Positions 1 through 64,000 of a DNA stretch of 64,000 bases are shown here, piece after piece. This DNA is from a virus. The notes below the pieces were generated by a model, which saw only the letters and a program-made list of their open reading frames with translations, ran no database searches and was not told where the DNA came from. Location of the stretch: IMG/VR virus record IMGVR_UViG_3300015603_000051, positions 1 to 64,000 of that record, one strand, 5' to 3'. Every line of letters begins with the position of its first letter. Position 1 is the stretch's first letter. Both the position numbers and the translations under genes were made by a program.

Positions 1-625
1 ACGGTTGGTACAGCACGCCCTTGTAATCGTAGCCATATTTGCCGTTCGGAGTCTCGAAGGTGTAGCACTGGTGTGAGTTCAGCCATGCCCGCATCGCCAC
101 AGCCAACTCGGGGTTAGCTAGTATGAATGTCCCGCCCGTTGTCAGCGGGTTAGGCTTGGTAGGGTCGCGTGGCGGTAGGTCAGTCAACAGCCGGTGTGTG
201 TTAGGGGATATGATAACTGGTATCGGGGCAGTCTCTTTGGGCGGGCGCCCAGCGTTCTTCTCTCGCATACAACCGCATGACTTCGTGCTGCCATTGCGAA
301 CTGATTGAGCATTAGTGATAGTTTCCTTGCCACACGCGCACTTGCACCGTATCTTACCTTTAGGCAGCATTTCGAGGACTGTTAGATTGTTATACACAAT
401 GCCTACCATGTCGATTCGGCGGGGTGCAGGGAGTTCCTTATATGCATGACCTACCTCAGCCGCGCGCCTGCACGCCTTTGTGTCGCCGTCTCTTACTGAC
501 TGTGCATCGCGGGTAATTTCCACACCGCACGCGCACAGGCATCTAATCCTACCTAAAGGCAGCCTTTCAAGGACTGTTAGCTGACCAAAGGTTTGCCCGA
601 CCATATCTATACGTTCAAGGTTCAT
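1..625 (-). CDS. Tandem zinc-ribbon protein, partial at window edge
   Basis: Starts with ATG at 625, overlapping the stop of the upstream gene (ATGA), and stays open to base 1, so the C-terminus is missing (about 208 codons visible). It contains two copies of a module of the type FGxLTVLExLPxGxIRCxCACG...VRxGxTKxCxR, the second ending in the classical SCGC. Paired Cys-x-Cys and Cys-Gly-Cys imply a structural zinc site. The module is common in small phage proteins, sometimes linked to AP2 or HNH domains, and is presumably nucleic-acid binding. The tail after the second module (HQCYTFETPNGKYGYDYKG) shows no nuclease motif I recognise. It is the last gene visible in a run of three related genes. 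Function is inferred only from the ribbon. Confidence 0.75.
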   Translation of the reverse strand, partial: MNLERIDMVGQTFGQLTVLERLPLGRIRCLCACGVEITRDAQSVRDGDTKACRRAAEVGHAYKELPAPRRIDMVGIVYNNLTVLEMLPKGKIRCKCACGKETITNAQSVRNGSTKSCGCMREKNAGRPPKETAPIPVIISPNTHRLLTDLPPRDPTKPNPLTTGGTFILANPELAVAMRAWLNSHQCYTFETPNGKYGYDYKGVLYQP

Positions 626-936
626 AATCTATCCTCACAGAATTTAATAAGTTCAGGGGTGACTTCATTCAAGAAGTCAAGTTCAAGCTTGTCTGTTGTG
701 GCAGCCACAACAAGTTTAATAGCAGCTATCAGTGGGGCATATGGCTTCTTCCTAGCGTTCTGTGCACGCAGGCATCCGCATGATCTTGTACGCTCTTTCC
801 GCAATGAATCACCACGGACGGTAACGCTCTTACCACAGTCGCATTTACAATCCCAATACTTTTTACGGGATATTGAAGCTTGAAGGACGACCAACCTGCC
901 ATACCGCTTATGTGTAAGATCAATTTGTTTTTGCAC
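622..936 (-). CDS. Zinc-ribbon protein, CxCDCGK/SCGC family
   Basis: I place the start at GTG 936, preceded by AGGAG, rather than at upstream codons without a ribosome site; this gives 104 residues. The N-terminal half has the motif RYGRLVVL...WDCKCDCGKSV...TRSCGC, a four-Cys zinc ribbon shared with its two neighbours. The C-terminal half is helical and carries the VVAATT hexapeptide encoded by the 19-bp palindrome at 694-712. No catalytic motif is seen, so a DNA- or RNA-binding role is an inference. It is probably a paralogue of the gene at 1001-1330, since both have the palindrome at the equivalent place. Confidence 0.75.
   Translation of the reverse strand: MQKQIDLTHKRYGRLVVLQASISRKKYWDCKCDCGKSVTVRGDSLRKERTRSCGCLRAQNARKKPYAPLIAAIKLVVAATTDKLELDFLNEVTPELIKFCEDRL
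694..712. repeat. 19-bp dispersed palindrome, copy 1
   Basis: TGTTGTGGCAGCCACAACA is a perfect inverted repeat around a central A. It lies inside the coding frame of the zinc-ribbon gene and is read there as VVAATT. Confidence 0.95.
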
Positions 937-1000
937 GACTTTACTCCTTTTGTTGTTGTCCGAAGCTGAACTATACCACAAAACAACTTGAACCATAATT

Positions 1001-1330
1001 TCAATTAGTGCCTTTCTGTTTGTTGTAGGTTTCGGTGCAGTAGGCTAGGAACTCACGCTCAAACTTCTGGTTAAACTCGTCTGCTGTTGTGGCAGCCACA
1101 ACAAGTTCAAGTGCTTCCTTGGCACGCAGGTATGGATTTACAGGATTACCATTCTTCCGCAGGCAGCCGCATGACTTCGTATTGCCAGACTGCAAGTGTG
1201 TGCCGCGCACTTCGACTAGGTTGCCGCAGTCGCATTTGCAGCGCCAAAGGTTCTTCGGTCCGACCGCTTCCCAATAAGTAACAGTCAGTTTGCCAAATCG
1301 TTTTTGGTACAGCTCAAGTTTCTTGCTCAT
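1001..1330 (-). CDS. Zinc-ribbon protein, CxCDCGN/SCGC family
   Basis: Start chosen at ATG 1330 because AGGAGACAAA precedes it; the longer reading frame to 1393 has no ribosome site. The 109-residue product begins MSKKLELYQKRFGKL and shows WRCKCDCGNLVEV...TKSCGC, a zinc ribbon, then a helical tail with VVAATT and a C-terminal Lys/Asn patch. It is a paralogue of the gene at 622-936 (same ribbon, same palindrome position). There are 64 bases between the two genes. Probably nucleic-acid binding; no catalytic site is visible. Confidence 0.8.
   Translation of the reverse strand: MSKKLELYQKRFGKLTVTYWEAVGPKNLWRCKCDCGNLVEVRGTHLQSGNTKSCGCLRKNGNPVNPYLRAKEALELVVAATTADEFNQKFEREFLAYCTETYNKQKGTN
1085..1103. 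repeat. 19-bp dispersed palindrome, copy 2
   Basis: TGTTGTGGCAGCCACAACA, identical to copy 1 and in the same reading frame (VVAATT) of the paralogous gene, so these two copies may not be independent. Confidence 0.95.
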
Positions 1331-1862
1331 TTTGTCTCCTTGTAGATGTGCACTATGAAGTGAAGTGTAGCAGATTGAACGGAAAATAGCCACACTAAAC
1401 AGTGGAGTGATCGAGATACAACAGTACTACATAGTAACGTGTAACGTAAACACGAACTGTGCTGTTTTTTTAATCAGATAAGTGTTTTCTACGATTTCAT
1501 AATGTGAAATGCAGATTTACCTAAAAAGTGCTCAAGACGAGCATCATGTTCCATGCGTAACGAGTCGTACTTTGGAGGCTGTTACGCCTAAGAGTGAGGC
1601 TGGGCGCGGGTTTCAGCTTTTTGTAACAGCCAAAGTGGGGTTTTCCAGAAATTATGAGAGTTCCAGAGAAAGGGAGAGAAAAAGCCCTCAAAAGGGAGTA
1701 CAAATGACAACAAAAACGAAAACAGCATCGACTCTCATAAAATAAAGGTATTACTATCTATTTATAATCTTATAAGTAGTAGTAGTAGTAGTATACCCGA
1801 TGCCCGCTCGCCCTATGCCCAATACTCCCGGAACCCACGCCCAGCTTCACTCTTCGAGAATT

Positions 1863-1881
1863 TGTTGTGGCTGCCACAACA
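1863..1881. repeat. 19-bp dispersed palindrome, copy 3
   Basis: TGTTGTGGCTGCCACAACA in the gene-free region; perfect inverted repeat with central T. Confidence 0.95.
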
Positions 1882-2137
1882 TTAGCAGTATGTTACGAAA
1901 AGCCCGTTTTCTTGTAACAAAGTTGTTGTAACAATAACGAATCGTCTGTTTCGCGCCTAAAAAATAGGCAGTTTCCGCGTGTACTCCCCCGCAGTATGAA
2001 GAACTGGCATCGACCCCCGCGCTATCCTTATCCTACGGACTTTTCTATAGATAACAACCTAAGAAACCTTCACGCGATGAATGCGAGCTGTTTAGTGGTA
2101 CGTCGGCTAGGCGCGCTATGCGCAGGCGCGGCGACCA

Positions 2138-2156
2138 TGTTGTGGCTGCCACAACA
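2138..2156. repeat. 19-bp dispersed palindrome, copy 4
   Basis: TGTTGTGGCTGCCACAACA in the gene-free region, about 275 bases from copy 3. Confidence 0.95.
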
Positions 2157-2275
2157 ACCAACTAATAAAGACCTTACGCTTTTAAGTCAAGCCCTTTCAT
2201 GTCGCCGAAGGCGACCTGTTTTGATACCAGTTCCTGTTGCCAAAAGGCAACTAAATGGTAGAGAATTTTAGGCGC

Positions 2276-2300
2276 AAAAAAGCCCCGCTTTCGCGGGGCT
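2276..2300 (-). terminator. Rho-independent terminator
   Basis: Reading leftward: an 8-bp stem AGCCCCGC / GCGGGGCT with a four-base loop, followed by six T. It lies 18 bases after the stop of the gene at 2318-3040 and would end its transcript. Confidence 0.9.
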
Positions 2301-2317
2301 GGATTAAGTTGCGGAGT

Positions 2318-3040
2318 TTATTTAGCTTTAGCGTTTTTCAGCAATTCCGCTGATACGACCGCCAGCAGGTCAGCTGCCATTTTGGCTATCGCCTTTGCTT
2401 TCGGCTTAGCCGTTTTATTCGCAGGATTTTCGCACCAGCACGTTAACATCTCGGCAAGCGCAGGAAGACCGGCGAAAGATTCCTCTTTTAAGGCGCTGAA
2501 ACTTACGAACATTTTGCCGTCTGGCGTCTTTGCCTTTGCGCCTCTTTCCCGCTTTACGCCGTCAGCATCGACCGATTTAGCCAAAAATTGCTGTATATCT
2601 ACACCTTGTTTTAAACTGCCCTGAATAACTTTCCGAATGTCAGCACAACGCGACCGAATGTTATTCGCCAGTCTAATCATGTCAGGCGCGATTCCTTTCG
2701 TCTTGCAAGTTGCAAGATAGGCGGATTCTACAGCGGACGAAAATTCAGCATACAGGACGCCCTGCTTGGCAACATCGGTGCTGCCTGCCATTGCATTATG
2801 GATAATTGTCGTGCAGATCTTCAGGTCCAGAATTGCTTTACACTGAACGGCGATCAGTGCATTAAGCGATCCGCTTGCTGCCTGCTGGTCTGCCTGCGTG
2901 CTGCCGATAGCGGTTGCAATGATCTTGAGAGCAGGAAGGGCCTTACGCGCTTGCACAGCGTCCGCTTTTGCTTTTGCTGCAATTGCTTTTGCGTTAGCGG
3001 CGGCGGTTGCAACTGATACCTTGGTGGTTTGCTTGGTCAT
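2318..3040 (-). CDS. Ala/Lys-rich protein of unknown function
   Basis: 240 residues, ATG at 3040 preceded by TAGGAG. The N-terminus (about residues 1-40) and the C-terminus are rich in Ala and Lys and should be helical; the middle has a predicted globular helical segment (residues 45-200) with scattered Cys. I recognise no family. It has its own strong leftward promoter (3093-3121) and its own terminator (2276-2300), so it is a monocistronic unit, the first gene leftward from the divergent control region. This suggests an early-expressed host-takeover or DNA-binding protein, but that rests on position and charge only. Confidence 0.8.
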   Translation of the reverse strand: MTKQTTKVSVATAAANAKAIAAKAKADAVQARKALPALKIIATAIGSTQADQQAASGSLNALIAVQCKAILDLKICTTIIHNAMAGSTDVAKQGVLYAEFSSAVESAYLATCKTKGIAPDMIRLANNIRSRCADIRKVIQGSLKQGVDIQQFLAKSVDADGVKRERGAKAKTPDGKMFVSFSALKEESFAGLPALAEMLTCWCENPANKTAKPKAKAIAKMAADLLAVVSAELLKNAKAK

Positions 3041-3092
3041 GACTATCTCCTAATAAGTTGTTTTGCTTCATGTGCGAAAGTGCACAGTTCCT

Positions 3093-3121
3093 ATTATCAG
3101 GATTTAACTGTACATTGTCAA
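3093..3121 (-). promoter_or_regulatory. Leftward sigma70 promoter
   Basis: On the minus strand TTGACA (3121-3116), a 17-base spacer, then GATAAT (3098-3093). It drives the gene at 2318-3040, start about 45 bases downstream. The palindrome variant at 3131-3149 lies 9 bases upstream of the -35 box. Confidence 0.85.
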
Positions 3122-3130
3122 GTGATATCG

Positions 3131-3149
3131 TGTAGTGGCTGCCACTACA
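3131..3149. repeat. 19-bp palindrome, symmetric variant (copy 5)
   Basis: TGTAGTGGCTGCCACTACA differs from the consensus at one base in each arm, and the two changes compensate, so dyad symmetry is kept. It is centred about 54 bases upstream of the expected start of the leftward promoter. Confidence 0.9.
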
Positions 3150-3256
3150 GCACAATCCCGCGCCGCCGCGCCGCGTACCGCGCCAGCCCCCCTTGGCGAC
3201 CCCACCGCCCCCCTACCCCGACTTTTCGGCGCCCGCGCGCCCGCGCGCGTCCCTCC
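3150..3256. other. C-rich, very GC-rich block in the divergent control region
   Basis: About 100 bases with runs such as CGCGCCGCCGCGCCGCG, CAGCCCCCCTTGG and GCCCGCGCGCCCGCGCGCG, strongly C-rich on the top strand and far above the composition of its AT-rich surroundings. It sits between the two divergent promoters and a little upstream of the terminase genes. A packaging or origin site is possible; no such motif can be proved. Confidence 0.5.
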
Positions 3257-3371
3257 TAATCCAGACAAACATTTACCATAGTTGACCAATTAACAACACA
3301 CTCCGTCCATTTAATAGCAAAAAAGCAAGTAGACAAAAAGACCTACTCCCTAAAAAATTTTTCACAAAAAT

Positions 3372-3401
3372 TTGACATGACATACACACCCATGATATAA
3401 A
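3372..3401 (+). promoter_or_regulatory. Rightward late promoter
   Basis: TTGACA (3372-3377), 18-base spacer, TATAAA (3396-3401) preceded by TGA, giving an extended -10. The first late gene starts at 3437, about 30 bases after the expected start site, with AGGGG as ribosome site. It is the only strong promoter seen before the packaging operon. Confidence 0.85.
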
Positions 3402-3436
3402 CTCGGCAACCACTACATCTAGGGGTATACAGCACG

Positions 3437-4009
3437 ATGCCCACTACATCTGCCGCTTTCGAACCTGAAGTATTCATCCTGCCCCTTCCGCTCGACTTCG
3501 ATGACGAGCCCTTGGGCGACGTACTCACACGCGCTAACTCTCTGTGCGGCTCCGCCGAAGCGATAACCGCCGCCATGCACACGACCGGCCAGCCGCTGGC
3601 CCACAACGTCTCCGAGCAGGACCACATTGAAGCGCAGAAACTATTCCAAGCCCCCGCCAAGTCCCTCAACGACACCCCCACCAGCGTAGCCATTGTCTTA
3701 ACGGCACTGCTGCAGGAATACGATCGCGAGTTCATCGTCAATGCCCAGCAGATACGAAACATCTGCATCAACACCCTGCTCGAGACGGTGAGCAAAGGCA
3801 AGACGACAGAGAAGCTGCGGGCCGTCGAGCTGCTGGGCAAAGTGGCTGACGTCGGCCTGTTCGTAGAGCGGACCCACCAAGTGATCGAGCACCGCCCTGA
3901 TGAAGACCTGAAGCAAATGCTCAAGGACAAGCTGGGTAAACTGCGTACCATCGTCTCCGCCCAGCCGGCCCCCGAAGAAGTCACATTCTCGGAAGTGCCC
4001 ACAGCATGA
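3437..4009 (+). CDS. Probable terminase small subunit
   Basis: 190 residues, first gene of the late operon, overlapping the terminase large subunit by ATGA. The N-terminal 80 residues are acidic and Pro/Ala-rich; the C-terminal half (about residues 95-175) is a run of charged helices (TTEKLRAVELLGKVADVGLF, then DEDLKQMLKDKLGKL) of the kind found in oligomerising small terminases. The assignment rests on position, size and helical character; there is no clear helix-turn-helix. It would recognise the packaging site and hand DNA to the large subunit. Confidence 0.6.
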   Translation: MPTTSAAFEPEVFILPLPLDFDDEPLGDVLTRANSLCGSAEAITAAMHTTGQPLAHNVSEQDHIEAQKLFQAPAKSLNDTPTSVAIVLTALLQEYDREFIVNAQQIRNICINTLLETVSKGKTTEKLRAVELLGKVADVGLFVERTHQVIEHRPDEDLKQMLKDKLGKLRTIVSAQPAPEEVTFSEVPTA

Positions 4010-6450
4010 GCACCAACAGCACAGCGTTCGACGACTTCACCACAGAAGAGTTGTCGTTCCTTGTGGACAACATGGACAAGCTGCCACGGCATGAACAGGT
4101 CGAACTGCAGACCGTGATCGAGACGCTGACCGCACGCAACGCCAGAAAAGCAGCGCAACTGCACTTCCTAGATTTTATGTCCGCCGTTGAGCCATCCATG
4201 CTCCAAGGGCCGCAACACAAGATTATTGCCAGTGCGTTCGATCGGATCAGGAATGGTACGTTGAAGCGGGTGATTATCAACATCGCGCCACGGCATTCCA
4301 AAAGCACAATGTCCAGCTATTTATTCCCTGCATTTTTCTTAGGGAATTTTCCTAATAAACAAATTATCATGGCATCGCACACCGCTGACCTCGCGGTTGA
4401 CTTCGGTAGAAAAGTGCGTAACTTGGTAGCCTCTCCCGCTTACACCGAGGTATTCCCCGGCGTCGCGCTGGCCGCTGACTCGAAGGCGGCAGGCAGATGG
4501 AACACCAACTCGGGCGGTCTGTATTATGCCCTCGGTGTGGGTGGTGCGATGGCGGGCCGTGGTGGTGACTTGGTTATCATCGATGATCCCCACAGCGAAC
4601 AAGAGGCCAAGTCGGGCAACCCTGCGATCTTCGATGCCGCCTATGAGTGGTATCAGTCCGGTCCACGCCAGCGACTCCAGCCGGGAGGGGCCATTGTTGT
4701 CTTAATGTGCATGGTCGGCGGGACCGACGTACTGCGGGCAGACGGCTCAACAACTAAGCTGCGGGACATTCGCCCCGGCGACGAAGTGGCAACCTTTGAA
4801 AATGGCGAGATAACAACGTCGCGTGTAAACAACTGGATGTCAAGTGGTGTTGATTCCATATATACAATACAAACACAATCTGGCATAATACTCCAAGCGA
4901 ACGAGAGACACCCGTTTCTTGTGGATTTTGATGGAGTGAAAAAATGGACAAGATTGCGCGACCTGAAACCGGGCATGTTGCTTGTAGCATCGAAGGCTGC
5001 AACAGACCCGCAAGAAGCAAAACAAAACCCGGACTCTGCCACGCTTGCCAAGCAAGCGCTTGCTACCACAAGAAAAATCCAGACGCCCCGCATAGAGGCA
5101 TTGGGCACCACGGTAAGTGGAAAGGAGTGCTGTGCGCATGCGGAGAACCAGCAAAGAGCAAAGGGCTGTGCGCTGGATGCTATAGAAGAGAGTTCCCGCC
5201 AGCAAAACCTACGTCAGAAAAAACAAGAGCAAGCCGCATCAAACACAGGTACGGAATCACAGCTGAACAGTTCGATGAAATGCTGCTCGCACAAGGCGGG
5301 CGATGTGCTGTCTGTGGAGAACTGCCAACCAAAACAAATACACGCGCACACTGGAACGGAAAGCTGTGCATCGACCACTGCCACGATACAAACGAAGTCA
5401 GAGGGTTGCTGTGCAACAACTGTAACCTCGCAGTTGGCTACGGTGAAACTCCAGAAAAACTCGAACGAGCCGCTGAGTACCTACGTCGTTTTCTTAGACG
5501 AGATAGTTAGTATTGTTGAATCCGGCAGCGAAGAAGTTTTTGATGTAGAAATTGACCGCACTGAAAACTTCATCGCTAACGGTGTAGTAAGCCACAATAC
5601 TCGCTGGAACAAGCGAGATTTAACGGGCCGACTCATAGAAAATATGGTCCGAAGCCCGGACGGCGACGAGTGGGAAGTCATCGAGCTGCCGGCCATACTC
5701 CCAAGCGGGCTGCCCTTGTGGCCGGACTTCTGGCCGCTGGAGGAATTGAATGCCATCAAGGCAACGATTGACACCCGCTACTGGCAGGCCCAGTACATGC
5801 AGAACCCCGTCAGCGACGAGGGTGCACTCATTAAGCGGGAGTGGTGGCGGCTGTGGGAGGAAGACCAACCCCCTGCCTGTGAGTTCATATTGGGTTCCCT
5901 CGACGCTGCAGCAGAGGTAAATAATCGGGCTGACTATACCTCCATCACGATCTGGGGCGTGTTCTATCGCCCGGACGAAGCCACCGGGGAACGGGTGGCC
6001 AACATCATATTGCTGGAGTCTATTCGCGAGCGGATGGAGTTCCCTGAACTGAAAGAGTGTGCCTACAGAGTTTACAAAGATTGGGAACTTGATGCATTCA
6101 TCGTTGAGAAAAAGTCTGCCGGCACCCAGCTGTACCAAGAAATGCGAGCAGCAGGAGTGCCTGTATCGGAGTTTACCCCCACAAGGGCTACAGGTGACAA
6201 GTTCGCACGACTTAACGCTGTGGCTGACATTGTGCGCTCGGGACTCGTGTGGTATCCGGCGGGTAAACGATGGGCAGAAGAATTGGTGGATGAAATCGCA
6301 GGATTCCCCTCCTACGGCTCAGACGATCGTGTAGACACCACATCCATGGCGCTGGCGCGCTTCCGCAGCGGCGGGTTTATCCGCCTGCCCTCCGACCGGT
6401 GGGACGATGACAATGAGAAGACCTACCATCGCCCACGTAAATATTACTAA
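4006..6450 (+). CDS. terL: Terminase large subunit with class 1 intein
   Basis: ATPase-nuclease that packages DNA into the prohead through the portal. 814 residues as translated, about 517 after removal of a 297-residue intein. The Walker A variant APRHSKST lies at residues 94-101 and Walker B DLVIIDDP at 188-195. The coupling motif VVLM/TRW is split by the intein (Cys235 to Asn531). The RNase H-like nuclease domain follows (LGSLDAAAE, IVEKKSAGT and DDRVDTTSMAL near the C-terminus). Removing the intein restores the usual VVLMTRWNKRDLTGRL. ATG overlaps the small-subunit stop. Part of the intein is overlapped by an HNH gene in another frame (4944-5510). Confidence 0.95.
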   Translation: MSTNSTAFDDFTTEELSFLVDNMDKLPRHEQVELQTVIETLTARNARKAAQLHFLDFMSAVEPSMLQGPQHKIIASAFDRIRNGTLKRVIINIAPRHSKSTMSSYLFPAFFLGNFPNKQIIMASHTADLAVDFGRKVRNLVASPAYTEVFPGVALAADSKAAGRWNTNSGGLYYALGVGGAMAGRGGDLVIIDDPHSEQEAKSGNPAIFDAAYEWYQSGPRQRLQPGGAIVVLMCMVGGTDVLRADGSTTKLRDIRPGDEVATFENGEITTSRVNNWMSSGVDSIYTIQTQSGIILQANERHPFLVDFDGVKKWTRLRDLKPGMLLVASKAATDPQEAKQNPDSATLAKQALATTRKIQTPRIEALGTTVSGKECCAHAENQQRAKGCALDAIEESSRQQNLRQKKQEQAASNTGTESQLNSSMKCCSHKAGDVLSVENCQPKQIHAHTGTESCASTTATIQTKSEGCCATTVTSQLATVKLQKNSNEPLSTYVVFLDEIVSIVESGSEEVFDVEIDRTENFIANGVVSHNTRWNKRDLTGRLIENMVRSPDGDEWEVIELPAILPSGLPLWPDFWPLEELNAIKATIDTRYWQAQYMQNPVSDEGALIKREWWRLWEEDQPPACEFILGSLDAAAEVNNRADYTSITIWGVFYRPDEATGERVANIILLESIRERMEFPELKECAYRVYKDWELDAFIVEKKSAGTQLYQEMRAAGVPVSEFTPTRATGDKFARLNAVADIVRSGLVWYPAGKRWAEELVDEIAGFPSYGSDDRVDTTSMALARFRSGGFIRLPSDRWDDDNEKTYHRPRKYY
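4708..5598 (+). other. Class 1 intein in the terminase large subunit
   Basis: Block A starts at Cys235 (CMVGGTDVLRADGSTTKLRDI, PGDEV). Block B contains ANERHPFLVDF with the conserved His. Block F is EEVFDVEIDRTENFIAN, and block G is GVVSHN followed by Thr532 as +1 residue. The splicing domains are intact up to about residue 328 (MLLVAS) and again from about residue 495 (VVFLDEIVSIVESG). Between them the frame is open but low-complexity (Ser, Thr, Ala, Gln, Lys, Cys) and contains no endonuclease motif, because this stretch codes for an HNH protein in another frame. Confidence 0.93.
4944..5510 (+). CDS. Endonuclease VII-type HNH nuclease nested out of frame in the TerL intein
   Basis: 188 residues in the -1 frame relative to the terminase, starting at ATG 4944 with GGAG seven bases upstream. 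It has two N-terminal zinc-ribbon modules (Cys14/Cys19/Cys32/Cys35; Cys64/Cys66/Cys76/Cys79). A recombination endonuclease VII core follows: KHRYGITAEQFDEMLLAQGG, CAVC at 121-124, DHCH at 144-147, RGLLCNNCNLAVGY at 153-166. The domain order and catalytic DHxH match free-standing phage EndoVII/HNH homing enzymes. It stops at TAG 5508-5510, before the intein's C-terminal blocks. An A6 run just before the ATG could allow -1 slippage as an alternative way in. Likely the mobility enzyme of the intein. Confidence 0.85.
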   Translation: MDKIARPETGHVACSIEGCNRPARSKTKPGLCHACQASACYHKKNPDAPHRGIGHHGKWKGVLCACGEPAKSKGLCAGCYRREFPPAKPTSEKTRASRIKHRYGITAEQFDEMLLAQGGRCAVCGELPTKTNTRAHWNGKLCIDHCHDTNEVRGLLCNNCNLAVGYGETPEKLERAAEYLRRFLRRDS

Positions 6451-6462
6451 AGGACCACGACC

Positions 6463-8985
6463 ATGATCGATAAATCCCTCTCCCCCGCGCCACTCGGCCT
6501 TGATGCAATGGAAATGGACAATTTCCCAGAAGACAACCTTGAGGTCGTGATCGAAGGCTCGGACGAAGCCGCCGACGGCAGCATGATGGTCGACCTGACA
6601 GAAGGCGAGAAAACCATAACCCAGTCAATGCGGGACAACGCTCCGCACGGCGCGAATTTGGCCGAGCTGATGGAGGAAGATGCACTCAACCGCCTGTCCT
6701 CCGACCTGCTGGAAGCGATCGATGATGATATCCAGTCGCGCGCGGAGTGGTCCAAAACATACGTGGATGGGCTGAAATTGCTGGGGCTGAAAACGGAAGA
6801 CGTAACCGAGCCGTGGGAAGGGGCGTGTAATGTGACCCACCCGCTGCTGCTGGAGTCAGTCATTCGCTTCCAAGCAGAAACCATCACGGAGACATTCCCT
6901 GCGACCGGTCCTGTCAAGACCCGCATCATTGGCGACCTGACCCCCGAGAAAGAAGCGGCGGGCCGGCGCGTGCAGGCGGACATGAACGAGGAAATTGTTG
7001 ACGTGATGACGGAGTACCGCCTCGAGCATGAGCGCATGCTGCTGAACCTGCCCATCGCGGGCTCGGCGTTCAAGAAGGTGTATCACGATCCACTGCTCGG
7101 GCGTCAGACGTCGATGTTTGTCAGTGCGGAGGACTTCATCGTATCGTACGGTGCGACCGATCTGGAGACTTGCCCACGGTATACATACCGCGCGCGGCGC
7201 ACGCCGGACGAAATTGCACGCCTGCAAGACTCTGGGTTCTATCGCGACGTCGAGTTAGGCGACCCAGTACGTGACAATGAAGACGTACGTGAGCAGAAAG
7301 ACAAGATTTCGGGCATTTATGAGCACAAAGAGTCGCGCCACACCAACTATGAGACGTGCGTTGACCTTGATTTAGAGGGATTTGAGTCAGAAAATGGCAT
7401 TTATCGCCCCTATATCGTCACTACGGACAAAGATTCGGGGGAAATCCTGTCGATTTACCGTAATTACGCGGAAGACGACGCCGAATTTAAGAAAATCTCC
7501 CATTTTGTGCACTATCAGTACGTAACCGGCCTTGGTTTTTACGGTTTTGGCCTGATTCACTTGGTTGGCGGGTTCGCGCAGGGCGCCACATCACTGCTCA
7601 GGCAGCTGGTGGACGCGGGCACGCTGTCGAATCTCCCCGGCGGGCTGAAAACCAAAGGGATGCGCATCAAAGGCGACGACGATCCGATCGCCCCGGGCGA
7701 GTGGCGTGACGTGGACGTACCGAGTGGCGTGTTAAAAGACAACTTGATGGCGCTGCCGTACAAAGAGCCGTCGATGGTGCTGGCTGGCCTGCTGGAGAAG
7801 ATCGTGGCCGACGGGCGCAAGATGGCCGCCGTAGCCGAAATGGATATCGCAGACTTCGACTCCAATTCACCGGTGGGTACGACGCTGGCGCTGCTCGAGC
7901 GCACGCTGAAAGTCATGTCGGCCATCCAAGCGCGCGTGTACGCCTCGATGAAGCAGGAGTTCAAGATTCTGAAGGCGCTGATTAGCGAGTACGGCTCCCC
8001 AGAATATCGATACACCCCAGAAGGTGGCGACCCAGCGACCAAGAAGGCTGACTATGCGCTGGTCGATATCCTGCCGGTAGCAGACCCGAACGCGGCCACC
8101 ATGGCACAGAAGATTGTGCAAATGCAGGCTGTGATCCAGCTTGCCCAGACCGCACCACAGATATACGACTTGCCTGACTTGCACTCCCGCATGCTGGAGA
8201 CAGTGGGCATGAAGAATCTGGAGAAATTGATTCCGGCGCTGAAGGGCATCAACGACCCGATCGATCCTGTGTCAGAGAATATGGCGATCCTGATGGGCAA
8301 GCCGGTCAAAGCGTTCTTGGCGCAGGACCATGAGGCCCATATCGCAGTACACCAAGCAGCAATGCAGGACCCGAAGATCATGGCGATGATGGGGCAGAAC
8401 CCACAGGCGCAGATGATTTTGGCGGCGGGGCAGTCGCACCTCAGCGAGCACATTGCGTATGTCTATCGCAATCAGATCGAAGCCCAACTTGGCACTACCC
8501 TGCCGCCGCCTGACGAGCCGTTACCCGCTGAAATCGAAGTACAGCTGTCGGGGCTTCTGGCGCAGGCCGCCAAGAAGTTGCTTGAAGTCAACAAAGCAGA
8601 AACCCAGCAGCAGCAAGCGGAAGAGTCGGCCAAAGACCCTGTTGTCCAGATGCAACAAAAAGAGCTGGAAATTAAAGAACAGGAAATGCTGAACAAGAAA
8701 GACATGGCAGATAAAGAGCTGCAGCTGAAAGCGACCGCACTGCTGATGAAGAATCAGGAAGGCAAGGACAAGCTGAAGGCCGACCTGATGAAAGCGGGTG
8801 TTCAGGCGATGGGGCAGCACAGCCAGCGCAAGAGCACCGAGAAGATGGGCATGATCGGGCACATCGTCGGCGCCCACAACGAGAAGCAGCGCCTGTCGTC
8901 CCAAGAGCGCGCGCAGCTGAGACAACAAAAGCAACAACAGCAGGCACAGGAAGTTCCATTTACTGAGAAAGGTGGTGACGAATGA
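6463..8985 (+). CDS. Portal protein
   Basis: 840 residues directly after the terminase. Acidic N-terminus (1-85), then a portal-like core with WSKTYVDGLKLLGL, EPWEGACNVTHPLLLESVIRFQA and a long alpha/beta region, typical of podovirus-type portals that form the dodecameric vertex. The C-terminal 150 residues are a charged Gln/Lys/Glu-rich coiled coil (from about residue 715, QQQQAEESAKDP onward), longer than in many portals and possibly a barrel-like extension into the capsid. It overlaps the next small gene by ATGA. Confidence 0.9.
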   Translation: MIDKSLSPAPLGLDAMEMDNFPEDNLEVVIEGSDEAADGSMMVDLTEGEKTITQSMRDNAPHGANLAELMEEDALNRLSSDLLEAIDDDIQSRAEWSKTYVDGLKLLGLKTEDVTEPWEGACNVTHPLLLESVIRFQAETITETFPATGPVKTRIIGDLTPEKEAAGRRVQADMNEEIVDVMTEYRLEHERMLLNLPIAGSAFKKVYHDPLLGRQTSMFVSAEDFIVSYGATDLETCPRYTYRARRTPDEIARLQDSGFYRDVELGDPVRDNEDVREQKDKISGIYEHKESRHTNYETCVDLDLEGFESENGIYRPYIVTTDKDSGEILSIYRNYAEDDAEFKKISHFVHYQYVTGLGFYGFGLIHLVGGFAQGATSLLRQLVDAGTLSNLPGGLKTKGMRIKGDDDPIAPGEWRDVDVPSGVLKDNLMALPYKEPSMVLAGLLEKIVADGRKMAAVAEMDIADFDSNSPVGTTLALLERTLKVMSAIQARVYASMKQEFKILKALISEYGSPEYRYTPEGGDPATKKADYALVDILPVADPNAATMAQKIVQMQAVIQLAQTAPQIYDLPDLHSRMLETVGMKNLEKLIPALKGINDPIDPVSENMAILMGKPVKAFLAQDHEAHIAVHQAAMQDPKIMAMMGQNPQAQMILAAGQSHLSEHIAYVYRNQIEAQLGTTLPPPDEPLPAEIEVQLSGLLAQAAKKLLEVNKAETQQQQAEESAKDPVVQMQQKELEIKEQEMLNKKDMADKELQLKATALLMKNQEGKDKLKADLMKAGVQAMGQHSQRKSTEKMGMIGHIVGAHNEKQRLSSQERAQLRQQKQQQQAQEVPFTEKGGDE

Positions 8986-9170
8986 TCTATATGTTTGACG
9001 CCCGGGTGAAGGCTGCAGTGAGCGCAGATATTGCCAACATCACTGCCCAGCTGTCTGAAGGGCACGCCCAGAGTTATGAAGAGTATAAGTTTAAGGTAGG
9101 TATCCTGCGGGGGCTACGTATGGCCCTGCAGAGCCTCGACGAAATCGCAATCACACTCAAAGACCAATAG
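8982..9170 (+). CDS. Small helical protein between portal and GroES-like gene
   Basis: 62 residues, ATG overlapping the portal stop (ATGA), so probably translationally coupled. Two amphipathic helices (RVKAAVSADIANITAQL and ILRGLRMALQSLDEIAITL). No known domain. A head-assembly accessory or structural role is suggested only by position. Confidence 0.75.
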   Translation: MIYMFDARVKAAVSADIANITAQLSEGHAQSYEEYKFKVGILRGLRMALQSLDEIAITLKDQ

Positions 9171-9179
9171 GAGAAGACC

Positions 9180-9329
9180 ATGGCAACGAAGAAAGAAAAA
9201 CCAGAAGTATCTGTTGAAAACGTATTAGCAGGTTTGATGGAAGAAGTTCTGCAGGCAGTGGAATATGCAAACGACGAAGTAAAGCACACGATCAGGGCGC
9301 TCGTTGCCAAGATCAAAACACACCTATAA
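9180..9329 (+). CDS. 49-residue helical protein
   Basis: MATKKEKPEVSVENVLAGLM... ending KIKTHL, ATG at 9180 with AGGAG eight bases upstream and TAA at 9327-9329. It is tightly packed between two late genes. Charged N-terminus followed by one long helix. Unknown function. Confidence 0.75.
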   Translation: MATKKEKPEVSVENVLAGLMEEVLQAVEYANDEVKHTIRALVAKIKTHL

Positions 9330-9344
9330 TTTTTTGGAGGAACA

Positions 9345-9716
9345 ATGGATAAGAAAGAACTGAGCCAGCAGGAACTTGAAGACGCGCTTCCAAAGCCGTC
9401 TGGCCACAAGATGCTTGTTGCTCTGCCGAAAGTAGCTGACACATTCGATGGTTCGATAATTCAAAAAATTGATTCGACCAAGAATGCTGAAACCATTACC
9501 TCGGTAGTGGCACTCGTACTGGACCTCGGACCAGATGCATATCAAGACAAAGAGCGGTTCCCGTCCGGCCCATGGTGCAAAGCAGGCGATTACGTCCTGA
9601 TGCGCCCATACCAAGGCACGCGGTTCCACCTCAACGGACAAGAGTTTCGTATTGTAAATGACGACGCTGTGGACGGAACCGTAGCGGACCCGAAAGGGTA
9701 TAACCGTGCTGGATAA
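9345..9716 (+). CDS. GroES-like co-chaperonin
   Basis: 123 residues. The segment from residue 18 (PSGHKMLVALPKVADTFDG) to about 110 has the GroES pattern: an initial beta strand, a mobile-loop-like insert (KIDSTKNAETITS), VVALVLDLGPDAY, then KAGDYVLMRPYQGTRFHLNGQEFRIVNDDAV. It would cap host GroEL and assist folding of the capsid protein, as T4 gp31 and related phage Cpn10 proteins do. Placement between portal and scaffold/capsid genes supports a head-folding role. No GroEL gene is present. Ribosome site GGAGG. Confidence 0.8.
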   Translation: MDKKELSQQELEDALPKPSGHKMLVALPKVADTFDGSIIQKIDSTKNAETITSVVALVLDLGPDAYQDKERFPSGPWCKAGDYVLMRPYQGTRFHLNGQEFRIVNDDAVDGTVADPKGYNRAG

Positions 9717-10377
9717 GCGCTGTTACACATGCAAAGAAGTTAAGCCTGTTGCATCTTTCAGTAAGTGCAGCAGAGAGAAAGACGGGCTTAATGGTCGCTG
9801 TAAGGCATGCGTAAAGGTAAATATCAATAGGGTAAAGGCTGCGGAAAAATATGTACCTGCAGAAAAAGCGTGCACTTGTTGTAAAAAAGTAAAGTGCAGC
9901 AGTGAATTTTACCCGAGCAGAGTGACTTCTACAGGGATATCGTCAGAGTGCAAGGATTGTAGCGTCCGTAGAGCATCTATGTATCAGGCAGCAAATAAGC
10001 ATCAGTGCAACGCTAGAAAATTTAAGTGGAGTGCGGCGAACCCGGAAAAGAGGGCAAAAGCATCGTCCGAATTTACGGCGCGTAATAAGCCCTACTACGC
10101 GGCAGCAACTAGCAAATATAGATATACAAAATCTAACGCAGCTCCACCGTGGCTTACTGAGTGCGATTTGTGGATGATACAAGAAGCGTATGACTTAGCG
10201 AAGTTGCGTGAGCATATGCTGGGGGGCAAGTGGGAAGTTGACCACATTGTACCAATACAAGGGAAGACGGTAAGTGGATTACACGTACCGTGGAACTTGC
10301 AGGTAATACCTATGAATGTTAATAGGCGAAAAAGTAACAAATTAGAAGTTGAATCTCGTGGATATTCCCGCGCTTAA
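9706..10377 (+). CDS. Free-standing HNH homing endonuclease with zinc ribbons
   Basis: 223 residues from GTG 9706, overlapping the GroES-like gene by 11 bases with GAAAGGG upstream. Two N-terminal Cys modules (CYTCKEVKP...CKACVK; CTCCKKVK...CKDC), a basic linker, then an HNH core: WEVDHIVPIQGKTVSGLHVPWNLQVI and NRRKSNKLE. It interrupts the order GroES-like gene then scaffold and is more A/T-rich in codon use than its neighbours, consistent with a transferred homing gene. It would cut near its own insertion site in phages lacking it. Confidence 0.85.
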   Translation: MLDKRCYTCKEVKPVASFSKCSREKDGLNGRCKACVKVNINRVKAAEKYVPAEKACTCCKKVKCSSEFYPSRVTSTGISSECKDCSVRRASMYQAANKHQCNARKFKWSAANPEKRAKASSEFTARNKPYYAAATSKYRYTKSNAAPPWLTECDLWMIQEAYDLAKLREHMLGGKWEVDHIVPIQGKTVSGLHVPWNLQVIPMNVNRRKSNKLEVESRGYSRA

Positions 10378-10388
10378 AGGAGAAAAAT

Positions 10389-11345
10389 ATGGACCCAGAA
10401 AACTTAGTAGAAGACAACACGGAAGTGGAAGTTTCCATTGTTGACGATACGCCTGTCGAAGACAGGAACCGAAAACCGTTAGACCATGATGCTTTGGCTA
10501 AAGATGACGAAGCGGAGCAGTACAGTGCCGGCGTCAAGAAGCGGATGGGAGAGCTGCGTCGCCAAGCCCACGAAGAACGCCGTGTAAAAGAAGCGGCCAT
10601 GCGTGAGCGTGACGAGGCAATTAGCTTCGCTAAGCGAGTCGCTGCGGAGTCGGGTGTCCTGAAGAAAAGGCTTACTCATGGCGAGGCAAGTTACGCCGGT
10701 GAAGTGAAGTCGAAAGCGGAAACCACGATCGAAATGGCCAAGCGGAGGTACAAAGACGCGTACGAATCAGGTGACGCGGACAAGATGGCTGAAGCGCAAG
10801 AAGACCTCACAAATGCAACAATTGCGAAGTCTAATGCTGAAAAATGGCAAAATCATGCGAATCAGCAAGTAAATGCTTTACAAGAAGACACTAATGATGT
10901 ATATATACCACAAACGCGTCAAGAAAGTCCTAGACAAGCGCCGGTAGATACACGAGCGAGTGATTGGGCCAGCGAGAATGAGTGGTTTGGGTCTGAACCT
11001 GAAATGACTTCATTAGCGTACGGCGTGCACGAAAAGTTACTTAAAGCAGGTATTCATCCCGATGCGGATGCTGACGAGTATTACGAGGCAATCAACTCAG
11101 CAATGAGAAAACGATTCCCGGAATATTCTTGGTCTGATTCTGAAACAGGACAGACAACCACGAAACACAAACAGGCTGCCCAGCCTGCTGCCAAAAAACC
11201 CATGACTAATGTTGCACCTGTGACTCGTTCGAGCGCAGGCAAAAACAAAGTTGTGCTGACCAGAACGCAAGTCAGTCTTGCGGAGAAGTTCGGACTTACT
11301 CCAGAACAGTATGCCCGCGAACTTATTAAATTGAATGGAGCTTAA
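10389..11345 (+). CDS. Capsid scaffolding protein
   Basis: 318 residues immediately before the head genes. Acidic N-terminus, long charged coiled coil (about residues 50-160, ELRRQAHEERRVKEAAMRERDEA...), flexible Gln/Pro-rich middle, and a basic C-terminus ending EKFGLTPEQYARELIKLNG, the usual capsid-binding helix position. Size, charge pattern and gene order fit a scaffold that guides prohead assembly and is removed before packaging. No protease is visible next to it. Confidence 0.75.
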   Translation: MDPENLVEDNTEVEVSIVDDTPVEDRNRKPLDHDALAKDDEAEQYSAGVKKRMGELRRQAHEERRVKEAAMRERDEAISFAKRVAAESGVLKKRLTHGEASYAGEVKSKAETTIEMAKRRYKDAYESGDADKMAEAQEDLTNATIAKSNAEKWQNHANQQVNALQEDTNDVYIPQTRQESPRQAPVDTRASDWASENEWFGSEPEMTSLAYGVHEKLLKAGIHPDADADEYYEAINSAMRKRFPEYSWSDSETGQTTTKHKQAAQPAAKKPMTNVAPVTRSSAGKNKVVLTRTQVSLAEKFGLTPEQYARELIKLNGA

Positions 11346-11347
11346 TC

Positions 11348-11800
11348 ATGACCACTAACCGTACCCCCCGTGATTTAACTACGCGTGAAAAAAGTACGAG
11401 GCCAGCATCTTGGCAAGTGCCTGATACGCTCCCGACACCGACTCCGCAGGAAGGTTGGGTGTTTCGCTGGATTAGGTCTGCAACACTAGGCCAAGCTGAC
11501 CCGACGAACATACATCGTTCACGTCGTGAAGGCTGGGAACCGGTCCGAGCAGAAGACCATCCAGAAATCGCCATTATGGGTCTTGGCGCGCAGCATAAGG
11601 ATGCAGGGATTGAAGTTGGCGGGTTGATTCTTTGTAAAGCCCCAGCCGAGTTTATGCAGCAACGCGCTGCGCACTATTCTCAGCTTACGGAACAGCAAAC
11701 ACTAGCCGTCGACAACAACCTGATGAAAGAAAACGATCCGCGCATGCCTCTGTTTTCAGAACGCAAGTCGTCAACCTCGTTTGGTAATGGCACCAAGTAA
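11348..11800 (+). CDS. Conserved phage head-region protein
   Basis: 150 residues, starting two bases after the scaffold stop. Features: basic Thr/Arg-rich N-terminus, GWVFRWIRSATLGQADPTN and RREGWEPVRAEDHPE, which recur in phage proteins encoded between scaffold and capsid genes. No enzyme motif. A minor head protein or assembly factor is the likely role, from context. Confidence 0.65.
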   Translation: MTTNRTPRDLTTREKSTRPASWQVPDTLPTPTPQEGWVFRWIRSATLGQADPTNIHRSRREGWEPVRAEDHPEIAIMGLGAQHKDAGIEVGGLILCKAPAEFMQQRAAHYSQLTEQQTLAVDNNLMKENDPRMPLFSERKSSTSFGNGTK

Positions 11801-11832
11801 TTGGGGCTCCCTTTAATAGATAGGAGAATGAT

Positions 11833-12435
11833 ATGAGTGCTACTGCAGCTCCGTACGGCCTGAAGCCCGTCGGACTCATTGGTGGTCAACCGTATACCGG
11901 AGCTTTCCGGGAATACAAGATGACTGTCAATTCCGCGACCGGTATTTTTAACGGCGACATTGTTGGCCTGAAAGCCGGCCAACCAACCGCAGGTGCCGCA
12001 TCGCCTACGACCACCATCAGCGACAACACCCCAATCGGTGTTTGCGTCGGTGTTCGTTATGTGACCCCGGGCCTGAAACAACCAATGCACGCACAGTTCT
12101 TGCCTGCAGGTGCCATCACTGCTGGCTACACAGATGTGTTCATCAAAATCGTCGATGATCCAGATGTTGTATTCATGGTGCAAGGTGCTGGTTCCATTGA
12201 TCGTGCTGATATTGGCTTGAATGCTGCGCTGGGTAACTTTGGCGCTGGTTCTACCGTTACTGGCAACTCGAAGATCAACCTCGTCGATCCTGCTGCAACC
12301 AACACCCTCGCGATGCGTGTGGTAGATGTTGTGGACAATATCGGCAACGGTTCGGTCCCCGGTGATGCTTACACTGATGTGCTCGTTAAATTTAACGTCG
12401 GCGTCCATCAGTATAACGTCGTTCTTGGCCAATAA
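11833..12435 (+). CDS. Putative head decoration/structural protein
   Basis: 200 residues, AGGAG upstream, directly before the major capsid gene. Gly/Ala/Val-rich with predicted beta strands throughout and no charged coiled coil (YGLKPVGLIGGQPYTGAFREY, FNGDIVGLKAG, IGVCVGVRYV). This composition and position fit a capsid-surface or head-completion protein. I do not recognise a named family. Confidence 0.6.
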   Translation: MSATAAPYGLKPVGLIGGQPYTGAFREYKMTVNSATGIFNGDIVGLKAGQPTAGAASPTTTISDNTPIGVCVGVRYVTPGLKQPMHAQFLPAGAITAGYTDVFIKIVDDPDVVFMVQGAGSIDRADIGLNAALGNFGAGSTVTGNSKINLVDPAATNTLAMRVVDVVDNIGNGSVPGDAYTDVLVKFNVGVHQYNVVLGQ

Positions 12436-12447
12436 AGGAGAATACTC

Positions 12448-13359
12448 ATGGCTGCTATTAGTCGTTCGCAATTACTGAAGGAACTCCTGCCGGGACTGAA
12501 CGCCCTGTTTGGTATGGAGTACAACCGTTATGCTGAAGAGCATAAGGAAATCTATTCGATCGAAAAATCGGATCGCTCCTTCGAAGAAGAAGTAAAACTG
12601 TCCGGTTTCGGTGCTGCGCCTACCAAGGCTGAAGGCGCTGGAATCTCCTACGATTCCGCACAGGAAGCGTTCACCGCTCGCTACACACATGAAACCATCG
12701 CCCTTGGCTTTGCGATTACTGAAGAAGCAGTCGAAGATAACCTCTACGATTCGCTGTCAGCTCGCTACACCAAAGCGCTGGCCCGTGCCATGGCCTACAC
12801 CAAGCAAGTCAAAGCTGCGTCCTTACTGAACAACGCGTTCAGTGGTTCGTACTTGATGGGTGACGGCGTGGCTCTGTGTTCGGTATCCCATCCAACCGTC
12901 GGCGGCGCCGTAAACGCCAATACCCCGTCGGTGCAGGCAGACTTGAATGAGACTTCGCTGGAAGCAGCAATCATCCAAATCGCCGGCTGGAAGGACGAGC
13001 GTGGTCTATTGATCGCTGCTAAACCAGTGAAATTGATTCTCCCACCTGCGCTTCAGTTCGTTGCAACTCGCTTGCTGCAAACCGAAGGCCGCGTAGGTAC
13101 GGCAGACAATGATCTGAACGCACTGAAAACCAATGGCGCCATCCCCGGCGGCTATTCCATCAACCACTGGCTGACAGACACCAACGCTTGGTTTATCAAA
13201 ACCGACGTTCCAAACGGCGCCAAAATGTTTGAGCGCGTGAAGTTGGCTCAATCGATGGACGGTGATTTTGATACCGGCAATGTAAGATATAAAGCTCGCG
13301 AGCGTTATAGCTTCGGTATCTCCGATCCGCTGGCCATGTGGGGTTCGTCAGGTAGCTAA
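12448..13359 (+). CDS. Major capsid protein
   Basis: 303 residues, ribosome site AGGAG. The sequence suggests an HK97-like capsid protein: N-terminal helix (ISRSQLLKELLPGLNALFG), YDSAQEAFTARYTHETIALGFAITEEAVEDN as E-loop/spine region, ARAMAYTKQVKAASLLNNAF as long spine helix, and LILPPALQFVATRLLQ with WFIKTDVPNGAKMFER in the A- and P-domains. It follows scaffold and decoration-like genes and is followed by a strong terminator, which fits high expression. The fold assignment is by pattern, not alignment. Confidence 0.85.
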   Translation: MAAISRSQLLKELLPGLNALFGMEYNRYAEEHKEIYSIEKSDRSFEEEVKLSGFGAAPTKAEGAGISYDSAQEAFTARYTHETIALGFAITEEAVEDNLYDSLSARYTKALARAMAYTKQVKAASLLNNAFSGSYLMGDGVALCSVSHPTVGGAVNANTPSVQADLNETSLEAAIIQIAGWKDERGLLIAAKPVKLILPPALQFVATRLLQTEGRVGTADNDLNALKTNGAIPGGYSINHWLTDTNAWFIKTDVPNGAKMFERVKLAQSMDGDFDTGNVRYKARERYSFGISDPLAMWGSSGS

Positions 13360-13387
13360 TAAGTCTTTAGTATTTAAAGGACTGTTT

Positions 13388-13411
13388 AAACCGCCCTTCG
13401 GGGCGGTTTTT
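13388..13411 (+). terminator. Rho-independent terminator after the capsid gene
   Basis: CCGCCC-TTCG-GGGCGG stem-loop, extended by AAA/TTT pairing, followed by a T run. It separates the head operon from the tail genes. Confidence 0.92.
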
Positions 13412-13438
13412 ATTTGTGTGTTACACCGCATAAATTTA

Positions 13439-13467
13439 TTGACAAAATGAGTTAATACACGTATAAG
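13439..13467 (+). promoter_or_regulatory. Rightward sigma70 promoter for connector/tail genes
   Basis: TTGACA (13439-13444), 17-base spacer, TATAAG (13462-13467). It follows the capsid terminator and precedes the gene at 13548 by about 75 bases. Confidence 0.85.
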
Positions 13468-13547
13468 TATTTTAACGCTCAGACTGCTTAACCTAAGCAG
13501 ACTCGGTAGTAGACTGAGCCCCTACAACACTACCAAAGGAAATTATC

Positions 13548-13799
13548 ATGTCTAGGTCTACGTTCTCAGGACCAGTCGCGCCCACAAATGGCTTCGAAGG
13601 CAACCTCACAGGCAATGTCGCCGGTGTAGTAACCCCTTCAATCTCCACCATCGCAGCCCTTCCCGCAGCCGCAGCAGGCAATGCTGGTCAAATTCGCCTT
13701 GTTAGCGACGCTGTTAGTGGCGCAGCTGCTACGCCTGTTGTATCTACCGGTGCAGCATGGATTGACCTGATTACAGGCATCGCTGCTACTGCAACCTAA
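13548..13799 (+). CDS. Small Gly/Ala-rich virion protein
   Basis: 83 residues, first gene after the internal promoter, with AAAGGAAATT upstream. Pattern FSGPVAPTNGFEGNLTGNVAGVV followed by PSISTIAALPAAAAGNAGQIRLVSD, a low-complexity beta-type sequence often encoded beside phage head-tail genes. A structural role is likely from context. Confidence 0.65.
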   Translation: MSRSTFSGPVAPTNGFEGNLTGNVAGVVTPSISTIAALPAAAAGNAGQIRLVSDAVSGAAATPVVSTGAAWIDLITGIAATAT

Positions 13800-13811
13800 T
13801 AGGAGAACGAC

Positions 13812-14132
13812 ATGAGTTCGTTTTCTGAAACAATTACCGCAAATGGTGCCACTCCAGTTCTAGGGAAGTGGTTCGCGCTGGATTCAAAGCAACCGTCATG
13901 TGAAGTGGGCATTGGTTGCACTGTGACAGGGACCGTCACTTACGCCGTCGAGCACACCTACGACGATGTTTTGAATCCTTCCGTTACGCCTGTTGCGTTT
14001 ACTCACGCGACGATAACCGGCAAATCTGCCGCGTTTGAAGGTTCCTACTCGACCCCCGTAAAAGCGTTTCGTGTAAAAACGACTGCTGGCACAGGGACGG
14101 TGACAATCAAAGCAGTTCAATTTGGAGTCTGA
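13812..14132 (+). CDS. Small beta-rich structural protein
   Basis: 106 residues, AGGAG upstream. The alternation of Thr/Val/Gly suggests a beta-sandwich (CEVGIGCTVTGTVTYAVEHTYDD, then KAFRVKTTAGTGTVTIKAVQFGV). Similar small proteins occur near phage head-completion genes. No enzymatic motif. Confidence 0.65.
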   Translation: MSSFSETITANGATPVLGKWFALDSKQPSCEVGIGCTVTGTVTYAVEHTYDDVLNPSVTPVAFTHATITGKSAAFEGSYSTPVKAFRVKTTAGTGTVTIKAVQFGV

Positions 14133-14133
14133 T

Positions 14134-14556
14134 ATGGCCACAAAGAAACCTAACCCATTCATGAAAATGATCGCGGAAAAGAAAGACAAAGCAGGCGACA
14201 AAAAAGCCGGCTTGAAAGAAGGTAGCAAGAAGGACATGGCTACTGACAAAAAGAAGGGCTTCGCTGCTGGCGGAGGCGTACCACCAATGCCGCCTAGCCC
14301 TGCTGGCGGGCGCGCGTTCCCCGGGGTAGGTCGCGGGATGGCTCCCTCCAGCCCCAGTCGCCCTAGTTTTTCTAGTTCTCCGCGTCCGTCAGCACCCCCC
14401 GCACCTCCTGCTGGCGGCGCACCTACTGCGCCCCTCCGTCCGAGCTGGTCATCCCCCAGTTCAGGCAGCGCGCTAATAGGGAAGAAGGTAGGCGCTGTGG
14501 GAATGGGAATGGGCATGAAAAAAGGCGGCAAGGTAAAGGCAAAAGGTAAGTGCTAA
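14134..14556 (+). CDS. Lys- and Pro/Gly-rich low-complexity protein
   Basis: Start set at ATG 14134, preceded by TTTGGAG, giving 140 residues; an in-frame codon at 14122 lies inside that ribosome site. The N-terminal 45 residues are Lys-rich, the middle is Pro/Ser/Ala-rich, and the C-terminus is GMGMGMKKGGKVKAKGKC. Probably disordered and possibly DNA-contacting inside the head; function unknown. A terminator follows. Confidence 0.7.
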   Translation: MATKKPNPFMKMIAEKKDKAGDKKAGLKEGSKKDMATDKKKGFAAGGGVPPMPPSPAGGRAFPGVGRGMAPSSPSRPSFSSSPRPSAPPAPPAGGAPTAPLRPSWSSPSSGSALIGKKVGAVGMGMGMKKGGKVKAKGKC

Positions 14557-14560
14557 ACAA

Positions 14561-14586
14561 GCGGGGGATTCGTCCCCCGTCTTTTT
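14561..14586 (+). terminator. Rho-independent terminator
   Basis: CGGGGGA-TTCG-TCCCCCG stem-loop followed by TCTTTTT. It lies only about 12 bases before the next gene, so it probably attenuates rather than ends late transcription. Confidence 0.85.
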
Positions 14587-14597
14587 AAGGGAACGTG

Positions 14598-15281
14598 ATG
14601 GCTACAGCGACGTACACGATGGACCTAGCAGAAATCATTGAAGAGGCTTTCGAGCGCGCTTCGGGCGGTACACGCGAGCTGCGTTCCGGGTACGACTACA
14701 AGACAGCAAAGCGCTCACTGAACATGCTGATGATGGAGTGGGCGAACCGCGGATTAAATTTATGGACTTTCGAAGAAGGCTCAGTCGCGCTCGTACAGGG
14801 CACAAGTGCCTACGTCATGCCAGCGGACACCGTGGACTTGATCGAGTTTTCTATCCGGCAGAATGAAGGCACGACCAATCAGACCGACCTACCGATGCAG
14901 CGAGTATCCGTTTCTACGCATGCGGCGATACCAAACAAGCTAGTGCAAGGGCGCCCGACACAGGTGTTCGTGCAGAGGGGCGTAACCGCCCCCACAGTCA
15001 ACGTATGGCCCATCCCTGACACAAACACCTACAAGCTGGTGTACTGGCGCCTACGGCGCATACAGGACGCTGGTGAGACGGGTGCCGCGACAATGGATGT
15101 ACCGTTTAGATTCGTACCTGCGATGGTCGCTGGGCTGGCGTTTCATATCGCCCAGAAAATTCCACAAGGTGAGGCTCGCGCGCAGCTGCTGAACGCAGCT
15201 TATGAGCAGGCGTTTTCTCTGGCGGCAGATGAAGATCGCGATAGGTCAACCATCCGATTTGTCCCAAGGATACGGCGATGA
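14598..15281 (+). CDS. P22 gp4-like head-tail adaptor
   Basis: Start taken at ATG 14598 (AAGGGA upstream; a GTG lies one codon before), 227 residues. The pattern DLAEIIEEAFERASG...SGYDYKTAKRSLNMLMMEWANRGLNLWTFEEG is characteristic of the gp4/connector family that binds beneath the portal ring and seals packaged DNA. The rest is beta-rich with a helical C-terminus. It overlaps the next gene by ATGA. Confidence 0.8.
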   Translation: MATATYTMDLAEIIEEAFERASGGTRELRSGYDYKTAKRSLNMLMMEWANRGLNLWTFEEGSVALVQGTSAYVMPADTVDLIEFSIRQNEGTTNQTDLPMQRVSVSTHAAIPNKLVQGRPTQVFVQRGVTAPTVNVWPIPDTNTYKLVYWRLRRIQDAGETGAATMDVPFRFVPAMVAGLAFHIAQKIPQGEARAQLLNAAYEQAFSLAADEDRDRSTIRFVPRIRR

Positions 15282-15583
15282 ACAAGTTTGCATCCGGCAA
15301 GCACGCGAAGGGCACATGTGATGTGTGTGGCTTCACGACGAAGATGAACGCGCTGAAGGCGCTGATTGTGAAGGGGAAGACGACGGGGGTGCTCGCTTGC
15401 GAGCCCTGCTGGGTCCCAGACCATCCGCAACTTCATATCGGAGAACGTAAGGTGGTAGATGCTCAATCCCTGCGCCGGCCACGCCCAGATGTATCCAGAG
15501 AAGCGTCGCGCAACATCGCTTGGGGTTGGAACCCGATATGTGGAGCAGCAGCAGTATCTGAGATAGGACAGGTCACAGTATGA
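15278..15583 (+). CDS. Zinc-finger protein of the connector region
   Basis: 101 residues, overlapping both neighbours by ATGA. GTCDVCGFTTKMNAL...TGVLACEPCWVPDHPQ gives a Cys-x2-Cys / Cys-x2-Cys zinc ribbon. This type of short ribbon protein is frequently encoded between connector genes of tailed phages. The C-terminal half is basic (RRPRPDVSREASR). A virion or assembly role is assumed; no nuclease motif. Confidence 0.7.
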   Translation: MNKFASGKHAKGTCDVCGFTTKMNALKALIVKGKTTGVLACEPCWVPDHPQLHIGERKVVDAQSLRRPRPDVSREASRNIAWGWNPICGAAAVSEIGQVTV

Positions 15584-16218
15584 ATTACACCGAACTCGTA
15601 GCATCGATGCAGGACTACCTACAGACAGACGAGGCTTCGTTTGTCACGCACATCCCTACGTTTGTGCAGACGGTAGAAAATCGCATCTACAACGAAATAC
15701 AGCTGCCGGCTTTACGCAAAAATGCTGTAGGTGAGTTTACTGACGGAAATCGCTACCTGACTTTACCTGACGACTTTCTAGCTCCGTTCTCACTGGCAAC
15801 GATCGATCCGACAACAGGCGTATATAACTATGTGCTGTTTAAAGACGTGAACTTGGTACGTGAAATGTATGCTGACCCGACGGTCAAGGCGGTGCCGAAG
15901 ATTTACGGGCTGTTCGATGCCAACACGGCCATAGTCGGGCCAACGCCAAACAAGGACTTTGGGGCCGAGCTGCACTATTTCTACTACCCGGAGAGTCTGG
16001 TCACTGCCGGCACAAGCTGGGTCGCCACGAACTTCCCATCAGTAATTTTGTATGGCTGCCTGTCTGAAGGGTATCGCTACCTGAAGGGCGACGAAGCCAT
16101 GCAGAAAGTGTACGACGAACAATACAAAGAGGCACTTAGCTTGCTGCGCAAGTTGGGTGAAGGACGCAATCGCGGCGACGCGTACCGCGACGGGCAGGCG
16201 AAGCTAAAAGTTTCGTAA
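15580..16218 (+). CDS. Head-tail connector/adaptor protein
   Basis: 212 residues. Opens MNYTELVASMQDYLQTDEASFVTHIPTFVQTVENRI, a helical adaptor-type N-terminus, then a beta domain (RYLTLPDDFLAPFSLATIDP...) and a C-terminal helix with YRYLKGDEAMQKVYDEQYKEALSLLRKLGEGR. This matches structural proteins encoded next to gp4-like adaptors in podoviruses, probably a further ring of the neck. No exact family name is claimed. Confidence 0.75.
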   Translation: MNYTELVASMQDYLQTDEASFVTHIPTFVQTVENRIYNEIQLPALRKNAVGEFTDGNRYLTLPDDFLAPFSLATIDPTTGVYNYVLFKDVNLVREMYADPTVKAVPKIYGLFDANTAIVGPTPNKDFGAELHYFYYPESLVTAGTSWVATNFPSVILYGCLSEGYRYLKGDEAMQKVYDEQYKEALSLLRKLGEGRNRGDAYRDGQAKLKVS

Positions 16219-16228
16219 GGAGAAAGAC

Positions 16229-16663
16229 ATGGCTTTTAATGGATCGACATATTGTGTGAGCTACTTGAAGGAGCTGATGCTGGCAACGCACAATCACGCC
16301 GTCGGAGGGAACGTATTCAAGATGGCGCTGTATACCGACGCTGCAACGCTGGACGAGACAACGACTGTCTACTCTGATGTGGACGAAATCGTTGGCACAA
16401 GCTACGTGGCGGGCGGGATAACGCTGGTGAATATTGATCCTGTCGCGAGCGCAACGAAAGCCTATACCCAGTTCGAGAACCCTGTGATTCTGAACGCCAC
16501 AGTGACTGCTAGAGGGGGGCTGATTTACAACTCAACCAACGGCAACAAGGCCGTGGCGGTAATCGATTTTGGGTCGGACAAGACGGTAGTAGGCGCTGAT
16601 TTCACCATCACAATGCCTTTGTTTACTGATACAACCGCACTGCTGCGTATAGCTGCAGCATAA
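16229..16663 (+). CDS. Structural protein, tandem paralogue A
   Basis: 144 residues, AAGGAG upstream. Contains VFKMALYTDAATLDETTTVYSDVDEIVGTSYVAGG and ends with beta strands (ARGGLIYNSTNGNKAVAVIDFG). The following gene has the same plan (VFKVALTNV..., FRYAIVYNDTATSPADALVCWFDYG), so the two are diverged tandem duplicates. This family is frequent among phage virion proteins near fibres; a fibre-attachment or decoration role is plausible. Confidence 0.7.
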   Translation: MAFNGSTYCVSYLKELMLATHNHAVGGNVFKMALYTDAATLDETTTVYSDVDEIVGTSYVAGGITLVNIDPVASATKAYTQFENPVILNATVTARGGLIYNSTNGNKAVAVIDFGSDKTVVGADFTITMPLFTDTTALLRIAAA

Positions 16664-16676
16664 TTAGGAGAGCATC

Positions 16677-17114
16677 ATGGCAGCATATAATAAATTTCTA
16701 GATTTCTCAGAGCAACTTATCAAAGGCGTACACGACTGGGACGCGCATGTGTTCAAGGTTGCGCTTACCAACGTACTACCTGTAAATACGCAGGTATCAC
16801 TTGATACCGTCACTGCACACGCCGCCCCTGCTGCGGCGAATGGGTACTCGGCAGGCGGCACCGCCACGACGATCGCAGTCAGTGAGGCGGCTGGCACCAC
16901 GACGGTTACAGGCACGCAGGTAGTGTTTACAGCGACAGCTGGCGGCATTGGCCCGTTTAGATACGCCATCGTATATAACGACACGGCAACTTCACCTGCT
17001 GATGCGCTGGTATGTTGGTTTGACTATGGGGCGGCAACAACGCTAGCTGTGAACGAAACATTGACTGTTAAATTTAATGACGCTAGCCCCGGCGCGATCT
17101 TAACCTTGGCGTAA
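16677..17114 (+). CDS. Structural protein, tandem paralogue B
   Basis: 145 residues, AGGAG upstream, 13 bases after paralogue A. Shares the pattern VFKVALTN..., GYSAGG, GPFRYAIVYNDTATSPADALVCWFDYG with it. Beta-rich, no catalytic motif. Located directly before the S74 tail fibre, suggesting a tail-peripheral position. Confidence 0.7.
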   Translation: MAAYNKFLDFSEQLIKGVHDWDAHVFKVALTNVLPVNTQVSLDTVTAHAAPAAANGYSAGGTATTIAVSEAAGTTTVTGTQVVFTATAGGIGPFRYAIVYNDTATSPADALVCWFDYGAATTLAVNETLTVKFNDASPGAILTLA

Positions 17115-17125
17115 TGGAGTAAAGC

Positions 17126-18565
17126 ATGGCTCTTATCATTGCCGACCGCATACTAGAAACGTCAACCACGACAGGCACTGGCGCGCTCACGCTCGCGGGG
17201 GCCAAGACTGGTTTTCGCACATTCGCCTCAGTATGCTCCGTTAGTGATATGTGCTTTTACGCTATCCAAGCAGAAGATGTTTCTGGTATCGCTACTGGGC
17301 AGTGGGAGGCTGGGCTCGGCACATATTCAAGCGCAAACACGCTTACGCGCACAACCGTGTACGCATCCAGCACAGGCACAGCGGTATCGTTCTCGGCTGG
17401 AACGAAAGCCGTATGGCTTGATGTAACTGCGGCGCAGACTACGATGATGTGGGATATGGCTAACAATTCACTGCCATTTCAGGGAGGCACGCTGACTGGT
17501 AGTTTGAATTTTTCTGGTGTTGGAGCAAGAATTACTGGTGATTTTAGTAACGCCACTGGTGCTCTAAGAACCTCGTTCCAGTCGAACGTAGTTAATGGAA
17601 CAACCTTGCCTTACATAATCCCAAATGGAACCGGAACAACCGCAGGTATTGTTGCCACAAATTCTTCTGACCCCACTAATTGCTCATTCGGCGCTTTCTT
17701 AACAAATGGCGCGACTGATGTTCGCATCCAGTCAGGCGCATTTGGCACAGGCACTAACCTTCCATTAGCCTTTATCACAAGTGGTTTAGAGAGACTACGG
17801 GTTGGAGAGAACGGCGCATTGGCAACTGCCGTTAGTGAAGCAGGTTTGTACACTGGTAGAGGAGTCCTGACGGATATATATGGGTATGGCGGTATTAAAT
17901 TTTATGATGAAACAAGCGGCAATTTAGAAATCTACTCCCAAAGAGCAAGTGCCACTTATGGAAATATTAAATTTACCACAACCGCGACGCATCTGGAAAG
18001 ATTACAAATTGAGTATGGGGGAATAGTACGTCCCGGAGGAAACAATACACAATCGCTTGGGTCTGCGTCTTACCGCTGGTCAACCGTGTACGCAGGCACT
18101 GGAACGATTAATACGTCCGACGCGCGAGAAAAGACAAGAGTACGTCCTCTAACCCTTTCTGAAATCGCAGCAGCGAAACAACTTGCAAGCGAAATCGGCG
18201 CATTCCAGTTCCTTTCGGCAGTAGCTGATAAAGGCGATTTGGCGCGTGAGCATATTGGTATGACGGTGCAACGAGCCATAGAAATCATGGAATCCCACGG
18301 TCTTGACCCATTCAATTATGGGTTCATTTGCTATGACGCATGGGAAAAACAAACCTTAGAACATCCGGATAGCTATGAGCAAATTCAAATGCCAGAAACT
18401 GAAACAGAGCCAGCTCGAACAGGGAACGGTGCCTTAATTAAGGCTGCTTGGACAGAAACGCTTCTTGAAGCGGGTGATCGCTATAGTTTTAGATCAGATG
18501 AATTACTGTTATTTGTTGCGCGTGGATTTGAAGCAAGACTTGCTGCATTGGAGGCAAGGCCATGA
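17126..18565 (+). CDS. Tail fibre with C-terminal S74 self-cleaving chaperone domain
   Basis: 479 residues. The N-terminal part (1-115) has the virion-anchoring pattern seen in many phage fibres (TILTRTTV-like NTLTRTTVYASS). The middle is a Gly/Thr/Ser-rich beta region (LTGSLNFSGVGARITGDF...). From about residue 330 there is an intramolecular chaperone of the endosialidase/S74 type: GSASYRWSTVYAGTGTINTSDAREK, with the catalytic Ser in TSDAREK, then helices and SDELLLFVARGFEARLAALEA. That domain trimerises the fibre and cuts itself off. Host receptor binding is the expected role. Confidence 0.85.
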   Translation: MALIIADRILETSTTTGTGALTLAGAKTGFRTFASVCSVSDMCFYAIQAEDVSGIATGQWEAGLGTYSSANTLTRTTVYASSTGTAVSFSAGTKAVWLDVTAAQTTMMWDMANNSLPFQGGTLTGSLNFSGVGARITGDFSNATGALRTSFQSNVVNGTTLPYIIPNGTGTTAGIVATNSSDPTNCSFGAFLTNGATDVRIQSGAFGTGTNLPLAFITSGLERLRVGENGALATAVSEAGLYTGRGVLTDIYGYGGIKFYDETSGNLEIYSQRASATYGNIKFTTTATHLERLQIEYGGIVRPGGNNTQSLGSASYRWSTVYAGTGTINTSDAREKTRVRPLTLSEIAAAKQLASEIGAFQFLSAVADKGDLAREHIGMTVQRAIEIMESHGLDPFNYGFICYDAWEKQTLEHPDSYEQIQMPETETEPARTGNGALIKAAWTETLLEAGDRYSFRSDELLLFVARGFEARLAALEARP

Positions 18566-19170
18566 GCTTCATTCTCAAATGGCTCACCTTCGCTGTCGTC
18601 CTGCTTGTATGGGGATTTGCCACCCTCCTTTCCACGCTGATCTATATTCCCTCCCTACTTGTCATCGGCTGGATACTCGCCGCTTTCTGCGACGAAGATG
18701 GCAACCTGATCTACGGACGCAAGCTATGGCAGACCTTCGATGCGTCTTGTGATGAAGGGCGTAACTGTCGTCAACGTGAGCTTGCTGCTGGACTAGGTGG
18801 TGATACATGGACAGCCTTCAATGCCTTCCCGCTAACCGCTTGGGAAGATTATAAAAACCGCGCATTATGGCTTTTCCGTAACTCCTGCTACGGCTGGTCT
18901 TACTACGTTTTCGGTATCCCTTGGGTGAAAGCCGACTGGACGATTCATACCTACGAGGACACACCAGAGCGCACCTTCTTCTTTGCCACTTCTGGCTACG
19001 CTTTCAATTTGTACTACCACGGCAGATGGGGTATGTATAAGCTAGGCTGGAAAGCTTGGAATGTCCATACAGTAGTTGCTGGTATAGCTATATTCACTGA
19101 TAATGCCGGCATGGGCGGGTTAGGTAGAATCCCATTGGTTATCTCGGCAAATCCTTTCAAGAGGAAATAA
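18562..19170 (+). CDS. Membrane-anchored protein following the tail fibre
   Basis: 202 residues, ATGA overlap with the fibre gene. Two hydrophobic segments at residues 6-45 (LTFAVVLLVWGFATLLSTLIYIPSLLVIGWILAAF) form a hairpin. A Trp/Tyr/Phe-rich soluble part follows (WTAFNAFPLTAWEDYKNRALWLFRNSCYGWSYYVFG). Proteins of this appearance occur downstream of tail fibres in several phages without known function. Receptor masking, superinfection exclusion or lysis timing are possible, unproved. Confidence 0.65.
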   Translation: MSFILKWLTFAVVLLVWGFATLLSTLIYIPSLLVIGWILAAFCDEDGNLIYGRKLWQTFDASCDEGRNCRQRELAAGLGGDTWTAFNAFPLTAWEDYKNRALWLFRNSCYGWSYYVFGIPWVKADWTIHTYEDTPERTFFFATSGYAFNLYYHGRWGMYKLGWKAWNVHTVVAGIAIFTDNAGMGGLGRIPLVISANPFKRK

Positions 19171-19173
19171 AAA

Positions 19174-20262
19174 GTGCTAGGTTTACGCCCCTTATCAGCA
19201 AGCCCTATACGCGCCATTGTACGGCAGCTGTCGGTATCGCTTGAGGCCGGCGCGTATGTAGTTTCTGGGACGTCTAGTACGGCAGTAAAAGCTAGAATAG
19301 TTTCTACTAATGCGGGTGTATATGCAGTAACGGGTGTCCAGAACTCGTTAGTGCGAACTAGAATTCTAACTACAGTGGTTGGGTCGTATACCGCCACAGG
19401 TGCCGCAAACACACTTACGCTGGCAAGAAGGCTCCCAACGGTAGTTGGGGGGTACGCCATATCAGGCGCCCAAAACTCATTCACGCGCACACTAGCGCTC
19501 GCTACAGCTACGCGGGCATATACCATATCAGGTGCAGGTAGTACAGCTGTGCTAGGTATAGTGCGCACCACTGCCACCGGCGCATATGCAGTTACAGGCG
19601 CTCAGAGTTCATTCATACGCTCGCTAGTTCTACCGGCAGCAGTGGGTAGCTACGCAACTGCAGGTGCAACGGCGGGGCTGCGGGTTGAGCATATACTCCG
19701 CACGGCTCCACAGGCATACTCTATAGCAGGAGTTTCTGTCGGCGTAACAGTCGGAAGAGTAAGTTCAACTACCGTCGGCACGTATAGTGTAGTAGGTATC
19801 CCTTTAGTATTTTTACGTGGAACTGCATTACAAGCATCCGCTGGCATATACGACATTCAAGGCGTACAAGCAACAATGGTGCGCGACTGCCCATTGCCAT
19901 TAGAAGCGGGCATATATTCTTTTGCTGGATATCCTGTAGGTGTAGCACTCGCAATTTACCCCGCAGGAGTAGAAGCCACAGCGACAGCTGGTGTAGTGGG
20001 CGCTGCTGGTAGGTTTGATATAGATGGCGTACTAGCACTGTTCTCGCTGGGCGGAACGCACGTACATGTGCCTTGGTATTCTGCGCAGGACCAGCAGGTC
20101 GGTCCGTGGGGTGCAGTTACAGACGCGCAAAGCAATGTATGGAGCGCAGCACAGGATTCTCAGGCAAATGCGTGGGTAGACGTGAATGATTCGCAAGCCG
20201 GCGGCTGGACCGCTGCCCCTGAAACCCAATCTGGTTCTTGGAACCAAATAAATACACAATAG
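19174..20262 (+). CDS. Fibre-like protein made of eleven 22-residue repeats
   Basis: Start GTG 19174 (AGAGGAAA upstream). Residues about 27-270 consist of eleven head-to-tail 22-residue units of the type G-x-Y-x-(V/I)-(S/T/A)-G followed by a variable stretch and a basic strand (for example GVYAVTGVQNSLVRTRILTTVV). The C-terminal 70 residues are a second, shorter repeat with W...D/E-x-Q (VWSAAQDSQANAWVDVNDSQ). No non-repeat catalytic region. Regular 22-residue units suggest a beta-solenoid or stacked beta shaft. Position between two fibre genes supports a tail appendage. Confidence 0.75.
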   Translation: MLGLRPLSASPIRAIVRQLSVSLEAGAYVVSGTSSTAVKARIVSTNAGVYAVTGVQNSLVRTRILTTVVGSYTATGAANTLTLARRLPTVVGGYAISGAQNSFTRTLALATATRAYTISGAGSTAVLGIVRTTATGAYAVTGAQSSFIRSLVLPAAVGSYATAGATAGLRVEHILRTAPQAYSIAGVSVGVTVGRVSSTTVGTYSVVGIPLVFLRGTALQASAGIYDIQGVQATMVRDCPLPLEAGIYSFAGYPVGVALAIYPAGVEATATAGVVGAAGRFDIDGVLALFSLGGTHVHVPWYSAQDQQVGPWGAVTDAQSNVWSAAQDSQANAWVDVNDSQAGGWTAAPETQSGSWNQINTQ

Positions 20263-20271
20263 AGGACAATT

Positions 20272-21603
20272 ATGGCTTCAGTAATATCTCCACTTCTACG
20301 CCTTGAGCTGATGGCTACTGGCGAGAAAAGCTCCACATGGGGCCTTACCACCAACTCTAACCTGAAGAACGTGCTGGAATCGGCCATCGCCGGCATATCT
20401 ACATTCGCAGTGCCTCACACACTGACAGTGGCAAACAATGCACCAGATGAAGCCCGCAGTGCGATTCTAGTCGCGACCGGAGCCATCGGTAGTGCTCAGA
20501 AAATTACAATCCCTGCAGTCAGTAAAGTGTACGTGGTGCGCAATGCGACGACGGGCGGGTTTGCAGTTACGATCGGTACTGCTGCGGGCGACTTAGCCAT
20601 AGTCCCATACCAAAGCACAATGACAGTGTACTGCGACGGAGCTAATACCTATCCAACCATTGACATGGGGCTAGTAGAAGCTGCAGCTGCTTCGCTCGCC
20701 CTTAAAGCCCCTCTAGCCAGCCCGACGTTTACCGGCACGGCTACGTTCTCTGGCACTGTAGCGGGCATCACAAAGACCACAGTAGGACTAGCTAACGTAG
20801 ATAACACAACGGATGCACTGAAGCCTGTCTCCACTGCGCAGGGGGCAGCCATTGGGCTGAAAGCCAATCTAGCATCGCCGACATTTACCGGCACTCCGAA
20901 ATCGACCACGCCTGCGCAGTTCGACGGCACTACAAACATTGCTACCATGGAAGCGGTCCAAGAGGCGCTTGGCAGCCTTAGACCAGATGTTGCTTCATAC
21001 TCCGCAACTAAGACACTGACCGCTGCGGATGTAGGCAAGTCTATTACACTCGGGGGTACCGCAGCATGGACCCTGACTCTACCGTCGGGCGTAAACGCGC
21101 CTAGCGGAAGTGCCGTACACCTGTACAAAACAGGCGGTGCTGGTACTGTGACAGTACGGTGTGGCGGGACAGATACCATAATTACATCTAGCGGCGCAAC
21201 CCCAACCAGTATCGCGCTGGAAAACGGGGCAGACGTTATGTTAGTGAAACATGGCGGGCTGTGGATCATACGGGGTGGGTCTGTCAGGCTTAGATATGCT
21301 CCAGATTTCGATAGCACTTTCGCTTCTGCAGCTGGCAGTATGTCATTCCCCAACGGATTCACTATGCAGTGGGGCGTGCATAGGTTCACACATGCAAGTG
21401 CTGGTACGCTGAATGCACTCATAACACTAGAGCACCCGCAGTCTATGTTTTTTTACTGTGACGCAAACGTAGAAACATCTACACCCAATGCATACTACGC
21501 ATCCGCAATTATGCACTCTGCGACTCAGCTAAGAGTGTATTCCTATAACGCTGGGTATGGCGACGTAGATGTGAAGTATTGCGCGTTCGGGATTAAATCT
21601 TAA
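20272..21603 (+). CDS. Tail fibre protein
   Basis: 443 residues. The N-terminal domain (1-135, PLLRLELMATGEKSSTWG...) is a conserved virion-attachment module of phage fibres. Two copies of LASPTFTGT flank GLANVDNTTDALKPVSTAQ, the collagen-like/beta collar repeat common in fibres. The C-terminal region (about 350-443, SMSFPNGFTMQWGVHRF...) resembles the receptor-binding tip of gp53-type fibres. A second fibre beside the S74 fibre suggests branched or alternative receptor binding. Confidence 0.8.
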   Translation: MASVISPLLRLELMATGEKSSTWGLTTNSNLKNVLESAIAGISTFAVPHTLTVANNAPDEARSAILVATGAIGSAQKITIPAVSKVYVVRNATTGGFAVTIGTAAGDLAIVPYQSTMTVYCDGANTYPTIDMGLVEAAAASLALKAPLASPTFTGTATFSGTVAGITKTTVGLANVDNTTDALKPVSTAQGAAIGLKANLASPTFTGTPKSTTPAQFDGTTNIATMEAVQEALGSLRPDVASYSATKTLTAADVGKSITLGGTAAWTLTLPSGVNAPSGSAVHLYKTGGAGTVTVRCGGTDTIITSSGATPTSIALENGADVMLVKHGGLWIIRGGSVRLRYAPDFDSTFASAAGSMSFPNGFTMQWGVHRFTHASAGTLNALITLEHPQSMFFYCDANVETSTPNAYYASAIMHSATQLRVYSYNAGYGDVDVKYCAFGIKS

Positions 21604-21657
21604 ATTACTGCTAAGAATAATGGTGTGGCAGCACACAAATACCTAAAGAGAATTATT

Positions 21658-22005
21658 ATGTCAGCACAAGTAGAATATCAAGTAATACTTAATTGGCTAG
21701 GTGGGGCCATCTGTGTTCTTGGTGGATGGTTCCTGAATAACTTAGATCGCAGGTTTCGTGATAATGAAGTCGTGCAAAAGGGGCACGGAGACAAGATTCA
21801 GGCTATCGAGTTGCTTGTCGCCGGCGACTACGTGAAACGTGAAGATCATGAGAAATACATGGCCGCTATTTTCAAGAAGCTAGACGCCATCGAGGATAAA
21901 GTTGATACCGTCCAAGTGGGGGTAGTAGCAGAGTTAAACGAAGTTAAACTTAAATGCGCAGTCGTACACGGAGGACCTAATGATAACTCCCGCCCAGCTC
22001 GTTGA
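21658..22005 (+). CDS. Membrane-anchored coiled-coil protein of the lysis cassette
   Basis: 115 residues from ATG 21658 (AAAGAG upstream); an in-frame codon at 21625 lacks a ribosome site. A hydrophobic segment at residues 8-26 (QVILNWLGGAICVLGGWFL) is followed by charged helices (VQKGHGDKIQAIELL...). It overlaps the endolysin start by 26 bases. The plan resembles XhlA-like proteins or accessory holins. Probably helps endolysin release; the class is uncertain. Confidence 0.6.
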   Translation: MSAQVEYQVILNWLGGAICVLGGWFLNNLDRRFRDNEVVQKGHGDKIQAIELLVAGDYVKREDHEKYMAAIFKKLDAIEDKVDTVQVGVVAELNEVKLKCAVVHGGPNDNSRPAR

Positions 22006-22516
22006 AATTTATGGATGCTCTTATGAGCGTGCGAATCGGTACGCCGGCCCGCTGTCAGCTGCCATGGATAGGTTTGGAATCACATCTATAGCGAGTGTGT
22101 GCGCCTTCATCGCGCAGGTGGGGCATGAATCAGGGCGATTGCGGTACAACAAGGAGCTGGCTAGTGGTGCCGCGTATGACACCGGAAGGCTTGCAGAGCG
22201 TCTGGGAAACACACCAGAAGCTGACGGCGACGGCCAGCGCTACAAAGGGCGAGGTCCTATACAGATAACGGGTACAGATAATTATATTGCTTGTGGAGCC
22301 GCACTTGGGCTAGACTTGATTGCGAATCCTGAACTGCTGGAAACCGCTGAGTATGGCTGCGCTGCTGCTGCGTGGTTCTTCTCTGACCGTGGGTGCATCG
22401 AGGCCGCTGACGCCGGCGACTTTAGGAAAGTAACGAAGATCATCAACGGCGGGTACAACGGTATGGAGGACAGGGAAGAGCTGTTCGCCAACGCACAGGA
22501 AGTATTAGGAGGATGA
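21980..22516 (+). CDS. Endolysin, GH19 chitinase-type muramidase
   Basis: 178 residues, GGAGG upstream. GH19 hallmarks: FIAQVGHESGRLRYNKEL with the two catalytic Glu candidates (Glu50 and Glu59), RYKGRGPIQITGTDNY, and KITKIINGGYNG-like VTKIINGGYNGMEDR near the C-terminus. It cleaves peptidoglycan glycan strands at the end of infection. There is no signal peptide, so it needs the holin encoded next to it. Confidence 0.9.
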   Translation: MITPAQLVEIYGCSYERANRYAGPLSAAMDRFGITSIASVCAFIAQVGHESGRLRYNKELASGAAYDTGRLAERLGNTPEADGDGQRYKGRGPIQITGTDNYIACGAALGLDLIANPELLETAEYGCAAAAWFFSDRGCIEAADAGDFRKVTKIINGGYNGMEDREELFANAQEVLGG

Positions 22517-22517
22517 T

Positions 22518-22739
22518 ATGACTAAGGCTGAGTTGAAAGAATATGTCATTGCGCGTCTGACTGAGGCTAGCACATGGCAAGGCATCGGATTCCTTGTGGC
22601 GCTGACAGGATGCAAGGCAGGGCTAGGACTAGACTGGGGGCAGGCTGCTGGGCTGGGTGGCATCTTATCTGCGGTGCTGAAAATGATGTTCCCTGATGCA
22701 CGACCAGAATCGGAGAAACCCAATGTTGAATCTACTTAA
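22518..22739 (+). CDS. Holin-like small membrane protein
   Basis: 73 residues beginning one base after the endolysin stop. Two moderately hydrophobic segments (WQGIGFLVALTGCKAGLGL and AAGLGGILSAVLKMMF), a short loop and a charged tail fit a class II-like holin. Identification rests on size, hydrophobicity and position between endolysin and Rz. Confidence 0.65.
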   Translation: MTKAELKEYVIARLTEASTWQGIGFLVALTGCKAGLGLDWGQAAGLGGILSAVLKMMFPDARPESEKPNVEST

Positions 22740-23241
22740 CCCCGGAACATGGCTTGTCGCTATACTGGCGCTCGCAGTATCTTTCGGTGCCGGCTGGATG
22801 GAGAAGGGCAAGCGTGTAGAGGCGGAAAAGGCCGTTGCGGCGAGTATAGCGAAGGACGAGGCGTTATCGAAGGAGCGGCAGGCGCGCGACGCGGTGCAGG
22901 CTACGGCAGCTGGGTATCAACTTAAACTCGCAGAAAACCAGAAGAGGTCAGATGATGAAATGTCTAAACTTAGAAAAAAACTTGCAGCTATGCCTGTGTG
23001 CGCTGTGTCTGGTGATACTGTCGGGATGCTCTACCCCATGGGTGCAGTCAGCCTGCCCGGAAGTACCCCCGCTGGACTCCGCACTAGCAGCTTCCCCGCG
23101 TATGCTGATTCTACCTGTGCAGCTCAACTCGAGCTTGCCGCCCGCAACTACAGAGAAGTCTGCATCCCAAACGCCGAGCAATTGATAGGCGTGCAGAAAG
23201 CGTACTCCGACGTACAGCAGCTGTTTAAAACTAAGAAGTAG
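22723..23241 (+). CDS. Rz-like inner-membrane spanin
   Basis: Start ATG 22723, 17 bases inside the end of the holin-like gene, GGAGAAACC upstream; 172 residues. One N-terminal membrane anchor (TWLVAILALAVSFGAGW) followed by a long periplasmic helix rich in Ala/Lys/Glu (GKRVEAEKAVAASIAKDEALSKERQ), the i-spanin plan. It would pair with the lipoprotein encoded inside it to fuse inner and outer membranes during lysis. Confidence 0.85.
   Translation: MLNLLNPGTWLVAILALAVSFGAGWMEKGKRVEAEKAVAASIAKDEALSKERQARDAVQATAAGYQLKLAENQKRSDDEMSKLRKKLAAMPVCAVSGDTVGMLYPMGAVSLPGSTPAGLRTSSFPAYADSTCAAQLELAARNYREVCIPNAEQLIGVQKAYSDVQQLFKTKK
22955..23185 (+). CDS. Rz1-like outer-membrane spanin lipoprotein, nested in Rz
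   Basis: 76 residues in the +1 frame entirely inside Rz, with AGAGG upstream of two adjacent ATG codons (22952 and 22955). Signal peptide with lipobox LVILSGC, acylated Cys followed by a Pro-containing segment (STPWVQSACPEVPPLD). Size and embedded arrangement are those of Rz1-type o-spanins. Its presence shows an outer membrane, hence a Gram-negative host. Confidence 0.85.
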   Translation: MKCLNLEKNLQLCLCALCLVILSGCSTPWVQSACPEVPPLDSALAASPRMLILPVQLNSSLPPATTEKSASQTPSN

Positions 23242-23246
23242 CTTAT

Positions 23247-23275
23247 TTGACAGGGTGTGTAGGTGATGGTACTAT
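23247..23275 (+). promoter_or_regulatory. Strong extended -10 promoter before the RHH gene
   Basis: TTGACA (23247-23252), 17-base spacer, TACTAT (23270-23275) preceded by TGG. The expected start site (about 23282) falls on the ATG of the next gene, which has no ribosome site. The mRNA therefore seems to be leaderless. Confidence 0.85.
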
Positions 23276-23282
23276 CCGCACC

Positions 23283-23411
23283 ATGAAACGTACAAACCTA
23301 CACCTACCTCAGCAGCAGCTAGACGCACTTGATGCACTGGCCCAGAAACTCGGTATTTGCCGCGCAGAATTGATCCGCAAAGCGATACAAGATTTTCTTG
23401 ACCAGCGTTAA
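23283..23411 (+). CDS. 42-residue ribbon-helix-helix (CopG/Arc-type) protein
   Basis: MKRTNLHLPQQQLDALDALA... then QKLGICRAELIRKAIQDFLDQR: one N-terminal beta strand with alternating residues (TNLHLP) and two helices with the RxELIRxAI pattern, a minimal ribbon-helix-helix dimer. The ATG lies 8 bases after the -10 hexamer, so translation is probably leaderless, as for some phage repressors. A DNA-binding regulator inside the late operon, perhaps autoregulating this promoter and the downstream nozzle/ejection genes. Confidence 0.8.
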   Translation: MKRTNLHLPQQQLDALDALAQKLGICRAELIRKAIQDFLDQR

Positions 23412-23511
23412 AACTTGCGCTATTTGTTGTTCTAGTGTAAATTAGCCTCACCGAAAGGCTGCATCACTACCTCGGGCGCTTATAAAACTGTCTCAACTAC
23501 TCATAACAGAC

Positions 23512-25338
23512 ATGGCGCTCCAGAAACTAGACATTAAACCCGGGGTTTTCAGGAACAATACCAATTACGCATCGGAGGGTAGATACTACTCCTGCGATAA
23601 GGTACGCTTCCGCGCGGGTGTCCCAGAGAAGATTGGTGGATGGGCTAAGAGTAGTGAGGGCACTTATGTTGGAGTCTGCCGAGCATTGTATGGCTGGACC
23701 ATGCTTTCTGGTATACCTCTCGTTGCGCTCGGAACTACCAAGAAATACTATATAGATGATAGTGGCACGCTCAGTGATATTACACCAGTCCAGCGCACTG
23801 CCACTCTAACAAATGCCGCGCTGTCAGTTACGGCGGATAGCCCAACTCTACGCATCGCAGATACCCACACGGCAGGTCTGGGTGACTATGTAACTATATC
23901 AGGCGCTATTGGGTTTGGTGGAGTAGCCGCAGCGGAGATAAATAAAGAGCACATAATTACTGCGGTCGATGCATCCTATGTCGAAGTAACGCTGGCAGTA
24001 AACGCGACTTCCACGGCAACGGGCGGAGCGGGTGCTATCTCAGTAGCATATCAGCTCAACATAGCGCCTGATACGGGCACATACGGGTACGGCTGGGGGG
24101 CAGGCATATGGGGGCACGAAACTTGGGGCTCTGCTGCTTCTGTTGGAATACCGTCGCAACCTCGGCTGTGGGCACAAACATCATTTGGCGAAATACATGT
24201 GTTCGCTCCAGTTGGTGGCGCTATCTACTACCACACAGGGTCAAATCTGGCAACGAGGGCCCTGCCGCTTACAGGTATGGCTGGTGCAAGTGATGTTCCG
24301 TTGATGTGCACTGATCTGATTATGTCTCGCGCCGATAGGCACCTGATTGCTTTCGGATGCAATACCATAGGCGCCACCGCACAGGACCCGCTGCTAATTC
24401 GTTGGTGTGAGACAGAAGATTTGGCGAACTGGACCCCGACACAGACTAATGCCGCTGGCGATCTACGCGTCGGTGCGGGCAACGCCATCATCTGTGCAGT
24501 AAGTGTGAAGCAAGAGATTCTGGTGTTCACTGACGGCTCGCTCCATTCAATGCAGTACGTCGGCGCCCCATATACCTATGGCATCACGCCAGTAGGAGAT
24601 AACATTTCCATCGCTTCAAAGAACGCAGTAGCCACGGCAAATAGCATAGTCTACTGGATGGGAGTGGACAAGTTTTACGCCTACTCTGGCTCTGTCAACA
24701 CACTCCCATGTGACCTGCAAGAATATGTGTTTTCAGACATAAACACAGAGCAATTAAGTCAAGTATGCGCTGGCACTAACGAGGGGTTCAGTGAAATCTG
24801 GTGGCACTACCCCTCAAAAGATAGCCAAGAAGTCGATCGGTATGTCGTATTCAATTACCAAGAGCAGTGCTGGTACTACGGCACTATGGGGCGTACCGCA
24901 TGGCTAGATAACCCAAGCCGTAGGTATCCCGTCGCTGCAGCAAATGGATACTTATATAACCATGAGTTCGGTGTAGATGATGACTACTTTGCGCCAATCA
25001 ACGCGTACATCGAGACGGCTGATTTTGATATTGGTGAGGGCGATCGGTTTGCGTTTGTACGCCGCATCCTGCCGGATGTGAATTTCAACGGGTCTGATGC
25101 TGTAGCTCCCCAAGTGACAATGACAATTACGCCGAGGAACACCCCCGGCAGCGCGTACGCCGACAATAATGCAAAGCCTGTTACGTCTACCAACTTGGAC
25201 ATTACACAGTACACAGAGCAGTGCCATGTACGCCTGCGCGGGCGCCAGATGAAGTTCCGCATTGAGAGCAACCAGATCGGCTGCCAGTGGCGGCTTGGGC
25301 ATACCAGAGTTGACATTCAGACGGACGGTGCCAAATGA
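23512..25338 (+). CDS. P22 gp10-like tail nozzle/packaged-DNA stabilisation protein
   Basis: 608 residues. N-terminus IKPGVFRNNTNYASEGRYYSCDKVRFRAGVPEKIGGW, long beta-propeller-like centre (LLIRWCETEDLANWTPTQTNAAGDLRVG, VFTDGSLHSMQYVGAPYTYGI), and C-terminus RLRGRQMKFRIESNQIG with WRLGHTRVDIQ, all typical of the gp10/nozzle family of short-tailed phages. It closes the tail tube below the adaptor. There is no clear ribosome site before ATG 23512; AACAGAC precedes it. Confidence 0.85.
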   Translation: MALQKLDIKPGVFRNNTNYASEGRYYSCDKVRFRAGVPEKIGGWAKSSEGTYVGVCRALYGWTMLSGIPLVALGTTKKYYIDDSGTLSDITPVQRTATLTNAALSVTADSPTLRIADTHTAGLGDYVTISGAIGFGGVAAAEINKEHIITAVDASYVEVTLAVNATSTATGGAGAISVAYQLNIAPDTGTYGYGWGAGIWGHETWGSAASVGIPSQPRLWAQTSFGEIHVFAPVGGAIYYHTGSNLATRALPLTGMAGASDVPLMCTDLIMSRADRHLIAFGCNTIGATAQDPLLIRWCETEDLANWTPTQTNAAGDLRVGAGNAIICAVSVKQEILVFTDGSLHSMQYVGAPYTYGITPVGDNISIASKNAVATANSIVYWMGVDKFYAYSGSVNTLPCDLQEYVFSDINTEQLSQVCAGTNEGFSEIWWHYPSKDSQEVDRYVVFNYQEQCWYYGTMGRTAWLDNPSRRYPVAAANGYLYNHEFGVDDDYFAPINAYIETADFDIGEGDRFAFVRRILPDVNFNGSDAVAPQVTMTITPRNTPGSAYADNNAKPVTSTNLDITQYTEQCHVRLRGRQMKFRIESNQIGCQWRLGHTRVDIQTDGAK

Positions 25339-25565
25339 CAATACCAGCACTTCTCCCTAATATCCCCTCACCGCCAGCGGAGTATAGCAAGGCGTATATG
25401 GAGTCTGTCATACAGGCACTCATGCTGCATCTGAGAACTATGAACGCAATCGGGAACATCACAGTGGCGGGTGCCGTGATGACTGCGCTACCAACAAGTG
25501 CCGCAGGCTTGCCGGTCGGTACGCTCTGGAATGATGCAGGTACAGTGAAAGTGACATTGCCATGA
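25335..25565 (+). CDS. Small conserved tail-region protein
   Basis: 76 residues, overlapping the nozzle gene by ATGA and the next gene by the same device. Helical N-terminal part (EYSKAYMESVIQALMLHLRTMNAIG) and a beta segment (LPVGTLWNDAGTVKVTLP). Short proteins of this pattern accompany gp10-like nozzles in related phages. Unknown function. Confidence 0.75.
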   Translation: MTIPALLPNIPSPPAEYSKAYMESVIQALMLHLRTMNAIGNITVAGAVMTALPTSAAGLPVGTLWNDAGTVKVTLP

Positions 25566-25990
25566 GTGCCGTAGCCCTGACAGATGGACAGAAGAAGCTG
25601 ATGGCGCTGGAAGCGCAGATGGCTGCATTGCCACAGCATGTGTTCCCTACTCGCCACTTCCAAGCAAATGGCTTGTATGCCCGTGAAATCGTGATTGCCA
25701 AAGGCGTGCTTCTGACGGGGAAAATCCACAAGTTCAGCCAGATCAATACAATTTCGCAGGGTGACATTTCTGTCATGACTGAGGATGGGATAAAAAGACT
25801 GCAAGCACCATGTACCTTCGTCTCACCAGCAGGAATTAAGCGTGCAGGGTACGCACATGAAGACACGATCTGGACTACCTATTGCGGTACAGAAGAGACA
25901 GATTTAGAAAAACTTGACGACGCTCTTACCGTAACAACATTTGAAGCATATATAGAATTCTGCGCACCAAAGCAGATCGAAGGAGAATAG
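25562..25990 (+). CDS. Cupin-like virion-associated protein
   Basis: 142 residues. After a helical start, HFQANGLYAREIVIAKGVLLTGKIHKFSQINTISQGDISVMTEDGIKRLQAPCTFVSPAG follows the beta-barrel strand spacing of a single cupin fold, then YAHEDTIWTTYCGTEETDLEKLDD. The usual metal-binding His pair is only partly present, so an enzyme role is doubtful. Similar phage proteins are encoded next to tail genes. Confidence 0.65.
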   Translation: MSAVALTDGQKKLMALEAQMAALPQHVFPTRHFQANGLYAREIVIAKGVLLTGKIHKFSQINTISQGDISVMTEDGIKRLQAPCTFVSPAGIKRAGYAHEDTIWTTYCGTEETDLEKLDDALTVTTFEAYIEFCAPKQIEGE

Positions 25991-25991
25991 T

Positions 25992-27269
25992 ATGGCATTC
26001 GTATTTTCAGGAATTTTCGCAGGTACAGCCGCCGCCGGAGCGCTAACCTCTGCCGCAGCGATCGAAGCTGCACTGGCCGCCGGGACTATTACCGCTGTTG
26101 AAGCTGCAGCCGCTACCGCAGCCCTTGGAACAACTGCCGCAGCCGGTGCAGGTGCATTAGGTACAGCTGCAGCCACAGGAGAAGCGGCAGCAGGTATTGG
26201 CGGGATGCTCGAAGGCGGCGCTGGAGTTGGTGCTATAACTGAAGGCGGTATTGGTGCACTAGCCCCAGAAGTTGGGGGTGGTTTCTTAACTGATGCTGCC
26301 GCCACAGGTGGCGGAGACTTGGCACTTACACAGGCAGCAACTCCCGGGGAGTATTTGTTATCTGGTGGCGGAGCAGAGACAGGCGGTATGACGGGCGAGA
26401 TTGTTCCCGCAGCATCACAGTCAGCCCCCACACTTGCAAACAGCGCACCACTCCAAACGATAGGCGAAGGCGCAGGTGAAGTCGGTGGGCTGGGCTCGAA
26501 CACAGGCATTATGCAAACCGTCGGTGAGGGGGCAGGTGAAGTTGGCGGACTAGGCTCTGGCACACAGAGCGCGGCGGGGAAAACACTTGGCGAAAAATGG
26601 GCAGCAATGACCTTAAAAGAGCAGATGCAGACAGGCATGCTTGGCGGCTCTGTTGCGCTTATGGGCCTTGGTGCACTGACCAAAAAAGATGATAAGAAGC
26701 GTGCACATGCAAAGCCGTATAACAGGCAGTTCGACCCAAGCATGGGCATTTACCCTAGCATGTCTGGGCAGGGGCTGGGGTTCGCTAAGGGCGGCATTGC
26801 ATCACTGCCTGCTCCGGGGATGGACGCGTACGCAGCAAAAAAGGTAGCCACGATACGTCAGCGGTATCGTTCAAAGGCCGACGCAATCGCTGAGCTTAAC
26901 GACCCGAACAGTGTGGTTGTGCAAGCAGGTATCAATTCTGCAGACGACCCACTATTGCAGCAGGCTTTCGGGTACACGTCCAGACAAGGAAAACAAGTTG
27001 AAAAAGGTCCACAGTACATGGCTGGTGGTGGCATGGCTGGTGATGGCATGTCAGACAGTATCCCCGCTACAATCGAGGGGCGCGCCCCAGCAAGACTCGC
27101 TGCGAACGAATACGTCGTACCCGCAGATGTGGTCAGCCACCTTGGCAATGGGTCCTCAGACGCAGGTGCACAGCAGATGAATAGCATGGTCGCCCGCATC
27201 AGGAAGGCCCGCACCGGCACCACGAAGCAAGCACCGAAAGTCAGCCCGAAAAGGTTTATGCCTGCATGA
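25992..27269 (+). CDS. Internal virion/ejection protein, Gly/Ala-rich
   Basis: 425 residues. The N-terminal 140 residues are almost entirely Ala, Gly, Thr and small hydrophobic residues, able to insert in membranes. The 14-residue unit TIGEGAGEVGGLGS is present twice in tandem (near residues 155-190). The C-terminal 250 residues are charged and include GGGMAGDGMSDSIPATIEG and ANEYVVPADVVSHLGNGSSDAG, a conserved segment of phage proteins presumed to leave the capsid with DNA. First of four large ejection-type genes. Confidence 0.7.
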   Translation: MAFVFSGIFAGTAAAGALTSAAAIEAALAAGTITAVEAAAATAALGTTAAAGAGALGTAAATGEAAAGIGGMLEGGAGVGAITEGGIGALAPEVGGGFLTDAAATGGGDLALTQAATPGEYLLSGGGAETGGMTGEIVPAASQSAPTLANSAPLQTIGEGAGEVGGLGSNTGIMQTVGEGAGEVGGLGSGTQSAAGKTLGEKWAAMTLKEQMQTGMLGGSVALMGLGALTKKDDKKRAHAKPYNRQFDPSMGIYPSMSGQGLGFAKGGIASLPAPGMDAYAAKKVATIRQRYRSKADAIAELNDPNSVVVQAGINSADDPLLQQAFGYTSRQGKQVEKGPQYMAGGGMAGDGMSDSIPATIEGRAPARLAANEYVVPADVVSHLGNGSSDAGAQQMNSMVARIRKARTGTTKQAPKVSPKRFMPA

Positions 27270-27706
27270 AACTCTACGCCATTCCACATGACAAGCTTTT
27301 AGTCGTGTTTCTCGAAATCGCACAATGGATGCCGAAGGCGGCTTCATGGCAAAGTTTCGACCGTGAGAATGGTGGATATAGGGCTGAGCATGTAGCTGCA
27401 GAAATATTTTCAGGTGAAGTATTACTGTGGGTTTTATTGGAAGAAGACACTGAGAAAGTTCTTGGCTTTCTTACGACAAAGATAGTACAGCGCTCAGCAG
27501 GCAAATGCCTGAATGTTGTGCACTGCGCAGGTGAAGAAGGCTGGTTAGAAGCCTGCATGGATATGGTGTTTGAAACCTTCGAATCATTCGCGCGGGACGC
27601 CGGATGCGTAGGGATTGATTTTTTAGGGCGCCCCGGGTGGGCGCCGTTTGTGAAACAGCGCGGGTATAGCAAGACACCGCATGTGAATTACTACAAAGCG
27701 ATTTAA
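27266..27706 (+). CDS. GNAT-like acyltransferase-fold protein
   Basis: 146 residues, ATGA overlap with the preceding gene. The order of strands and helices is that of GNAT proteins: EVLLWVLLEEDTEKVLGFLTTKIV (beta 3-4), then GKCLNVVHCAGEEGW, helix ACMDMVFETFESFARDAGC, and IDFLGRPGWAPFVKQRGYSKT. The canonical acetyl-CoA loop is weak. Similar proteins sit among ejection/tail genes of many phages; catalytic activity is unproved. Confidence 0.65.
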   Translation: MKLYAIPHDKLLVVFLEIAQWMPKAASWQSFDRENGGYRAEHVAAEIFSGEVLLWVLLEEDTEKVLGFLTTKIVQRSAGKCLNVVHCAGEEGWLEACMDMVFETFESFARDAGCVGIDFLGRPGWAPFVKQRGYSKTPHVNYYKAI

Positions 27707-27716
27707 GGAGAATATT

Positions 27717-28718
27717 ATGGGCGGCGGCGGATCAACAACCTCTACCAGCTACACCTCGAGCCTGCCAGAGTACGCAGAGCCGTATTTCATCAACATGATG
27801 GACCGCGCCGAGAATGCGTCATTGCAGCCTTACGCTGCCTATCAGGGCGACCGTACTGCGAACACCACAGCAGCCCAGCAGAGCGCCTACAACCAGATTG
27901 GCGGCCTACAGGAGCCCGAACAGTTAGGACAGGCCACAGGGCTCACACAGGCAGCCACAGCTGCCTCTCTAGCTGGTACTGGCAGTTATCAGAGCCAAGA
28001 CGTCAACTCGACGTACGACCCTGAGCAGTTCGGTGCGCAGCAGGCAGCGCAGTACATGAGCCCGTACCAGCAGAATGTGACTGACTCGGCCATCGCTAAA
28101 GCCCAGAATATGTACATGACTGAGCGTAACGGGCGCGACGCCAATGCAGCGAAAGTTGGTGCGTTTGGTGGCAGTCGTCAAGGGTTGATGGAGAGCGCAG
28201 CGCTGAACAACTTCAATACTCAGGCATCTGATCTACAGTACAAGGGCATGCAGGATTCTTACACGAACGCACAGCAGCAGTTCGGTGCAGACCGTACCGC
28301 CCAGCAAAACGCCGCACAGATGCAGCTGGCCGCAGACACATCCAACCAGAGCGCAGACGCACAAGCAGCCCAGATTCGCCAGTCAGGCTACAGCGCCGCA
28401 CTACAGGGCGCGAACCAGCTTGGAACTCTCGGAGCGACGGAACAGCAGATGGCACTTGAGCGTGCTAATGCCCTGAACACGGTGGGCAAAGAGCAGCAGG
28501 CGACGACGCAGAAAGACCTTGACCAGCAGTACGCTGACTTCACAAATGCCCGCGACGCCGAGCGCAACAACCTGACTTTCTACTCAGGCATCCTGCGCGG
28601 TACAAACGGTGTACTCGGCCAAGATTCGACGACCTCGGCACCATCGCCAAGCATGGCATCGCAATTAGGTGGTCTGGGCATTGCAGGCGCAGGCTTGTAC
28701 GGCACAGCTACTAAGTAA
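27717..28718 (+). CDS. Internal virion protein, Gln/Ala-rich
   Basis: 333 residues. N-terminus MGGGGSTTSTSYTSSLPEYAEPY; long Gln/Ala-rich helical region (residues 110-290) with YMSPYQQNVTDSAIAKAQ and AKVGAFGGSRQGLMESAAL, motifs shared with podovirus virion proteins encoded before muramidase-type ejection proteins. Lacks enzyme motifs. Probably forms part of the ejectosome. Confidence 0.7.
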   Translation: MGGGGSTTSTSYTSSLPEYAEPYFINMMDRAENASLQPYAAYQGDRTANTTAAQQSAYNQIGGLQEPEQLGQATGLTQAATAASLAGTGSYQSQDVNSTYDPEQFGAQQAAQYMSPYQQNVTDSAIAKAQNMYMTERNGRDANAAKVGAFGGSRQGLMESAALNNFNTQASDLQYKGMQDSYTNAQQQFGADRTAQQNAAQMQLAADTSNQSADAQAAQIRQSGYSAALQGANQLGTLGATEQQMALERANALNTVGKEQQATTQKDLDQQYADFTNARDAERNNLTFYSGILRGTNGVLGQDSTTSAPSPSMASQLGGLGIAGAGLYGTATK

Positions 28719-28729
28719 GGGGAATAAAA

Positions 28730-30850
28730 ATGAATCCAATGAAGGCGTACGAAGTAGCCAAGTCCATGCCACAAGAGCAGCTTCTGGCGGCAATGAAGGG
28801 CAAGCTCCCCGAGGTGCCAGCGTATATCGCAGCATCTGTCATGCAGGAGCAAAAGAAAATCAGGGATTCAGCCCAGAGTCAACCCCCCGCTGACACGCGA
28901 ACAGTCATGCAGGAGCTGGAGGAAGGAGCCCAGCCACAACCAACTGGTATCGCAGCACTCCCGCAAATGGCCCAAGGTGGTGAAGAAGTTCCTGAAGGCG
29001 GGATCGTAGGCTACGCTGCTGGTGGACAAGTATCTAATGGCAACCCCACGCCTGAAATCAGAGAGCAGATGAAAAACGACAAGAGCGAAAAACTCATGTC
29101 TGACTACGCCGAGTACAAAGCGAACGGTGGCACGCTGCCGTTGGAAGAATATGCACGCCAACCAAAGGGCTACGCCGAAGGCGGCATGGTGGATGATGAT
29201 CCTGTCGGTGATATTGACGATCTTGAGCGTGAGTACGCCGAGTACGCAGCAATGCAGGGATTCACCGCACCAGAACAAGCTTCTGCCGCATATACCGCAG
29301 CGCCAAGCACAGGGCAAAAGCCTAGTGGCATAGGCACGCTCGCGGACCGCAACAACAACCCGGGCAATATCCGCGACAACGGAAAAACCAAATGGAACGG
29401 ACAAGTCGGCAGTGAGAAAGGATTTGTTAAATTCGAGTCTCCTGAGCACGGCAAAGCTGCCATGGAAAAACTGCTTGGCAACTACCAGACCAAGCACGGC
29501 AAGGATACTGTTGCCGGCATTATCGGGCGCTGGGCACCTAGTTCGGAGAACAACACTGGGTCGTATATCTCCGCTATCGCTAAGAAACTCGGCGTAGGCC
29601 CACACGACAAGATCAATGTACAGGACCCAACAACGCGTAGGATGCTCGCATCGGCTATGGCTACGCATGAAGGCTGGTCACAGGGATATGCCGTAGGCGG
29701 GCAGGTAGAAGAGGACATGACTGGATGGTCGCCAGAAGAAATCAAATCGTATAACTTGCGCATGACGCCTGCAATACGGGCTTCCAGAGCATTAGATGCA
29801 CGATACGATAACGCCACCACGCAAGCGGAACGCATGGCGGTGCAGGCAGAGCGCGCAGCTGCGCAAGCGCCTAGTAACGTCAATGGTGGATACAACACCG
29901 CTGCAGTATGGCATCCAGACGTTGATGGAGATACCCGTGGGATTTACCCACAGCAGGATATGGATAATCCGTTTTCTGTACAGCCACTATCAGAGGTAGC
30001 CCCTGCAGTAACAACACCTAAAGCCCCCGCTGCGCCCGCTCCAGTAAAACCTGCGCCAGCTCCAGCAGTACAAAAAGCAGCAGACACCGTAGCTACGGCG
30101 GGTATTCCGGCAGCTGGTGCAGCGGTCGGCGCGGGATTCGATTACGATAAAGAATACAACACATGGAAAAAACGAGTCAGTGATGAAATCCCGAAGCTCG
30201 ATCCCAAGTATGCCGCACGCAACGAAAAAGAAATGGCAAGATACGAGCGTGATAGAGCCAGAGAAGACGCTACAATATTTGGCATGAGTAATGCTGACCT
30301 TATACGGCTTGGTGCTAAAACTTTGGCTGGCACTAATCCGAACCCCCTAGTGAATTTTGGCGAAGGGCTAGGCGCAATGGCTACAGATAAAACTGCAAGA
30401 CAGGCGCAGTTAGACAAGCGGGGAGACAATCTGTCCCAACGCGACTTACTGCTTGCACAGGCGGAGCAGGCGCGCGCAGCGGGCAATGTGCAGCTGGCCA
30501 TGAAGTACACGATGGAAGCCAAGAAATACGATGTGTTCGCACAAAGAGCGCAGAACGCTGGAATATCGTCCGACCGTCAGATGTATTATGAGTGGAAGAA
30601 GACCAACCCTAACGGTACAATAGAAGAGTTTTATCAAGGCATAAATGGAGCGAAGAACTCCGCTAAAGAACAAGCAAAAGCAGATGAACTATTCGCTAAA
30701 GATAAAGACTGGAAACTAATGAATCCGAAGGGGACTAAATTAGACTGGATGAAAGTGAATTTCCCACATCTAGTCCCAGAAGCTGCGGCGGCAGGCGGAA
30801 AAGGGTACTCGCTGACCGAGGCCGGTGGTAAGATAACGGCACAACAATAA
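28730..30850 (+). CDS. Ejection protein with structural muramidase-like domain
   Basis: 706 residues. After an acidic, repeat-bearing N-terminus (GGIVGYAAGGQV, AEGGMVDD) residues about 205-300 form a compact domain: LADRNNNPGNIRDNGKTKWNG, KFESPEHGKAAMEKLL and IIGRWAPSSENNTGSYISAIAKKLGVG, matching phage virion-associated peptidoglycan hydrolases. Then a Pro/Ala-rich linker (near 430-470) and a charged helical C-terminus. It would open the cell wall locally for DNA entry. Confidence 0.75.
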   Translation: MNPMKAYEVAKSMPQEQLLAAMKGKLPEVPAYIAASVMQEQKKIRDSAQSQPPADTRTVMQELEEGAQPQPTGIAALPQMAQGGEEVPEGGIVGYAAGGQVSNGNPTPEIREQMKNDKSEKLMSDYAEYKANGGTLPLEEYARQPKGYAEGGMVDDDPVGDIDDLEREYAEYAAMQGFTAPEQASAAYTAAPSTGQKPSGIGTLADRNNNPGNIRDNGKTKWNGQVGSEKGFVKFESPEHGKAAMEKLLGNYQTKHGKDTVAGIIGRWAPSSENNTGSYISAIAKKLGVGPHDKINVQDPTTRRMLASAMATHEGWSQGYAVGGQVEEDMTGWSPEEIKSYNLRMTPAIRASRALDARYDNATTQAERMAVQAERAAAQAPSNVNGGYNTAAVWHPDVDGDTRGIYPQQDMDNPFSVQPLSEVAPAVTTPKAPAAPAPVKPAPAPAVQKAADTVATAGIPAAGAAVGAGFDYDKEYNTWKKRVSDEIPKLDPKYAARNEKEMARYERDRAREDATIFGMSNADLIRLGAKTLAGTNPNPLVNFGEGLGAMATDKTARQAQLDKRGDNLSQRDLLLAQAEQARAAGNVQLAMKYTMEAKKYDVFAQRAQNAGISSDRQMYYEWKKTNPNGTIEEFYQGINGAKNSAKEQAKADELFAKDKDWKLMNPKGTKLDWMKVNFPHLVPEAAAAGGKGYSLTEAGGKITAQQ

Positions 30851-30859
30851 GGGGCGAAC

Positions 30860-33800
30860 ATGTCATACAGAGTTACGTTACCGAACGGAGATTTTGTCGA
30901 TGTAGATGACTCTGTATCGCATGAAGAGTCACGCGCGCAGATCATGCAGGCGTTCCCCGAGCAGTTCCCCAAGGCTGGTGGGTTCGTCAACAACGCTAAA
31001 GCTGGTGCGGCGGCTGGGCTCGGTTCGCTTCTTCGCGCTGGGTCTGAAGCGCTGGATGGGTTCGAAGGTGACTCTGGTGCCGCTGACTGGCTGAAAAAGA
31101 AAAGCAAGGACGCGCACAACTACGCCAACTCAACTTTTGTCGCGACGCCAGAAAGCGCTGAAGGCTTCGGCAATATGTTCAACCGCAATATCGCGGAGCC
31201 TATCGGCGGTATGGTCGGTGCGTTCGCCCCTACAATGCTCGCCGCTGCGGGTGCTACTGCACTTGCCGGCCCTGTCGCGGGCGCTGCCACCTTCATGCTC
31301 CCTCGCATCGGTACAAACTACGGCCAGAACGTCGAGTACAACGAAGCCAAAGGCATCGAGAATGATGTAGGCGGGAACCTCGCATCTGCAGTCGGCATGT
31401 CTATTCTTGAGCGTTTCGGTGTCGGACGTATTGTGAATGGTCCTATGGGCGCCGTCGGCCTGCGCACTGCGCAGCGCGTAGCTTCTACCGAGCTGGCTCC
31501 GCTTGTACAAGCAGGTAAATTATCTGTAGAAGAAGCCACAGCGCAATTGCCTAGCCTGCTGAAAAACGCTGGTGTGCACATCGTAGAAAACGCTGGGTCT
31601 AATGCCGTCATGATGGGCGGTATCTCCGCACTCCAGCGCGCGCAGGCCGGTGAGTCACTGACTGATGGCGAAGCCATGACGCGCTACGGTCACGACCTGA
31701 AGATGGCAGCTACGCTGGCACCGGTGTTTGGTCCACTGCATGCGGGGCGCAGGGGTGCTAAGGGTGAGCTGGAGAAAGGTGCAGAGGGCTTCCGTAAGAA
31801 TTTTGCAGGCCCAGACGAGGGATACAAAGAGCCGTATAGGCAGAAGATGGCCGACGAGTCGGCACAGCGCGAAGCCGAGTATGCACCGTATCTTGATGAA
31901 GTTGAAGCCGCTCGCGCTGCTAGCGAAGGCTCCGTCGCAATGCCTCCAACACGGGCTGAGCGCATGGCAGCATTTAATGCCGAGCAACTGGCCCTATCAG
32001 AAAAAGCTGCCAGAGGTGTAGTAGGCGACCATACGCCGTTCGAAGCAAACAGTCAGTGGACTAGGGCTGAAGATGCCAAGGCTGCGTTTTCAGAAGCTAC
32101 GCCAGACCTGATCGGACAGTACCGCCCCGGGGAGAAAACACTACCTGCACCGACGGAGAACCTTGAGCCGATTATCGACCCACAGAATCCTAAGACGGGG
32201 AAAGTGGTTGGATATAAGCCAGCGGAAACACCGCGCCCAGACTTCGCACTTGAGCCATCGAACAAGCAGGTGCAGGGTGAAATGTTCTCGACGGTGCCAG
32301 AGCAGGGGCTAGTATCTAGGACTGCTGGTAATGGGCTGCTCGATTTCGCAAAGATAACGAAAGCAGATGATTTCAAAGGTGTAGTAGCGCCGCAAACGCG
32401 CGCAAAACTAGCTGGGCTCAACGAGTCGAAGTCTGCTGATGTGCAGAAAATCATCGACACACTGCGCGCATACAAAAATATAATTAAGCGAAAAGATGGC
32501 AACACTGAAGAGTGGATGTTAAGAAATCAAACCGTAGACGAAAGAATAAATTTCTACGAGCAGAGGCTCAACGATATAACCAGAAACGAGACACAGCTGG
32601 AAATGCTGTCTACCGCCGTGCGCGGTGAAGGCCGTGAGCTGTTCGATGCGACTGATGGTAGCGGCACTACGAAGGCAGACCCATATCCACGTGCAGCAAG
32701 TGAAGGTGCACCGCGCGGAACAGGCAGAGAATTATTTACAGCAGCCCCTGAAGCATTGGCGAAGACACTTACACCGGAGGGTAAAAATGAGCAAAGACCT
32801 GAAGCTAACGTCCAAGCAGCTGGAGTCGGTGTGGGAGAGCGAGATATTCGACCAACCGCTGCCCCGGAACGTACGACACCTAACACCCTCACAGATATCG
32901 CAAGCACTGGACCTGCTGGAGACAATCTACGAGCAACAGAAAAACGCAATAATGCACTGACACCCAACACCATCGCGGGGTTAGCAGAAGCTACCGTAGA
33001 TGCAAATGGACCGCGCCGTGCAGAAGGTAAGGCTGCTCCGGTAGAGCCTTTTATAGCTGCAAGTGAAGCAGATCGACTATTAAAGCAGGCGGGCATCAAA
33101 AACGAGAAGGCACTTGAGGATGGTATGGCGGCCTCGGCGGTTACTCGCGACGGCGAGGAAGTGTTCAGTAGGGCAAAGCTGGAAGCCCATATAGAAGCGC
33201 AGAAGCCTACAACAAATGCGTTTACTACTCGCACGTTAGGCGAAGATTTTATTGCCGCCGCCAAGGAAAGAGCGCGGGAGAATGAAAAAGATGATCCCCG
33301 CCAGTATGCAGAAGCCAAGCCAGCTGAAGGCCAGCTGCACCCTGAAGTCGCGGTAGCCGTTGGTAGCAAGAAAGGCTTGAACCATACACTCGATGCGATT
33401 ATCGCGACAGAGCAAGACCCGTTTCTACGCGAAGTGGCGAAGGCGTTGCGCGCGCTCGGGCTGGAGACGAAGCTTAGTGCAGAGCATCTTGGCGAGAACA
33501 AGCCGGGAAGTTTCCACGAAGGCGCCGACCGTATCGCGATCAACCCAGCATATGCCGACACCCGTACGATTCTGCATGAAGGTGTGCACGCTGCTACGGC
33601 GTGGGCGATCAGTAACCCTGCCAAACTTAACAACCATCAGCGCGCAGCGATACAGAACCTGAAGCAGATTTTTGCACAGTTGAAGCAGGAGAACCCTGAG
33701 CTGGCCAAGAAATATGGCTTCAAGAACCTGCATGAATTTGTGGCTGAAGCGTTTACGAACAAAGAGTTTCAGGATGCACTGAAGCAGGAGCGTGGTATCA

Positions 33801-36800
33801 AGGCTGAGCGCGGTGCGTTTACCAAAATGTGGGACTCGTTCGTGCAGACCATCAGCAAATTGCTGGGTGTGAAAGAAGGCACCGCGCTGCATGAAGTGCT
33901 GGATGCCGGTACGCAGCTGTTCGATCGCCGTCGCGGCGAGCATGAAGTGCAGGTGCACTACGCGGAAGCACGACCAGCTACAGTTGGTGAAGTAGAGCGT
34001 GTAGGCGCGACGCCAGAGCGCGCAAGGGGAGTTATCGGCGTAACAGCGGACTTTGTAAAAGGTATCGCACACGACGCGGCTAGCGCATTTGATGGGGTGC
34101 CACAGGCGCAGATGCGGTCTGCCCTTGGTAAGTGGCTGAGCGATAAAATCTACAACATAGAGCAACGGCTAGGTGACAGACAGGTAGGGCGCACGCGATA
34201 TATGCCTACCTCTGGCTACGTTACTGATGCCGCCGGCACTAAGTGGAATGCTGCTGCTTGGGAAATCAAGGATGGTAAGGCAGCACCAAGCGCACGCTCG
34301 CTTGTGCAGGCCCAAGAATATGGCGTAGGTGTTGCAGAAGCCGCGCTGGCATACGGCAAGGTTGCGTTGAGTAAGGAAGGGATTTTCACGGCCCAGAACG
34401 ACGCCAACAACCTGCATGCACTCAATGACGCTGCGTGGACAGTCAAGATCGAAGGCGTAACGAACCCGCTGCGGCTGGTCAATTCTATCCTCACACAGTT
34501 TTCCCAGATGGAGCATGAGCAGAACCGCTCTAAAATACGCGACGCTGCCCAGAGATTCATAGATGAAGGCAAAGCAGATATCGAGCGCTCTAAGTTGCTG
34601 GAAGGCGAAGCCTTGTTTGCCGTACGCACGCAGGGTAAGCGCTCTGTAGCAAAGGGTGAGCAGATGCTTGAGGACTCACCTGAGTACACCCGCCCAGCTG
34701 GCATGACGGACGCCACGCTGGAAAAAGCAAAAGAAATGGTTGCAAGCTCACCAGAACTGCAGAAAGTTCTGGAGATAAATCGCGGTATGAACATGAACAC
34801 CATCCAGCTGTTGCAAGAAGGTGGGGTTATCTCCAAAGAAACTGCGGACCTGTGGCGTGAAAACCAGTATTACAGCCCGATGTTCCGCGTGCGTGAGGAC
34901 AAGGCACTGAACGAAGCGTTCATGCGCTCCACTGGCAATACCGCCATGAAGAAATTCAAGGGTTCGGAGCGTGAGGTAGATGTTATGTCTAACCATGTGA
35001 CCCAGCTGGTGTGGGCTGCAGATGCCGCTGTGCGTAACCAAGCCCAGAAAGCATCAGTTGACTTCTTCATGCGCGACCCGAAAATGGCAGAAGAAATAGG
35101 CATGCAGCGGGTGCACTCAGCACAGGGAGATAAAACCATCAGCGTACGAGTCAACGGCGAGCAGCAGTTCTATCATGTCGAGGATATCAACGCCTACAAG
35201 TCATTCGCTGATGTGCGCGCGGTGCTGCCGGGGTTCATGAAGCCTTTTGAAATAGCAACACACATGTTCCGTGAAGCGATCATGTTATCGCCCGGGGCCC
35301 AGATACGTAATATTACCCGTGACCCGATGGAAGCGTGGGCTGCTGGGCACACCACTAGAGGGCTCGTAGGTTCATATGGAGAGTCTGCCAAAATCTTGGC
35401 TAAAATATTCCCGGATATGAAGACCACGAACATATCGGCGCTGGGTAAAATATCCGAGGCTGGCGTATTTAAGCATGGCATTACCGGTGTACGCGAGTTG
35501 ACCAAACAGAGCCGTGAATTGGACGAAGTATTGCGCCGCGTAAGGCAAGAAGAGGGTATCGCCAGTGGCGTAGATATTCCACTAGATAAAATGGATGGGC
35601 TGCTGGGCCGACTGCACCACAAAATGCAGGATATTACTCGCGCAGTCGAGGTAGCTCCACGCGAAGCGGTGTACCAGAACACACTGAAGCGCACAGGTAG
35701 TGAGCATGAAGCGCGTATGGCGGCGATCAACACCATCGATTTCCGGCGCCAAGGCGACTTTACAGGCATCACATACGCCCGTGCACTGATACCGTTCTTC
35801 AACTCACAGATTCAAGGTCTGTATAAAATCCACCGTACGCTGGCGCGCGGCGACTCGATGGGTATGTCCGTAGCAGATGCCCGCGTTGCCATGGCAACCA
35901 AGATGCTGATGATGGCCGGCGCCGCAACGATGTACCACACAGTCATGTCTGCTACAGACGACGAGTACAAAAATACCCCTATGGACGTGAAGGCAAATAA
36001 CTTCGTCATACCGACCCCACTAGGGCAGGTAAAAGCTGCGCTGCCGTTTGAATTTGGCGCACTGGCCTACTCTCTCCCACTGCAAATATTAGAAACCGCT
36101 AGCGGGCGCCAGAATATGGGCGAGTTCGCTGAGGGGCTGAAGTCACTGACGATGAAGCAGATGCCGAGCATGAGTGTGGCATTCGCGAAACCGATGGTAG
36201 AAGCAAGAACAAACTATGACTTCTTCACAGGGCGCAATATCGAGAGTAAGGCGCAGCAGGGCGTAGCGCCGGAGCAGCGTGTGAACAAGGACACTTCTAA
36301 GGTTGCGCAGGGTGTGGGTAAAGCGATGGGCTGGTCGCCAGTGCAGATCGATCACGCATTTAATGGCTACTTCGGCTCAATTGGCAAGCACGTCGTTGGA
36401 ATCGTGGACTCTATAATCGGTGCTGGCGATGGCAGTGCTGATACCCCATGGCGCCGTACACAAGCAGGCAAAGTTTTCTTCACCGACCCAGAGCGCACCA
36501 AGCAAACCGACCAGCTGTACAACCTGCACAAGCAGCTCGACGAGTCATTGAATACGCTCAACCTATTCAAGAAAGATTTACGGGGTAAGGAGTATCAGGA
36601 TTACGGTTCACGCGAGTCAAGCGTTCCGGGGATCACGAATTTCCAAGCGTCGGCGTACGCCAAGCCGGTTGCAGAAGCGATTAAAAATATCTCTAAGATC
36701 AGGCAGAATGAATCCATCGTGAGGCATGGTAGTTTATCTGGTGCGGAGAAGCAAGCGGAGCTGGCAAGACTGGCGGCGCAACGAAACAACATCGCTATGC

Positions 36801-36847
36801 AGCTAGCCGAGCCGTTACGAGCCCACCTTAATCTGGAATCCCAATAA
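30860..36847 (+). CDS. Giant ejection/polyvalent protein with zincin motif
   Basis: 1995 residues, last late gene. N-terminal hydrophobic stretch (about residues 118-150, MVGAFAPTMLAAAGATALAGPVAGAATFML given here only in outline) able to enter membrane. Disordered, charged region to about 850. Zincin-like domain with HEGVH at 906-910 and a downstream Glu candidate (HEFVAEAF, Glu963). Long helical C-terminal half containing DFRRQGDFTGITYARALIPF and NSQIQGLYKI, resembling the LPD38-type domain of phage polyvalent proteins. Probably injected with DNA; the metalloprotease may act on host proteins or on the virion. Confidence 0.75.
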   Translation: MSYRVTLPNGDFVDVDDSVSHEESRAQIMQAFPEQFPKAGGFVNNAKAGAAAGLGSLLRAGSEALDGFEGDSGAADWLKKKSKDAHNYANSTFVATPESAEGFGNMFNRNIAEPIGGMVGAFAPTMLAAAGATALAGPVAGAATFMLPRIGTNYGQNVEYNEAKGIENDVGGNLASAVGMSILERFGVGRIVNGPMGAVGLRTAQRVASTELAPLVQAGKLSVEEATAQLPSLLKNAGVHIVENAGSNAVMMGGISALQRAQAGESLTDGEAMTRYGHDLKMAATLAPVFGPLHAGRRGAKGELEKGAEGFRKNFAGPDEGYKEPYRQKMADESAQREAEYAPYLDEVEAARAASEGSVAMPPTRAERMAAFNAEQLALSEKAARGVVGDHTPFEANSQWTRAEDAKAAFSEATPDLIGQYRPGEKTLPAPTENLEPIIDPQNPKTGKVVGYKPAETPRPDFALEPSNKQVQGEMFSTVPEQGLVSRTAGNGLLDFAKITKADDFKGVVAPQTRAKLAGLNESKSADVQKIIDTLRAYKNIIKRKDGNTEEWMLRNQTVDERINFYEQRLNDITRNETQLEMLSTAVRGEGRELFDATDGSGTTKADPYPRAASEGAPRGTGRELFTAAPEALAKTLTPEGKNEQRPEANVQAAGVGVGERDIRPTAAPERTTPNTLTDIASTGPAGDNLRATEKRNNALTPNTIAGLAEATVDANGPRRAEGKAAPVEPFIAASEADRLLKQAGIKNEKALEDGMAASAVTRDGEEVFSRAKLEAHIEAQKPTTNAFTTRTLGEDFIAAAKERARENEKDDPRQYAEAKPAEGQLHPEVAVAVGSKKGLNHTLDAIIATEQDPFLREVAKALRALGLETKLSAEHLGENKPGSFHEGADRIAINPAYADTRTILHEGVHAATAWAISNPAKLNNHQRAAIQNLKQIFAQLKQENPELAKKYGFKNLHEFVAEAFTNKEFQDALKQERGIKAERGAFTKMWDSFVQTISKLLGVKEGTALHEVLDAGTQLFDRRRGEHEVQVHYAEARPATVGEVERVGATPERARGVIGVTADFVKGIAHDAASAFDGVPQAQMRSALGKWLSDKIYNIEQRLGDRQVGRTRYMPTSGYVTDAAGTKWNAAAWEIKDGKAAPSARSLVQAQEYGVGVAEAALAYGKVALSKEGIFTAQNDANNLHALNDAAWTVKIEGVTNPLRLVNSILTQFSQMEHEQNRSKIRDAAQRFIDEGKADIERSKLLEGEALFAVRTQGKRSVAKGEQMLEDSPEYTRPAGMTDATLEKAKEMVASSPELQKVLEINRGMNMNTIQLLQEGGVISKETADLWRENQYYSPMFRVREDKALNEAFMRSTGNTAMKKFKGSEREVDVMSNHVTQLVWAADAAVRNQAQKASVDFFMRDPKMAEEIGMQRVHSAQGDKTISVRVNGEQQFYHVEDINAYKSFADVRAVLPGFMKPFEIATHMFREAIMLSPGAQIRNITRDPMEAWAAGHTTRGLVGSYGESAKILAKIFPDMKTTNISALGKISEAGVFKHGITGVRELTKQSRELDEVLRRVRQEEGIASGVDIPLDKMDGLLGRLHHKMQDITRAVEVAPREAVYQNTLKRTGSEHEARMAAINTIDFRRQGDFTGITYARALIPFFNSQIQGLYKIHRTLARGDSMGMSVADARVAMATKMLMMAGAATMYHTVMSATDDEYKNTPMDVKANNFVIPTPLGQVKAALPFEFGALAYSLPLQILETASGRQNMGEFAEGLKSLTMKQMPSMSVAFAKPMVEARTNYDFFTGRNIESKAQQGVAPEQRVNKDTSKVAQGVGKAMGWSPVQIDHAFNGYFGSIGKHVVGIVDSIIGAGDGSADTPWRRTQAGKVFFTDPERTKQTDQLYNLHKQLDESLNTLNLFKKDLRGKEYQDYGSRESSVPGITNFQASAYAKPVAEAIKNISKIRQNESIVRHGSLSGAEKQAELARLAAQRNNIAMQLAEPLRAHLNLESQ

Positions 36848-36880
36848 AAAACACCCCCGGGAGCGAGCTCGACCGGGGGC
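36844..36880 (-). terminator. Terminator at the convergence of late and early operons
   Basis: Stem CCCCCGG/CCGGGGG with a 12-base loop. Read leftward it is followed by TGTTTTTTATT, a good rho-independent terminator for the long leftward operon. Read rightward there is no T run, so late transcripts would depend on the stem alone. Confidence 0.8.
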
Positions 36881-36914
36881 TGGGACTACAGCTTATGGGA
36901 GATAAGCGAGTTAA

Positions 36915-37184
36915 TTATAGCATGCATGGAGAAATACACCATACACGCATGCCGCGCACGCCATTTTCTACTACGCCTTTGATGCCTACGCCGCAGCCGG
37001 CTTTGTCTGCCGACTCCTGCAAGGCTCGCCTATCGTGCTTCCAGTTTACGCTTGGTATGAAAAACGAGCTGGTGTAGTACATCAGATGCCAATCCAAGGC
37101 AATACACCAGCCGTCAAGTTCAATTCGGCTTCGCCGGTCCTTCTCCTTCTTCGGTAGGGGGAATCTCAAGGTGTACGAGGGCAT
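36915..37184 (-). CDS. Small conserved protein overlapping the end of the primase-helicase gene
   Basis: 89 residues. Start at ATG 37184 (another ATG directly before), with GAAGGATGGG upstream; the first 65 bases overlap the primase gene in another frame. The product runs LELDGWCIALDWH-like (RIELDGWCIALDWHLMYYTSS), then FFIPSVNWKHDRRALQESADKAG, VVENGVRGMRVW. The strand-helix-strand plan with a clear frame and ribosome site looks real, and short phage proteins of this appearance exist. Unknown function. Confidence 0.65.
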   Translation of the reverse strand: MPSYTLRFPLPKKEKDRRSRIELDGWCIALDWHLMYYTSSFFIPSVNWKHDRRALQESADKAGCGVGIKGVVENGVRGMRVWCISPCML

Positions 37185-40038
37185 CATCCCATCCTTCAGT
37201 GATGTTGAACCAATACGCTCTGCCCGGAGTAGGCGGGAGCGACGTGCCTGCTGCCATACGCTTCGCATCATTCTTGATGTAGTTGCCTGCTTCAAGCTGC
37301 CGGTTCAGGTATGCCTCAAGGTGGATGTTGCGCTCACGGCAGAATTTTCTGAACTCCGCTGCCACAATGTACAGCCGCTTGCACCCTGTCTCATACCTAG
37401 CCATAAGCGCGCCGCGCGGGATGCACACCGGTGGAGCACTCAGCCCTGTGCGTTCATCTTTCCGCTCGTCCAGAACGAGGATGTTGGTGATGTTGCTGTT
37501 GATGAACTCAGCCAGTACGTTAGCGTCGTTCTCGATTATATCAAGTGCCTCATGGCTTGAGCTGCCGCCCAGACCGGTACGCATACGCTCGACATACTGC
37601 AGAATCCATGTGCGCATTTTGTCCATGTCATTGTCATGCAGCCCCAACTCACTCGCGATCTGCCCCGCCACGATGGTAGCTGCAAATGCTGCAGACCAGA
37701 AACGCTCGCGGCCAGTAAACCGACCATCACGGTCCAGTGACTCCTGCTCAATTGCTACAAGTTTCTTCACGTGTTCCAGATTCTCGACTACGTACTTCAT
37801 GAAGATAATGCCAGCATGCCCGTAGTTTGTAAGCAGGTGCGGGTACAGCCGGTCAGCTTCGATCTTGGTAAATGCTGTCGGTGGCGGCACGGTCATTTCA
37901 ATGATGCGGTACTGCTCACCCTGAGTGCCCTGCCCCTGCGCCTGCAGCATTTCAATCATCGCGCCGTTGGACGACGACACAGCGATAGCGCCCCATGTGG
38001 TTGTGTTCGCGCGCTCTGTATTCGATGCCGAGTTCATCCGGTTACTGCCGCGCCCCTGCGTTACCGCCATGGCAAACGCCTTCACGCGCTCGACGGGGGC
38101 ATTGGTCGCTTCGTCAATACAGATCACGATGTTCTTGTGTACGCCCATCCGGTTAATCACTGCTGCCTGTGTATCGTTATAGGAAAGCAGCAGCGCTTTC
38201 GGGTCGCCCCAGATGCTCAGCGCAGCCATCTGTGCAGTCGACTTACCGGTGCCGGAGCCTTCACTGACCAAGTTGACCTGTACACCTGACAACCCTGTGA
38301 GCGCCAGCAGCGGACTACCGAAACCGCACATAAATGCGAACGCTTGGGTTTCATGGCCGGGGAGTGCATAGGACGAAATGACTTTCTTCCACGCTTCCAG
38401 CGAGCCTTCAGTGTCAAAGAATTTTGTCAGTGGCGCAAGGCTCGGCGCCGACGGACTGTACTTAATAGAATTATGCGCTGTGATTTCCTTGTTGCCGATC
38501 ACAAACGACTTCATATGCTCGCTCCAACCAAATTGAGTTTTTACCATATCAACCTCCAAATCTTTTGCAAGCGTTTCAAACCATCTGCGCACATAGCTTC
38601 TCATGTGAAAAATCTCCTTCTCCCAAAGCAGCATGCCGTTCATATTCAGTATGTCCCGCAACCTGTCAGGCGCACTGATATCGGAAGTCGACATGATGAA
38701 ATCAATTACCCCGTCTTTCGGGTGATGTACACGACACTGCACCATGTAGCCCTCAGACTCCGCGCGCAGGCGGCGTACCATATAAAAATCTCTGTCATAT
38801 ACTTCAATGTCGCCCGCTTCATCGTCCTTCGGGTTCGGCATGAACACACCACCGTCTTTACCCCTGAAGTACGGAGCCGGATATTCAGGTATCGTATATA
38901 CAACTTTTTCATCTTCAACAACTTTGTTTTGGTCGAGCACAATGTTGTCTGCTGCGGTCGCCTTCGGCGTATACTCACCAATCTGGATAGGTGACGTAAT
39001 GTTGCCTGACAGCTTGCATCCCTTGCACAAGTCCGGCCAGTTGGCATTGAACGTCGCGCAGGTATACGGCCCAGCGATCAGTTCTGCTTTCCGTATTGTG
39101 GCAACAGGGTCATAGTCCTTGTGGTCCTTGGAAATATTCTGTATCCACAGCTCGCTATCTTCACAAAATTTGGCTATCGACAGACCTGCCCGCCAGCGTG
39201 GTTCGTCCATCTTTGCGCGGTTTGCATTGATATCCTTTATCTGTGAACAGCCCTTGCCTGTCTCACTACGCTCAAGCACTAGAGAAAACTTTTTAGGTTT
39301 TCCGCCGACAATGCTGCGAGTTATGTCATCGATTTCTATGCCGCGCAGGTACTCTGGTATGGCGAACAGTGGGTCGGCTTCCTTTACTTCAGTCTGGATT
39401 TCCTTCGCCACCTTGCCGTACGATGCATCTAATGCGCCTAGAATTTCCTTCTGAGAAAATATAAAAACTTCTCCACGCAGTTTCACCTGCTTCGGGTTGT
39501 CTTCGTCCTTCAGGTTCAGCGTGCCGGGAATCCGTAAGATGCGGGCCAGATCGCTGGTCGTGGTCGGGTCTGCATACAGCTTGTGGGTATTACACAACAC
39601 TTTCAGTTTCTCAGACGCGATCTTGGCCGGCGCCGGTTCCATTGCCGAGTCCATAATCCAGTAAGCATGCACGCCGTTGCCGCTATCGACCGTGACGGGC
39701 ACAGGCATACCTGTGGTTTTACAGAAAGCCAGCAAGCCCTCCATCGCTTCTATTTTCGTTTTGTACTCTTTGTTCTCGCCCGAATCGATATCCAGTTTCA
39801 ACGTCTTGACGGAAAATACATTGTCCGCCTTGCGGTTGTCCATATTCTTCAGCGAAGAGGTGCAAAAGTAAGGATTTAGGCCCGATTCACCCAAGCTTAC
39901 TGCCTCTGCAATAGCCCCATCGATATCTCCGGGCTCGAAGAATTTCTGTATTGGTTGTCGTTTAGGCCGTAGCCCAACTACACACATGTGCCCATCGGGG
40001 TCAAGCGCCGCCGACAGCAACTGCCGTGCTGCTTCCAT
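37120..40038 (-). CDS. AEP primase - superfamily helicase fusion
   Basis: 972 residues; primes and unwinds the phage DNA. The N-terminal archaeo-eukaryotic primase domain has the metal motif KLDIDSG (Asp83, Asp85), GNGVHAYW (His124) and TSDLARILRIPGT (162-173). A Cys cluster lies at 327-341. The C-terminal ATPase of DUF927-like type has Walker A SEGSGTGKST (592-601) and Walker B IVICIDEATN (637-646), with an arginine-rich sensor region after it. One protein thus replaces the separate T7 gp4 type enzyme. It is the last large gene of the leftward operon. Confidence 0.88.
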   Translation of the reverse strand: MEAARQLLSAALDPDGHMCVVGLRPKRQPIQKFFEPGDIDGAIAEAVSLGESGLNPYFCTSSLKNMDNRKADNVFSVKTLKLDIDSGENKEYKTKIEAMEGLLAFCKTTGMPVPVTVDSGNGVHAYWIMDSAMEPAPAKIASEKLKVLCNTHKLYADPTTTSDLARILRIPGTLNLKDEDNPKQVKLRGEVFIFSQKEILGALDASYGKVAKEIQTEVKEADPLFAIPEYLRGIEIDDITRSIVGGKPKKFSLVLERSETGKGCSQIKDINANRAKMDEPRWRAGLSIAKFCEDSELWIQNISKDHKDYDPVATIRKAELIAGPYTCATFNANWPDLCKGCKLSGNITSPIQIGEYTPKATAADNIVLDQNKVVEDEKVVYTIPEYPAPYFRGKDGGVFMPNPKDDEAGDIEVYDRDFYMVRRLRAESEGYMVQCRVHHPKDGVIDFIMSTSDISAPDRLRDILNMNGMLLWEKEIFHMRSYVRRWFETLAKDLEVDMVKTQFGWSEHMKSFVIGNKEITAHNSIKYSPSAPSLAPLTKFFDTEGSLEAWKKVISSYALPGHETQAFAFMCGFGSPLLALTGLSGVQVNLVSEGSGTGKSTAQMAALSIWGDPKALLLSYNDTQAAVINRMGVHKNIVICIDEATNAPVERVKAFAMAVTQGRGSNRMNSASNTERANTTTWGAIAVSSSNGAMIEMLQAQGQGTQGEQYRIIEMTVPPPTAFTKIEADRLYPHLLTNYGHAGIIFMKYVVENLEHVKKLVAIEQESLDRDGRFTGRERFWSAAFAATIVAGQIASELGLHDNDMDKMRTWILQYVERMRTGLGGSSSHEALDIIENDANVLAEFINSNITNILVLDERKDERTGLSAPPVCIPRGALMARYETGCKRLYIVAAEFRKFCRERNIHLEAYLNRQLEAGNYIKNDAKRMAAGTSLPPTPGRAYWFNITEGWDDALVHLEIPPTEEGEGPAKPN

Positions 40039-40049
40039 ATGCGTGCCCC

Positions 40050-40232
40050 TTAAAGATAGCTGACTGATTGCAGCTGGGCTCGCTGTTCTGCTGCGGCGCG
40101 CAGACGATCATGCTTGTCGCGCATCCGATAAAAAAGTTCCTTCTGTACTGCCGGCCAGTCTTGAAACGCCCCCGTGACATAGACTTGTTGTACAAGTTCT
40201 TCATCCGTTAAATGACTTAACTCTGTTTGCAT
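40050..40232 (-). CDS. Small helical protein upstream of the primase-helicase
   Basis: 60 residues, AAGGACTACC before ATG 40232, 11 bases upstream of the primase gene. MQTELSHLTDEELVQQVYVTG then EMxKxLFYRMRDKHDRLRAA-like charged helices. No known family; may be coupled to primase expression. Confidence 0.7.
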   Translation of the reverse strand: MQTELSHLTDEELVQQVYVTGAFQDWPAVQKELFYRMRDKHDRLRAAAEQRAQLQSVSYL

Positions 40233-40253
40233 GGTAGTCCTTCTTTTTGTTTG

Positions 40254-40496
40254 TTATCCAGCCAACGATTTGTATAGTGCCTCGATCTTGTCGAGAACTT
40301 CTTTTTTTGGTTTGTACTCGCCGTCGAGATATCCATACAGCGCCGCACGGGTGATGCCGACTTTCTCTGCCGCTTCTACCACTGGAATGTTATTTTGGAT
40401 GCACCGCTCAACGAGCAGGAATACTGGATTGGTCGGGTCTTGTTGGAGTGCAGCTTCAACCCGTTTGACCAGCATATACGAAAAACCCTTAGCCAT
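40254..40496 (-). CDS. Helix-turn-helix DNA-binding protein
   Basis: 80 residues. ERCIQNNIPVVEAAEKVGITRAALYGYLDGEYKPKKEVLDKI contains a helix-turn-helix with the recognition helix RAALYGYLDG, like short XRE/FIS-type phage regulators. It follows the SSB-like gene after a strong terminator, so it is expressed by read-through or by an unseen promoter. A candidate regulator of the early region. Confidence 0.75.
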   Translation of the reverse strand: MAKGFSYMLVKRVEAALQQDPTNPVFLLVERCIQNNIPVVEAAEKVGITRAALYGYLDGEYKPKKEVLDKIEALYKSLAG

Positions 40497-40507
40497 ATAT
40501 ACCTTTC

Positions 40508-40534
40508 GAAAAAAAGTGGGCCGAAGCCCACTTT
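40508..40534 (-). terminator. Rho-independent terminator after the SSB-like gene
   Basis: Leftward: AGTGGGC-TTCG-GCCCACT followed by seven T. It lies 15 bases after the stop codon of the gene at 40549-41523 and should reduce transcription into the regulator and primase genes. Confidence 0.92.
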
Positions 40535-40548
40535 GTCAAACATTAAAA

Positions 40549-41523
40549 TTACTCGTCGTCCCAAGCAGCCATAACATCGGCTGCGGATTTCGGAGCACTA
40601 ACTGCGGGCTTGGCATCCTTACGGACCACTGCTACTTCCACGACCTCGGTAACTTCTACCACTTCAACCACGTCTTCTGCTACGGAAGCAGGTGCTGGCT
40701 TAGGCGCTGGTGCCTTCGGCGCTGATGTTTTTACTGCTGGCTTAGCCATTGCTACTGCTTGTACCGGCTTTGCCTCGACCGATGCTTTGGCGTCAGACTC
40801 TTCTTTGATGAAGAAGTCATGCTTGATGGCTTCCTGCGCTTCGTACGTCTGGCCTTGCTCGGTACACTGTGCATACTCTTCTGCGGTCAACGGACGCACT
40901 GCGCGGAAGAAGATTTTAGGCGTAGCGGAGTTGGTGTCGAACTCCATTTCAGTGACTACAGCCGTCAGGTTGATGCGGTGTGCCGCGAGTTGCTTGGCGT
41001 ACGCCTGCAGTGGCATGTCATTACCTTCTGCCTTACCGAACAGCGACTGTGCGGGGATAGACAGCTTGTACACGCTACCGCCGAAATCGTTGTCCAGCAC
41101 GACTGCCAGATTGCGGCTGAACCGGCATGCGCGCGATGTGCCTTGGCCAGACCCAGCGATATTCTGCGGGCAGGTAGCGCACTTCGATGCCTGTGGGTTC
41201 GGCGCTTTTTCGTCTGGCGTCACATCATCACTCGACCAGCACTCAGGAGAAGCATTCTCGCCTTCGACGTAGGCACCAGCATACCAAGTACGCTGCGTGT
41301 GTGGCGACGCAGCAACAATAACCACGTTCATCTTGCGGTCGGTGTTCTTGGACACTTCCTCATTACCAGCCATCATGCGCCATACGCCGCCACGGATGGA
41401 GATACGTACACCGCCGCCAGCGGAACCCGCCAGTGCTTTGGTTACTGCATCCAGTTCCAGATTCTGAAGGTGGGCCGGGAGGGTGTTGCCATCCTTTGTA
41501 AACAGAGTCATTTCTGTAGCCAT
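40549..41523 (-). CDS. Single-stranded DNA-binding-like protein
   Basis: Start ATG 41523, preceded by AAAGAGGTAATAAA; 324 residues. Residues 1-225 look like an OB-fold protein with a Cys cluster (SKCATCPQNIAGSG...ACRF) and strands such as RISIRGGVWRMMAG and KMNVVIVAASPHTQRTWYAGAYV. Then a Pro/Ala/Lys linker and an acidic tail ending VMAAWDDE, the usual SSB C-terminal hook. Family resemblance is to phage gp2.5/SSB-like proteins. It has its own promoter region and terminator and probably is abundant. Confidence 0.7.
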   Translation of the reverse strand: MATEMTLFTKDGNTLPAHLQNLELDAVTKALAGSAGGGVRISIRGGVWRMMAGNEEVSKNTDRKMNVVIVAASPHTQRTWYAGAYVEGENASPECWSSDDVTPDEKAPNPQASKCATCPQNIAGSGQGTSRACRFSRNLAVVLDNDFGGSVYKLSIPAQSLFGKAEGNDMPLQAYAKQLAAHRINLTAVVTEMEFDTNSATPKIFFRAVRPLTAEEYAQCTEQGQTYEAQEAIKHDFFIKEESDAKASVEAKPVQAVAMAKPAVKTSAPKAPAPKPAPASVAEDVVEVVEVTEVVEVAVVRKDAKPAVSAPKSAADVMAAWDDE

Positions 41524-41536
41524 TTTATTACCTCTT

Positions 41537-41929
41537 TTAGTTAGTTGCACGACGCACAACGACGTCGTATTTTTGTTCAACATTGATGCCATTTGGTATT
41601 TGGTCTGGGTGAGCATCGATCCACTCACCTGTATTTTTCTGCGCTACCCGCACATCGAGCATGCCTTCAACTTTATTCTCGATGCAGAATTGCAGGAACG
41701 CATCTTTGTCTGCGGTCCAGAACCGGCGCTTGACCACCCGTGTTGCAGTGCCAAACTCAGTCTTGATCGCCGTGCCGCCAGTCGCTTTGATTTCTTCCTC
41801 AATAGCGTGCTTCAGCACATCCATCTGTTCTTCTATAGTGGCTTCTTCCAGTTTGTGCCGCGCGGCCATTTCGGCCTTTGCATCACGCATCTTGACGAAG
41901 ACTTTCACCATCTTGTCTACGTTACCCAT
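41537..41929 (-). CDS. Conserved phage protein before the SSB-like gene
   Basis: 130 residues from ATG 41929 (GGGAGGTAAC upstream; the ATG four codons earlier lies in the ribosome site). N-terminal charged coiled coil (VFVKMRDAKAEMAARHKLEEATIEEQMDVLKHAIEEE), C-terminal beta part with TEFGTATRVVKRRFWTADKDAFLQFCIEN. The pattern recurs in phage replication regions; I cannot name a function. First gene of the unit driven by the promoter at 41975-42003. Confidence 0.75.
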   Translation of the reverse strand: MGNVDKMVKVFVKMRDAKAEMAARHKLEEATIEEQMDVLKHAIEEEIKATGGTAIKTEFGTATRVVKRRFWTADKDAFLQFCIENKVEGMLDVRVAQKNTGEWIDAHPDQIPNGINVEQKYDVVVRRATN

Positions 41930-41951
41930 GTTACCTCCCATTTAAACTGCA

Positions 41952-41964
41952 GTGAATTATTCAC
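41952..41964. promoter_or_regulatory. 13-bp operator-like palindrome GTGAATTATTCAC
   Basis: Perfect inverted repeat GTGAAT-T-ATTCAC placed at about +4 to +16 of the leftward promoter at 41975-42003. It is unrelated in sequence to the dispersed 19-bp palindrome and is a candidate operator for a local repressor. Confidence 0.6.
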
Positions 41965-41974
41965 CGGTAGATAC

Positions 41975-42003
41975 ATCATACATACCTTTCTATACTAAGT
42001 CAA
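41975..42003 (-). promoter_or_regulatory. Leftward promoter of the SSB-like unit
   Basis: Minus strand TTGACT (42003-41998), 17-base spacer, TATGAT (41980-41975). The -35 box overlaps the stop of the helicase gene. Confidence 0.8.
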
Positions 42004-43544
42004 GAGTTTTTTAGCTCTTCCCTATACAATTCCAACAGGTCGCGTTGGTCTGCTCCCCGCGTCTCCAACACCTTGTACAACTTCTGCTCGACAGGACTGC
42101 CAACCAGCTTTACTACGGTCATGCTATTTACTTGCCCCGGCCTATCCATACGGGCATTGGCCTGATTCCATAATTCTAGCGATGGTACTGGGGTGAACCA
42201 AATCGTCGTTGACGCCCTTGTAAGCGTGAGCCCATGCGCCGCAGCGCGCGGTTGCAGCAAGAGCACCTTCATTTCATCTTCATGTTGAAACGCCTTGATA
42301 AGCCTGCTGCGTTCGTCCTTACCAACCGACCCATTGATGATGCCGTGCTTAATATGGTGCTTGTCTAGGAACTCGGATATGGCAACGAAGCTGTGCTTGA
42401 AGGTAGCAAACACTAAAACTTTATTAGGACAGTCATTTATCACTTCCAGCATTTCATTTAGTCTGGTCGTGGCCTTAAAGTCTACTACGTTTCCGTCGTC
42501 TGAATACACACATCCTGCAGAAATTTGTAAAAGCTTACCTAATAAAACTCCTGCGTTGACTGCGGTAATCTGCTCGCCTGCGGCATCCATCAACAGCTCA
42601 GCTTTCATCTTTTTGTAGTAGCTGGCTTGCCCCGGCGACATTTGAATCTCGCGGGTTTGATATACGATCGGCGGCAGGTCTAGGCAGTCTTTCTTGTCAA
42701 ACCGGATCGCCGGCTGCATAGCCTTGTGCACCAATTCCTTCGAGCCCAGCTTCGGCACCCATGTAAACATGGACACCTTATACATGGTCAAATCTTTCCA
42801 GCTATTGGCAAAGCGCGGCACGCCGTCAGGGTTGACCAGCTTCGCAATACCGTACGCGTCGACAGGGTTGTTCGCTGCCGGTGTGCCGGTCAGCATCCAC
42901 AGATAGGTTTCCTCCAGTACCAGTGTCTTGAGCGCCTTCCACCGGTCGCTGCCTACATCCTTCATGCAAGTTGCTTCATCAACAACTATCAGATCGAACT
43001 TCTCGGCGGCCAGCTCTCGGGTTACAGTCTTGATGCCGTCGTGGTTGATGACTACAAAGTCACAGTTGCCACGTATTACCTTCAGCCGCTGCTCCCGCGT
43101 ACCGTGCGCAATGCCGACTGTGCGGTGTATGGCGGTCTGGAAAATGTCTGACTCCCACGCCGACTTCAGGATGGACAGCGGGGCAATAACCAGTGCGCGT
43201 TTAATCAGCCCCTTCGTCATCAGGTAGTCTGCGGCCCAGATCGTTGCACTCGACTTGCCTAGACCCATATCGCCAAAGTTGAAGCATTTGCGGTTGAGCG
43301 TGGTGAACTCTGCCATGGTGCGCTGATGGTCGAACGGCTTATAAAATCCGGGGTAGTCATAGTCTTTTATGATCGGGCTCGGCGTCGACTTGAACCCTAG
43401 CTTAACCAGCGCTTGGGCATTCTCCATCGTCCACTTCACCAGCACATGCCCGTCGCCAAGGTGGGCGCTCTGTTCGATTGTTTCAGTTATACGGGCTGGA
43501 TATCGCGTGCGTAGCGAGATTGCCTTGTTGTCAATTATTTCCAT
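42000..43544 (-). CDS. SNF2/DEAD-type helicase
   Basis: 514 residues. N-terminal 65 residues unknown, then an SF2 helicase: Q-region FDHQRTMAEF, Walker A GDMGLGKSSA (91-100), Ia VIAPLSILKSAW, DEAT box IVVDEATCMKD, motif III LTGTPAANN, and in domain 2 VFATFKH, LLLQPRAAAHGLTLTRAS and QANARMDRPGQ. The SNF2-like form is common in phages and is used in replication or recombination. It overlaps its upstream neighbour by ten bases. Confidence 0.9.
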   Translation of the reverse strand: MEIIDNKAISLRTRYPARITETIEQSAHLGDGHVLVKWTMENAQALVKLGFKSTPSPIIKDYDYPGFYKPFDHQRTMAEFTTLNRKCFNFGDMGLGKSSATIWAADYLMTKGLIKRALVIAPLSILKSAWESDIFQTAIHRTVGIAHGTREQRLKVIRGNCDFVVINHDGIKTVTRELAAEKFDLIVVDEATCMKDVGSDRWKALKTLVLEETYLWMLTGTPAANNPVDAYGIAKLVNPDGVPRFANSWKDLTMYKVSMFTWVPKLGSKELVHKAMQPAIRFDKKDCLDLPPIVYQTREIQMSPGQASYYKKMKAELLMDAAGEQITAVNAGVLLGKLLQISAGCVYSDDGNVVDFKATTRLNEMLEVINDCPNKVLVFATFKHSFVAISEFLDKHHIKHGIINGSVGKDERSRLIKAFQHEDEMKVLLLQPRAAAHGLTLTRASTTIWFTPVPSLELWNQANARMDRPGQVNSMTVVKLVGSPVEQKLYKVLETRGADQRDLLELYREELKNS

Positions 43545-43897
43545 GTGAACTCCAGCGGGTCTTTTTTAGTTATAGCTGCGTTAGGTATGCTTACGTATCC
43601 TTGCCTACCATGTGTGCCAACGCCCTCTATCGAATTGTGGGGTCCTCCTGCCATTAGCATTAACCACTTCGTATAAATTTCTTTTGGTAGAAAGTCCAAC
43701 CGGTCAACAATAATTCTGTCGTAGAAGTCATGTTCCCCCGAGAATACGTTAATTATAGAAAATACTTCCGTTGTACTTCCATCCTCTGTATTAACAAGCG
43801 TATGATATTCAATCGCCAATGTTTTTGGCTGCGTGTGTGTTTTGCCTTGCATCGCAGCGGCGTAAAGGCCATTACTCATGCCGTATGGTGAGCCCAT
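43535..43897 (-). CDS. Hypothetical protein upstream of the helicase
   Basis: Start ATG 43897, AGGA upstream, one base after the preceding stop (longer frame to 43924 lies inside that gene). 120 residues: MGSPYGMSNGLYAAAMQGK..., then strands EYHTLVNTEDGSTTEVFSIINVFSG and a C-terminal Gly-rich part. No recognised domain. Confidence 0.65.
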   Translation of the reverse strand: MGSPYGMSNGLYAAAMQGKTHTQPKTLAIEYHTLVNTEDGSTTEVFSIINVFSGEHDFYDRIIVDRLDFLPKEIYTKWLMLMAGGPHNSIEGVGTHGRQGYVSIPNAAITKKDPLEFTWK

Positions 43898-43898
43898 G

Positions 43899-44234
43899 TC
43901 AAATCCTAAACCGAGAAAATTCACCTTCTAGTGACGCAACGTGTGCGTATTGCCTTGGGTAAAAATTTTCATCCACGCCCTGCTCAATAGCCAAGCCATA
44001 CAGAACAAACGCTTCTGTCGAGTCTGAAGGGTTCCGTATTTTATACTCCCCAAATCCGGGTATACGGACACCTCTACCAGCAGCGCGAAGTATGAGCATG
44101 CGGCTCTTTATCAGTTCTGGCAAACTATCTACATTCCGGCTCCACACGTTTCTATCATCAATGTTTGAGATATAACAATGCAGTGCGCCGCCATAAGCAC
44201 TTGACGGTCCAGTAATATTTATTTTTATAGCCAT
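43899..44234 (-). CDS. Hypothetical protein, first gene of the helicase unit
   Basis: 111 residues, GGGAG upstream, preceded by a promoter at 44264-44292. Mixed alpha/beta (IKINITGPSSAYGGALHCYISNIDDRNVW; GRGVRIPGFGEYKIRNPSD). No family recognised; likely co-expressed with the SNF2-type helicase. Confidence 0.7.
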   Translation of the reverse strand: MAIKINITGPSSAYGGALHCYISNIDDRNVWSRNVDSLPELIKSRMLILRAAGRGVRIPGFGEYKIRNPSDSTEAFVLYGLAIEQGVDENFYPRQYAHVASLEGEFSRFRI

Positions 44235-44263
44235 AACTTTCTCCCAAAAGCTTTACTATGTAT

Positions 44264-44292
44264 AGTATATACAGGCACCGAGCGTAATGCAA
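44264..44292 (-). promoter_or_regulatory. Leftward promoter
   Basis: Minus strand TTGCAT (44292-44287), 17-base spacer, TATACT (44269-44264). It sits in the 69-base gap between the HNH-like gene and the gene at 43899-44234. Confidence 0.7.
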
Positions 44293-44303
44293 GGTGCTAT
44301 TCG

Positions 44304-44570
44304 TTATTTTTTACGGCTCGCTTTTGGCTTGCCGCTCGACGTGCGCGGGTAGGACATATTAGCACTAGGCGATACCAGTCGTCGGTTAGATGCAGCGTTA
44401 CTGCCGCCCAGACTCAACGGCACGATGTGGTCGATCTGCTTGCCGGTACGGTCAACGCCTTTGGCATCTAACTCCCTGCGCGCTTTCTGTCGCTCCATAC
44501 GTAGAGGCAATTCTCCACGCTTTTGCTGTAGATCATACTCATGTTTATAGTCCCGCTTCGTAGCCATCAA
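44304..44570 (-). CDS. Small HNH-type protein
   Basis: 88 residues, ATG overlapping the nuclease stop. Basic N-terminus (KRDYKHEYDLQQKRGELPLRMERQKARRELDAKG) then QIDHIVPLSLGGSNAASNRRLVSPSANMSYPR, a short HNH core with DH and N-x-R-L. Small proteins of this exact plan are widespread in phages beside replication genes; whether they cut DNA is not known. Confidence 0.75.
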   Translation of the reverse strand: MMATKRDYKHEYDLQQKRGELPLRMERQKARRELDAKGVDRTGKQIDHIVPLSLGGSNAASNRRLVSPSANMSYPRTSSGKPKASRKK

Positions 44571-46189
44571 TATCTCCTTTTGTTGGATTTAAATTCACAC
44601 CCGTCTACAGGGCAGAACCCGCATAGCCCTGACGGAGACGGGCTAAACGTACCACTCTTTTTGGCAACTTCAATGCGCTGCACATCCTGAATCCATTTAC
44701 GCCATAACAGTTTCTGGTCTTTCTTCAGATACGTCGCCTGCACCAGCTGGTCGACCACAAGGAATACCAACCCACCGCGCACCTTGTCCACCTTCGGGAA
44801 GTGCCTGAACACCATCAGTGCCATCAGCTCCAACTGCTTCGGGTCAGCAAACTTGCTGCTCTTGCCTGTATTGTGCGTAGGTATAAAATTTCTAGTACAC
44901 AAAAAAGTATTGTCTGGCGAGTTTACTGAAATACACTGCGTAGAAACCGGAGCTGTTTTCTTAACTGATACTACTTTTCTATACCAAGAATTACCGGCCC
45001 CCCACTCTACATTTATTCTATCCGCCTTTCTAGGCAGGAGGAAGGGGTTAAACCCAATAGGTCTAAATGCAAGTGGATATGCCGTGACAGTCAAACCAAA
45101 CCCGTGCTGTAGCGTCTTCGCTTGGTTTACCCGCTGCCCCATAGACTCAAGCAAACACTTTACATCGTCAGACAGGCGTTTATCGCAAGTAGTAAATACG
45201 GCCTGTTTTCTCGTAGGATTTGCGTTCCCGTCGCCATCCATAAGTCCCCGTATAAGGTCGAGGCGTTGTGCGGAAGAAGCCGTCAGATACTCCGCTGGGA
45301 TATGTTTATTGTTGAGTACGCCGATTGCTTTTAGTTTCCTAGATAGCCCGTAAATAGTTCTGGTGGGGCAAGTGTTATTTTTTCCGCTTGTATCTCCCCC
45401 CGCTACATACCCGCGTCTAGCTATTTCTTCCCACACAAAAGCATCTGGCTTTGAAATTGAACTAGAGCGAGAACTGCCGTCCGCTATCCACAAACCAAGA
45501 ATATAGGGGTCTACCGTCAGCTTTTTATGCTCTGTTTGTGTAGGCTTACACACAGCTATTTTACTACCAACTGCCAGCTCAGTTACAGATACGACTGCCC
45601 CATCATAAAGTTTCCACAGATGTACGTCGTCGCATACAACAGAAGTTTTATCGTCAAATTTAACTTCGTAGCACTCTCTATTATGTATGCCAGACTTGCC
45701 AACAACCTTGCATTGCTCTCCATTGCTGTCGAATACAGTATCCCCCACAGCTAAATCACGCATAGTAACGAACCCGCTAGGAGTTGGTATTTCTTCAGTA
45801 AGGGCTAACCCTTTCCAGTCCAGCACTCGGGCCGTCGTACCGTTTACCACCAACACATCTGCGATACCGCGAACAAATCGATCAGCAGAATCAAAGTCGC
45901 AAGGGCGCAGGTTGTAGTCCAAAGCCATTTTATATTCAACGTACCTATCTCCATCCATATCCTCTACCTTTTTTACGGCAGGCATGAACTTGGCATGCTG
46001 CTCAGGTAGTGGGGTCTTACCATTCAAATGATCTTCGATCGCTTCATGCACCAGCGTGCCGTACAGCGTAGCCTCATTACCCGAGTCTTTCACATCCTTC
46101 AGCACGTATTGGTGCTGGTAACGGCGCGCACATTGTTGAAAGGTTTTCAATGCGCTGAACGACCATGTGACCGGAATTTCGTTGTCCAT
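44567..46189 (-). CDS. Cas4/RecB-like PD-(D/E)XK nuclease with class 3 intein
   Basis: 540 residues as translated; 226 after splicing. N-extein 1-126: FSALKTFQQCARRYQHQYV (Cys20), GTLVHEAIEDHL (His48, the RecB-family His), GIADVLVV with the first Asp, and RVLDWK with catalytic Lys126. C-extein from Thr441: TGKSSKFADPKQLELMAL (Q-L motif), ending GLCGFCPVDGCEF, three Cys (523, 526, 531) that with Cys20 form the iron-sulphur site of Cas4/AddB nucleases. Processes DNA ends in recombination or replication. Active only if the 314-residue intein is removed. Confidence 0.9.
   Translation of the reverse strand: MDNEIPVTWSFSALKTFQQCARRYQHQYVLKDVKDSGNEATLYGTLVHEAIEDHLNGKTPLPEQHAKFMPAVKKVEDMDGDRYVEYKMALDYNLRPCDFDSADRFVRGIADVLVVNGTTARVLDWKGLALTEEIPTPSGFVTMRDLAVGDTVFDSNGEQCKVVGKSGIHNRECYEVKFDDKTSVVCDDVHLWKLYDGAVVSVTELAVGSKIAVCKPTQTEHKKLTVDPYILGLWIADGSSRSSSISKPDAFVWEEIARRGYVAGGDTSGKNNTCPTRTIYGLSRKLKAIGVLNNKHIPAEYLTASSAQRLDLIRGLMDGDGNANPTRKQAVFTTCDKRLSDDVKCLLESMGQRVNQAKTLQHGFGLTVTAYPLAFRPIGFNPFLLPRKADRINVEWGAGNSWYRKVVSVKKTAPVSTQCISVNSPDNTFLCTRNFIPTHNTGKSSKFADPKQLELMALMVFRHFPKVDKVRGGLVFLVVDQLVQATYLKKDQKLLWRKWIQDVQRIEVAKKSGTFSPSPSGLCGFCPVDGCEFKSNKRRY
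44870..45811 (-). other. Class 3 intein with LAGLIDADG endonuclease
   Basis: Residues 127-440 of the nuclease. It starts with Gly127, not Cys/Ser/Thr (GLALTEEIPTPSGFVTMRDL). Block B has VHLW with His190 and Trp192. Block F has CISVNSPDNTF with Cys419 at the position normally held by Asp. Block G is IPTHN/T with Thr438. Trp192, Cys419 and Thr438 are the W-C-T triplet that defines class 3 inteins, which splice via the block F Cys. Two LAGLIDADG helices (YILGLWIADGS, LIRGLMDGDGN) form the homing domain. The insertion lies between catalytic Lys126 and the TGK of the host motif. Confidence 0.88.
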
Positions 46190-46204
46190 ATTGTCCTTTT
46201 GTTA

Positions 46205-48130
46205 TTATTTAGCATCGCCGTATGTGTAGCCGAACCCTGCTTCTGCTGAAAGAGGAATATCAGGCCACCATGACGGAGCTTGTGAAAAGATTTTTACGGC
46301 GTGTTCTACTGCTTCATCTGCTTGGGACTCAGGCACGATAAACCCGGCTTCGTCATGCGTGCTTGATATGATTCTAGCATATTTGGCAAGTTCTAACTGC
46401 TGTTCCATCACAACATTTCTTGACAAATGCTGCACCAGATTCTCTAGGAGCATCGAGCCATATATCCGGCTCGCGTTGCGCCCGTGCCCATACCGCCACT
46501 CCTGCTTGCCTTTACCATTCAGCTCTTTGCGCAGGTCAGGGAAGTACAGGAACCGCCCGCCGGGGGTAATGATTCTGTCCTTCTCCGTGTAGCACATGCC
46601 ACCTACATCGACGTTGATAGTCTGTCCATTAAACATTGCGTTGATCGCCGCCTCACACCGCCCCCACATACCGTTGTCGCGATCTGAAATGTGCTTGTGC
46701 TTCGTACGCCACAGCTCCACTACACGCTTGCTCTCTGAATCTGATATGTCCATCGGGAACCCGTTCTGCTTACTTAGGTAGCGCACCATCCGTTGAAACG
46801 CTTCCCATGCTGCACCGTACTGGAGCCCCAAGTGGGCGGTCTTACCAATAAACCTTTCTGCTTCATTTTTCTTCGTGACAGTCATATCGAACAGCGTCGA
46901 TGCAAAATCACAGTACAGGTCAGCGCCGTTGCGCAGCATATCGACCGTGTTCAGCTGCCCCGAGATACAGTGCGTACCGCGCAGCTCGATGTTGGAACTG
47001 TCCACGACGACCACGACATGCCCCTTCGGCGCGCGCAGCGATTGCCGCAATACCTGTGATGGCTTCGGGTCCTTCTTGTTCACACGCGGCATGTTCTGTA
47101 CGTTTAACTTCATCGTGCCGCCTTGGCGCCATGTGGTCGCGGCGCAGTACCGGTACGGCATCGGTAGCTTACCCTCACACACCTCCGCTATGCGGATGAA
47201 TGACTCGATGCGCGTCTCCAACTGCGACGACTTTACACCCAGCCGGCCAGCCGCAGCCATAGCGACACGCGAATCCTCATGCTCCAGCAAGTCTGTCATG
47301 CCGGCATCGGTCTTGGCCAGCGCCGGTATCATTTTCCCCGGGGCGGTCTTGCTCTCCTTCATCGGCACCTCTGCACCGAGGCGCGTCAGCAGTCCTGCAA
47401 ATTGTGGCTGGCTCATAAGGATAGGGCGCATCATGTCCACGCACTCGTCCGCTGTCATACCTTCTGCCCACGCACAGGCAGATACCGCTACGCCTAGAAT
47501 CGCGGTGCGCTTGCGCTCCTGTTCTTCCAGCAATGCCGCACGCAGTTTGGGCACATCTACTTCAAACGTCGGCTCGACCAGCATGCGGATAGTTGCATCG
47601 ATGATCTTCAGTTCCGTCTTACTCGTCATAGGCAGCAGATGCTCGAACAGCGCCCAGCAAATGTCCGTATCGTCGCGGTTATAGATGCGCATCTTGGCAA
47701 TTTCATCAGGCGTAAAATCTTTTAGCTTCTTGCCTTTCGTGTTCACCGCATCCAGACTGCCCTTCTCCATCCCGATTTCTTTGGCCAGCGCCTTCAGCGA
47801 CCCGCCGACGGTCAGGTTGTAGTGTGGCTTCGCCATGGCCAGCGTGCACGCCCATAACTTCGGGCGCACGCCAAAGCGCCACGCTAGGACCATGCCGTCA
47901 AATTCCGACAAATTGTGAGCCACAACCATCATGTTAGACCAGTCGATCGCTGCACAAAACTTCGCTATACGATCTTCACCAAAAATAACTCTTGTCTGCC
48001 CGCCGTTCAGCTTCACCGCAATGCTCTGAATTTCTGTCTCGGGGTGCATTACGTATTCGATCGGGTTCATCTTGGTTAGGCTGTGTTCAACCGACCAAAA
48101 AGTTTCAACGTCAATTGCCATTACATCCAT
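46205..48130 (-). CDS. Family A DNA polymerase with 3'-5' exonuclease
   Basis: 641 residues, GGGAG before ATG 48130. Exonuclease domain: AIDVET (Asp7, Glu9), AHNLSEFDGMVL (Asp78), YNRDDTDICW (Asp153-154). Polymerase domain: motif A VDSSNIELRGTH (Asp377), motif B RFIGKTAHLGLQYG (Arg426, Lys430, Tyr438), motif C STHDEAGF (Asp593). Shorter than bacterial Pol I because the 5' nuclease is absent, as in T7-type polymerases. Motif A reads DSSNIELR rather than the usual DYSQIELR, so the Tyr/Phe next to the metal Asp is Ser. Confidence 0.92.
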   Translation of the reverse strand: MDVMAIDVETFWSVEHSLTKMNPIEYVMHPETEIQSIAVKLNGGQTRVIFGEDRIAKFCAAIDWSNMMVVAHNLSEFDGMVLAWRFGVRPKLWACTLAMAKPHYNLTVGGSLKALAKEIGMEKGSLDAVNTKGKKLKDFTPDEIAKMRIYNRDDTDICWALFEHLLPMTSKTELKIIDATIRMLVEPTFEVDVPKLRAALLEEQERKRTAILGVAVSACAWAEGMTADECVDMMRPILMSQPQFAGLLTRLGAEVPMKESKTAPGKMIPALAKTDAGMTDLLEHEDSRVAMAAAGRLGVKSSQLETRIESFIRIAEVCEGKLPMPYRYCAATTWRQGGTMKLNVQNMPRVNKKDPKPSQVLRQSLRAPKGHVVVVVDSSNIELRGTHCISGQLNTVDMLRNGADLYCDFASTLFDMTVTKKNEAERFIGKTAHLGLQYGAAWEAFQRMVRYLSKQNGFPMDISDSESKRVVELWRTKHKHISDRDNGMWGRCEAAINAMFNGQTINVDVGGMCYTEKDRIITPGGRFLYFPDLRKELNGKGKQEWRYGHGRNASRIYGSMLLENLVQHLSRNVVMEQQLELAKYARIISSTHDEAGFIVPESQADEAVEHAVKIFSQAPSWWPDIPLSAEAGFGYTYGDAK

Positions 48131-48133
48131 GTG

Positions 48134-48574
48134 CTACTCCCAAGAATCAAATAATGCTTTAAGCGCGCGCGAACGCTCTTCTTCTGTCGGCTTGTTCGGA
48201 TTCGCTCGTTGCACTGCTGCCTGCTGTCCATACTGTTGCTGCTGCATAGCTTGGTTTGCATGTATCTGCGCTTGCCCTAGTCCGCCACCCGTCCGCAGGC
48301 GTAAGCCGTTAAGATAATCCTGTTTCGCTTCCTCCATATCCTGTTTCGCAGGTTCGTCGTGCTCAGTTACGATCGCCTTCAGCAGCTCCCCGCAGGCCAT
48401 ACGGAGCCGGTACTTCCGCGACGCTTCTTCTATGAGCACCTTTTCATGCGGCTCTGCATTAAACAAAATCTTCTCGCATGCAGCCTGTATCGCAGGCGGA
48501 ACTTTCTCGTCTCGCACATCTATAAAATCAAGCAGCGTCTGCACGGCTGGATGTATTTCTGGTTTATTTTCCAT
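48134..48574 (-). CDS. Hypothetical protein between polymerase and VRR-NUC nuclease
   Basis: 146 residues. Helical throughout, with an acidic N-terminal half and a Gln-rich C-terminal half (HANQAMQQQQYGQQAAVQRANPNKP). Its ATG overlaps the stop of the nuclease gene by one base. No known domain; a polymerase accessory role is possible from position. Confidence 0.7.
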   Translation of the reverse strand: MENKPEIHPAVQTLLDFIDVRDEKVPPAIQAACEKILFNAEPHEKVLIEEASRKYRLRMACGELLKAIVTEHDEPAKQDMEEAKQDYLNGLRLRTGGGLGQAQIHANQAMQQQQYGQQAAVQRANPNKPTEEERSRALKALFDSWE

Positions 48575-48879
48575 TACTTTTCTCCCGATAAGAACTTCTC
48601 TACTTCATCGTAGCCTGTAGCCACGCCCAGCTTCGTCAGCCGCACTACGAACGCTCTGCCGCCCGCTAGTGCAATGTTGTCTAGGTTATTCTGCTGCAGC
48701 GCTGTGACGGCTGTGTCTGCCTTTACTTCAATGCCGAAGAACCTTCCGTTCTTACATCCGACCACATCAGGAATCCCTGTACTGCCAAACCCATTTGCTG
48801 GCGGGAAGAAGAAATAACATGGGTACTTTTTCAAAATCCTGCGCAGCTTATCTTTCGCTTTCGACTCTGCTGTAGCCAT
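48574..48879 (-). CDS. VRR-NUC nuclease
   Basis: 101 residues, the usual size of stand-alone phage VRR-NUC proteins. FPPANGFGSTGIPDVVGCKNGRFFGIEVKAD gives the PD-(D/E)XK core (Asp in PDVV, Glu and Lys in EVK), then QQNNLDNIALAGGRAFVV. Holliday-junction or structure-specific cleavage is the likely activity. It acts alongside the Cas4-like nuclease. Confidence 0.88.
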   Translation of the reverse strand: MATAESKAKDKLRRILKKYPCYFFFPPANGFGSTGIPDVVGCKNGRFFGIEVKADTAVTALQQNNLDNIALAGGRAFVVRLTKLGVATGYDEVEKFLSGEK

Positions 48880-49094
48880 TATTCGCGCCCCTTAAAAAGT
48901 AATGCTCTGATAGCGGTCTTTGATTCTGCGCTGATATGCTTCGTAATATGAGGGACCGCATACATATTTCTAATAAGCTCCAGCATAATGGCGTGTCGAA
49001 TTTCTAGCAGTTTTAATTTCTTCTTTTGCAGCCTAATCAATTTGTCGGCGCTATCCACGCCCGCTCGAAGATTTTTAACTATGTCATCGTTCAT
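48879..49094 (-). CDS. Small helical protein
   Basis: Start ATG 49094, one base after the upstream stop; 71 residues. MNDDIVKNLRAGVDSADKLIRLQKKKLKLLEIRHAIMLELI is a continuous charged helix. Overlaps the VRR-NUC start by one base. Unknown function. Confidence 0.65.
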   Translation of the reverse strand: MNDDIVKNLRAGVDSADKLIRLQKKKLKLLEIRHAIMLELIRNMYAVPHITKHISAESKTAIRALLFKGRE

Positions 49095-49095
49095 A

Positions 49096-49347
49096 TCAGA
49101 ACTCCGTTTCAAGTAACTGCTTCTTCGCTATCTCCATCCACCACAAAGTATCTCCGCAGTCGCCCATACTGCTAGCGAAATAAAGTTCCTTGTCCGCATT
49201 GAAGCCGATAACAACTACGTTCTGTAATGCGCTTTTTAGCGCGGCTTCTAGTACACGTTCGCTTGGAATATCCAGTGTTGTATTAACCGACAGTATTTTT
49301 ACGTTATCTACGAGTTTCATTACTCCCCCCCCATTTTCTTCATTCAT
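49096..49347 (-). CDS. Small alpha/beta protein
   Basis: 83 residues from ATG 49347 (ATGA overlap); an internal ATG at 49320 follows a G-rich ribosome site and may be the true start (74 residues). The core NVVVIGFNADKELYFASSMGDCGDTLWWMEIAKKQLLE is a strand-strand-helix seen in several phage small proteins. Function unknown. Confidence 0.7.
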   Translation of the reverse strand: MNEENGGGVMKLVDNVKILSVNTTLDIPSERVLEAALKSALQNVVVIGFNADKELYFASSMGDCGDTLWWMEIAKKQLLETEF

Positions 49348-49577
49348 TTTATGAAATCCCTAATAGTTTTTACAGTCCAATATTTAACTTGTGTCCCATG
49401 TTTTGTGATATACCCATCCGGCGGCGGGATATGTCCCCGTACAACTGCGGTGTTTATACTGTTACCTGTGGTATACCCAAACATTTTTAGTATTTCCCGA
49501 GCATTTAGCCTTCCATCATCACTAAGATGGAGCATCCATTCGGGGGCTACAACTTTTGCTCTCCGCTTCATAGCCAT
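49344..49577 (-). CDS. Putative excisionase-like winged HTH protein
   Basis: 77 residues from ATG 49577 (GGATGATATGGC context, GAGG upstream). LNAREILKMFGYTTGNSINTAVVRGHIPPPDGYITKHGTQVKYWTVKTIRDFI has the helix-turn-helix plus wing plan of AlpA/excisionase-type DNA-binding proteins, including the invariant hydrophobic ILKMFG. Probably a transcriptional regulator, since no integrase is present. Confidence 0.65.
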   Translation of the reverse strand: MAMKRRAKVVAPEWMLHLSDDGRLNAREILKMFGYTTGNSINTAVVRGHIPPPDGYITKHGTQVKYWTVKTIRDFIK

Positions 49578-49578
49578 A

Positions 49579-49761
49579 TCATCCTCCCATCCTTTCCTCC
49601 ACTGCCATGAGCACAGCTGCTTCCACGGCATCCAACAGCGTTGGGTAGTCACGTACCAGCACCTCCACTTCAGACGCTTCTACGAAGACTTTGCCGCCCC
49701 ACATATCGGGGTAGCAGCCATGCTCCACCATTAAACGAAACACTCTGTCATACTTGCCCAT
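49579..49761 (-). CDS. Small hypothetical protein
   Basis: 60 residues from ATG 49761 (GGCGTAAC upstream). MGKYDRVFRLMVEHGCYPDMWGGKVFVEASEVEVL followed by a helix. No known family; stop is one base before the next ATG. Confidence 0.6.
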   Translation of the reverse strand: MGKYDRVFRLMVEHGCYPDMWGGKVFVEASEVEVLVRDYPTLLDAVEAAVLMAVEERMGG

Positions 49762-49762
49762 G

Positions 49763-49924
49763 TTACGCCTCCGGCGTGTGTACAGATTCAAACAACTCAA
49801 ATAGCCTGCGCTGCCACCTAAGCATTTCTTCGTGGTCTGCTATATTATTATGTGTAGCAAACTCATATGTCGCTTTTCTAAAGCAAGACACCGCCTCTTT
49901 AAATTCTTCAGCCAAGTCGTTCAT
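49763..49924 (-). CDS. Small hypothetical protein
   Basis: 53 residues from ATG 49924, one base after the upstream stop. MNDLAEEFKEAVSCFRKATYEFATHNNIADHEEMLRW is a single helical unit. Unknown. Confidence 0.6.
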   Translation of the reverse strand: MNDLAEEFKEAVSCFRKATYEFATHNNIADHEEMLRWQRRLFELFESVHTPEA

Positions 49925-49925
49925 G

Positions 49926-50336
49926 TTAGTTGTCCTGAATTGTGTAGTGCTGTGGATATTTATCGGCGTGTAATTCACGCAGATTGTTTGCTACTTCGGT
50001 CAGGTGCATCGTTGCCGCATCCATGCCACTCCCATACTGCCTATCGTCCTCAACCCGCCCAGCGTATCCTGCATCGATAATAATAGCAATGTCGGACAGA
50101 GCACTAGCAAGGTGCGGTACGCCCTCTGCATCACAATCCTCTCCCGCCCAGTACGCCAGCATGTGGCGCATAATCGCATCGTAGTACACCGACACTTTCA
50201 CGCCATGCACCAGATAGTCAGACCGTCCGTATTTCAACACGCCATTCAGCATGCCTACACAACCGGCAGCGATGGCCGTAGCGGGGAAGGTGTGCACTGG
50301 CAATTTCGTCGCTCCAAATTCGTATTTCGCATTCAT
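49926..50336 (-). CDS. DUF5664-like dATP/dGTP diphosphohydrolase
   Basis: 136 residues. KYEFGATKLPVHTFPATAIAAGCVGMLNGVLKYG, RHMLAYWAGEDCDAEGVPHLASALSDIAIIIDAG shows the Glu-Asp and His pattern of the all-alpha MazG-like NTP pyrophosphohydrolase family annotated as dATP/dGTP diphosphohydrolase (DUF5664). Would trim the deoxynucleotide pool. The family also occurs in phages with modified purines, but no PurZ homologue is in this window. Confidence 0.75.
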   Translation of the reverse strand: MNAKYEFGATKLPVHTFPATAIAAGCVGMLNGVLKYGRSDYLVHGVKVSVYYDAIMRHMLAYWAGEDCDAEGVPHLASALSDIAIIIDAGYAGRVEDDRQYGSGMDAATMHLTEVANNLRELHADKYPQHYTIQDN

Positions 50337-50593
50337 GTTGATTTCCTTTTCAGTGGTACGATCGTAAGCCCTGCTGGTATATTCTTAGGGCGTTGCAGGC
50401 ACAACATCTTCAAATGCTTATCAGGCTCAACTTCACTGTAGATCAGGTAGCCCTCGGTATCCCCCTGCTTCATCGCTGCACACCAACCACGATATGCTAC
50501 GGCGGTTGACGAGTTCAGATAGTTACCCTTTGCATCCTTATCAAAACTCCCCGGCAAATCTTTTAGTGCGTCCTCGAATTGCTTGCGTTTCAT
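50333..50593 (-). CDS. Small hypothetical protein
   Basis: 86 residues from ATG 50593, overlapping both neighbours by four bases. FEDALKDLPGSFDKDAKGNYLNSSTAVAYRGWCAAMKQGD is typical of small prophage proteins whose helical segment is followed by a surface-binding loop. Function unknown. Confidence 0.65.
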   Translation of the reverse strand: MKRKQFEDALKDLPGSFDKDAKGNYLNSSTAVAYRGWCAAMKQGDTEGYLIYSEVEPDKHLKMLCLQRPKNIPAGLTIVPLKRKST

Positions 50594-50970
50594 TTTGTCC
50601 TGCCTTTCCATTCATTTATTTTCTGTATAGCCAGCTGGCACTGCGCAATATCAAACATCCCGATGTGGGCAGCTTCTAGTGGCAAGCGCATCACCATGGC
50701 CAGAAACGCATACGCTGAACTGCGGGGCATATGTTTATCTTTCCAGAGCGGGTCGAACGCTTGATGTGCCTGTATTTTCCAGAACCTTAACTGCCGATCA
50801 GCCATCCTACCTAGCGGCTGGTTTTTCTTTTCTTTGATCTTGTGCGTACCGACATAAGCGTCACACGGCCTGCAGTCCCACACTAGCCCATAACTTCTCC
50901 CCAGTCCGTATACAAGTTCACTATCAATAAGTTTTGCATCTGATCCACAGTATGGGCAGATAACTTTCAT
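50590..50970 (-). CDS. DUF3268-type zinc-finger protein
   Basis: 126 residues. CPYCGSDAKLIDSELVYGLGRSYGLVWDCRPCDAYVGTHK is a zinc ribbon; the rest (PLGRMADRQLRFWKIQAHQAFDPLW, AYAFLAMVMRLPLEAAHIGMFDIAQCQLAI) matches the widespread phage DUF3268 pattern. Role unknown; presumed nucleic-acid binding. Confidence 0.82.
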   Translation of the reverse strand: MKVICPYCGSDAKLIDSELVYGLGRSYGLVWDCRPCDAYVGTHKIKEKKNQPLGRMADRQLRFWKIQAHQAFDPLWKDKHMPRSSAYAFLAMVMRLPLEAAHIGMFDIAQCQLAIQKINEWKGRTK

Positions 50971-51155
50971 TTTATTTCTTTCTCTTTATCCACCACTCGT
51001 ATGCTATCCAGCTCAGCGCCACTACTAAAAACAGAATCCCCATGCTGTACTTCAACAGTACCTGTCCCATAATTTTTCCTCCCAAAAATTGCATCAAAGT
51101 TTTCGTTGTATTTCTCTACATCAAACGCGCGTTGCCAGCTGCCCTTAGTGCTCAT
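50967..51155 (-). CDS. Small hypothetical protein
   Basis: 62 residues, ATGA overlaps on both sides. Acidic, no domain recognised (FDVEKYNENFDAIFGRKNYGTG). Confidence 0.6.
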   Translation of the reverse strand: MSTKGSWQRAFDVEKYNENFDAIFGRKNYGTGTVEVQHGDSVFSSGAELDSIRVVDKEKEIK

Positions 51156-51616
51156 GTATTCCCCCTTGATTCGATAGCCCTTGCGAAAGCGCTTAAATTG
51201 AACGGAACGGAAGTCGTGAAAAGGTCTGATTCCGCGGCGACTTCCATTTCGCTAATCTCCCGCACGAGGCGTTTTATGTCGAAAGGTGTCAAAGGCTTGC
51301 GCTCTACTGGTGCTGATGCTGCGAGGATTGCTCTGGCGAATATGATTGGGTTATATAAAATGTGATTAGTGATGCGACCTTGTATTAAGTGGCTATCCCA
51401 TAATTCTTTGACTCTTTCATCACTCAGTTCCCGCGCTGGTGCTGGTCTGCGATTCCAAGCGGCTATTGCTTTTGCCAATCCCGCATTATTTATCGCGTCA
51501 TGCTTTCGAGTAATCGTCAACAGGCAATAATCGCATCGGACTACAGCTTCCATGATTAAGTTTTCTGTATAGGCTTTACCGCCACAGCATGGGCATGGTT
51601 TCAGTTCTTCGCTCAT
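51152..51616 (-). CDS. Lar-like restriction-alleviation zinc-ribbon protein
   Basis: 154 residues. LKPCPCCGGKAYTENLIMEAVVRCDYCLLTITRKHDAINNAGLAKAIAAWNRRP has the Lar signature (LKPCPxCGG, C-x2-C, AWNRR). A helical C-terminal extension follows (RELSDERVKELWDSH). Lar proteins modulate type I restriction; the family is broad and this one may differ. Confidence 0.8.
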   Translation of the reverse strand: MSEELKPCPCCGGKAYTENLIMEAVVRCDYCLLTITRKHDAINNAGLAKAIAAWNRRPAPARELSDERVKELWDSHLIQGRITNHILYNPIIFARAILAASAPVERKPLTPFDIKRLVREISEMEVAAESDLFTTSVPFNLSAFARAIESRGNT

Positions 51617-51619
51617 GGC

Positions 51620-51808
51620 TTAATACTCCAATTCAACTGTGAATTCATGCCCACATTCAGGACATGACGTTTCATAAGTACAATCAACCGCAAGTGGTTT
51701 AATTCCTGATTGCTTGAAACTATCAGAATCAATCAAGTCAAAAAAGTGGTCACATTTAGGACAATCTACCGCCAATGAAATACTCCATAACGCACTTATT
51801 GTTTTCAT
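51620..51808 (-). CDS. Small zinc-ribbon protein
   Basis: 62 residues. VDCPKCDHFFDLID and ETSCPECGHEFTVELEY form a four-Cys ribbon split by a loop. Common in prophage early regions; unknown function. Confidence 0.7.
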   Translation of the reverse strand: MKTISALWSISLAVDCPKCDHFFDLIDSDSFKQSGIKPLAVDCTYETSCPECGHEFTVELEY

Positions 51809-52755
51809 GGATTATCTCCTTGTTCTGGCTGCGATTTATCAGGGCAATTTCCAAAATCCATACGGGCGCAAGCAGGGCAGGTTCTATCCCAGTGCTGCAT
51901 AGGATGGTCAATGTGTGCGAATCCTGCGTTGATAAGAGAGTCAATACCCGCTTGCGTTTCAGGCTTTTGTTCTGGCTGCACCTGTACAGCGTTGAGGATT
52001 GCTTGCCATTCTGCTGACTCCATTTTTATACGATAGACAGTTGCACCATCGCCCCGTTCATCTATTGTCTTGAAAGTTATAGCGTTACCAACCGCCACCC
52101 TGATTGCTGATAGCTGTGCTTGTAGTCTTTCTTCGGAGCGATATAGTTCATCAATCTTATTTGTGAATCTCCACTCATCAAGTTCTTTCCGCAACGCTTC
52201 CAGTTCTGCTTGTAGAGCATCTAATTTGCCATCAGCGAGCAAGGCTGCATTTAGGTACGCCCCCGCAAGTCCTTTTTCGCCTAACAAGTCTTTCCGCAAC
52301 GCTTCCAGTTCTGCTTGCTGGTTGGGTTGTGTAATACCTGTCGCCATATTGTCTATCTGCGAAAGCACTCCAGCCATATCATCAAGTGGTCGCCATTGGG
52401 TGACGGTCGGGTAAAACTTTCTCGCCATGTATTTAGCTATTCCAATTGCTGACTGTAATTCCGAAGCCATTGCCTGATCTACGCTAACGGGTGCAGGGGT
52501 AGGTTTAGTGTTAGCCACATGGACAAAAGGTTTTTCATATAATGGCTTGTTTTCGTGATGTGGCAGCGTGGTCGGTGTAAAGAATAAACCGCTCCAGCCA
52601 TCACCAGCTTTTACATGGTACGCATACGGCTCCTGTTTCTCTGCTGCCTCAAGTCGGTCTGCAAGGGCGCGGAGGTTGTCGCGGGTAGTTCCGGTTTGCC
52701 CACTTGCAAGCAGCATGTCTGCCGCTTCCCGTATTAGTTCAATATCGTTTTTCAT
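51805..52755 (-). CDS. Ead/Ea22-like protein with duplicated coiled coil
   Basis: 316 residues from ATG 52755. N-terminal helix (DIELIREAADMLLASGQTG...LRALADRLEAAEKQEP), YHVKAGDGWSGLFF, then a coiled coil containing QAELEALRK twice. At the DNA level this is an exact 29-base direct repeat (52184-52212 and 52289-52317). The C-terminus has PACARMDFGNC. Resembles modular Ead/Ea22-type prophage proteins; function unknown. Confidence 0.7.
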   Translation of the reverse strand: MKNDIELIREAADMLLASGQTGTTRDNLRALADRLEAAEKQEPYAYHVKAGDGWSGLFFTPTTLPHHENKPLYEKPFVHVANTKPTPAPVSVDQAMASELQSAIGIAKYMARKFYPTVTQWRPLDDMAGVLSQIDNMATGITQPNQQAELEALRKDLLGEKGLAGAYLNAALLADGKLDALQAELEALRKELDEWRFTNKIDELYRSEERLQAQLSAIRVAVGNAITFKTIDERGDGATVYRIKMESAEWQAILNAVQVQPEQKPETQAGIDSLINAGFAHIDHPMQHWDRTCPACARMDFGNCPDKSQPEQGDNP

Positions 52756-53024
52756 AGTTCCTCCCACGTTTTGTAGTAGCTGTTGCCTTGCACTGTGCCG
52801 TCCGGCAGTAATGCTAGATACTCTCCGCCCGGGCGCTTAACCAATCTCCGGCAGTTCAATGTCTTCGCCCTATAAAGCGTAATCTCGCCACAGTTATTTA
52901 TCAGCAACACATTCGGTTTTCTAAATTCTGGCAGTATCTTCCATATGCCCAGCGCTGCCCATATGCCAAAAAGTGAACATGTTATAGACAACACCGTCAT
53001 CGCAAATATTTGTTCATTACTCAT
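52752..53024 (-). CDS. Small membrane protein
   Basis: 90 residues. One hydrophobic segment at residues 8-29 (AMTVLSITCSLFGIWAALGIW), then a basic beta-type domain (RKPNVLLINNCGEITLYRAKTLNCRRLVKRPGG). Overlaps both neighbours by four bases. Unknown. Confidence 0.65.
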   Translation of the reverse strand: MSNEQIFAMTVLSITCSLFGIWAALGIWKILPEFRKPNVLLINNCGEITLYRAKTLNCRRLVKRPGGEYLALLPDGTVQGNSYYKTWEEL

Positions 53025-53176
53025 TTTGAACCCCCCATTTTATTAAATGTTGCTACATCTTTTCTGATTTGTTCCACGGTCGCTTTATCTTCCAGCCCCC
53101 GCAGTACGCCAAGCAAAAAGAACACAAGCGCGAATGTTGTGGCAGCCACAACAAATATAATCAGCAGGCGTTTCAT
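53021..53176 (-). CDS. Small single-pass membrane protein containing the palindrome
   Basis: 51 residues from ATG 53176. MKRLLIIFVVAATTFALVFFLLGVL is a transmembrane helix whose VVAATT is encoded by palindrome copy 6. A charged tail follows. Overlaps neighbours by four bases. Confidence 0.65.
   Translation of the reverse strand: MKRLLIIFVVAATTFALVFFLLGVLRGLEDKATVEQIRKDVATFNKMGGSK
53135..53153. repeat. 19-bp dispersed palindrome, copy 6
   Basis: TGTTGTGGCAGCCACAACA, read as VVAATT inside the transmembrane helix of the gene at 53021-53176. Confidence 0.95.
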
Positions 53177-53523
53177 AAGCACAGCATCGGCCATGGACCC
53201 CACCACGATGCCTTAGCGGCCTTCACTTGCCCACTCTTGGCCGGTACAACCTTCACCTTGCGGCGCCACGTATCGGTGTTGTCTTCGTCGGAAACCCACT
53301 CAACAGTATACTGTTTGGTGAACCCGTTGTATTCATCATTTTTTGTACGCCGCACCATACCAACAAGCACCATTTCTGAAAGCACATGCCTCGCGCGGTT
53401 GTGCGATAAATCTAGCTTCGATGCCAGTTCTTTCACTGCGGCAGTTGAACACGCTACGCCGCCATGTTCCTCAATAAATGTTTTTACGACATTCGTGTAT
53501 TTTTGTTTGCTTGCTTCTTTCAT
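53173..53523 (-). CDS. Winged-helix DNA-binding protein
   Basis: 116 residues from ATG 53523 (GGAGAGTAT upstream). VKTFIEEHGGVACSTAAVKELASKLDLSHNRARHVLSEMVLVGMVRRTK is a winged helix-turn-helix with wing. C-terminus basic. Possible early-region regulator. Confidence 0.72.
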   Translation of the reverse strand: MKEASKQKYTNVVKTFIEEHGGVACSTAAVKELASKLDLSHNRARHVLSEMVLVGMVRRTKNDEYNGFTKQYTVEWVSDEDNTDTWRRKVKVVPAKSGQVKAAKASWWGPWPMLCL

Positions 53524-53942
53524 ATACTCTCCTTCTCCCATTTGCCAAATAACGCTTCTATGAGCGGGTCCCGTACCGCTGGCAGTGCTGCCTTACGCTT
53601 ACGTTCTGCTGCCCGTGCCTTTATCTCCAGCGTCTGGCTAGGGTTCTTCGTTACGTACTCTGCGTCCACCCCCGGCCCGTACGCAAACACCCGTATAGGC
53701 GATCCCGGGTTGTCTATCCATCGCTGGATGTGCATGTAACCTAACTCATGCATCACGCTCAGCACCCCATTCGACGTGGACTTCGACACACACAGCAATG
53801 CCTGTATGGACTTCGCCGTCTGGCTTGATGCACGTAATGCCTCAAGGACTTTAGGTATATGTTTCTGGTAGAACTTCTTGCGCTGCGCGTTGCTCCTGCC
53901 TGTCAACGCAAGTGGTGCATTTCCATTTCCTGTTGAGCCCAT
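53520..53942 (-). CDS. Winged-helix DNA-binding protein
   Basis: 140 residues from ATG 53942 (GAGGTTTACAATA upstream); upstream in-frame ATGs at 53957 and 53963 are alternatives. FYQKHIPKVLEALRASSQTAKSIQALLCVSKSTSNGVLSVMHELGYMHIQRW is a winged helix-turn-helix. Its first 92 bases overlap the zinc-ribbon gene at 53851-54042. It may act together with the neighbouring winged-helix protein. Confidence 0.68.
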   Translation of the reverse strand: MGSTGNGNAPLALTGRSNAQRKKFYQKHIPKVLEALRASSQTAKSIQALLCVSKSTSNGVLSVMHELGYMHIQRWIDNPGSPIRVFAYGPGVDAEYVTKNPSQTLEIKARAAERKRKAALPAVRDPLIEALFGKWEKESI

Positions 53943-54042
53943 TATTGTAAACCTCATATTCACCTACTGTTGATTTCTCGCGGCAGCTAGCGCACAGCCG
54001 ACCCGCGCCCCCAAAGATGTTCCAGTATTGTTGTTGGTTCAA
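53851..54042 (-). CDS. Small zinc-ribbon protein
   Basis: 63 residues. LCASCREKSTVGEYEVYNNGLNRKWKCTTCVDRQEQR is a Cys-x2-Cys / Cys-x2-Cys ribbon. ATG overlaps the upstream stop; its C-terminal third overlaps the next gene. Confidence 0.68.
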   Translation of the reverse strand: MNQQQYWNIFGGAGRLCASCREKSTVGEYEVYNNGLNRKWKCTTCVDRQEQRAAQEVLPETYT

Positions 54043-54371
54043 TCTTCCACCCAGAAAATGTTATCCGACACCCTCGTACCGACCCCCTCGATACGAGTAC
54101 CCACATCTGATGCGGTCAGGACGTTGTACCGCTTGCGCAGCGAACCCCCCACCCTAGCATCGTCGATAGACTCCACATAGAACGCACCGCCGACCGCCAC
54201 CAGCGTATCGGCGACGGGGTCAAAATCCCCCAACTGCTCCCCGATATGCAGGCGTCCACCCTCTAGCTTTTCAATGCGCCTCATAGAGCCATTCTCCAGT
54301 TTGTATCCAAGCCTGAATCGCAGGATTTCTAAAATGATTTGCTCTGGTGGTATTACATGTAGTATGTCCAT
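54039..54371 (-). CDS. Hypothetical beta-rich protein
   Basis: 110 residues from ATG 54371 (AAAGGTGTGTACT upstream). MDILHVIPPEQIILEILRFRLGYKLENGSMRRIEKLEGGRLHIGEQLGDFDP, then ALVAVGG-type strands. No family recognised. Confidence 0.65.
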   Translation of the reverse strand: MDILHVIPPEQIILEILRFRLGYKLENGSMRRIEKLEGGRLHIGEQLGDFDPVADTLVAVGGAFYVESIDDARVGGSLRKRYNVLTASDVGTRIEGVGTRVSDNIFWVED

Positions 54372-54387
54372 AGTACACACCTTTCTG

Positions 54388-55263
54388 TTAAATTGCAAAC
54401 TTTCCTCGCATCGTTTTCACATCTTCACGTACGCTTGCGCGTACGCCTGCTTCCTCCCGCAAGTCCTTCGCTGTAACCCCGAGCATGATCGACTCCAGCT
54501 CACGGCGCGCCCGCTCCAGCCTAGTATCGCCCGATACATTCAGGCTTTTCAGCAGCTCACACAGCTCCACAGCGTTCTCCACCAGCGAGTCCCTGAATAC
54601 GTTAGGCTTGCCTTCCTCGTCTGCACCAAGGCGCTCTGCTAGCTTGTCAAGGCACGACTTGAGCCTATCCCACAGCAACAGGTTCACTTCTGCTATGCGG
54701 GCGTTCATGGTCTGCTCGTAGGCAGCGCGTAGTTCTTCACGTAGCGAGTTCTCTGCGTCCACCCTGAAGTCACCCGATGTGGGCACCGGTGCAATATCCC
54801 AACTGACTGCGAACTTGCCTGTGATTTCCTGCACACTCGGGTACTCCGCGCGGTTGAACATCGCCCCGAGTTTGAACGCCATGCCGGACACCTGCACGTT
54901 GTAGTCCTGTATGAAGTCAGTCACCTTCACATCGAAGTCGTACTTCATATCATGCAGTTCCTGCATCACATCATTCAGCAGCGCAACAGGCAGCATCTTC
55001 AGGTTGCCCATCCACGGCAGCGTCACGCTCGGCAGGTAGTTACGGATAGCACTTGCCTGCTTGTTGATCGCATCCAGCTTCGGATTGTCCACGAACAGCC
55101 GCTTGGTTACAAGGGCTGCGTCCTTCGACTGCGCGTGGTTATCTGCGACTACTTTCTCCGTGTTGGTTTTGTCTTTCTTCCTGCCAGCCCATACAGATAT
55201 GTTCAGGTCTAGCAGCACTGCCGACGACACGATGCCGCCGATTACGTCTTTGTGGGTGTTCAT
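54388..55263 (-). CDS. DUF3150-like protein of the MoxR/VWA module
   Basis: 291 residues. Opens with a beta strand segment SSAVLLDLNISVWAGRKKD (characteristic start of DUF3150-type phage proteins), followed by long helices; ends with RARRELESIMLGVTAKDLREEAG. Proteins like this are encoded with MoxR/CobS-type ATPases and VWA proteins in phages, as here. The name is by resemblance; no activity is known. Confidence 0.65.
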   Translation of the reverse strand: MNTHKDVIGGIVSSAVLLDLNISVWAGRKKDKTNTEKVVADNHAQSKDAALVTKRLFVDNPKLDAINKQASAIRNYLPSVTLPWMGNLKMLPVALLNDVMQELHDMKYDFDVKVTDFIQDYNVQVSGMAFKLGAMFNRAEYPSVQEITGKFAVSWDIAPVPTSGDFRVDAENSLREELRAAYEQTMNARIAEVNLLLWDRLKSCLDKLAERLGADEEGKPNVFRDSLVENAVELCELLKSLNVSGDTRLERARRELESIMLGVTAKDLREEAGVRASVREDVKTMRGKFAI

Positions 55264-55272
55264 AACATTCTC

Positions 55273-55491
55273 CTATAGAAGTTTCCGTGCGTTAATTTCC
55301 GTACGATAAGATTTTTCTCTTTCTGGCGCCATGATGGTCGTGGTTTGCTTGAACTTATCGGACACGAACTGAATCAATTCTCTCGCATCCCATGTGGTCG
55401 GCAGCTTGCCCTGCTCGATCTGCTCCAGCACACCCTTGCCTACTGCCTTGACGTGCGCCACTACAACTGCGAACTGCTCTTCCTGCTTCAC
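55273..55491 (-). CDS. Small hypothetical protein
   Basis: 72 residues, ATGA overlap with the upstream HTH gene. AVVVAHVKAVGKGVLEQIEQGKLPTTWDARELIQFVSDKFKQT; helical, possibly regulatory. Unknown. Confidence 0.65.
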   Translation of the reverse strand: MKQEEQFAVVVAHVKAVGKGVLEQIEQGKLPTTWDARELIQFVSDKFKQTTTIMAPEREKSYRTEINARKLL

Positions 55492-55709
55492 TGTAGCCCC
55501 CTGATCTTCACGCCTAGCGTTGCGCGGATACCCCGCGTTGGTATGCCTGTCAGCTCATGCATCTTGATTACGAACATCGCACCTACCGGCAGCACGCCGT
55601 TTCTATACTTGCTAATTACCGGCGGGTGTATGCCGAGCATCTTGCCTAGTGCTGCATCATTCTTGGCGCCTGTTATTTCTGCTGCGATATCGATTACATT
55701 TTTATTCAT
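55488..55709 (-). CDS. Cro/YdaS-like helix-turn-helix protein
   Basis: 73 residues. IDIAAEITGAKNDAALGKMLGIHPPVISKYRNGVLPVGAMFVIKMHELTG is an XRE-type helix-turn-helix with recognition helix PPVISKYRNG. Candidate regulator, for example of the palindromic sites; no evidence ties it to them. Confidence 0.8.
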   Translation of the reverse strand: MNKNVIDIAAEITGAKNDAALGKMLGIHPPVISKYRNGVLPVGAMFVIKMHELTGIPTRGIRATLGVKIRGLQ

Positions 55710-55710
55710 G

Positions 55711-56016
55711 CTATTTCTCCCTTAGCTTTTTTAAATTAAAATATCTTTTCGTTACTAGTTCATATGCAGTTTTCTCGGTGCCGGTTGCCACCCTAGATAG
55801 CAACTCGTTCACCATCAATACGTGTGCTGCCTCTTCATCGCCCTCCAAGATCGCATCTGCATACATATCCCACCCTGCTGAAAGTTGCCGTGCAGCTCTG
55901 TTTGCGTATATTTTTTCTGCGTGTTTCGTGTACTCCTGTTTTAGTTCCTTCGACGGGATGCCGATAACCTTAACTACCAAGCCGGCGCTGTCAAAACACT
56001 TTTTAAGCTTTTCCAT
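55711..56016 (-). CDS. Small helical protein
   Basis: 101 residues. KELKQEYTKHAEKIYANRAARQLSAGWDMYADAILEGDEEAAHVLMVNELL, helical. One base before the HTH gene. Unknown. Confidence 0.68.
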   Translation of the reverse strand: MEKLKKCFDSAGLVVKVIGIPSKELKQEYTKHAEKIYANRAARQLSAGWDMYADAILEGDEEAAHVLMVNELLSRVATGTEKTAYELVTKRYFNLKKLREK

Positions 56017-56128
56017 AGCGCACCTCTATCAGTCCAGCGTATCTTGCCTCACTTATTACTATGTACCCCTTGCGCTTCATCAAGTGTCGTGCACGTTTGT
56101 ACAGGTACTCGCTTGTGTAAGTCTTCAT
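56003..56128 (-). CDS. 41-residue basic protein
   Basis: MKTYTSEYLYKRARHLMKRK then GYIVISEARYAGLIEVRYGKA, with GGGAGATAAAGC directly before ATG 56128, the ribosome site used by many genes here. Overlaps the C-terminal coding part of the gene at 56049-56363 in another frame and the next gene by 14 bases. The strand-turn-helix plan looks real. Confidence 0.6.
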   Translation of the reverse strand: MKTYTSEYLYKRARHLMKRKGYIVISEARYAGLIEVRYGKA

Positions 56129-56363
56129 GCTTTATCTCCCTGATAACATCGTTGGTGTAGGCTTCCAGTCCGGCCCCGTCAACACTCCAGTAATCTTTCC
56201 AGAGTATCCTGCGCAGCGCCATGCCTGTGTTCTGCGTTTCTAATATCTGCTCAGGCGTAGGCACTTTCGGGAACCGCAGCTTCAGCATTAGGAATGTCTC
56301 CATGTCATTTGTTGTGGCTGCCACAACATTTCGTATCTGCTCATAGAATTTATCTAAGTCCAT
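56049..56363 (-). CDS. Hypothetical protein carrying the palindrome
   Basis: 104 residues. MDLDKFYEQIRNVVAATTNDMETFLMLKLRFPKVPTPEQIL; codons 12-17 are palindrome copy 7. The last 26 residues overlap a small gene in another frame, so the real C-terminus is uncertain. Confidence 0.65.
   Translation of the reverse strand: MDLDKFYEQIRNVVAATTNDMETFLMLKLRFPKVPTPEQILETQNTGMALRRILWKDYWSVDGAGLEAYTNDVIREIKHEDLHKRVPVQTCTTLDEAQGVHSNK
56310..56328. repeat. 19-bp dispersed palindrome, copy 7
   Basis: TGTTGTGGCTGCCACAACA near the 5' end of the gene at 56049-56363, read as VVAATT. Confidence 0.95.
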
Positions 56364-56691
56364 ATTCGTCTCCTAGTTCGCGCACGTAGTGTTCCATCGG
56401 TGCCCAGTGCGCCGTCGGGATTAAGTTGGTGCTTCCGTTGAACGACTTTTTGACCCCGTGATGCATTGCATCACGGGTCTGTTTCACACTTGTAGAACTT
56501 AGCATGCGGTCAACCACAAACGCAACGCATCCTTCTATATCCTCCCACTTATGCATTTCGACTTCGAACCTTTTATAGTTCGGGTAGGTATTAGCCGAGT
56601 ATGCCTCTTCCAGCTCACGGGAATAGCTCAGCGCCATATAGATTCCGACCGCTTCCTTCACTACAAGCTTGGCTTTATCTAGGATGTTCAC
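56350..56691 (-). CDS. Hypothetical helical protein
   Basis: 113 residues, four-base overlap upstream, 14-base overlap downstream. KLVVKEAVGIYMALSYSRELEEAYSANTYPNYKRFEVEMHKWEDIEGCVAFVVDRML. No family recognised. Confidence 0.65.
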   Translation of the reverse strand: MNILDKAKLVVKEAVGIYMALSYSRELEEAYSANTYPNYKRFEVEMHKWEDIEGCVAFVVDRMLSSTSVKQTRDAMHHGVKKSFNGSTNLIPTAHWAPMEHYVRELGDEYGLR

Positions 56692-56885
56692 AACAGCACC
56701 ACATGAGTAACCACACCCTCTTCTTTCCGCAGGATGCGGGATACGTACCGCGCTGTGCGCACATCAGGGAACGACCGCTTGATTACAGGGCGTGTGTCAT
56801 ACTCAAAGCTGCCGTTCATACTCGTCACCCACCGCCCCGTGTCAGGTGCATAAAGGTGTACTGTTTGTTGGTTATTCATAGCCAT
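56688..56885 (-). CDS. Small beta-type protein
   Basis: 65 residues. YAPDTGRWVTSMNGSFEYDTRPVIKRSFPDVRTARYVSRILRKEEGVVTHVVLL suggests a small antiparallel sheet with one helix. Unknown. Confidence 0.62.
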   Translation of the reverse strand: MAMNNQQTVHLYAPDTGRWVTSMNGSFEYDTRPVIKRSFPDVRTARYVSRILRKEEGVVTHVVLL

Positions 56886-57217
56886 TCCCTCCTAGTTCTG
56901 TTCGTATAGGTAATGAGGTAGATAAATTCAACCGTTTCTCTTTTGCGCCTGTCCATGTCCCACATATACACAAACCCGTTGTCTCGCGCCATCCTCCTTG
57001 TTTGTCCGTAGGCGAGCATATTCTTCACAAGTAGGTCTTCCGCTCCCTCCCCCCACGCTTTGACCGCAACGTCGAAGTCTTCTACCAATTCGGCCTTGTT
57101 TGCGAGCGAATATTCTTTCGCATCTACTACCAACACTACGTTGTCTACCGCTGCGAACACAGGTTCTAGCTTTCTCTTAATGCGCGAGTACCGGCGGAGT
57201 TTTGTTTTCGTTTTCAT
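56876..57217 (-). CDS. Hypothetical basic protein
   Basis: 113 residues with a strongly basic N-terminus (KTKTKLRRYSRIKRKLE) and FAAVDNVVLVVDAKEYSLANKAELVEDFDVAVKAWGEGAEDL. No family recognised; overlaps both neighbours slightly. Confidence 0.65.
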   Translation of the reverse strand: MKTKTKLRRYSRIKRKLEPVFAAVDNVVLVVDAKEYSLANKAELVEDFDVAVKAWGEGAEDLLVKNMLAYGQTRRMARDNGFVYMWDMDRRKRETVEFIYLITYTNRTRREWL

Positions 57218-57975
57218 GACGCCCTCCTTTTCTTAGGTAACTCGCCTGCGGGTACAGGCACTTTATCAAACGCATCGAATTGGTCGTACGCTGCCCATCT
57301 AACATTCTCGAACACCGCGTTCGACCAGTACGCCTGTCTCCCCCACCCCATCAAATACGTCCCGCCAAGTGACTTCTTCAAGATGTACATGAGAACATCG
57401 TCTTCGTTCTTCCCATTCTTGATATGCTGCGCTATCCCCGCTGCCGCTATCGCAGGTGTATCGGCATATAGCCCACTGCTCGGTGTTGTTGCCGACATGA
57501 TCGCCTTGGCACGATCGAACACAGGCTTCAACCTTGCCCGTACTTCCTTCGCCCTGTCCTTGTTCAGCACATAATTGAACTCAGTTTCAGGGTTCAGCAC
57601 GACACCATCTTTTATCCGCAGCCCTTCACGCGGTATTGCATACGAGCCGCCACTCACCCCAACGCGCACTCGGTTCTGCTCACGCCGCACACTGAATGGC
57701 GCAATGCTATGCATGAACATCGTAGTGCTTACCGTCTCCCATCCTCCATGGTTTAACTCGATCGTGCCGTCAGGGAAGAAGCTCACACAATTCGTACTGT
57801 GCAGCTTGAAGTGAACCACTTCCCTATCCATATGCACGACCATCGCGTTGTCGCTGCTGCGCTTGCCGATGTGCCTGATGCCAGTAGTGCGTAAAGGCTT
57901 GATGCTGTCGTGGTAGCGCTTGGCACTGTAGTAGCCGGACAGCGAAGGTACTGCGTCATAGTTTCTGTTGTACAT
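57214..57975 (-). CDS. Unnamed family, paralogue 1 of the MoxR/VWA module
   Basis: 253 residues, GGGAGATAAGT upstream. N-terminal part: YYSAKRYHDSIKPLR, HIGKRSSDNAMVVHMDREVVHFKLHSTNCVSFFPDGTIELNHGGWETVST. Then YAIPREGLRIKDGVVLNPETEFNYVLNKDRAKEVRARLKPVF. The same ordered plan (INxDGRIxV, a W-x-S/T-Y start, a Y-x-V-xxRGL strand, a TINKERSKAAR-like helix) occurs in the gene at 61664-62644, so they are diverged paralogues. They flank the ATPase and VWA genes and may be its clients or adaptors. I recognise no established name. Confidence 0.7.
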   Translation of the reverse strand: MYNRNYDAVPSLSGYYSAKRYHDSIKPLRTTGIRHIGKRSSDNAMVVHMDREVVHFKLHSTNCVSFFPDGTIELNHGGWETVSTTMFMHSIAPFSVRREQNRVRVGVSGGSYAIPREGLRIKDGVVLNPETEFNYVLNKDRAKEVRARLKPVFDRAKAIMSATTPSSGLYADTPAIAAAGIAQHIKNGKNEDDVLMYILKKSLGGTYLMGWGRQAYWSNAVFENVRWAAYDQFDAFDKVPVPAGELPKKRRAS

Positions 57976-58027
57976 ACTTATCTCCCTAAGTGTGTGAACT
58001 GCGGGGCGCTACTACTGCCCCGCTACT

Positions 58028-58046
58028 TGTTGTGGCTGCCACAACA
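58028..58046. repeat. 19-bp dispersed palindrome, copy 8
   Basis: TGTTGTGGCTGCCACAACA, intergenic, just after the stop of the gene at 58050-58586. A GC hairpin (GCGGGGC/GCCCCGC) lies between it and the next gene. Confidence 0.95.
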
Positions 58047-58049
58047 TTT

Positions 58050-58586
58050 TTACTTCCAAGCAGCGAGCAGTTGGTCGAGCTTCGCTTCGATACGGTCGAG
58101 CTGCGAGTTACCGCCCCAATTAGGCAAGCTGGCAACCGTTACAACACCATCTTCTTCATCCAGCATCTGCCGCACTTTGCCCGTGATATAGCGCATAGCC
58201 AAGTCTTTGTCGAACATATAGCGAGTCTTGCCATTGCCTGCTGGACTCGATGTGTGCGGCACCCCTGCTGCGATCAGTTCGTCACGAATCTTGCCGTCTG
58301 CCGCTGGTACACCACGCTCGCGCAGTTCCACCACGACTGCGTATGTGGACATGGTTTCTGATTTCGGCTTCACCGGCACACTAGCGCTCACCATATGCTT
58401 GATGTAGTTGGCCACAGTCAGAGCATCATAGAAGCGATAGATGCGCTTGCCCATCGGTATTTCCAGCTCAGTTGCACCCATATCAAGCAGTGCTTTCGCT
58501 ATGATGTTAGACTCCGGTGCTGCTACGCCCGCTGCACGCAGTTGCTCGGATACTTGGAACAGTGATATTTGCTTAGTCGATTTCAT
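58050..58586 (-). CDS. Protein with two tandem HTH-like modules
   Basis: 178 residues. VSEQLRAAGVAAPESNIIAKALLDMGATELEIPMGKRIYRFYDALTVANYI is repeated in diverged form as VVVELRERGVPAADGKIRDELIAAGVPHTSSPAGNGKTRYMFDKDLAMRYI, an internal duplication of a winged-helix-like unit. The tail (PNWGGNSQLDRIEAKLDQLLAAWK) is a likely coiled coil. Located between paralogue 1 and the VWA gene. Confidence 0.72.
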   Translation of the reverse strand: MKSTKQISLFQVSEQLRAAGVAAPESNIIAKALLDMGATELEIPMGKRIYRFYDALTVANYIKHMVSASVPVKPKSETMSTYAVVVELRERGVPAADGKIRDELIAAGVPHTSSPAGNGKTRYMFDKDLAMRYITGKVRQMLDEEDGVVTVASLPNWGGNSQLDRIEAKLDQLLAAWK

Positions 58587-58627
58587 TTTGATTCTCCCAT
58601 AAGATTAAAAAGATTTACTACGAGGTA

Positions 58628-59860
58628 CTACACTTCCAAACGAATTGTCTTCCCTACTGTCGACACGATGTTCGATGTGATGCACCACAGCGTAGGCACA
58701 TTCCACTGGCCGAAGTCATTGCCTAAGTACCCATCTGTTACCTGAACCACAGCCACAACATCCTGCATACCATGGACGATCTTAGCCATGTCGAGTACGC
58801 AAGTGCCGCCACCGCCCGCAGGTTTAGTCGAAGTCAGGATGCTGTCATAGTCTCCCTGCTTGTACACTTCATGCGCTGCGACTCGCGTATCCCAATACAT
58901 CAGGTGCACTTCGGACGGGTTCATCGTCTTGCACAGGGCTACGAACTCACTCACGGCTGCCGTCAATTCTTTACTACCGATCGAGCCCGAGGTATCAATG
59001 CCGAACACAACCTTGCCAACGGACTCGCTGATCGTGCTGGGCAAATACAAATCCTCATGCAAGAACCTGCGGTTAGGCCGGCGCCATGTAGCTTCATCAT
59101 TACCCTGACAAGTCTCCGTTATAAAGTCGGACATTTGCTGCTTCCAGTCTACCTTCGGCTCAAGCACTTCACCCAAGCCACGGTGCACATTACCACCGAG
59201 CTTACCCGCCAAGTACGCACCTTGACGCAACGCGTCTTCGACTGCGGCTCTGATCTTACCCTCGACTTCGGCTTGCTCTTCCGGCGTACCCGCTGCGGTT
59301 CCTTCATCATGCAGATGCTCGTCCATGCCCGCTTCGCTACTACCACCCTTACCTTCCCCCTTACCACCCTTACCTTCCCCCTTACCACCCTTCTTGGCGC
59401 CCTTCATCAAGTCCTTGAATACCATCGGCACAGACCAGCCTTGGTACTTGCGATCAAGGCATCCCATCTGCTTGCCGTCCGGTGTCTTAGGCATGGTTGC
59501 GAAGTTGCCGTCAGAGTCGCCGTCCACGATCATGTTGTTGACTACATGGTCGATCGCTTGTGCATATGCTTCTGCGTTTACTTTGTGCAGGTTGCTGTAG
59601 TCGAACACATGAAGCAAGGCGAAGTGCGTAATCTCATGCAGCACAAGAAAGTTAAATTCTTTCTCGTTCAATGCATCCATGAACTTCCTGCCGTACTTGC
59701 GATTGCCCGCCCTGTCGATGCTCGCCGTGGGTGTTGTCTCACACACCTCTGACTTGCCCATGAAGATCAGACCGCTGTATGCACACCATGTGGGGTGTCG
59801 TAGCATCTGATAGTGTGTGCGCTCGAGCCTAGACTCGACGCTGTGTTTTCCTGTTGCCAT
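58628..59860 (-). CDS. VWA-domain protein with N-terminal zincin (DUF2201-like)
   Basis: 410 residues, TGGGAGATAAATC before ATG 59860. The N-terminal metallopeptidase-like domain has LVLHEITHFALLH (His75, Glu76, His79) and DHVVNNMIVDGD. A Gly/Lys-rich linker with a short tandem repeat (KGGKGEGKGGKGEGKGG, 157-173) follows. The C-terminal VWA domain has the MIDAS GIDTSGSIG (289-293) and later TDGYLGND. Plan as in DUF2201/CobT-like partners of MoxR ATPases. It should work with the ATPase at 60145-61236. Substrate unknown. Confidence 0.85.
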   Translation of the reverse strand: MATGKHSVESRLERTHYQMLRHPTWCAYSGLIFMGKSEVCETTPTASIDRAGNRKYGRKFMDALNEKEFNFLVLHEITHFALLHVFDYSNLHKVNAEAYAQAIDHVVNNMIVDGDSDGNFATMPKTPDGKQMGCLDRKYQGWSVPMVFKDLMKGAKKGGKGEGKGGKGEGKGGSSEAGMDEHLHDEGTAAGTPEEQAEVEGKIRAAVEDALRQGAYLAGKLGGNVHRGLGEVLEPKVDWKQQMSDFITETCQGNDEATWRRPNRRFLHEDLYLPSTISESVGKVVFGIDTSGSIGSKELTAAVSEFVALCKTMNPSEVHLMYWDTRVAAHEVYKQGDYDSILTSTKPAGGGGTCVLDMAKIVHGMQDVVAVVQVTDGYLGNDFGQWNVPTLWCITSNIVSTVGKTIRLEV

Positions 59861-59900
59861 GATTTATCTCCCAATAAAGTTATGCTGTTTGCCTACTATC

Positions 59901-60134
59901 CTACTGTTCATTTGTTGTGGCAGCCACAACATCTTCCGGTTCCCGTATTACCATCACCTTCTCGCCACCGTAGTATTTACGCTGGTAATCGTTGTACACT
60001 TTCATGTACTCCATCGGGTCGTCAAGGATATGCTTGGCGTACACCATCGCTATCATGAATTTCTTCTGCCAGTACAGCCCATACAATAGCCCTGCGACAG
60101 CTAGCGATAATGCCACCCACTCAAATGTCGTCAT
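59901..60134 (-). CDS. Small membrane protein between VWA and MoxR genes
   Basis: 77 residues. Transmembrane segment TFEWVALSLAVAGLLYGLYW, then AMVYAKHILDDPMEYMKVYNDYQRKYYGGEKVMVIREPEDVVAATTNEQ. The C-terminal VVAATT is palindrome copy 9. Could anchor the ATPase/VWA complex at the membrane; inference from position only. Confidence 0.7.
   Translation of the reverse strand: MTTFEWVALSLAVAGLLYGLYWQKKFMIAMVYAKHILDDPMEYMKVYNDYQRKYYGGEKVMVIREPEDVVAATTNEQ
59913..59931. repeat. 19-bp dispersed palindrome, copy 9
   Basis: TGTTGTGGCAGCCACAACA at the 3' end of the gene at 59901-60134, in the VVAATT frame, about 55 bases upstream of the VWA gene. Confidence 0.95.
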
Positions 60135-60144
60135 GCAGTTCTCC

Positions 60145-61236
60145 TTACCATATGTTTTTCAGTTTCGCCACGGCTTTTGCCATGCTCGGATGCTGCGCTG
60201 CCCATACCGATGTGCTTGGCGTGGACAAAATACGATTGATAAAGATGCCATGCATTTCAGCATTGAACCGATCGACATACTCCATCACCGCTTTCAAGTC
60301 GCCCTTCGTTACCTTTACCAGCAGCGAGAATACCAACAACAGGCGCGCGGGTGGCGAGTCAGGGATAGGGCACTTCGCAGGGTTGGCAAGAATCGCTTTG
60401 TAGTCAGGCAAGCTCTCTTCCAGATTTACAAAAGTCATCATGCTGTTTGCCGTGTTCACCCCGACCGTACCCGACAGTGCTGCGTGCAGCGTAGCCGATG
60501 TGAGTTTCTGCTTGTTCTCCAGTACCGCATTGCACTTGAACAGTGAGCGTGGGGTACAGACCGACCGTTGCACCTTCTTCGGGTTGTAGATGTACGGGTT
60601 CGCACCATCGGGGTCGTCGCGATACGACTGGAATATCTGCGGGAACTCTTCTGCAAATGCCAGCAGGGTTGCGTTCGCACCGTTCTCCATGCCCCACGCT
60701 TGCCATTCCTCGCTGCTCGGGCTGCGCAGTTCGACTTCCGTGATGCGGTTGCGTACATGAGCTTGCATATCATCACCCAGCCCTTCTTCCTGCAAGTTGG
60801 AAGAACAGAACACGATCGAGTCAGGGTGCAGCACCGTACTACCCAAGCGACGCTCAAGCATCAGCGGCAGCAGCATATTCTTCACATCACGCGTGCCTTT
60901 CAAATACTCGTCCAGCATGATGCAAACAGGTACGCCAAGGTGCAGCTTGAAATGCTCGTTCGGATAGAAGCCGGTGCAGCGCTCGTCCTTGTTAATCACA
61001 GGCATCATGGTGTCACCGAACGAAAGGTTCGCGCAGTCGATGTATGCACCGACCATGTTTGGCACAGTCTTACGCATCTTATCCAGCACCATCTTCTGCA
61101 GCGAGGACTTGCCGATGCCAGTTGGTCCGCGTACCAACACCGTGTTGCTATGTCCAGTGGCGCAGATCAGGTCAGTGACTTCGGAATGGTTAAGGGTAGC
61201 TACACCTGCGACTGCGTTTGTTTTTATCGTTGCCAT
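60145..61236 (-). CDS. MoxR-type AAA+ ATPase
   Basis: 363 residues from ATG 61236 (TGGGAGATTCAAA upstream). Walker A RGPTGIGKSS (36-45), Walker B CIMLDEYLKG (Asp109, Glu110), sensor 1 IVFCSSNLQ, arginine finger region MQAHVRNRITEVEL, then a C-terminal helical lid. MoxR/CobS/RavA-type ATPases act with VWA proteins as metal-inserting or remodelling chaperones. The VWA partner is encoded 41 bases beyond the intervening small gene. It has its own consensus promoter and palindrome-bearing leader. Confidence 0.88.
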   Translation of the reverse strand: MATIKTNAVAGVATLNHSEVTDLICATGHSNTVLVRGPTGIGKSSLQKMVLDKMRKTVPNMVGAYIDCANLSFGDTMMPVINKDERCTGFYPNEHFKLHLGVPVCIMLDEYLKGTRDVKNMLLPLMLERRLGSTVLHPDSIVFCSSNLQEEGLGDDMQAHVRNRITEVELRSPSSEEWQAWGMENGANATLLAFAEEFPQIFQSYRDDPDGANPYIYNPKKVQRSVCTPRSLFKCNAVLENKQKLTSATLHAALSGTVGVNTANSMMTFVNLEESLPDYKAILANPAKCPIPDSPPARLLLVFSLLVKVTKGDLKAVMEYVDRFNAEMHGIFINRILSTPSTSVWAAQHPSMAKAVAKLKNIW

Positions 61237-61254
61237 TTTGAATCTCCCATAATT

Positions 61255-61273
61255 TGTTGTGGCTGCCACAACA
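61255..61273. repeat. 19-bp dispersed palindrome, copy 10
   Basis: TGTTGTGGCTGCCACAACA in the 5' leader of the MoxR gene, 19 bases upstream of its ATG and about 50-70 bases downstream of the expected start of transcription. Preceded by a small GC hairpin (CCCGC-CGGAT-GCGGG). Confidence 0.95.
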
Positions 61274-61330
61274 TTTACTACGCCCCGCATCCGGCGGGTT
61301 CGGTCATACAAACATTTCCTACTAGATAAC

Positions 61331-61359
61331 ATTATAGCATTGTATCTATCCTATGTCAA
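61331..61359 (-). promoter_or_regulatory. Consensus extended -10 promoter for the MoxR/VWA unit
   Basis: Minus strand TTGACA (61359-61354), 17-base spacer, TATAAT (61336-61331) preceded by TGC. This is the full sigma70 consensus with extended -10, the strongest promoter in the window. Leader of about 88 bases to ATG 61236. Confidence 0.93.
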
Positions 61360-61403
61360 GCGATTCTGGACGTGATACAACTTATTTCAGTGTGTTTTCT
61401 GAT

Positions 61404-61667
61404 TTATTTTGCTGCTACTTCACGGTCGTATCTCTCGCCCATCATCTGCATGGCGAGGTACTGTGCTTCGCATATCACTCGCATGGTTATGTCTGGCTGG
61501 TTTGTTATGCAGATCATATCCGTATACTTCCCATCGAGGTTATTCGCGCTTACCTTCTGCGTGTTAGACATGGCACGCATAAACATAACCCCTGCTTCGA
61601 ACGGCATCACATAGCTCTCATATCCAACCTTGATTATGGCGTACCCTTCATTTGGTTTGGTTTTCAT
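61404..61667 (-). CDS. Small hypothetical protein
   Basis: 87 residues, ATGA overlap with paralogue 2. MKTKPNEGYAIIKVGYESYVMPFEAGVMFMRAMSNTQKV...ITNQPDITMRVICEAQYLAMQMMG: strand, helix, strand, helix. No family recognised. The MoxR promoter lies after its stop. Confidence 0.68.
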   Translation of the reverse strand: MKTKPNEGYAIIKVGYESYVMPFEAGVMFMRAMSNTQKVSANNLDGKYTDMICITNQPDITMRVICEAQYLAMQMMGERYDREVAAK

Positions 61668-62644
61668 TTTTTCTTTCCTTTCTTTTTAGGTACAGGTAAC
61701 ACGAACGGCATGGCGAACGACCTGCCTTGTGGCGCAGAGCCGATCGGCTGCGGGGTTATATCGTACACATCCATGCTCTCGTACATAATCTGATGAAGCT
61801 TGCTTCTCGCTTTCTTAAAGTCGAGATAGGCTGCCCGTATCAACTTCGGCGGGTCGAACTCGTATGTACCTGCCCTCGTTCCGTTGTTCCAAGTATACCG
61901 CCCACGATGCAGTTCCTCTGCCTGAAATGCGGCGATCACACAGCTGCCGACGATATGCAGGATGTTGTCCTCGTTGCCCTCGAGCGCGTCCTGTATGAAC
62001 ACCTTGCGCGCTGCCGCGCTACTCTGGTAGCCGAAGTCCACCTGCTTCTTTTGATAAATATCGTATGCTTCTCGCGGGTTCGCTGCCCCGCAGATGTTCT
62101 CCAGTATGGTCACGATGTGCTTGTACTTGGTGCGTGCTGCCTTGCTGCGCTCCTTGTTGATAGTCGACTTGAACTCCTGCTGCGGCGTGAGGGGATGCCC
62201 TGTTGCACTGATCGTCAGCCCCCGCTTACCCACGCGGTAATACTTCTTGTCCTTGACCAGATATGCTGCATCCCGCACCTTCTCGAAGTAGTACGGTGTG
62301 AACCGTGTCATGAGCGATGTGATGTAGTTGCTCGCCCACCCTGCCGCTGTCGGGTCGTTGTAGTGCTTGGTGCCGCCCACCCGTATGCGTCCGTCCGGCA
62401 GGTAGCTCACGATAGCGTTCTTCCAGTTCCTGATCGTGTAAATTGAGCCGAACTTGGTGTCGCGCTTGGTCATGTGGACGCTGCCCCGATAGCCTTGGCT
62501 TGTGTACTCCATCGGTATGCGCCCTCGACGCTCGCTCGTTGCGTCTCGCGTTTTTACCCTCGGTTCAGTGGCATAGTGCTTCGCCGCCTGTGCATATGAC
62601 TCGATTGGGTAAAAGTTGTACATATTTGTCGATCCCCAGCCCAT
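61664..62644 (-). CDS. Unnamed family, paralogue 2 of the MoxR/VWA module
   Basis: 326 residues, TTAGGGAGATAATC upstream. YPIESYAQAAKHYATEPR, KFGSIYTIRNWKNAIVSYLPDGRIRVGGTKHYN, AGWASNYITSLMTRFTPYYFEK, KYYRVGKRGLTISATGHPL, FKSTINKERSKAARTKYKHIV; each block has a counterpart in the gene at 57214-57975. A Lys-rich tail (PKKKGKKK) ends it. It is longer than paralogue 1 by a C-terminal helical part. Function unknown. Confidence 0.7.
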   Translation of the reverse strand: MGWGSTNMYNFYPIESYAQAAKHYATEPRVKTRDATSERRGRIPMEYTSQGYRGSVHMTKRDTKFGSIYTIRNWKNAIVSYLPDGRIRVGGTKHYNDPTAAGWASNYITSLMTRFTPYYFEKVRDAAYLVKDKKYYRVGKRGLTISATGHPLTPQQEFKSTINKERSKAARTKYKHIVTILENICGAANPREAYDIYQKKQVDFGYQSSAAARKVFIQDALEGNEDNILHIVGSCVIAAFQAEELHRGRYTWNNGTRAGTYEFDPPKLIRAAYLDFKKARSKLHQIMYESMDVYDITPQPIGSAPQGRSFAMPFVLPVPKKKGKKK

Positions 62645-62696
62645 GATTATCTCCCTAAGAATTGTTTAAAGTTTAAATGTTGTGAACGCTACGCTA

Positions 62697-62852
62697 TTAG
62701 TCGTTTCCCTCTGGGTCTTTCATGCTGCATATGATTACCCCTACAACAACCCACACTGCTGCTAGCCACCATAAATTGTGACTAACACCACGTCCTCCCA
62801 ACACGATTACTATGCTTACCAGCAACGCTATCACTACTATAAATGTGCTCAT
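62697..62852 (-). CDS. 51-residue two-segment membrane protein
   Basis: From ATG 62852, AGGAGGGTTT upstream. Two hydrophobic segments (STFIVVIALLVSIVIVLGG and NLWWLAAVWVVVGVIICSM) with a short Gly-rich loop and an acidic end. Palindrome variant copy 11 is 18 bases upstream of its start. Possibly a small effector acting on the host membrane. Confidence 0.65.
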   Translation of the reverse strand: MSTFIVVIALLVSIVIVLGGRGVSHNLWWLAAVWVVVGVIICSMKDPEGND

Positions 62853-62869
62853 AAACCCTCCTGTGTTTT

Positions 62870-62887
62870 TGTTGTGGCGCCACAACA
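62870..62887. repeat. 18-bp palindrome variant lacking the central base (copy 11)
   Basis: TGTTGTGGCGCCACAACA, perfectly symmetric, identical to the consensus arms but without the central A/T. It lies between two small membrane-protein genes. Confidence 0.93.
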
Positions 62888-62980
62888 TTATTCATCTGGT
62901 CCTTTGTTTTCCCACCGGTAGCAGATGATTACTACTACCACGCACGCTACGATTAAAAGCCATAGGCTAAAGTTGCTCAT
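62888..62980 (-). CDS. 30-residue single-pass membrane peptide
   Basis: MSNFSLWLLIVACVVVVIIC then YRWENKGPDE, ATG 62980 with AAGGAG upstream and inside the end of the preceding gene. One transmembrane helix and a short charged tail. Its stop touches the palindrome at 62870-62887. Confidence 0.6.
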   Translation of the reverse strand: MSNFSLWLLIVACVVVVIICYRWENKGPDE

Positions 62981-63284
62981 TTCGTTCTCCTTGTATTGAC
63001 TGCTCAAGTTCATACCGCTCGCGTAGCTGTTCTAGCCCACGGTCAATGTTCCAATTCCATTCTCCCTCACAAGGTACTACGCAAAACTCACAAGCTAGCG
63101 TAATCACAGGGTCTATGTCTCCCGTCTTGAGTGCCAGCTTAACTACTTCCAGAGTTTCCTTATTATCAGGGTATGAACCATTAAGAGTTGATGGGTGCTC
63201 ACTCGCCCGTACTACTGATGCCAGTACCTCAAGCGGTGGGCGTATGCGCTTCCATAGCGTAGTTGCTCGAATAGCCATAGTCAC
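62967..63284 (-). CDS. Hypothetical protein
   Basis: 105 residues from GTG 63284, a four-base overlap with the upstream stop; ATG 63278 is an alternative. LWKRIRPPLEVLASVVRASEHPSTLNGSYPDNKETLEVVKLALKTGDIDPVI, then EFCVVPCEGEWNW. No family recognised. Confidence 0.65.
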   Translation of the reverse strand: MTMAIRATTLWKRIRPPLEVLASVVRASEHPSTLNGSYPDNKETLEVVKLALKTGDIDPVITLACEFCVVPCEGEWNWNIDRGLEQLRERYELEQSIQGERNEQL

Positions 63285-63415
63285 TCACCATACCTTTCTT
63301 TAGCAGCAACCTGTTCACGCACCGCATCCAGCTCGGCTTGCCTGACAAACGAGGGCGTGTGTATTGCTGCCATGTACAGCCAGATGGTGTACAAGTGTTT
63401 CTCGAAGTTGACCAT
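63281..63415 (-). CDS. 44-residue hypothetical protein
   Basis: MVNFEKHLYTIWLYMAAIHT then PSFVRQAELDAVREQVAAKERYGE, ATG 63415 with AAGGGGGAATTGAT upstream, one base after the previous stop. Helical. Unknown. Confidence 0.65.
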   Translation of the reverse strand: MVNFEKHLYTIWLYMAAIHTPSFVRQAELDAVREQVAAKERYGE

Positions 63416-63416
63416 A

Positions 63417-63701
63417 TCAATTCCCCCTTTTCACATCCGCATCGTAGATATACTCGGCGTTCTTGCGGCTCCAGTAACCAATCTTATCGACCCCATCTTT
63501 CGCATCTGTGCACTCTAGCGCCCAATCTAGATACACTTTCACAAGGGCATCTATCTCTTTTGTTTTGTGATAGGTATCCCAAGCGTCCTTTCGCTCTGCC
63601 AGATCACACTTATCAGTTCTTCTATCAGGGTGTGCTGATGGGTCTACGACTTCAATCAGCAAGTCGATCGCATCAAACACCCGATGCTTAATGTCGTCCA
63701 T
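63417..63701 (-). CDS. Hypothetical protein
   Basis: 94 residues. MDDIKHRVFDAIDLLIEVVD, SAHPDRRTDKCDLAERKDAWDTYHKTKEIDALVKVYLDWALE: helical and charged. No family recognised. Confidence 0.68.
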   Translation of the reverse strand: MDDIKHRVFDAIDLLIEVVDPSAHPDRRTDKCDLAERKDAWDTYHKTKEIDALVKVYLDWALECTDAKDGVDKIGYWSRKNAEYIYDADVKRGN

Positions 63702-63704
63702 ATC

Positions 63705-63893
63705 TCACCCCGCCCGAAATGAACTATATGGCAGCAGCATACCTTCGTCGTCGCCACCCCGCACTAGGTCACGCAGTATTGCCCGCGTGCTTACCCGCAC
63801 TTTGCGTGTTGCCTGTCTGCGTAAGTGCTTGCCGATCGCACTCGGTACAGATTTACACATATCACACCCACATGATTTAGGTCTGCATTTCAT
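63705..63893 (-). CDS. Small Cys-rich, basic protein
   Basis: 62 residues from ATG 63893. MKCRPKSCGCDMCKSVPSAIGKHLRRQATRKVRVSTRAILRDL: four Cys (zinc site likely) and a basic helix; overlaps the upstream stop by ATGA. Probably nucleic-acid binding. Confidence 0.65.
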   Translation of the reverse strand: MKCRPKSCGCDMCKSVPSAIGKHLRRQATRKVRVSTRAILRDLVRGGDDEGMLLPYSSFRAG

Positions 63894-64000
63894 ACATCCT
63901 CCAATGTAAAAGGCTCGGTGAGCCACTGTGAAAGTACATCGTTAATCTTTTCTTCGTAGTGCACTGCATCATCTTTCGTTGGCCCTTGGTGCATCTGAAA
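63890..64000 (-). CDS. Hypothetical protein, 5' end beyond the window
   Basis: The last 36 codons of an open frame entering from the right edge: QMHQGPTKDDAVHYEEKIN then DVLSQWLTEPFTLEDV, stop TGA 63892-63890 overlapping the next ATG. A possible internal start exists at 63994. No domain visible. Confidence 0.55.
   Translation of the reverse strand, partial: FQMHQGPTKDDAVHYEEKINDVLSQWLTEPFTLEDV

Follow-up and report, generated by a model that had tools for sequence, protein, structure and literature searches.

Phages are known to encode a MoxR ATPase paired with a VWA-peptidase, and for the pair found in jumbo phages a role in virion assembly was proposed (PMC7824862). Proteins p618 and p892 of the archaeal virus ATV, which interact with each other, were given a role in the development of the tail (PMC4124505). 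Viral AAA+/VWA pairs have also been interpreted as CobST-like subunits that join host CobN in making cobalamin (PMC8651126).

Here we report the analysis of a module of this kind in the first 64,000 nucleotides of the virus record IMGVR_UViG_3300015603_000051 (hereafter, the window), together with its relatives in viral contigs, bacterial genomes and plasmids. A DUF3150 gene is the near-constant third gene of the ATPase/VWA pair, and the resulting trio is common to phages and bacterial conjugative plasmids. Two branches, c8 and c14, of a family named ParX in this study lie a short way downstream of the VWA gene in every locus with enough sequence. Neither the third gene nor the ParX position was found in the literature searched, and a search on DUF3150 returned no papers. 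The features of the locus are collected in Table 1.

Table 1. Features of the MoxR/VWA module region in the window
Feature	Position	Strand	Basis
19-bp palindrome TGTTGTGGCWGCCACAACA, within small early ORF	53135..53153	.	
DUF3150 protein, near-constant third component	54388..55263	-	PF11348
19-bp palindrome TGTTGTGGCWGCCACAACA, within small early ORF	56310..56328	.	
Paralogue A of ParX, 253 aa, second gene after VWA, the c8/c14 position	57214..57975	-	BLASTP and HMM links
19-bp palindrome TGTTGTGGCWGCCACAACA, before ParX-A	58028..58046	.	
178-aa protein with weak internal repeat, between VWA and ParX-A	58050..58586	-	no family match
Zincin and VWA (MIDAS) protein, DUF2201 family, N4 gp25 family (phrog_1314)	58628..59860	-	profiles and motifs
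77-aa possible single-pass membrane peptide, between ATPase and VWA	59901..60134	-	none matching in relatives
19-bp palindrome TGTTGTGGCWGCCACAACA, before VWA gene	59913..59931	.	
Predicted MoxR/midasin-clade AAA+ ATPase (N4 gp24 family, phrog_1297)	60145..61236	-	profile matches
19-bp palindrome TGTTGTGGCWGCCACAACA, 18 bp ahead of ATPase start	61255..61273	.	
Consensus sigma-70 promoter TTGACA-17-TATAAT with TG before -10, ahead of ATPase	61331..61359	-	12/12, consensus match only
87-aa protein between ParX-B and promoter	61404..61667	-	no family match
ParX paralogue B (326 aa), upstream of ATPase	61664..62644	-	related to A
Variant palindrome TGTTGTGGCGCCACAACA, central base missing, upstream of ParX-B	62870..62887	.	

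A preliminary description of this DNA had presented these genes as one leftward block. The ORF listing places all the ORFs it named where it had put them, on the minus strand; the block is nevertheless divided by a perfect sigma-70 consensus, without a second 12/12 match in 11 kb, that separates the 87-aa gene from the ATPase gene, and several small genes separate the VWA gene from the downstream DUF3150 gene. Two of its small-protein assignments held only in part. The halves of the supposed duplicated-HTH protein (178 aa) align weakly (E 0.007) and the protein has no Pfam HTH match, while the 77-aa peptide taken for a membrane protein has one hydrophobic stretch, which is modest (KD mean 1.42). 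The module occupies the leftward early/replication arm, apart from the rightward structural genes, and in relatives it is followed by VRR-NUC, DNA polymerase A, PD-(D/E)XK and SNF2 helicase genes in the same synteny as in the window. A megablast search of the block against phages gave no match, and none of the PADLOC defence models matched, with only a weak AAA match (RtcR, 0.003).

Profile comparisons place the predicted ATPase in the MoxR/midasin clade of AAA+ proteins. It belongs to the phrog_1297 family (6e-49 over residues 15-362, nearly its full length), with GPTGIGKS as Walker A and IMLDE as Walker B; when a profile of 11 phage homologues was compared with solved AAA+ structures, midasin was by far the best match (2.9e-28), followed by NorQ at 2.3e-4. 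MoxR proper (Pfam AAA_3, PF07726) gave no match to the window protein up to E=1, and a bacterial homologue encoded beside DUF3150 (L207) matched it at 2e-5, under the curated cut-off. Viral contigs scanned for close relatives with the ATPase alone gave none. The VWA protein is a DUF2201 protein, in which the HExxH zincin domain (PF13203 DUF2201_N, 2e-26, 93.6 bits, cut-off 23.2) and the MIDAS-bearing VWA-like domain (PF09967 DUF2201, 1.4e-11, 45 bits, cut-off 26.4) each score above cut-off, and it also belongs to phrog_1314 (5.5e-75, residues 5-409, again nearly full length). Its HEITH sequence lies within an HExxHxxxxH...AxDxxxN motif that is invariant in an alignment of 11 phage sequences, and its MIDAS is intact, with DxSxS/GGT/TD conserved. 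MIDAS is kept in 133/133 distinct VWA sequences and HExxH in 126/133; the seven proteins without HExxH are bacterial, so that not every member can depend on peptidase activity.

The assignment of the third protein as DUF3150-like proved correct (PF11348, 3.4e-8, 33.6 bits, cut-off 24.9, covering profile positions 3-174 of 257), although the preliminary description missed that it is a more constant component than ParX and is shared with plasmids. Among viral loci fetched by DUF3150 alone, ATPase and VWA genes were both present in 35/45 and at least one of them in 40/45, these and all later counts being drawn from related contigs that overlap between scans and therefore not representing independent events; in nine of the ten incomplete loci, no more than 2 kb of sequence follows DUF3150. 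For bacterial genomes, an earlier, too-strict pattern matched nothing and a plasmid-derived DUF3150 alignment worked: 58 of the 79 DUF3150 loci carried both genes, and 18, mostly distant homologues, had no MoxR/VWA match, six of the seven inspected having another ATPase-like ORF nearby. All five plasmid regions opened have the ATPase-DUF3150-VWA order. Foldseek searches of the DUF3150 and ParX-A models (the latter an AF2 model with pLDDT 78) against PDB found nothing at E≤0.001, and the best VIA-align Z scores, 8.6 for DUF3150 (helical bundles) and 4.4 for ParX-A, fall within the stated background, so that no fold is claimed for either.

The name ParX stands for a diverse family of phage proteins, defined by the window paralogues ParA and ParB (ParX-A and ParX-B) together with the c8 and c14 branches. 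That the window holds two diverged copies of one protein, as previously described, is borne out by BLASTP (4e-10, 22% identity) and by an HMM built from ParX-A, which finds ParX-B at 1e-6; no third copy occurs in the 65,357-bp record. Comparison of the ParX-A set with c8 gave 2.6e-7 by hhalign, and the c8 HMM finds ParX-A at 5.8e-5. The best next matches of the ParX-A HMM over 9,890 ORFs were all c14, for which hhalign gave 8.7e-5 with a probability of 60%, the weakest of the homology links. Profile similarity and VWA linkage together support family membership, the c14 link being weaker by itself. A VWA gene lies upstream of ParX in 53/59 c14 loci, with no more than 1,080 bases available on the upstream side in the other six, and in 11/14 c8 loci, where the other three have at most 1,434 bases. 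In a structure library of viral proteins, the matches to ParX-A were all unnamed phage proteins, among them a protein of Caulobacter phage CcrSwift (2e-6). Viral contigs scanned for close relatives with ParX-B alone gave none, and tblastn of ParX-B in phages gave a chance match only. A match of ParX-A in Motura (E 6) was likewise rejected as chance, since the Motura ORF does not align.

Since ParX relatives directly follow the VWA gene, it is reasonable to read the ParX pair as the dedicated partner or target of the machine and not as a chance neighbour. The preliminary description, which proposed the paralogues as adaptor or substrate, took homologues common without MoxR/VWA genes as evidence against that role. 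The two independent scans of 59 and 14 loci favour the proposal; on the other side, ParX branches without linked MoxR/VWA genes do exist (Caulobacter phage CcrRogue, L021, L022), which goes part of the way towards that counter-evidence, and ParX was recognised in 23 of the 30 complete modules with enough flank in the DUF3150 scan, leaving seven without it. ParX was also missing from the N4-like and further MoxR/VWA phages that were tested and from the plasmid regions opened, and hence it is not in the universal core. These unlinked branches and the plasmids would fit an alternative in which the early phage ParX proteins have no tie to the AAA+ module beyond a conserved gene order, early phage gene order being conserved anyway. 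We consider this possible but on the unlikely side: the divergent c8 and c14 branches both hold the post-VWA slot despite a different DUF3150/MoxR order, and a second copy stands beside MoxR or VWA in several modules (the window, L024/G008 and L029), the ParX-A-like gene of L024/G008 preceding MoxR in the same place as ParX-B.

A virion-assembly chaperone, with the pair acting in the assembly and processing of phage structural proteins, as suggested by the jumbo-phage proposal and the ATV interaction, appears distinctly unlikely, because the trio also resides on conjugative plasmids, which have no virion, and because the window module is set apart from the structural genes. The same plasmid distribution makes an intracellular task more likely, namely host takeover, replication or counter-defence. 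A metal chelatase helper of the CobST type is highly improbable: the VWA protein is a DUF2201 protein with a zincin domain, CobS/CobT families were not reported for the ATPase or the VWA protein in Pfam (E≤1) or NCBIfam (E≤0.01), libraries that presumably contain CobS/CobT models, none of the window proteins scanned was recognised as the product of a cobalamin gene, as had been described, and the model has no place for DUF3150 or ParX.

Our preferred explanation is that the block encodes a protein-remodelling machine of early type, driven by ATP, in a tailed-phage lineage of ~60-65 kb; taken as a whole, we hold it with about even confidence. By analogy with NorQ/NorD (PMC9976466), the VWA protein would cap the ATPase hexamer, and its MIDAS metal would bind an acidic residue of a client. 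ParX may be the dedicated client, or an adaptor that brings in a client from the host, and the D-G/D-N turn that recurs in ParX is a candidate MIDAS ligand. The ATPase ring would then pull the bound protein, the zincin may cut ParX or a ParX-bound target, and DUF3150 would partner the ATPase in a structural or regulatory capacity.

The module region is punctuated by nine exact copies of a perfect 19-bp palindrome. In relatives, other palindrome sequences stand 20-60 bp ahead of the same genes, which suggests a shared regulon. Small HTH proteins encoded at 55488-55709 and 40254-40496 are candidates for its regulator. An RNA-hairpin reading is less likely, as an A or a T occupies the centre whichever way the palindrome is read and the even palindromes of relatives keep their innermost bases symmetric, which could not pair in a hairpin loop. 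A wider picture, in which a phage/plasmid AAA+ machine hits the host early, ParX proteins are fast-evolving, phage-specific target adaptors, and the whole set is switched by a phage-specific palindromic operator regulon that varies in sequence between relatives and keeps its position, is offered tentatively and remains rather doubtful.

The MoxR/VWA-peptidase pair is widespread in phages, and DUF3150 and ParX give it concrete binding partners to test. With DUF3150 as a third part, a core shared with plasmids and the ParX slot, the expected role moves from virion assembly to intracellular control; the palindrome regulon would offer a handle on early-gene timing in such phages.

Among known systems, NorQ/NorD, RavA/ViaA and CobS/CobT resemble the locus in combining a MoxR/midasin-clade AAA+ protein with a MIDAS-bearing VWA partner, whereas the window partner has an N-terminal zincin domain and no metal-enzyme client gene was seen. 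The plasmid and genome trios of Burkholderiales and other bacteria, whose annotations go no further than ATP-binding, hypothetical, DUF3150 or VWA-like proteins, likewise carry the ATPase, DUF3150 and VWA-like families in one same-strand run; there the genes are mostly directly adjacent and ParX was not found, in contrast to the window, where DUF3150 lies several small genes away. Cyanophage MinM2, Pag-Yong1 and Pra-JY27 have MoxR, DUF3150 and DUF2201-VWA in one block with a repeated palindrome in the same region, but no ParX match, and their module genes are separated by other small genes. Phage N4 gp24/gp25 and the jumbo-phage pair (PMC7824862) share with the window the same families (phrog_1297, phrog_1314; PF13203 and PF09967), motifs and gene adjacency. 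In the N4-like phages sampled, by contrast, ParX gave no match and the stretches searched contained no DUF3150; in the window, both DUF3150 and two ParX proteins accompany the pair.

We identified the genes named in the preliminary description of the module, and all of them are present in the window. The ATPase and the zincin-VWA protein belong to phrog_1297 and phrog_1314, respectively, and so correspond to the gp24/gp25 pair in the record of phage N4; the VWA protein carries the PF13203 and PF09967 domains of the DUF2201 family. When 11 homologues from phages are aligned, the invariant positions include zincin residues (H75, E76, H79, H84, A102, D104, and N108) and MIDAS residues (D289, S291, G292, S293, T353, and D376). 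The MIDAS is kept in all 133 distinct VWA proteins and the zincin motif in 126 of the 133, which argues that remodelling is more general than cleavage. Two parts of the description are weak: the proposal of a single block, since a perfect consensus promoter separates the 87-aa gene from the ATPase gene, and the HTH duplication of the supposed duplicated-HTH protein.

DUF3150, whose protein in the window scores above the Pfam cut-off, is a third component of the module; no mention of this domain was found in the literature searched. A viral scan based on DUF3150 only yielded 45 loci, with both the ATPase and VWA genes nearby in 35 and at least one of them in 40, and nine of the 10 incomplete loci end less than 2 kb after DUF3150. 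In bacterial genomes, mainly of Burkholderiales, the three genes occur together in 58 of 79 DUF3150 loci. DUF3150 relatives were also found in 44 plasmid records; the order ATPase, DUF3150, VWA-like was observed in all five plasmid regions opened, several of which also have PRTRC genes or genes for type IV secretion close to the trio, and one (L128) has several small genes between ATPase and DUF3150. Distant DUF3150 proteins (L211, L212, L222, L226, and similar bacterial loci) have a different, classical AAA ATPase nearby instead of MoxR/VWA (PF00004 in L212), accompanied in at least L226 by a DUF1257 protein, which fits DUF3150 as an AAA+ partner. In cyanophage MinM2 (L003), three similar genes of ~112 aa lie in tandem between DUF3150 and VWA.

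The two paralogues, ParA and ParB (also ParX-A and ParX-B), are truly related, as had been claimed (4e-10); the family to which they belong is here called ParX. Clustering of the neighbours of DUF3150 loci revealed two recurring families with the ParA N-terminal pattern, c14 (~360 aa) and c8 (~280 aa). The ParA set matches c8 in hhalign at 2.6e-7, and the c8 HMM matches ParA at 5.8e-5; directly against c14 the match is weaker (8.7e-5, probability 60%). The best further matches of a ParA-seeded HMM among 9,890 ORFs are all c14 genes (1.2e-4 to 1e-3), and a D-G/D-N turn recurs in ParA, ParB, c8, and c14.

Independent viral scans, whose contigs overlap, found the VWA gene upstream in 53 of 59 c14 loci, the remaining six each offering no more than 1,080 upstream bases, and in 11 of 14 c8 loci, the other three being truncated within 1,434 bases. 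The gap from VWA to ParX is usually below 2 kb; the longest, 4.9 kb (L029/L107), contains a ParA-like gene. The viral DUF3150 scan contains 30 complete modules with sufficient flanking sequence, and ParX accompanies 23 of them, a count to which one locus (L059) was added from a weak match and inspection. The ends of one contig (G008, locus L024) split MoxR, with a ParA-like gene before it and, at the other end, the rest of MoxR, DUF3150, VWA, and a c8-like gene; if circular, this contig shares the window's layout of one ParX per side. ParX branches in Caulobacter phage CcrRogue, a 636-kb uncultured phage, L021, and L022 lack linkage to the module, and ParX was not found in the N4-like phages or plasmid regions examined. 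Given these unlinked branches and absences, and the overlap between scans, the association is strong for c8 and c14, not for the entire family.

The 19-bp perfect palindrome TGTTGTGGCWGCCACAACA occurs in nine exact copies and one with a symmetric pair of changes, compared with 0.03 in shuffles of the sequence. Copies are confined to the window's two outer regions; sites precede the ATPase, VWA, and ParX-A genes, and some fall within small ORFs. Among 81 related module loci of at least 8 kb, 21 carry three or more copies of a palindrome of their own, whereas three rounds of first-order shuffling produced no such locus; this repetition was absent from all 73 bacterial loci and from the N4-like controls. 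The palindromes of relatives differ in sequence from that of the window but share its setting: MinM2 has 11 copies of GGTTCAG-N-CTGAACC around its own MoxR/DUF3150/VWA block, and in several relatives palindromes lie 20-60 bp ahead of MoxR, VWA, DUF3150, or ParX starts. The likeliest reader is a predicted phage-specific dimeric DNA-binding regulator.

Palindrome sites and other features (window positions unless stated)
Feature	Position
TGTTGTGGCWGCCACAACA, exact copies and symmetric variant (starts)	694, 1085, 1863, 2138, 3131, 53135, 56310, 58028, 59913, 61255
Variant without central base	62870-62887
Neighbouring similar genes	622-996, 1001-1393
Terminase gene with intein	4006-6450
Nuclease gene with LAGLIDADG insertion	44567-46189
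Tandem ~112-aa genes, MinM2	L003:10957-11983

The window, which covers bases 1-64000 of its source record (65,357 bp, IMG/VR virus), has a rightward arm of terminase, capsid, and tail-type genes and a leftward arm encoding DNA polymerase A, a VRR-NUC-like protein (named by inspection), a PD-(D/E)XK nuclease, an SNF2 helicase, and a primase/helicase-like protein. Similar polymerases are encoded by the Pseudomonas phages KPP25 and Rollin and by Rhizobium phages. An intein (PF14890) splits the terminase large subunit gene, and a LAGLIDADG homing-endonuclease domain is inserted in the PD-(D/E)XK nuclease gene. Two similar neighbouring genes, the first matching HNH endonuclease family phrog_374, each have a palindrome copy inside the ORF. 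A 10.8-kb contig (L002, IMGVR_UViG_3300005045_000013) with 99.9% identity to window 1-10654 represents the same or a near-identical phage.

The MoxR/metallopeptidase-vWA pair of phages was described as a chaperone-cochaperone system with a proposed role in virion assembly (PMC7824862). For the present module an intracellular role is more likely, because the trio occurs on plasmids and lies in the early arm, with replication genes following it in relatives. AF2 models of ParA (pLDDT 78) and DUF3150 (pLDDT 87) had no informative match in PDB. In NorQ/NorD, the ATPase hexamer is bound by the VWA protein, and activity depends on the NorD MIDAS whereas binding to the ATPase does not, in agreement with a client bound via an acidic residue (PMC9976466). 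By analogy, ParX may be a client or adaptor, and its D-G/D-N turn would be a candidate MIDAS ligand. Related AAA+/VWA pairs of archaeal and other tailed viruses were interpreted as CobST (PMC8651126), and p618/p892 of ATV is a viral pair studied by experiment (PMC4124505). The ATPase/VWA pair is already known; what is added to it here is its linkage to DUF3150, the ParX family, and a putative regulon marked by palindromes.
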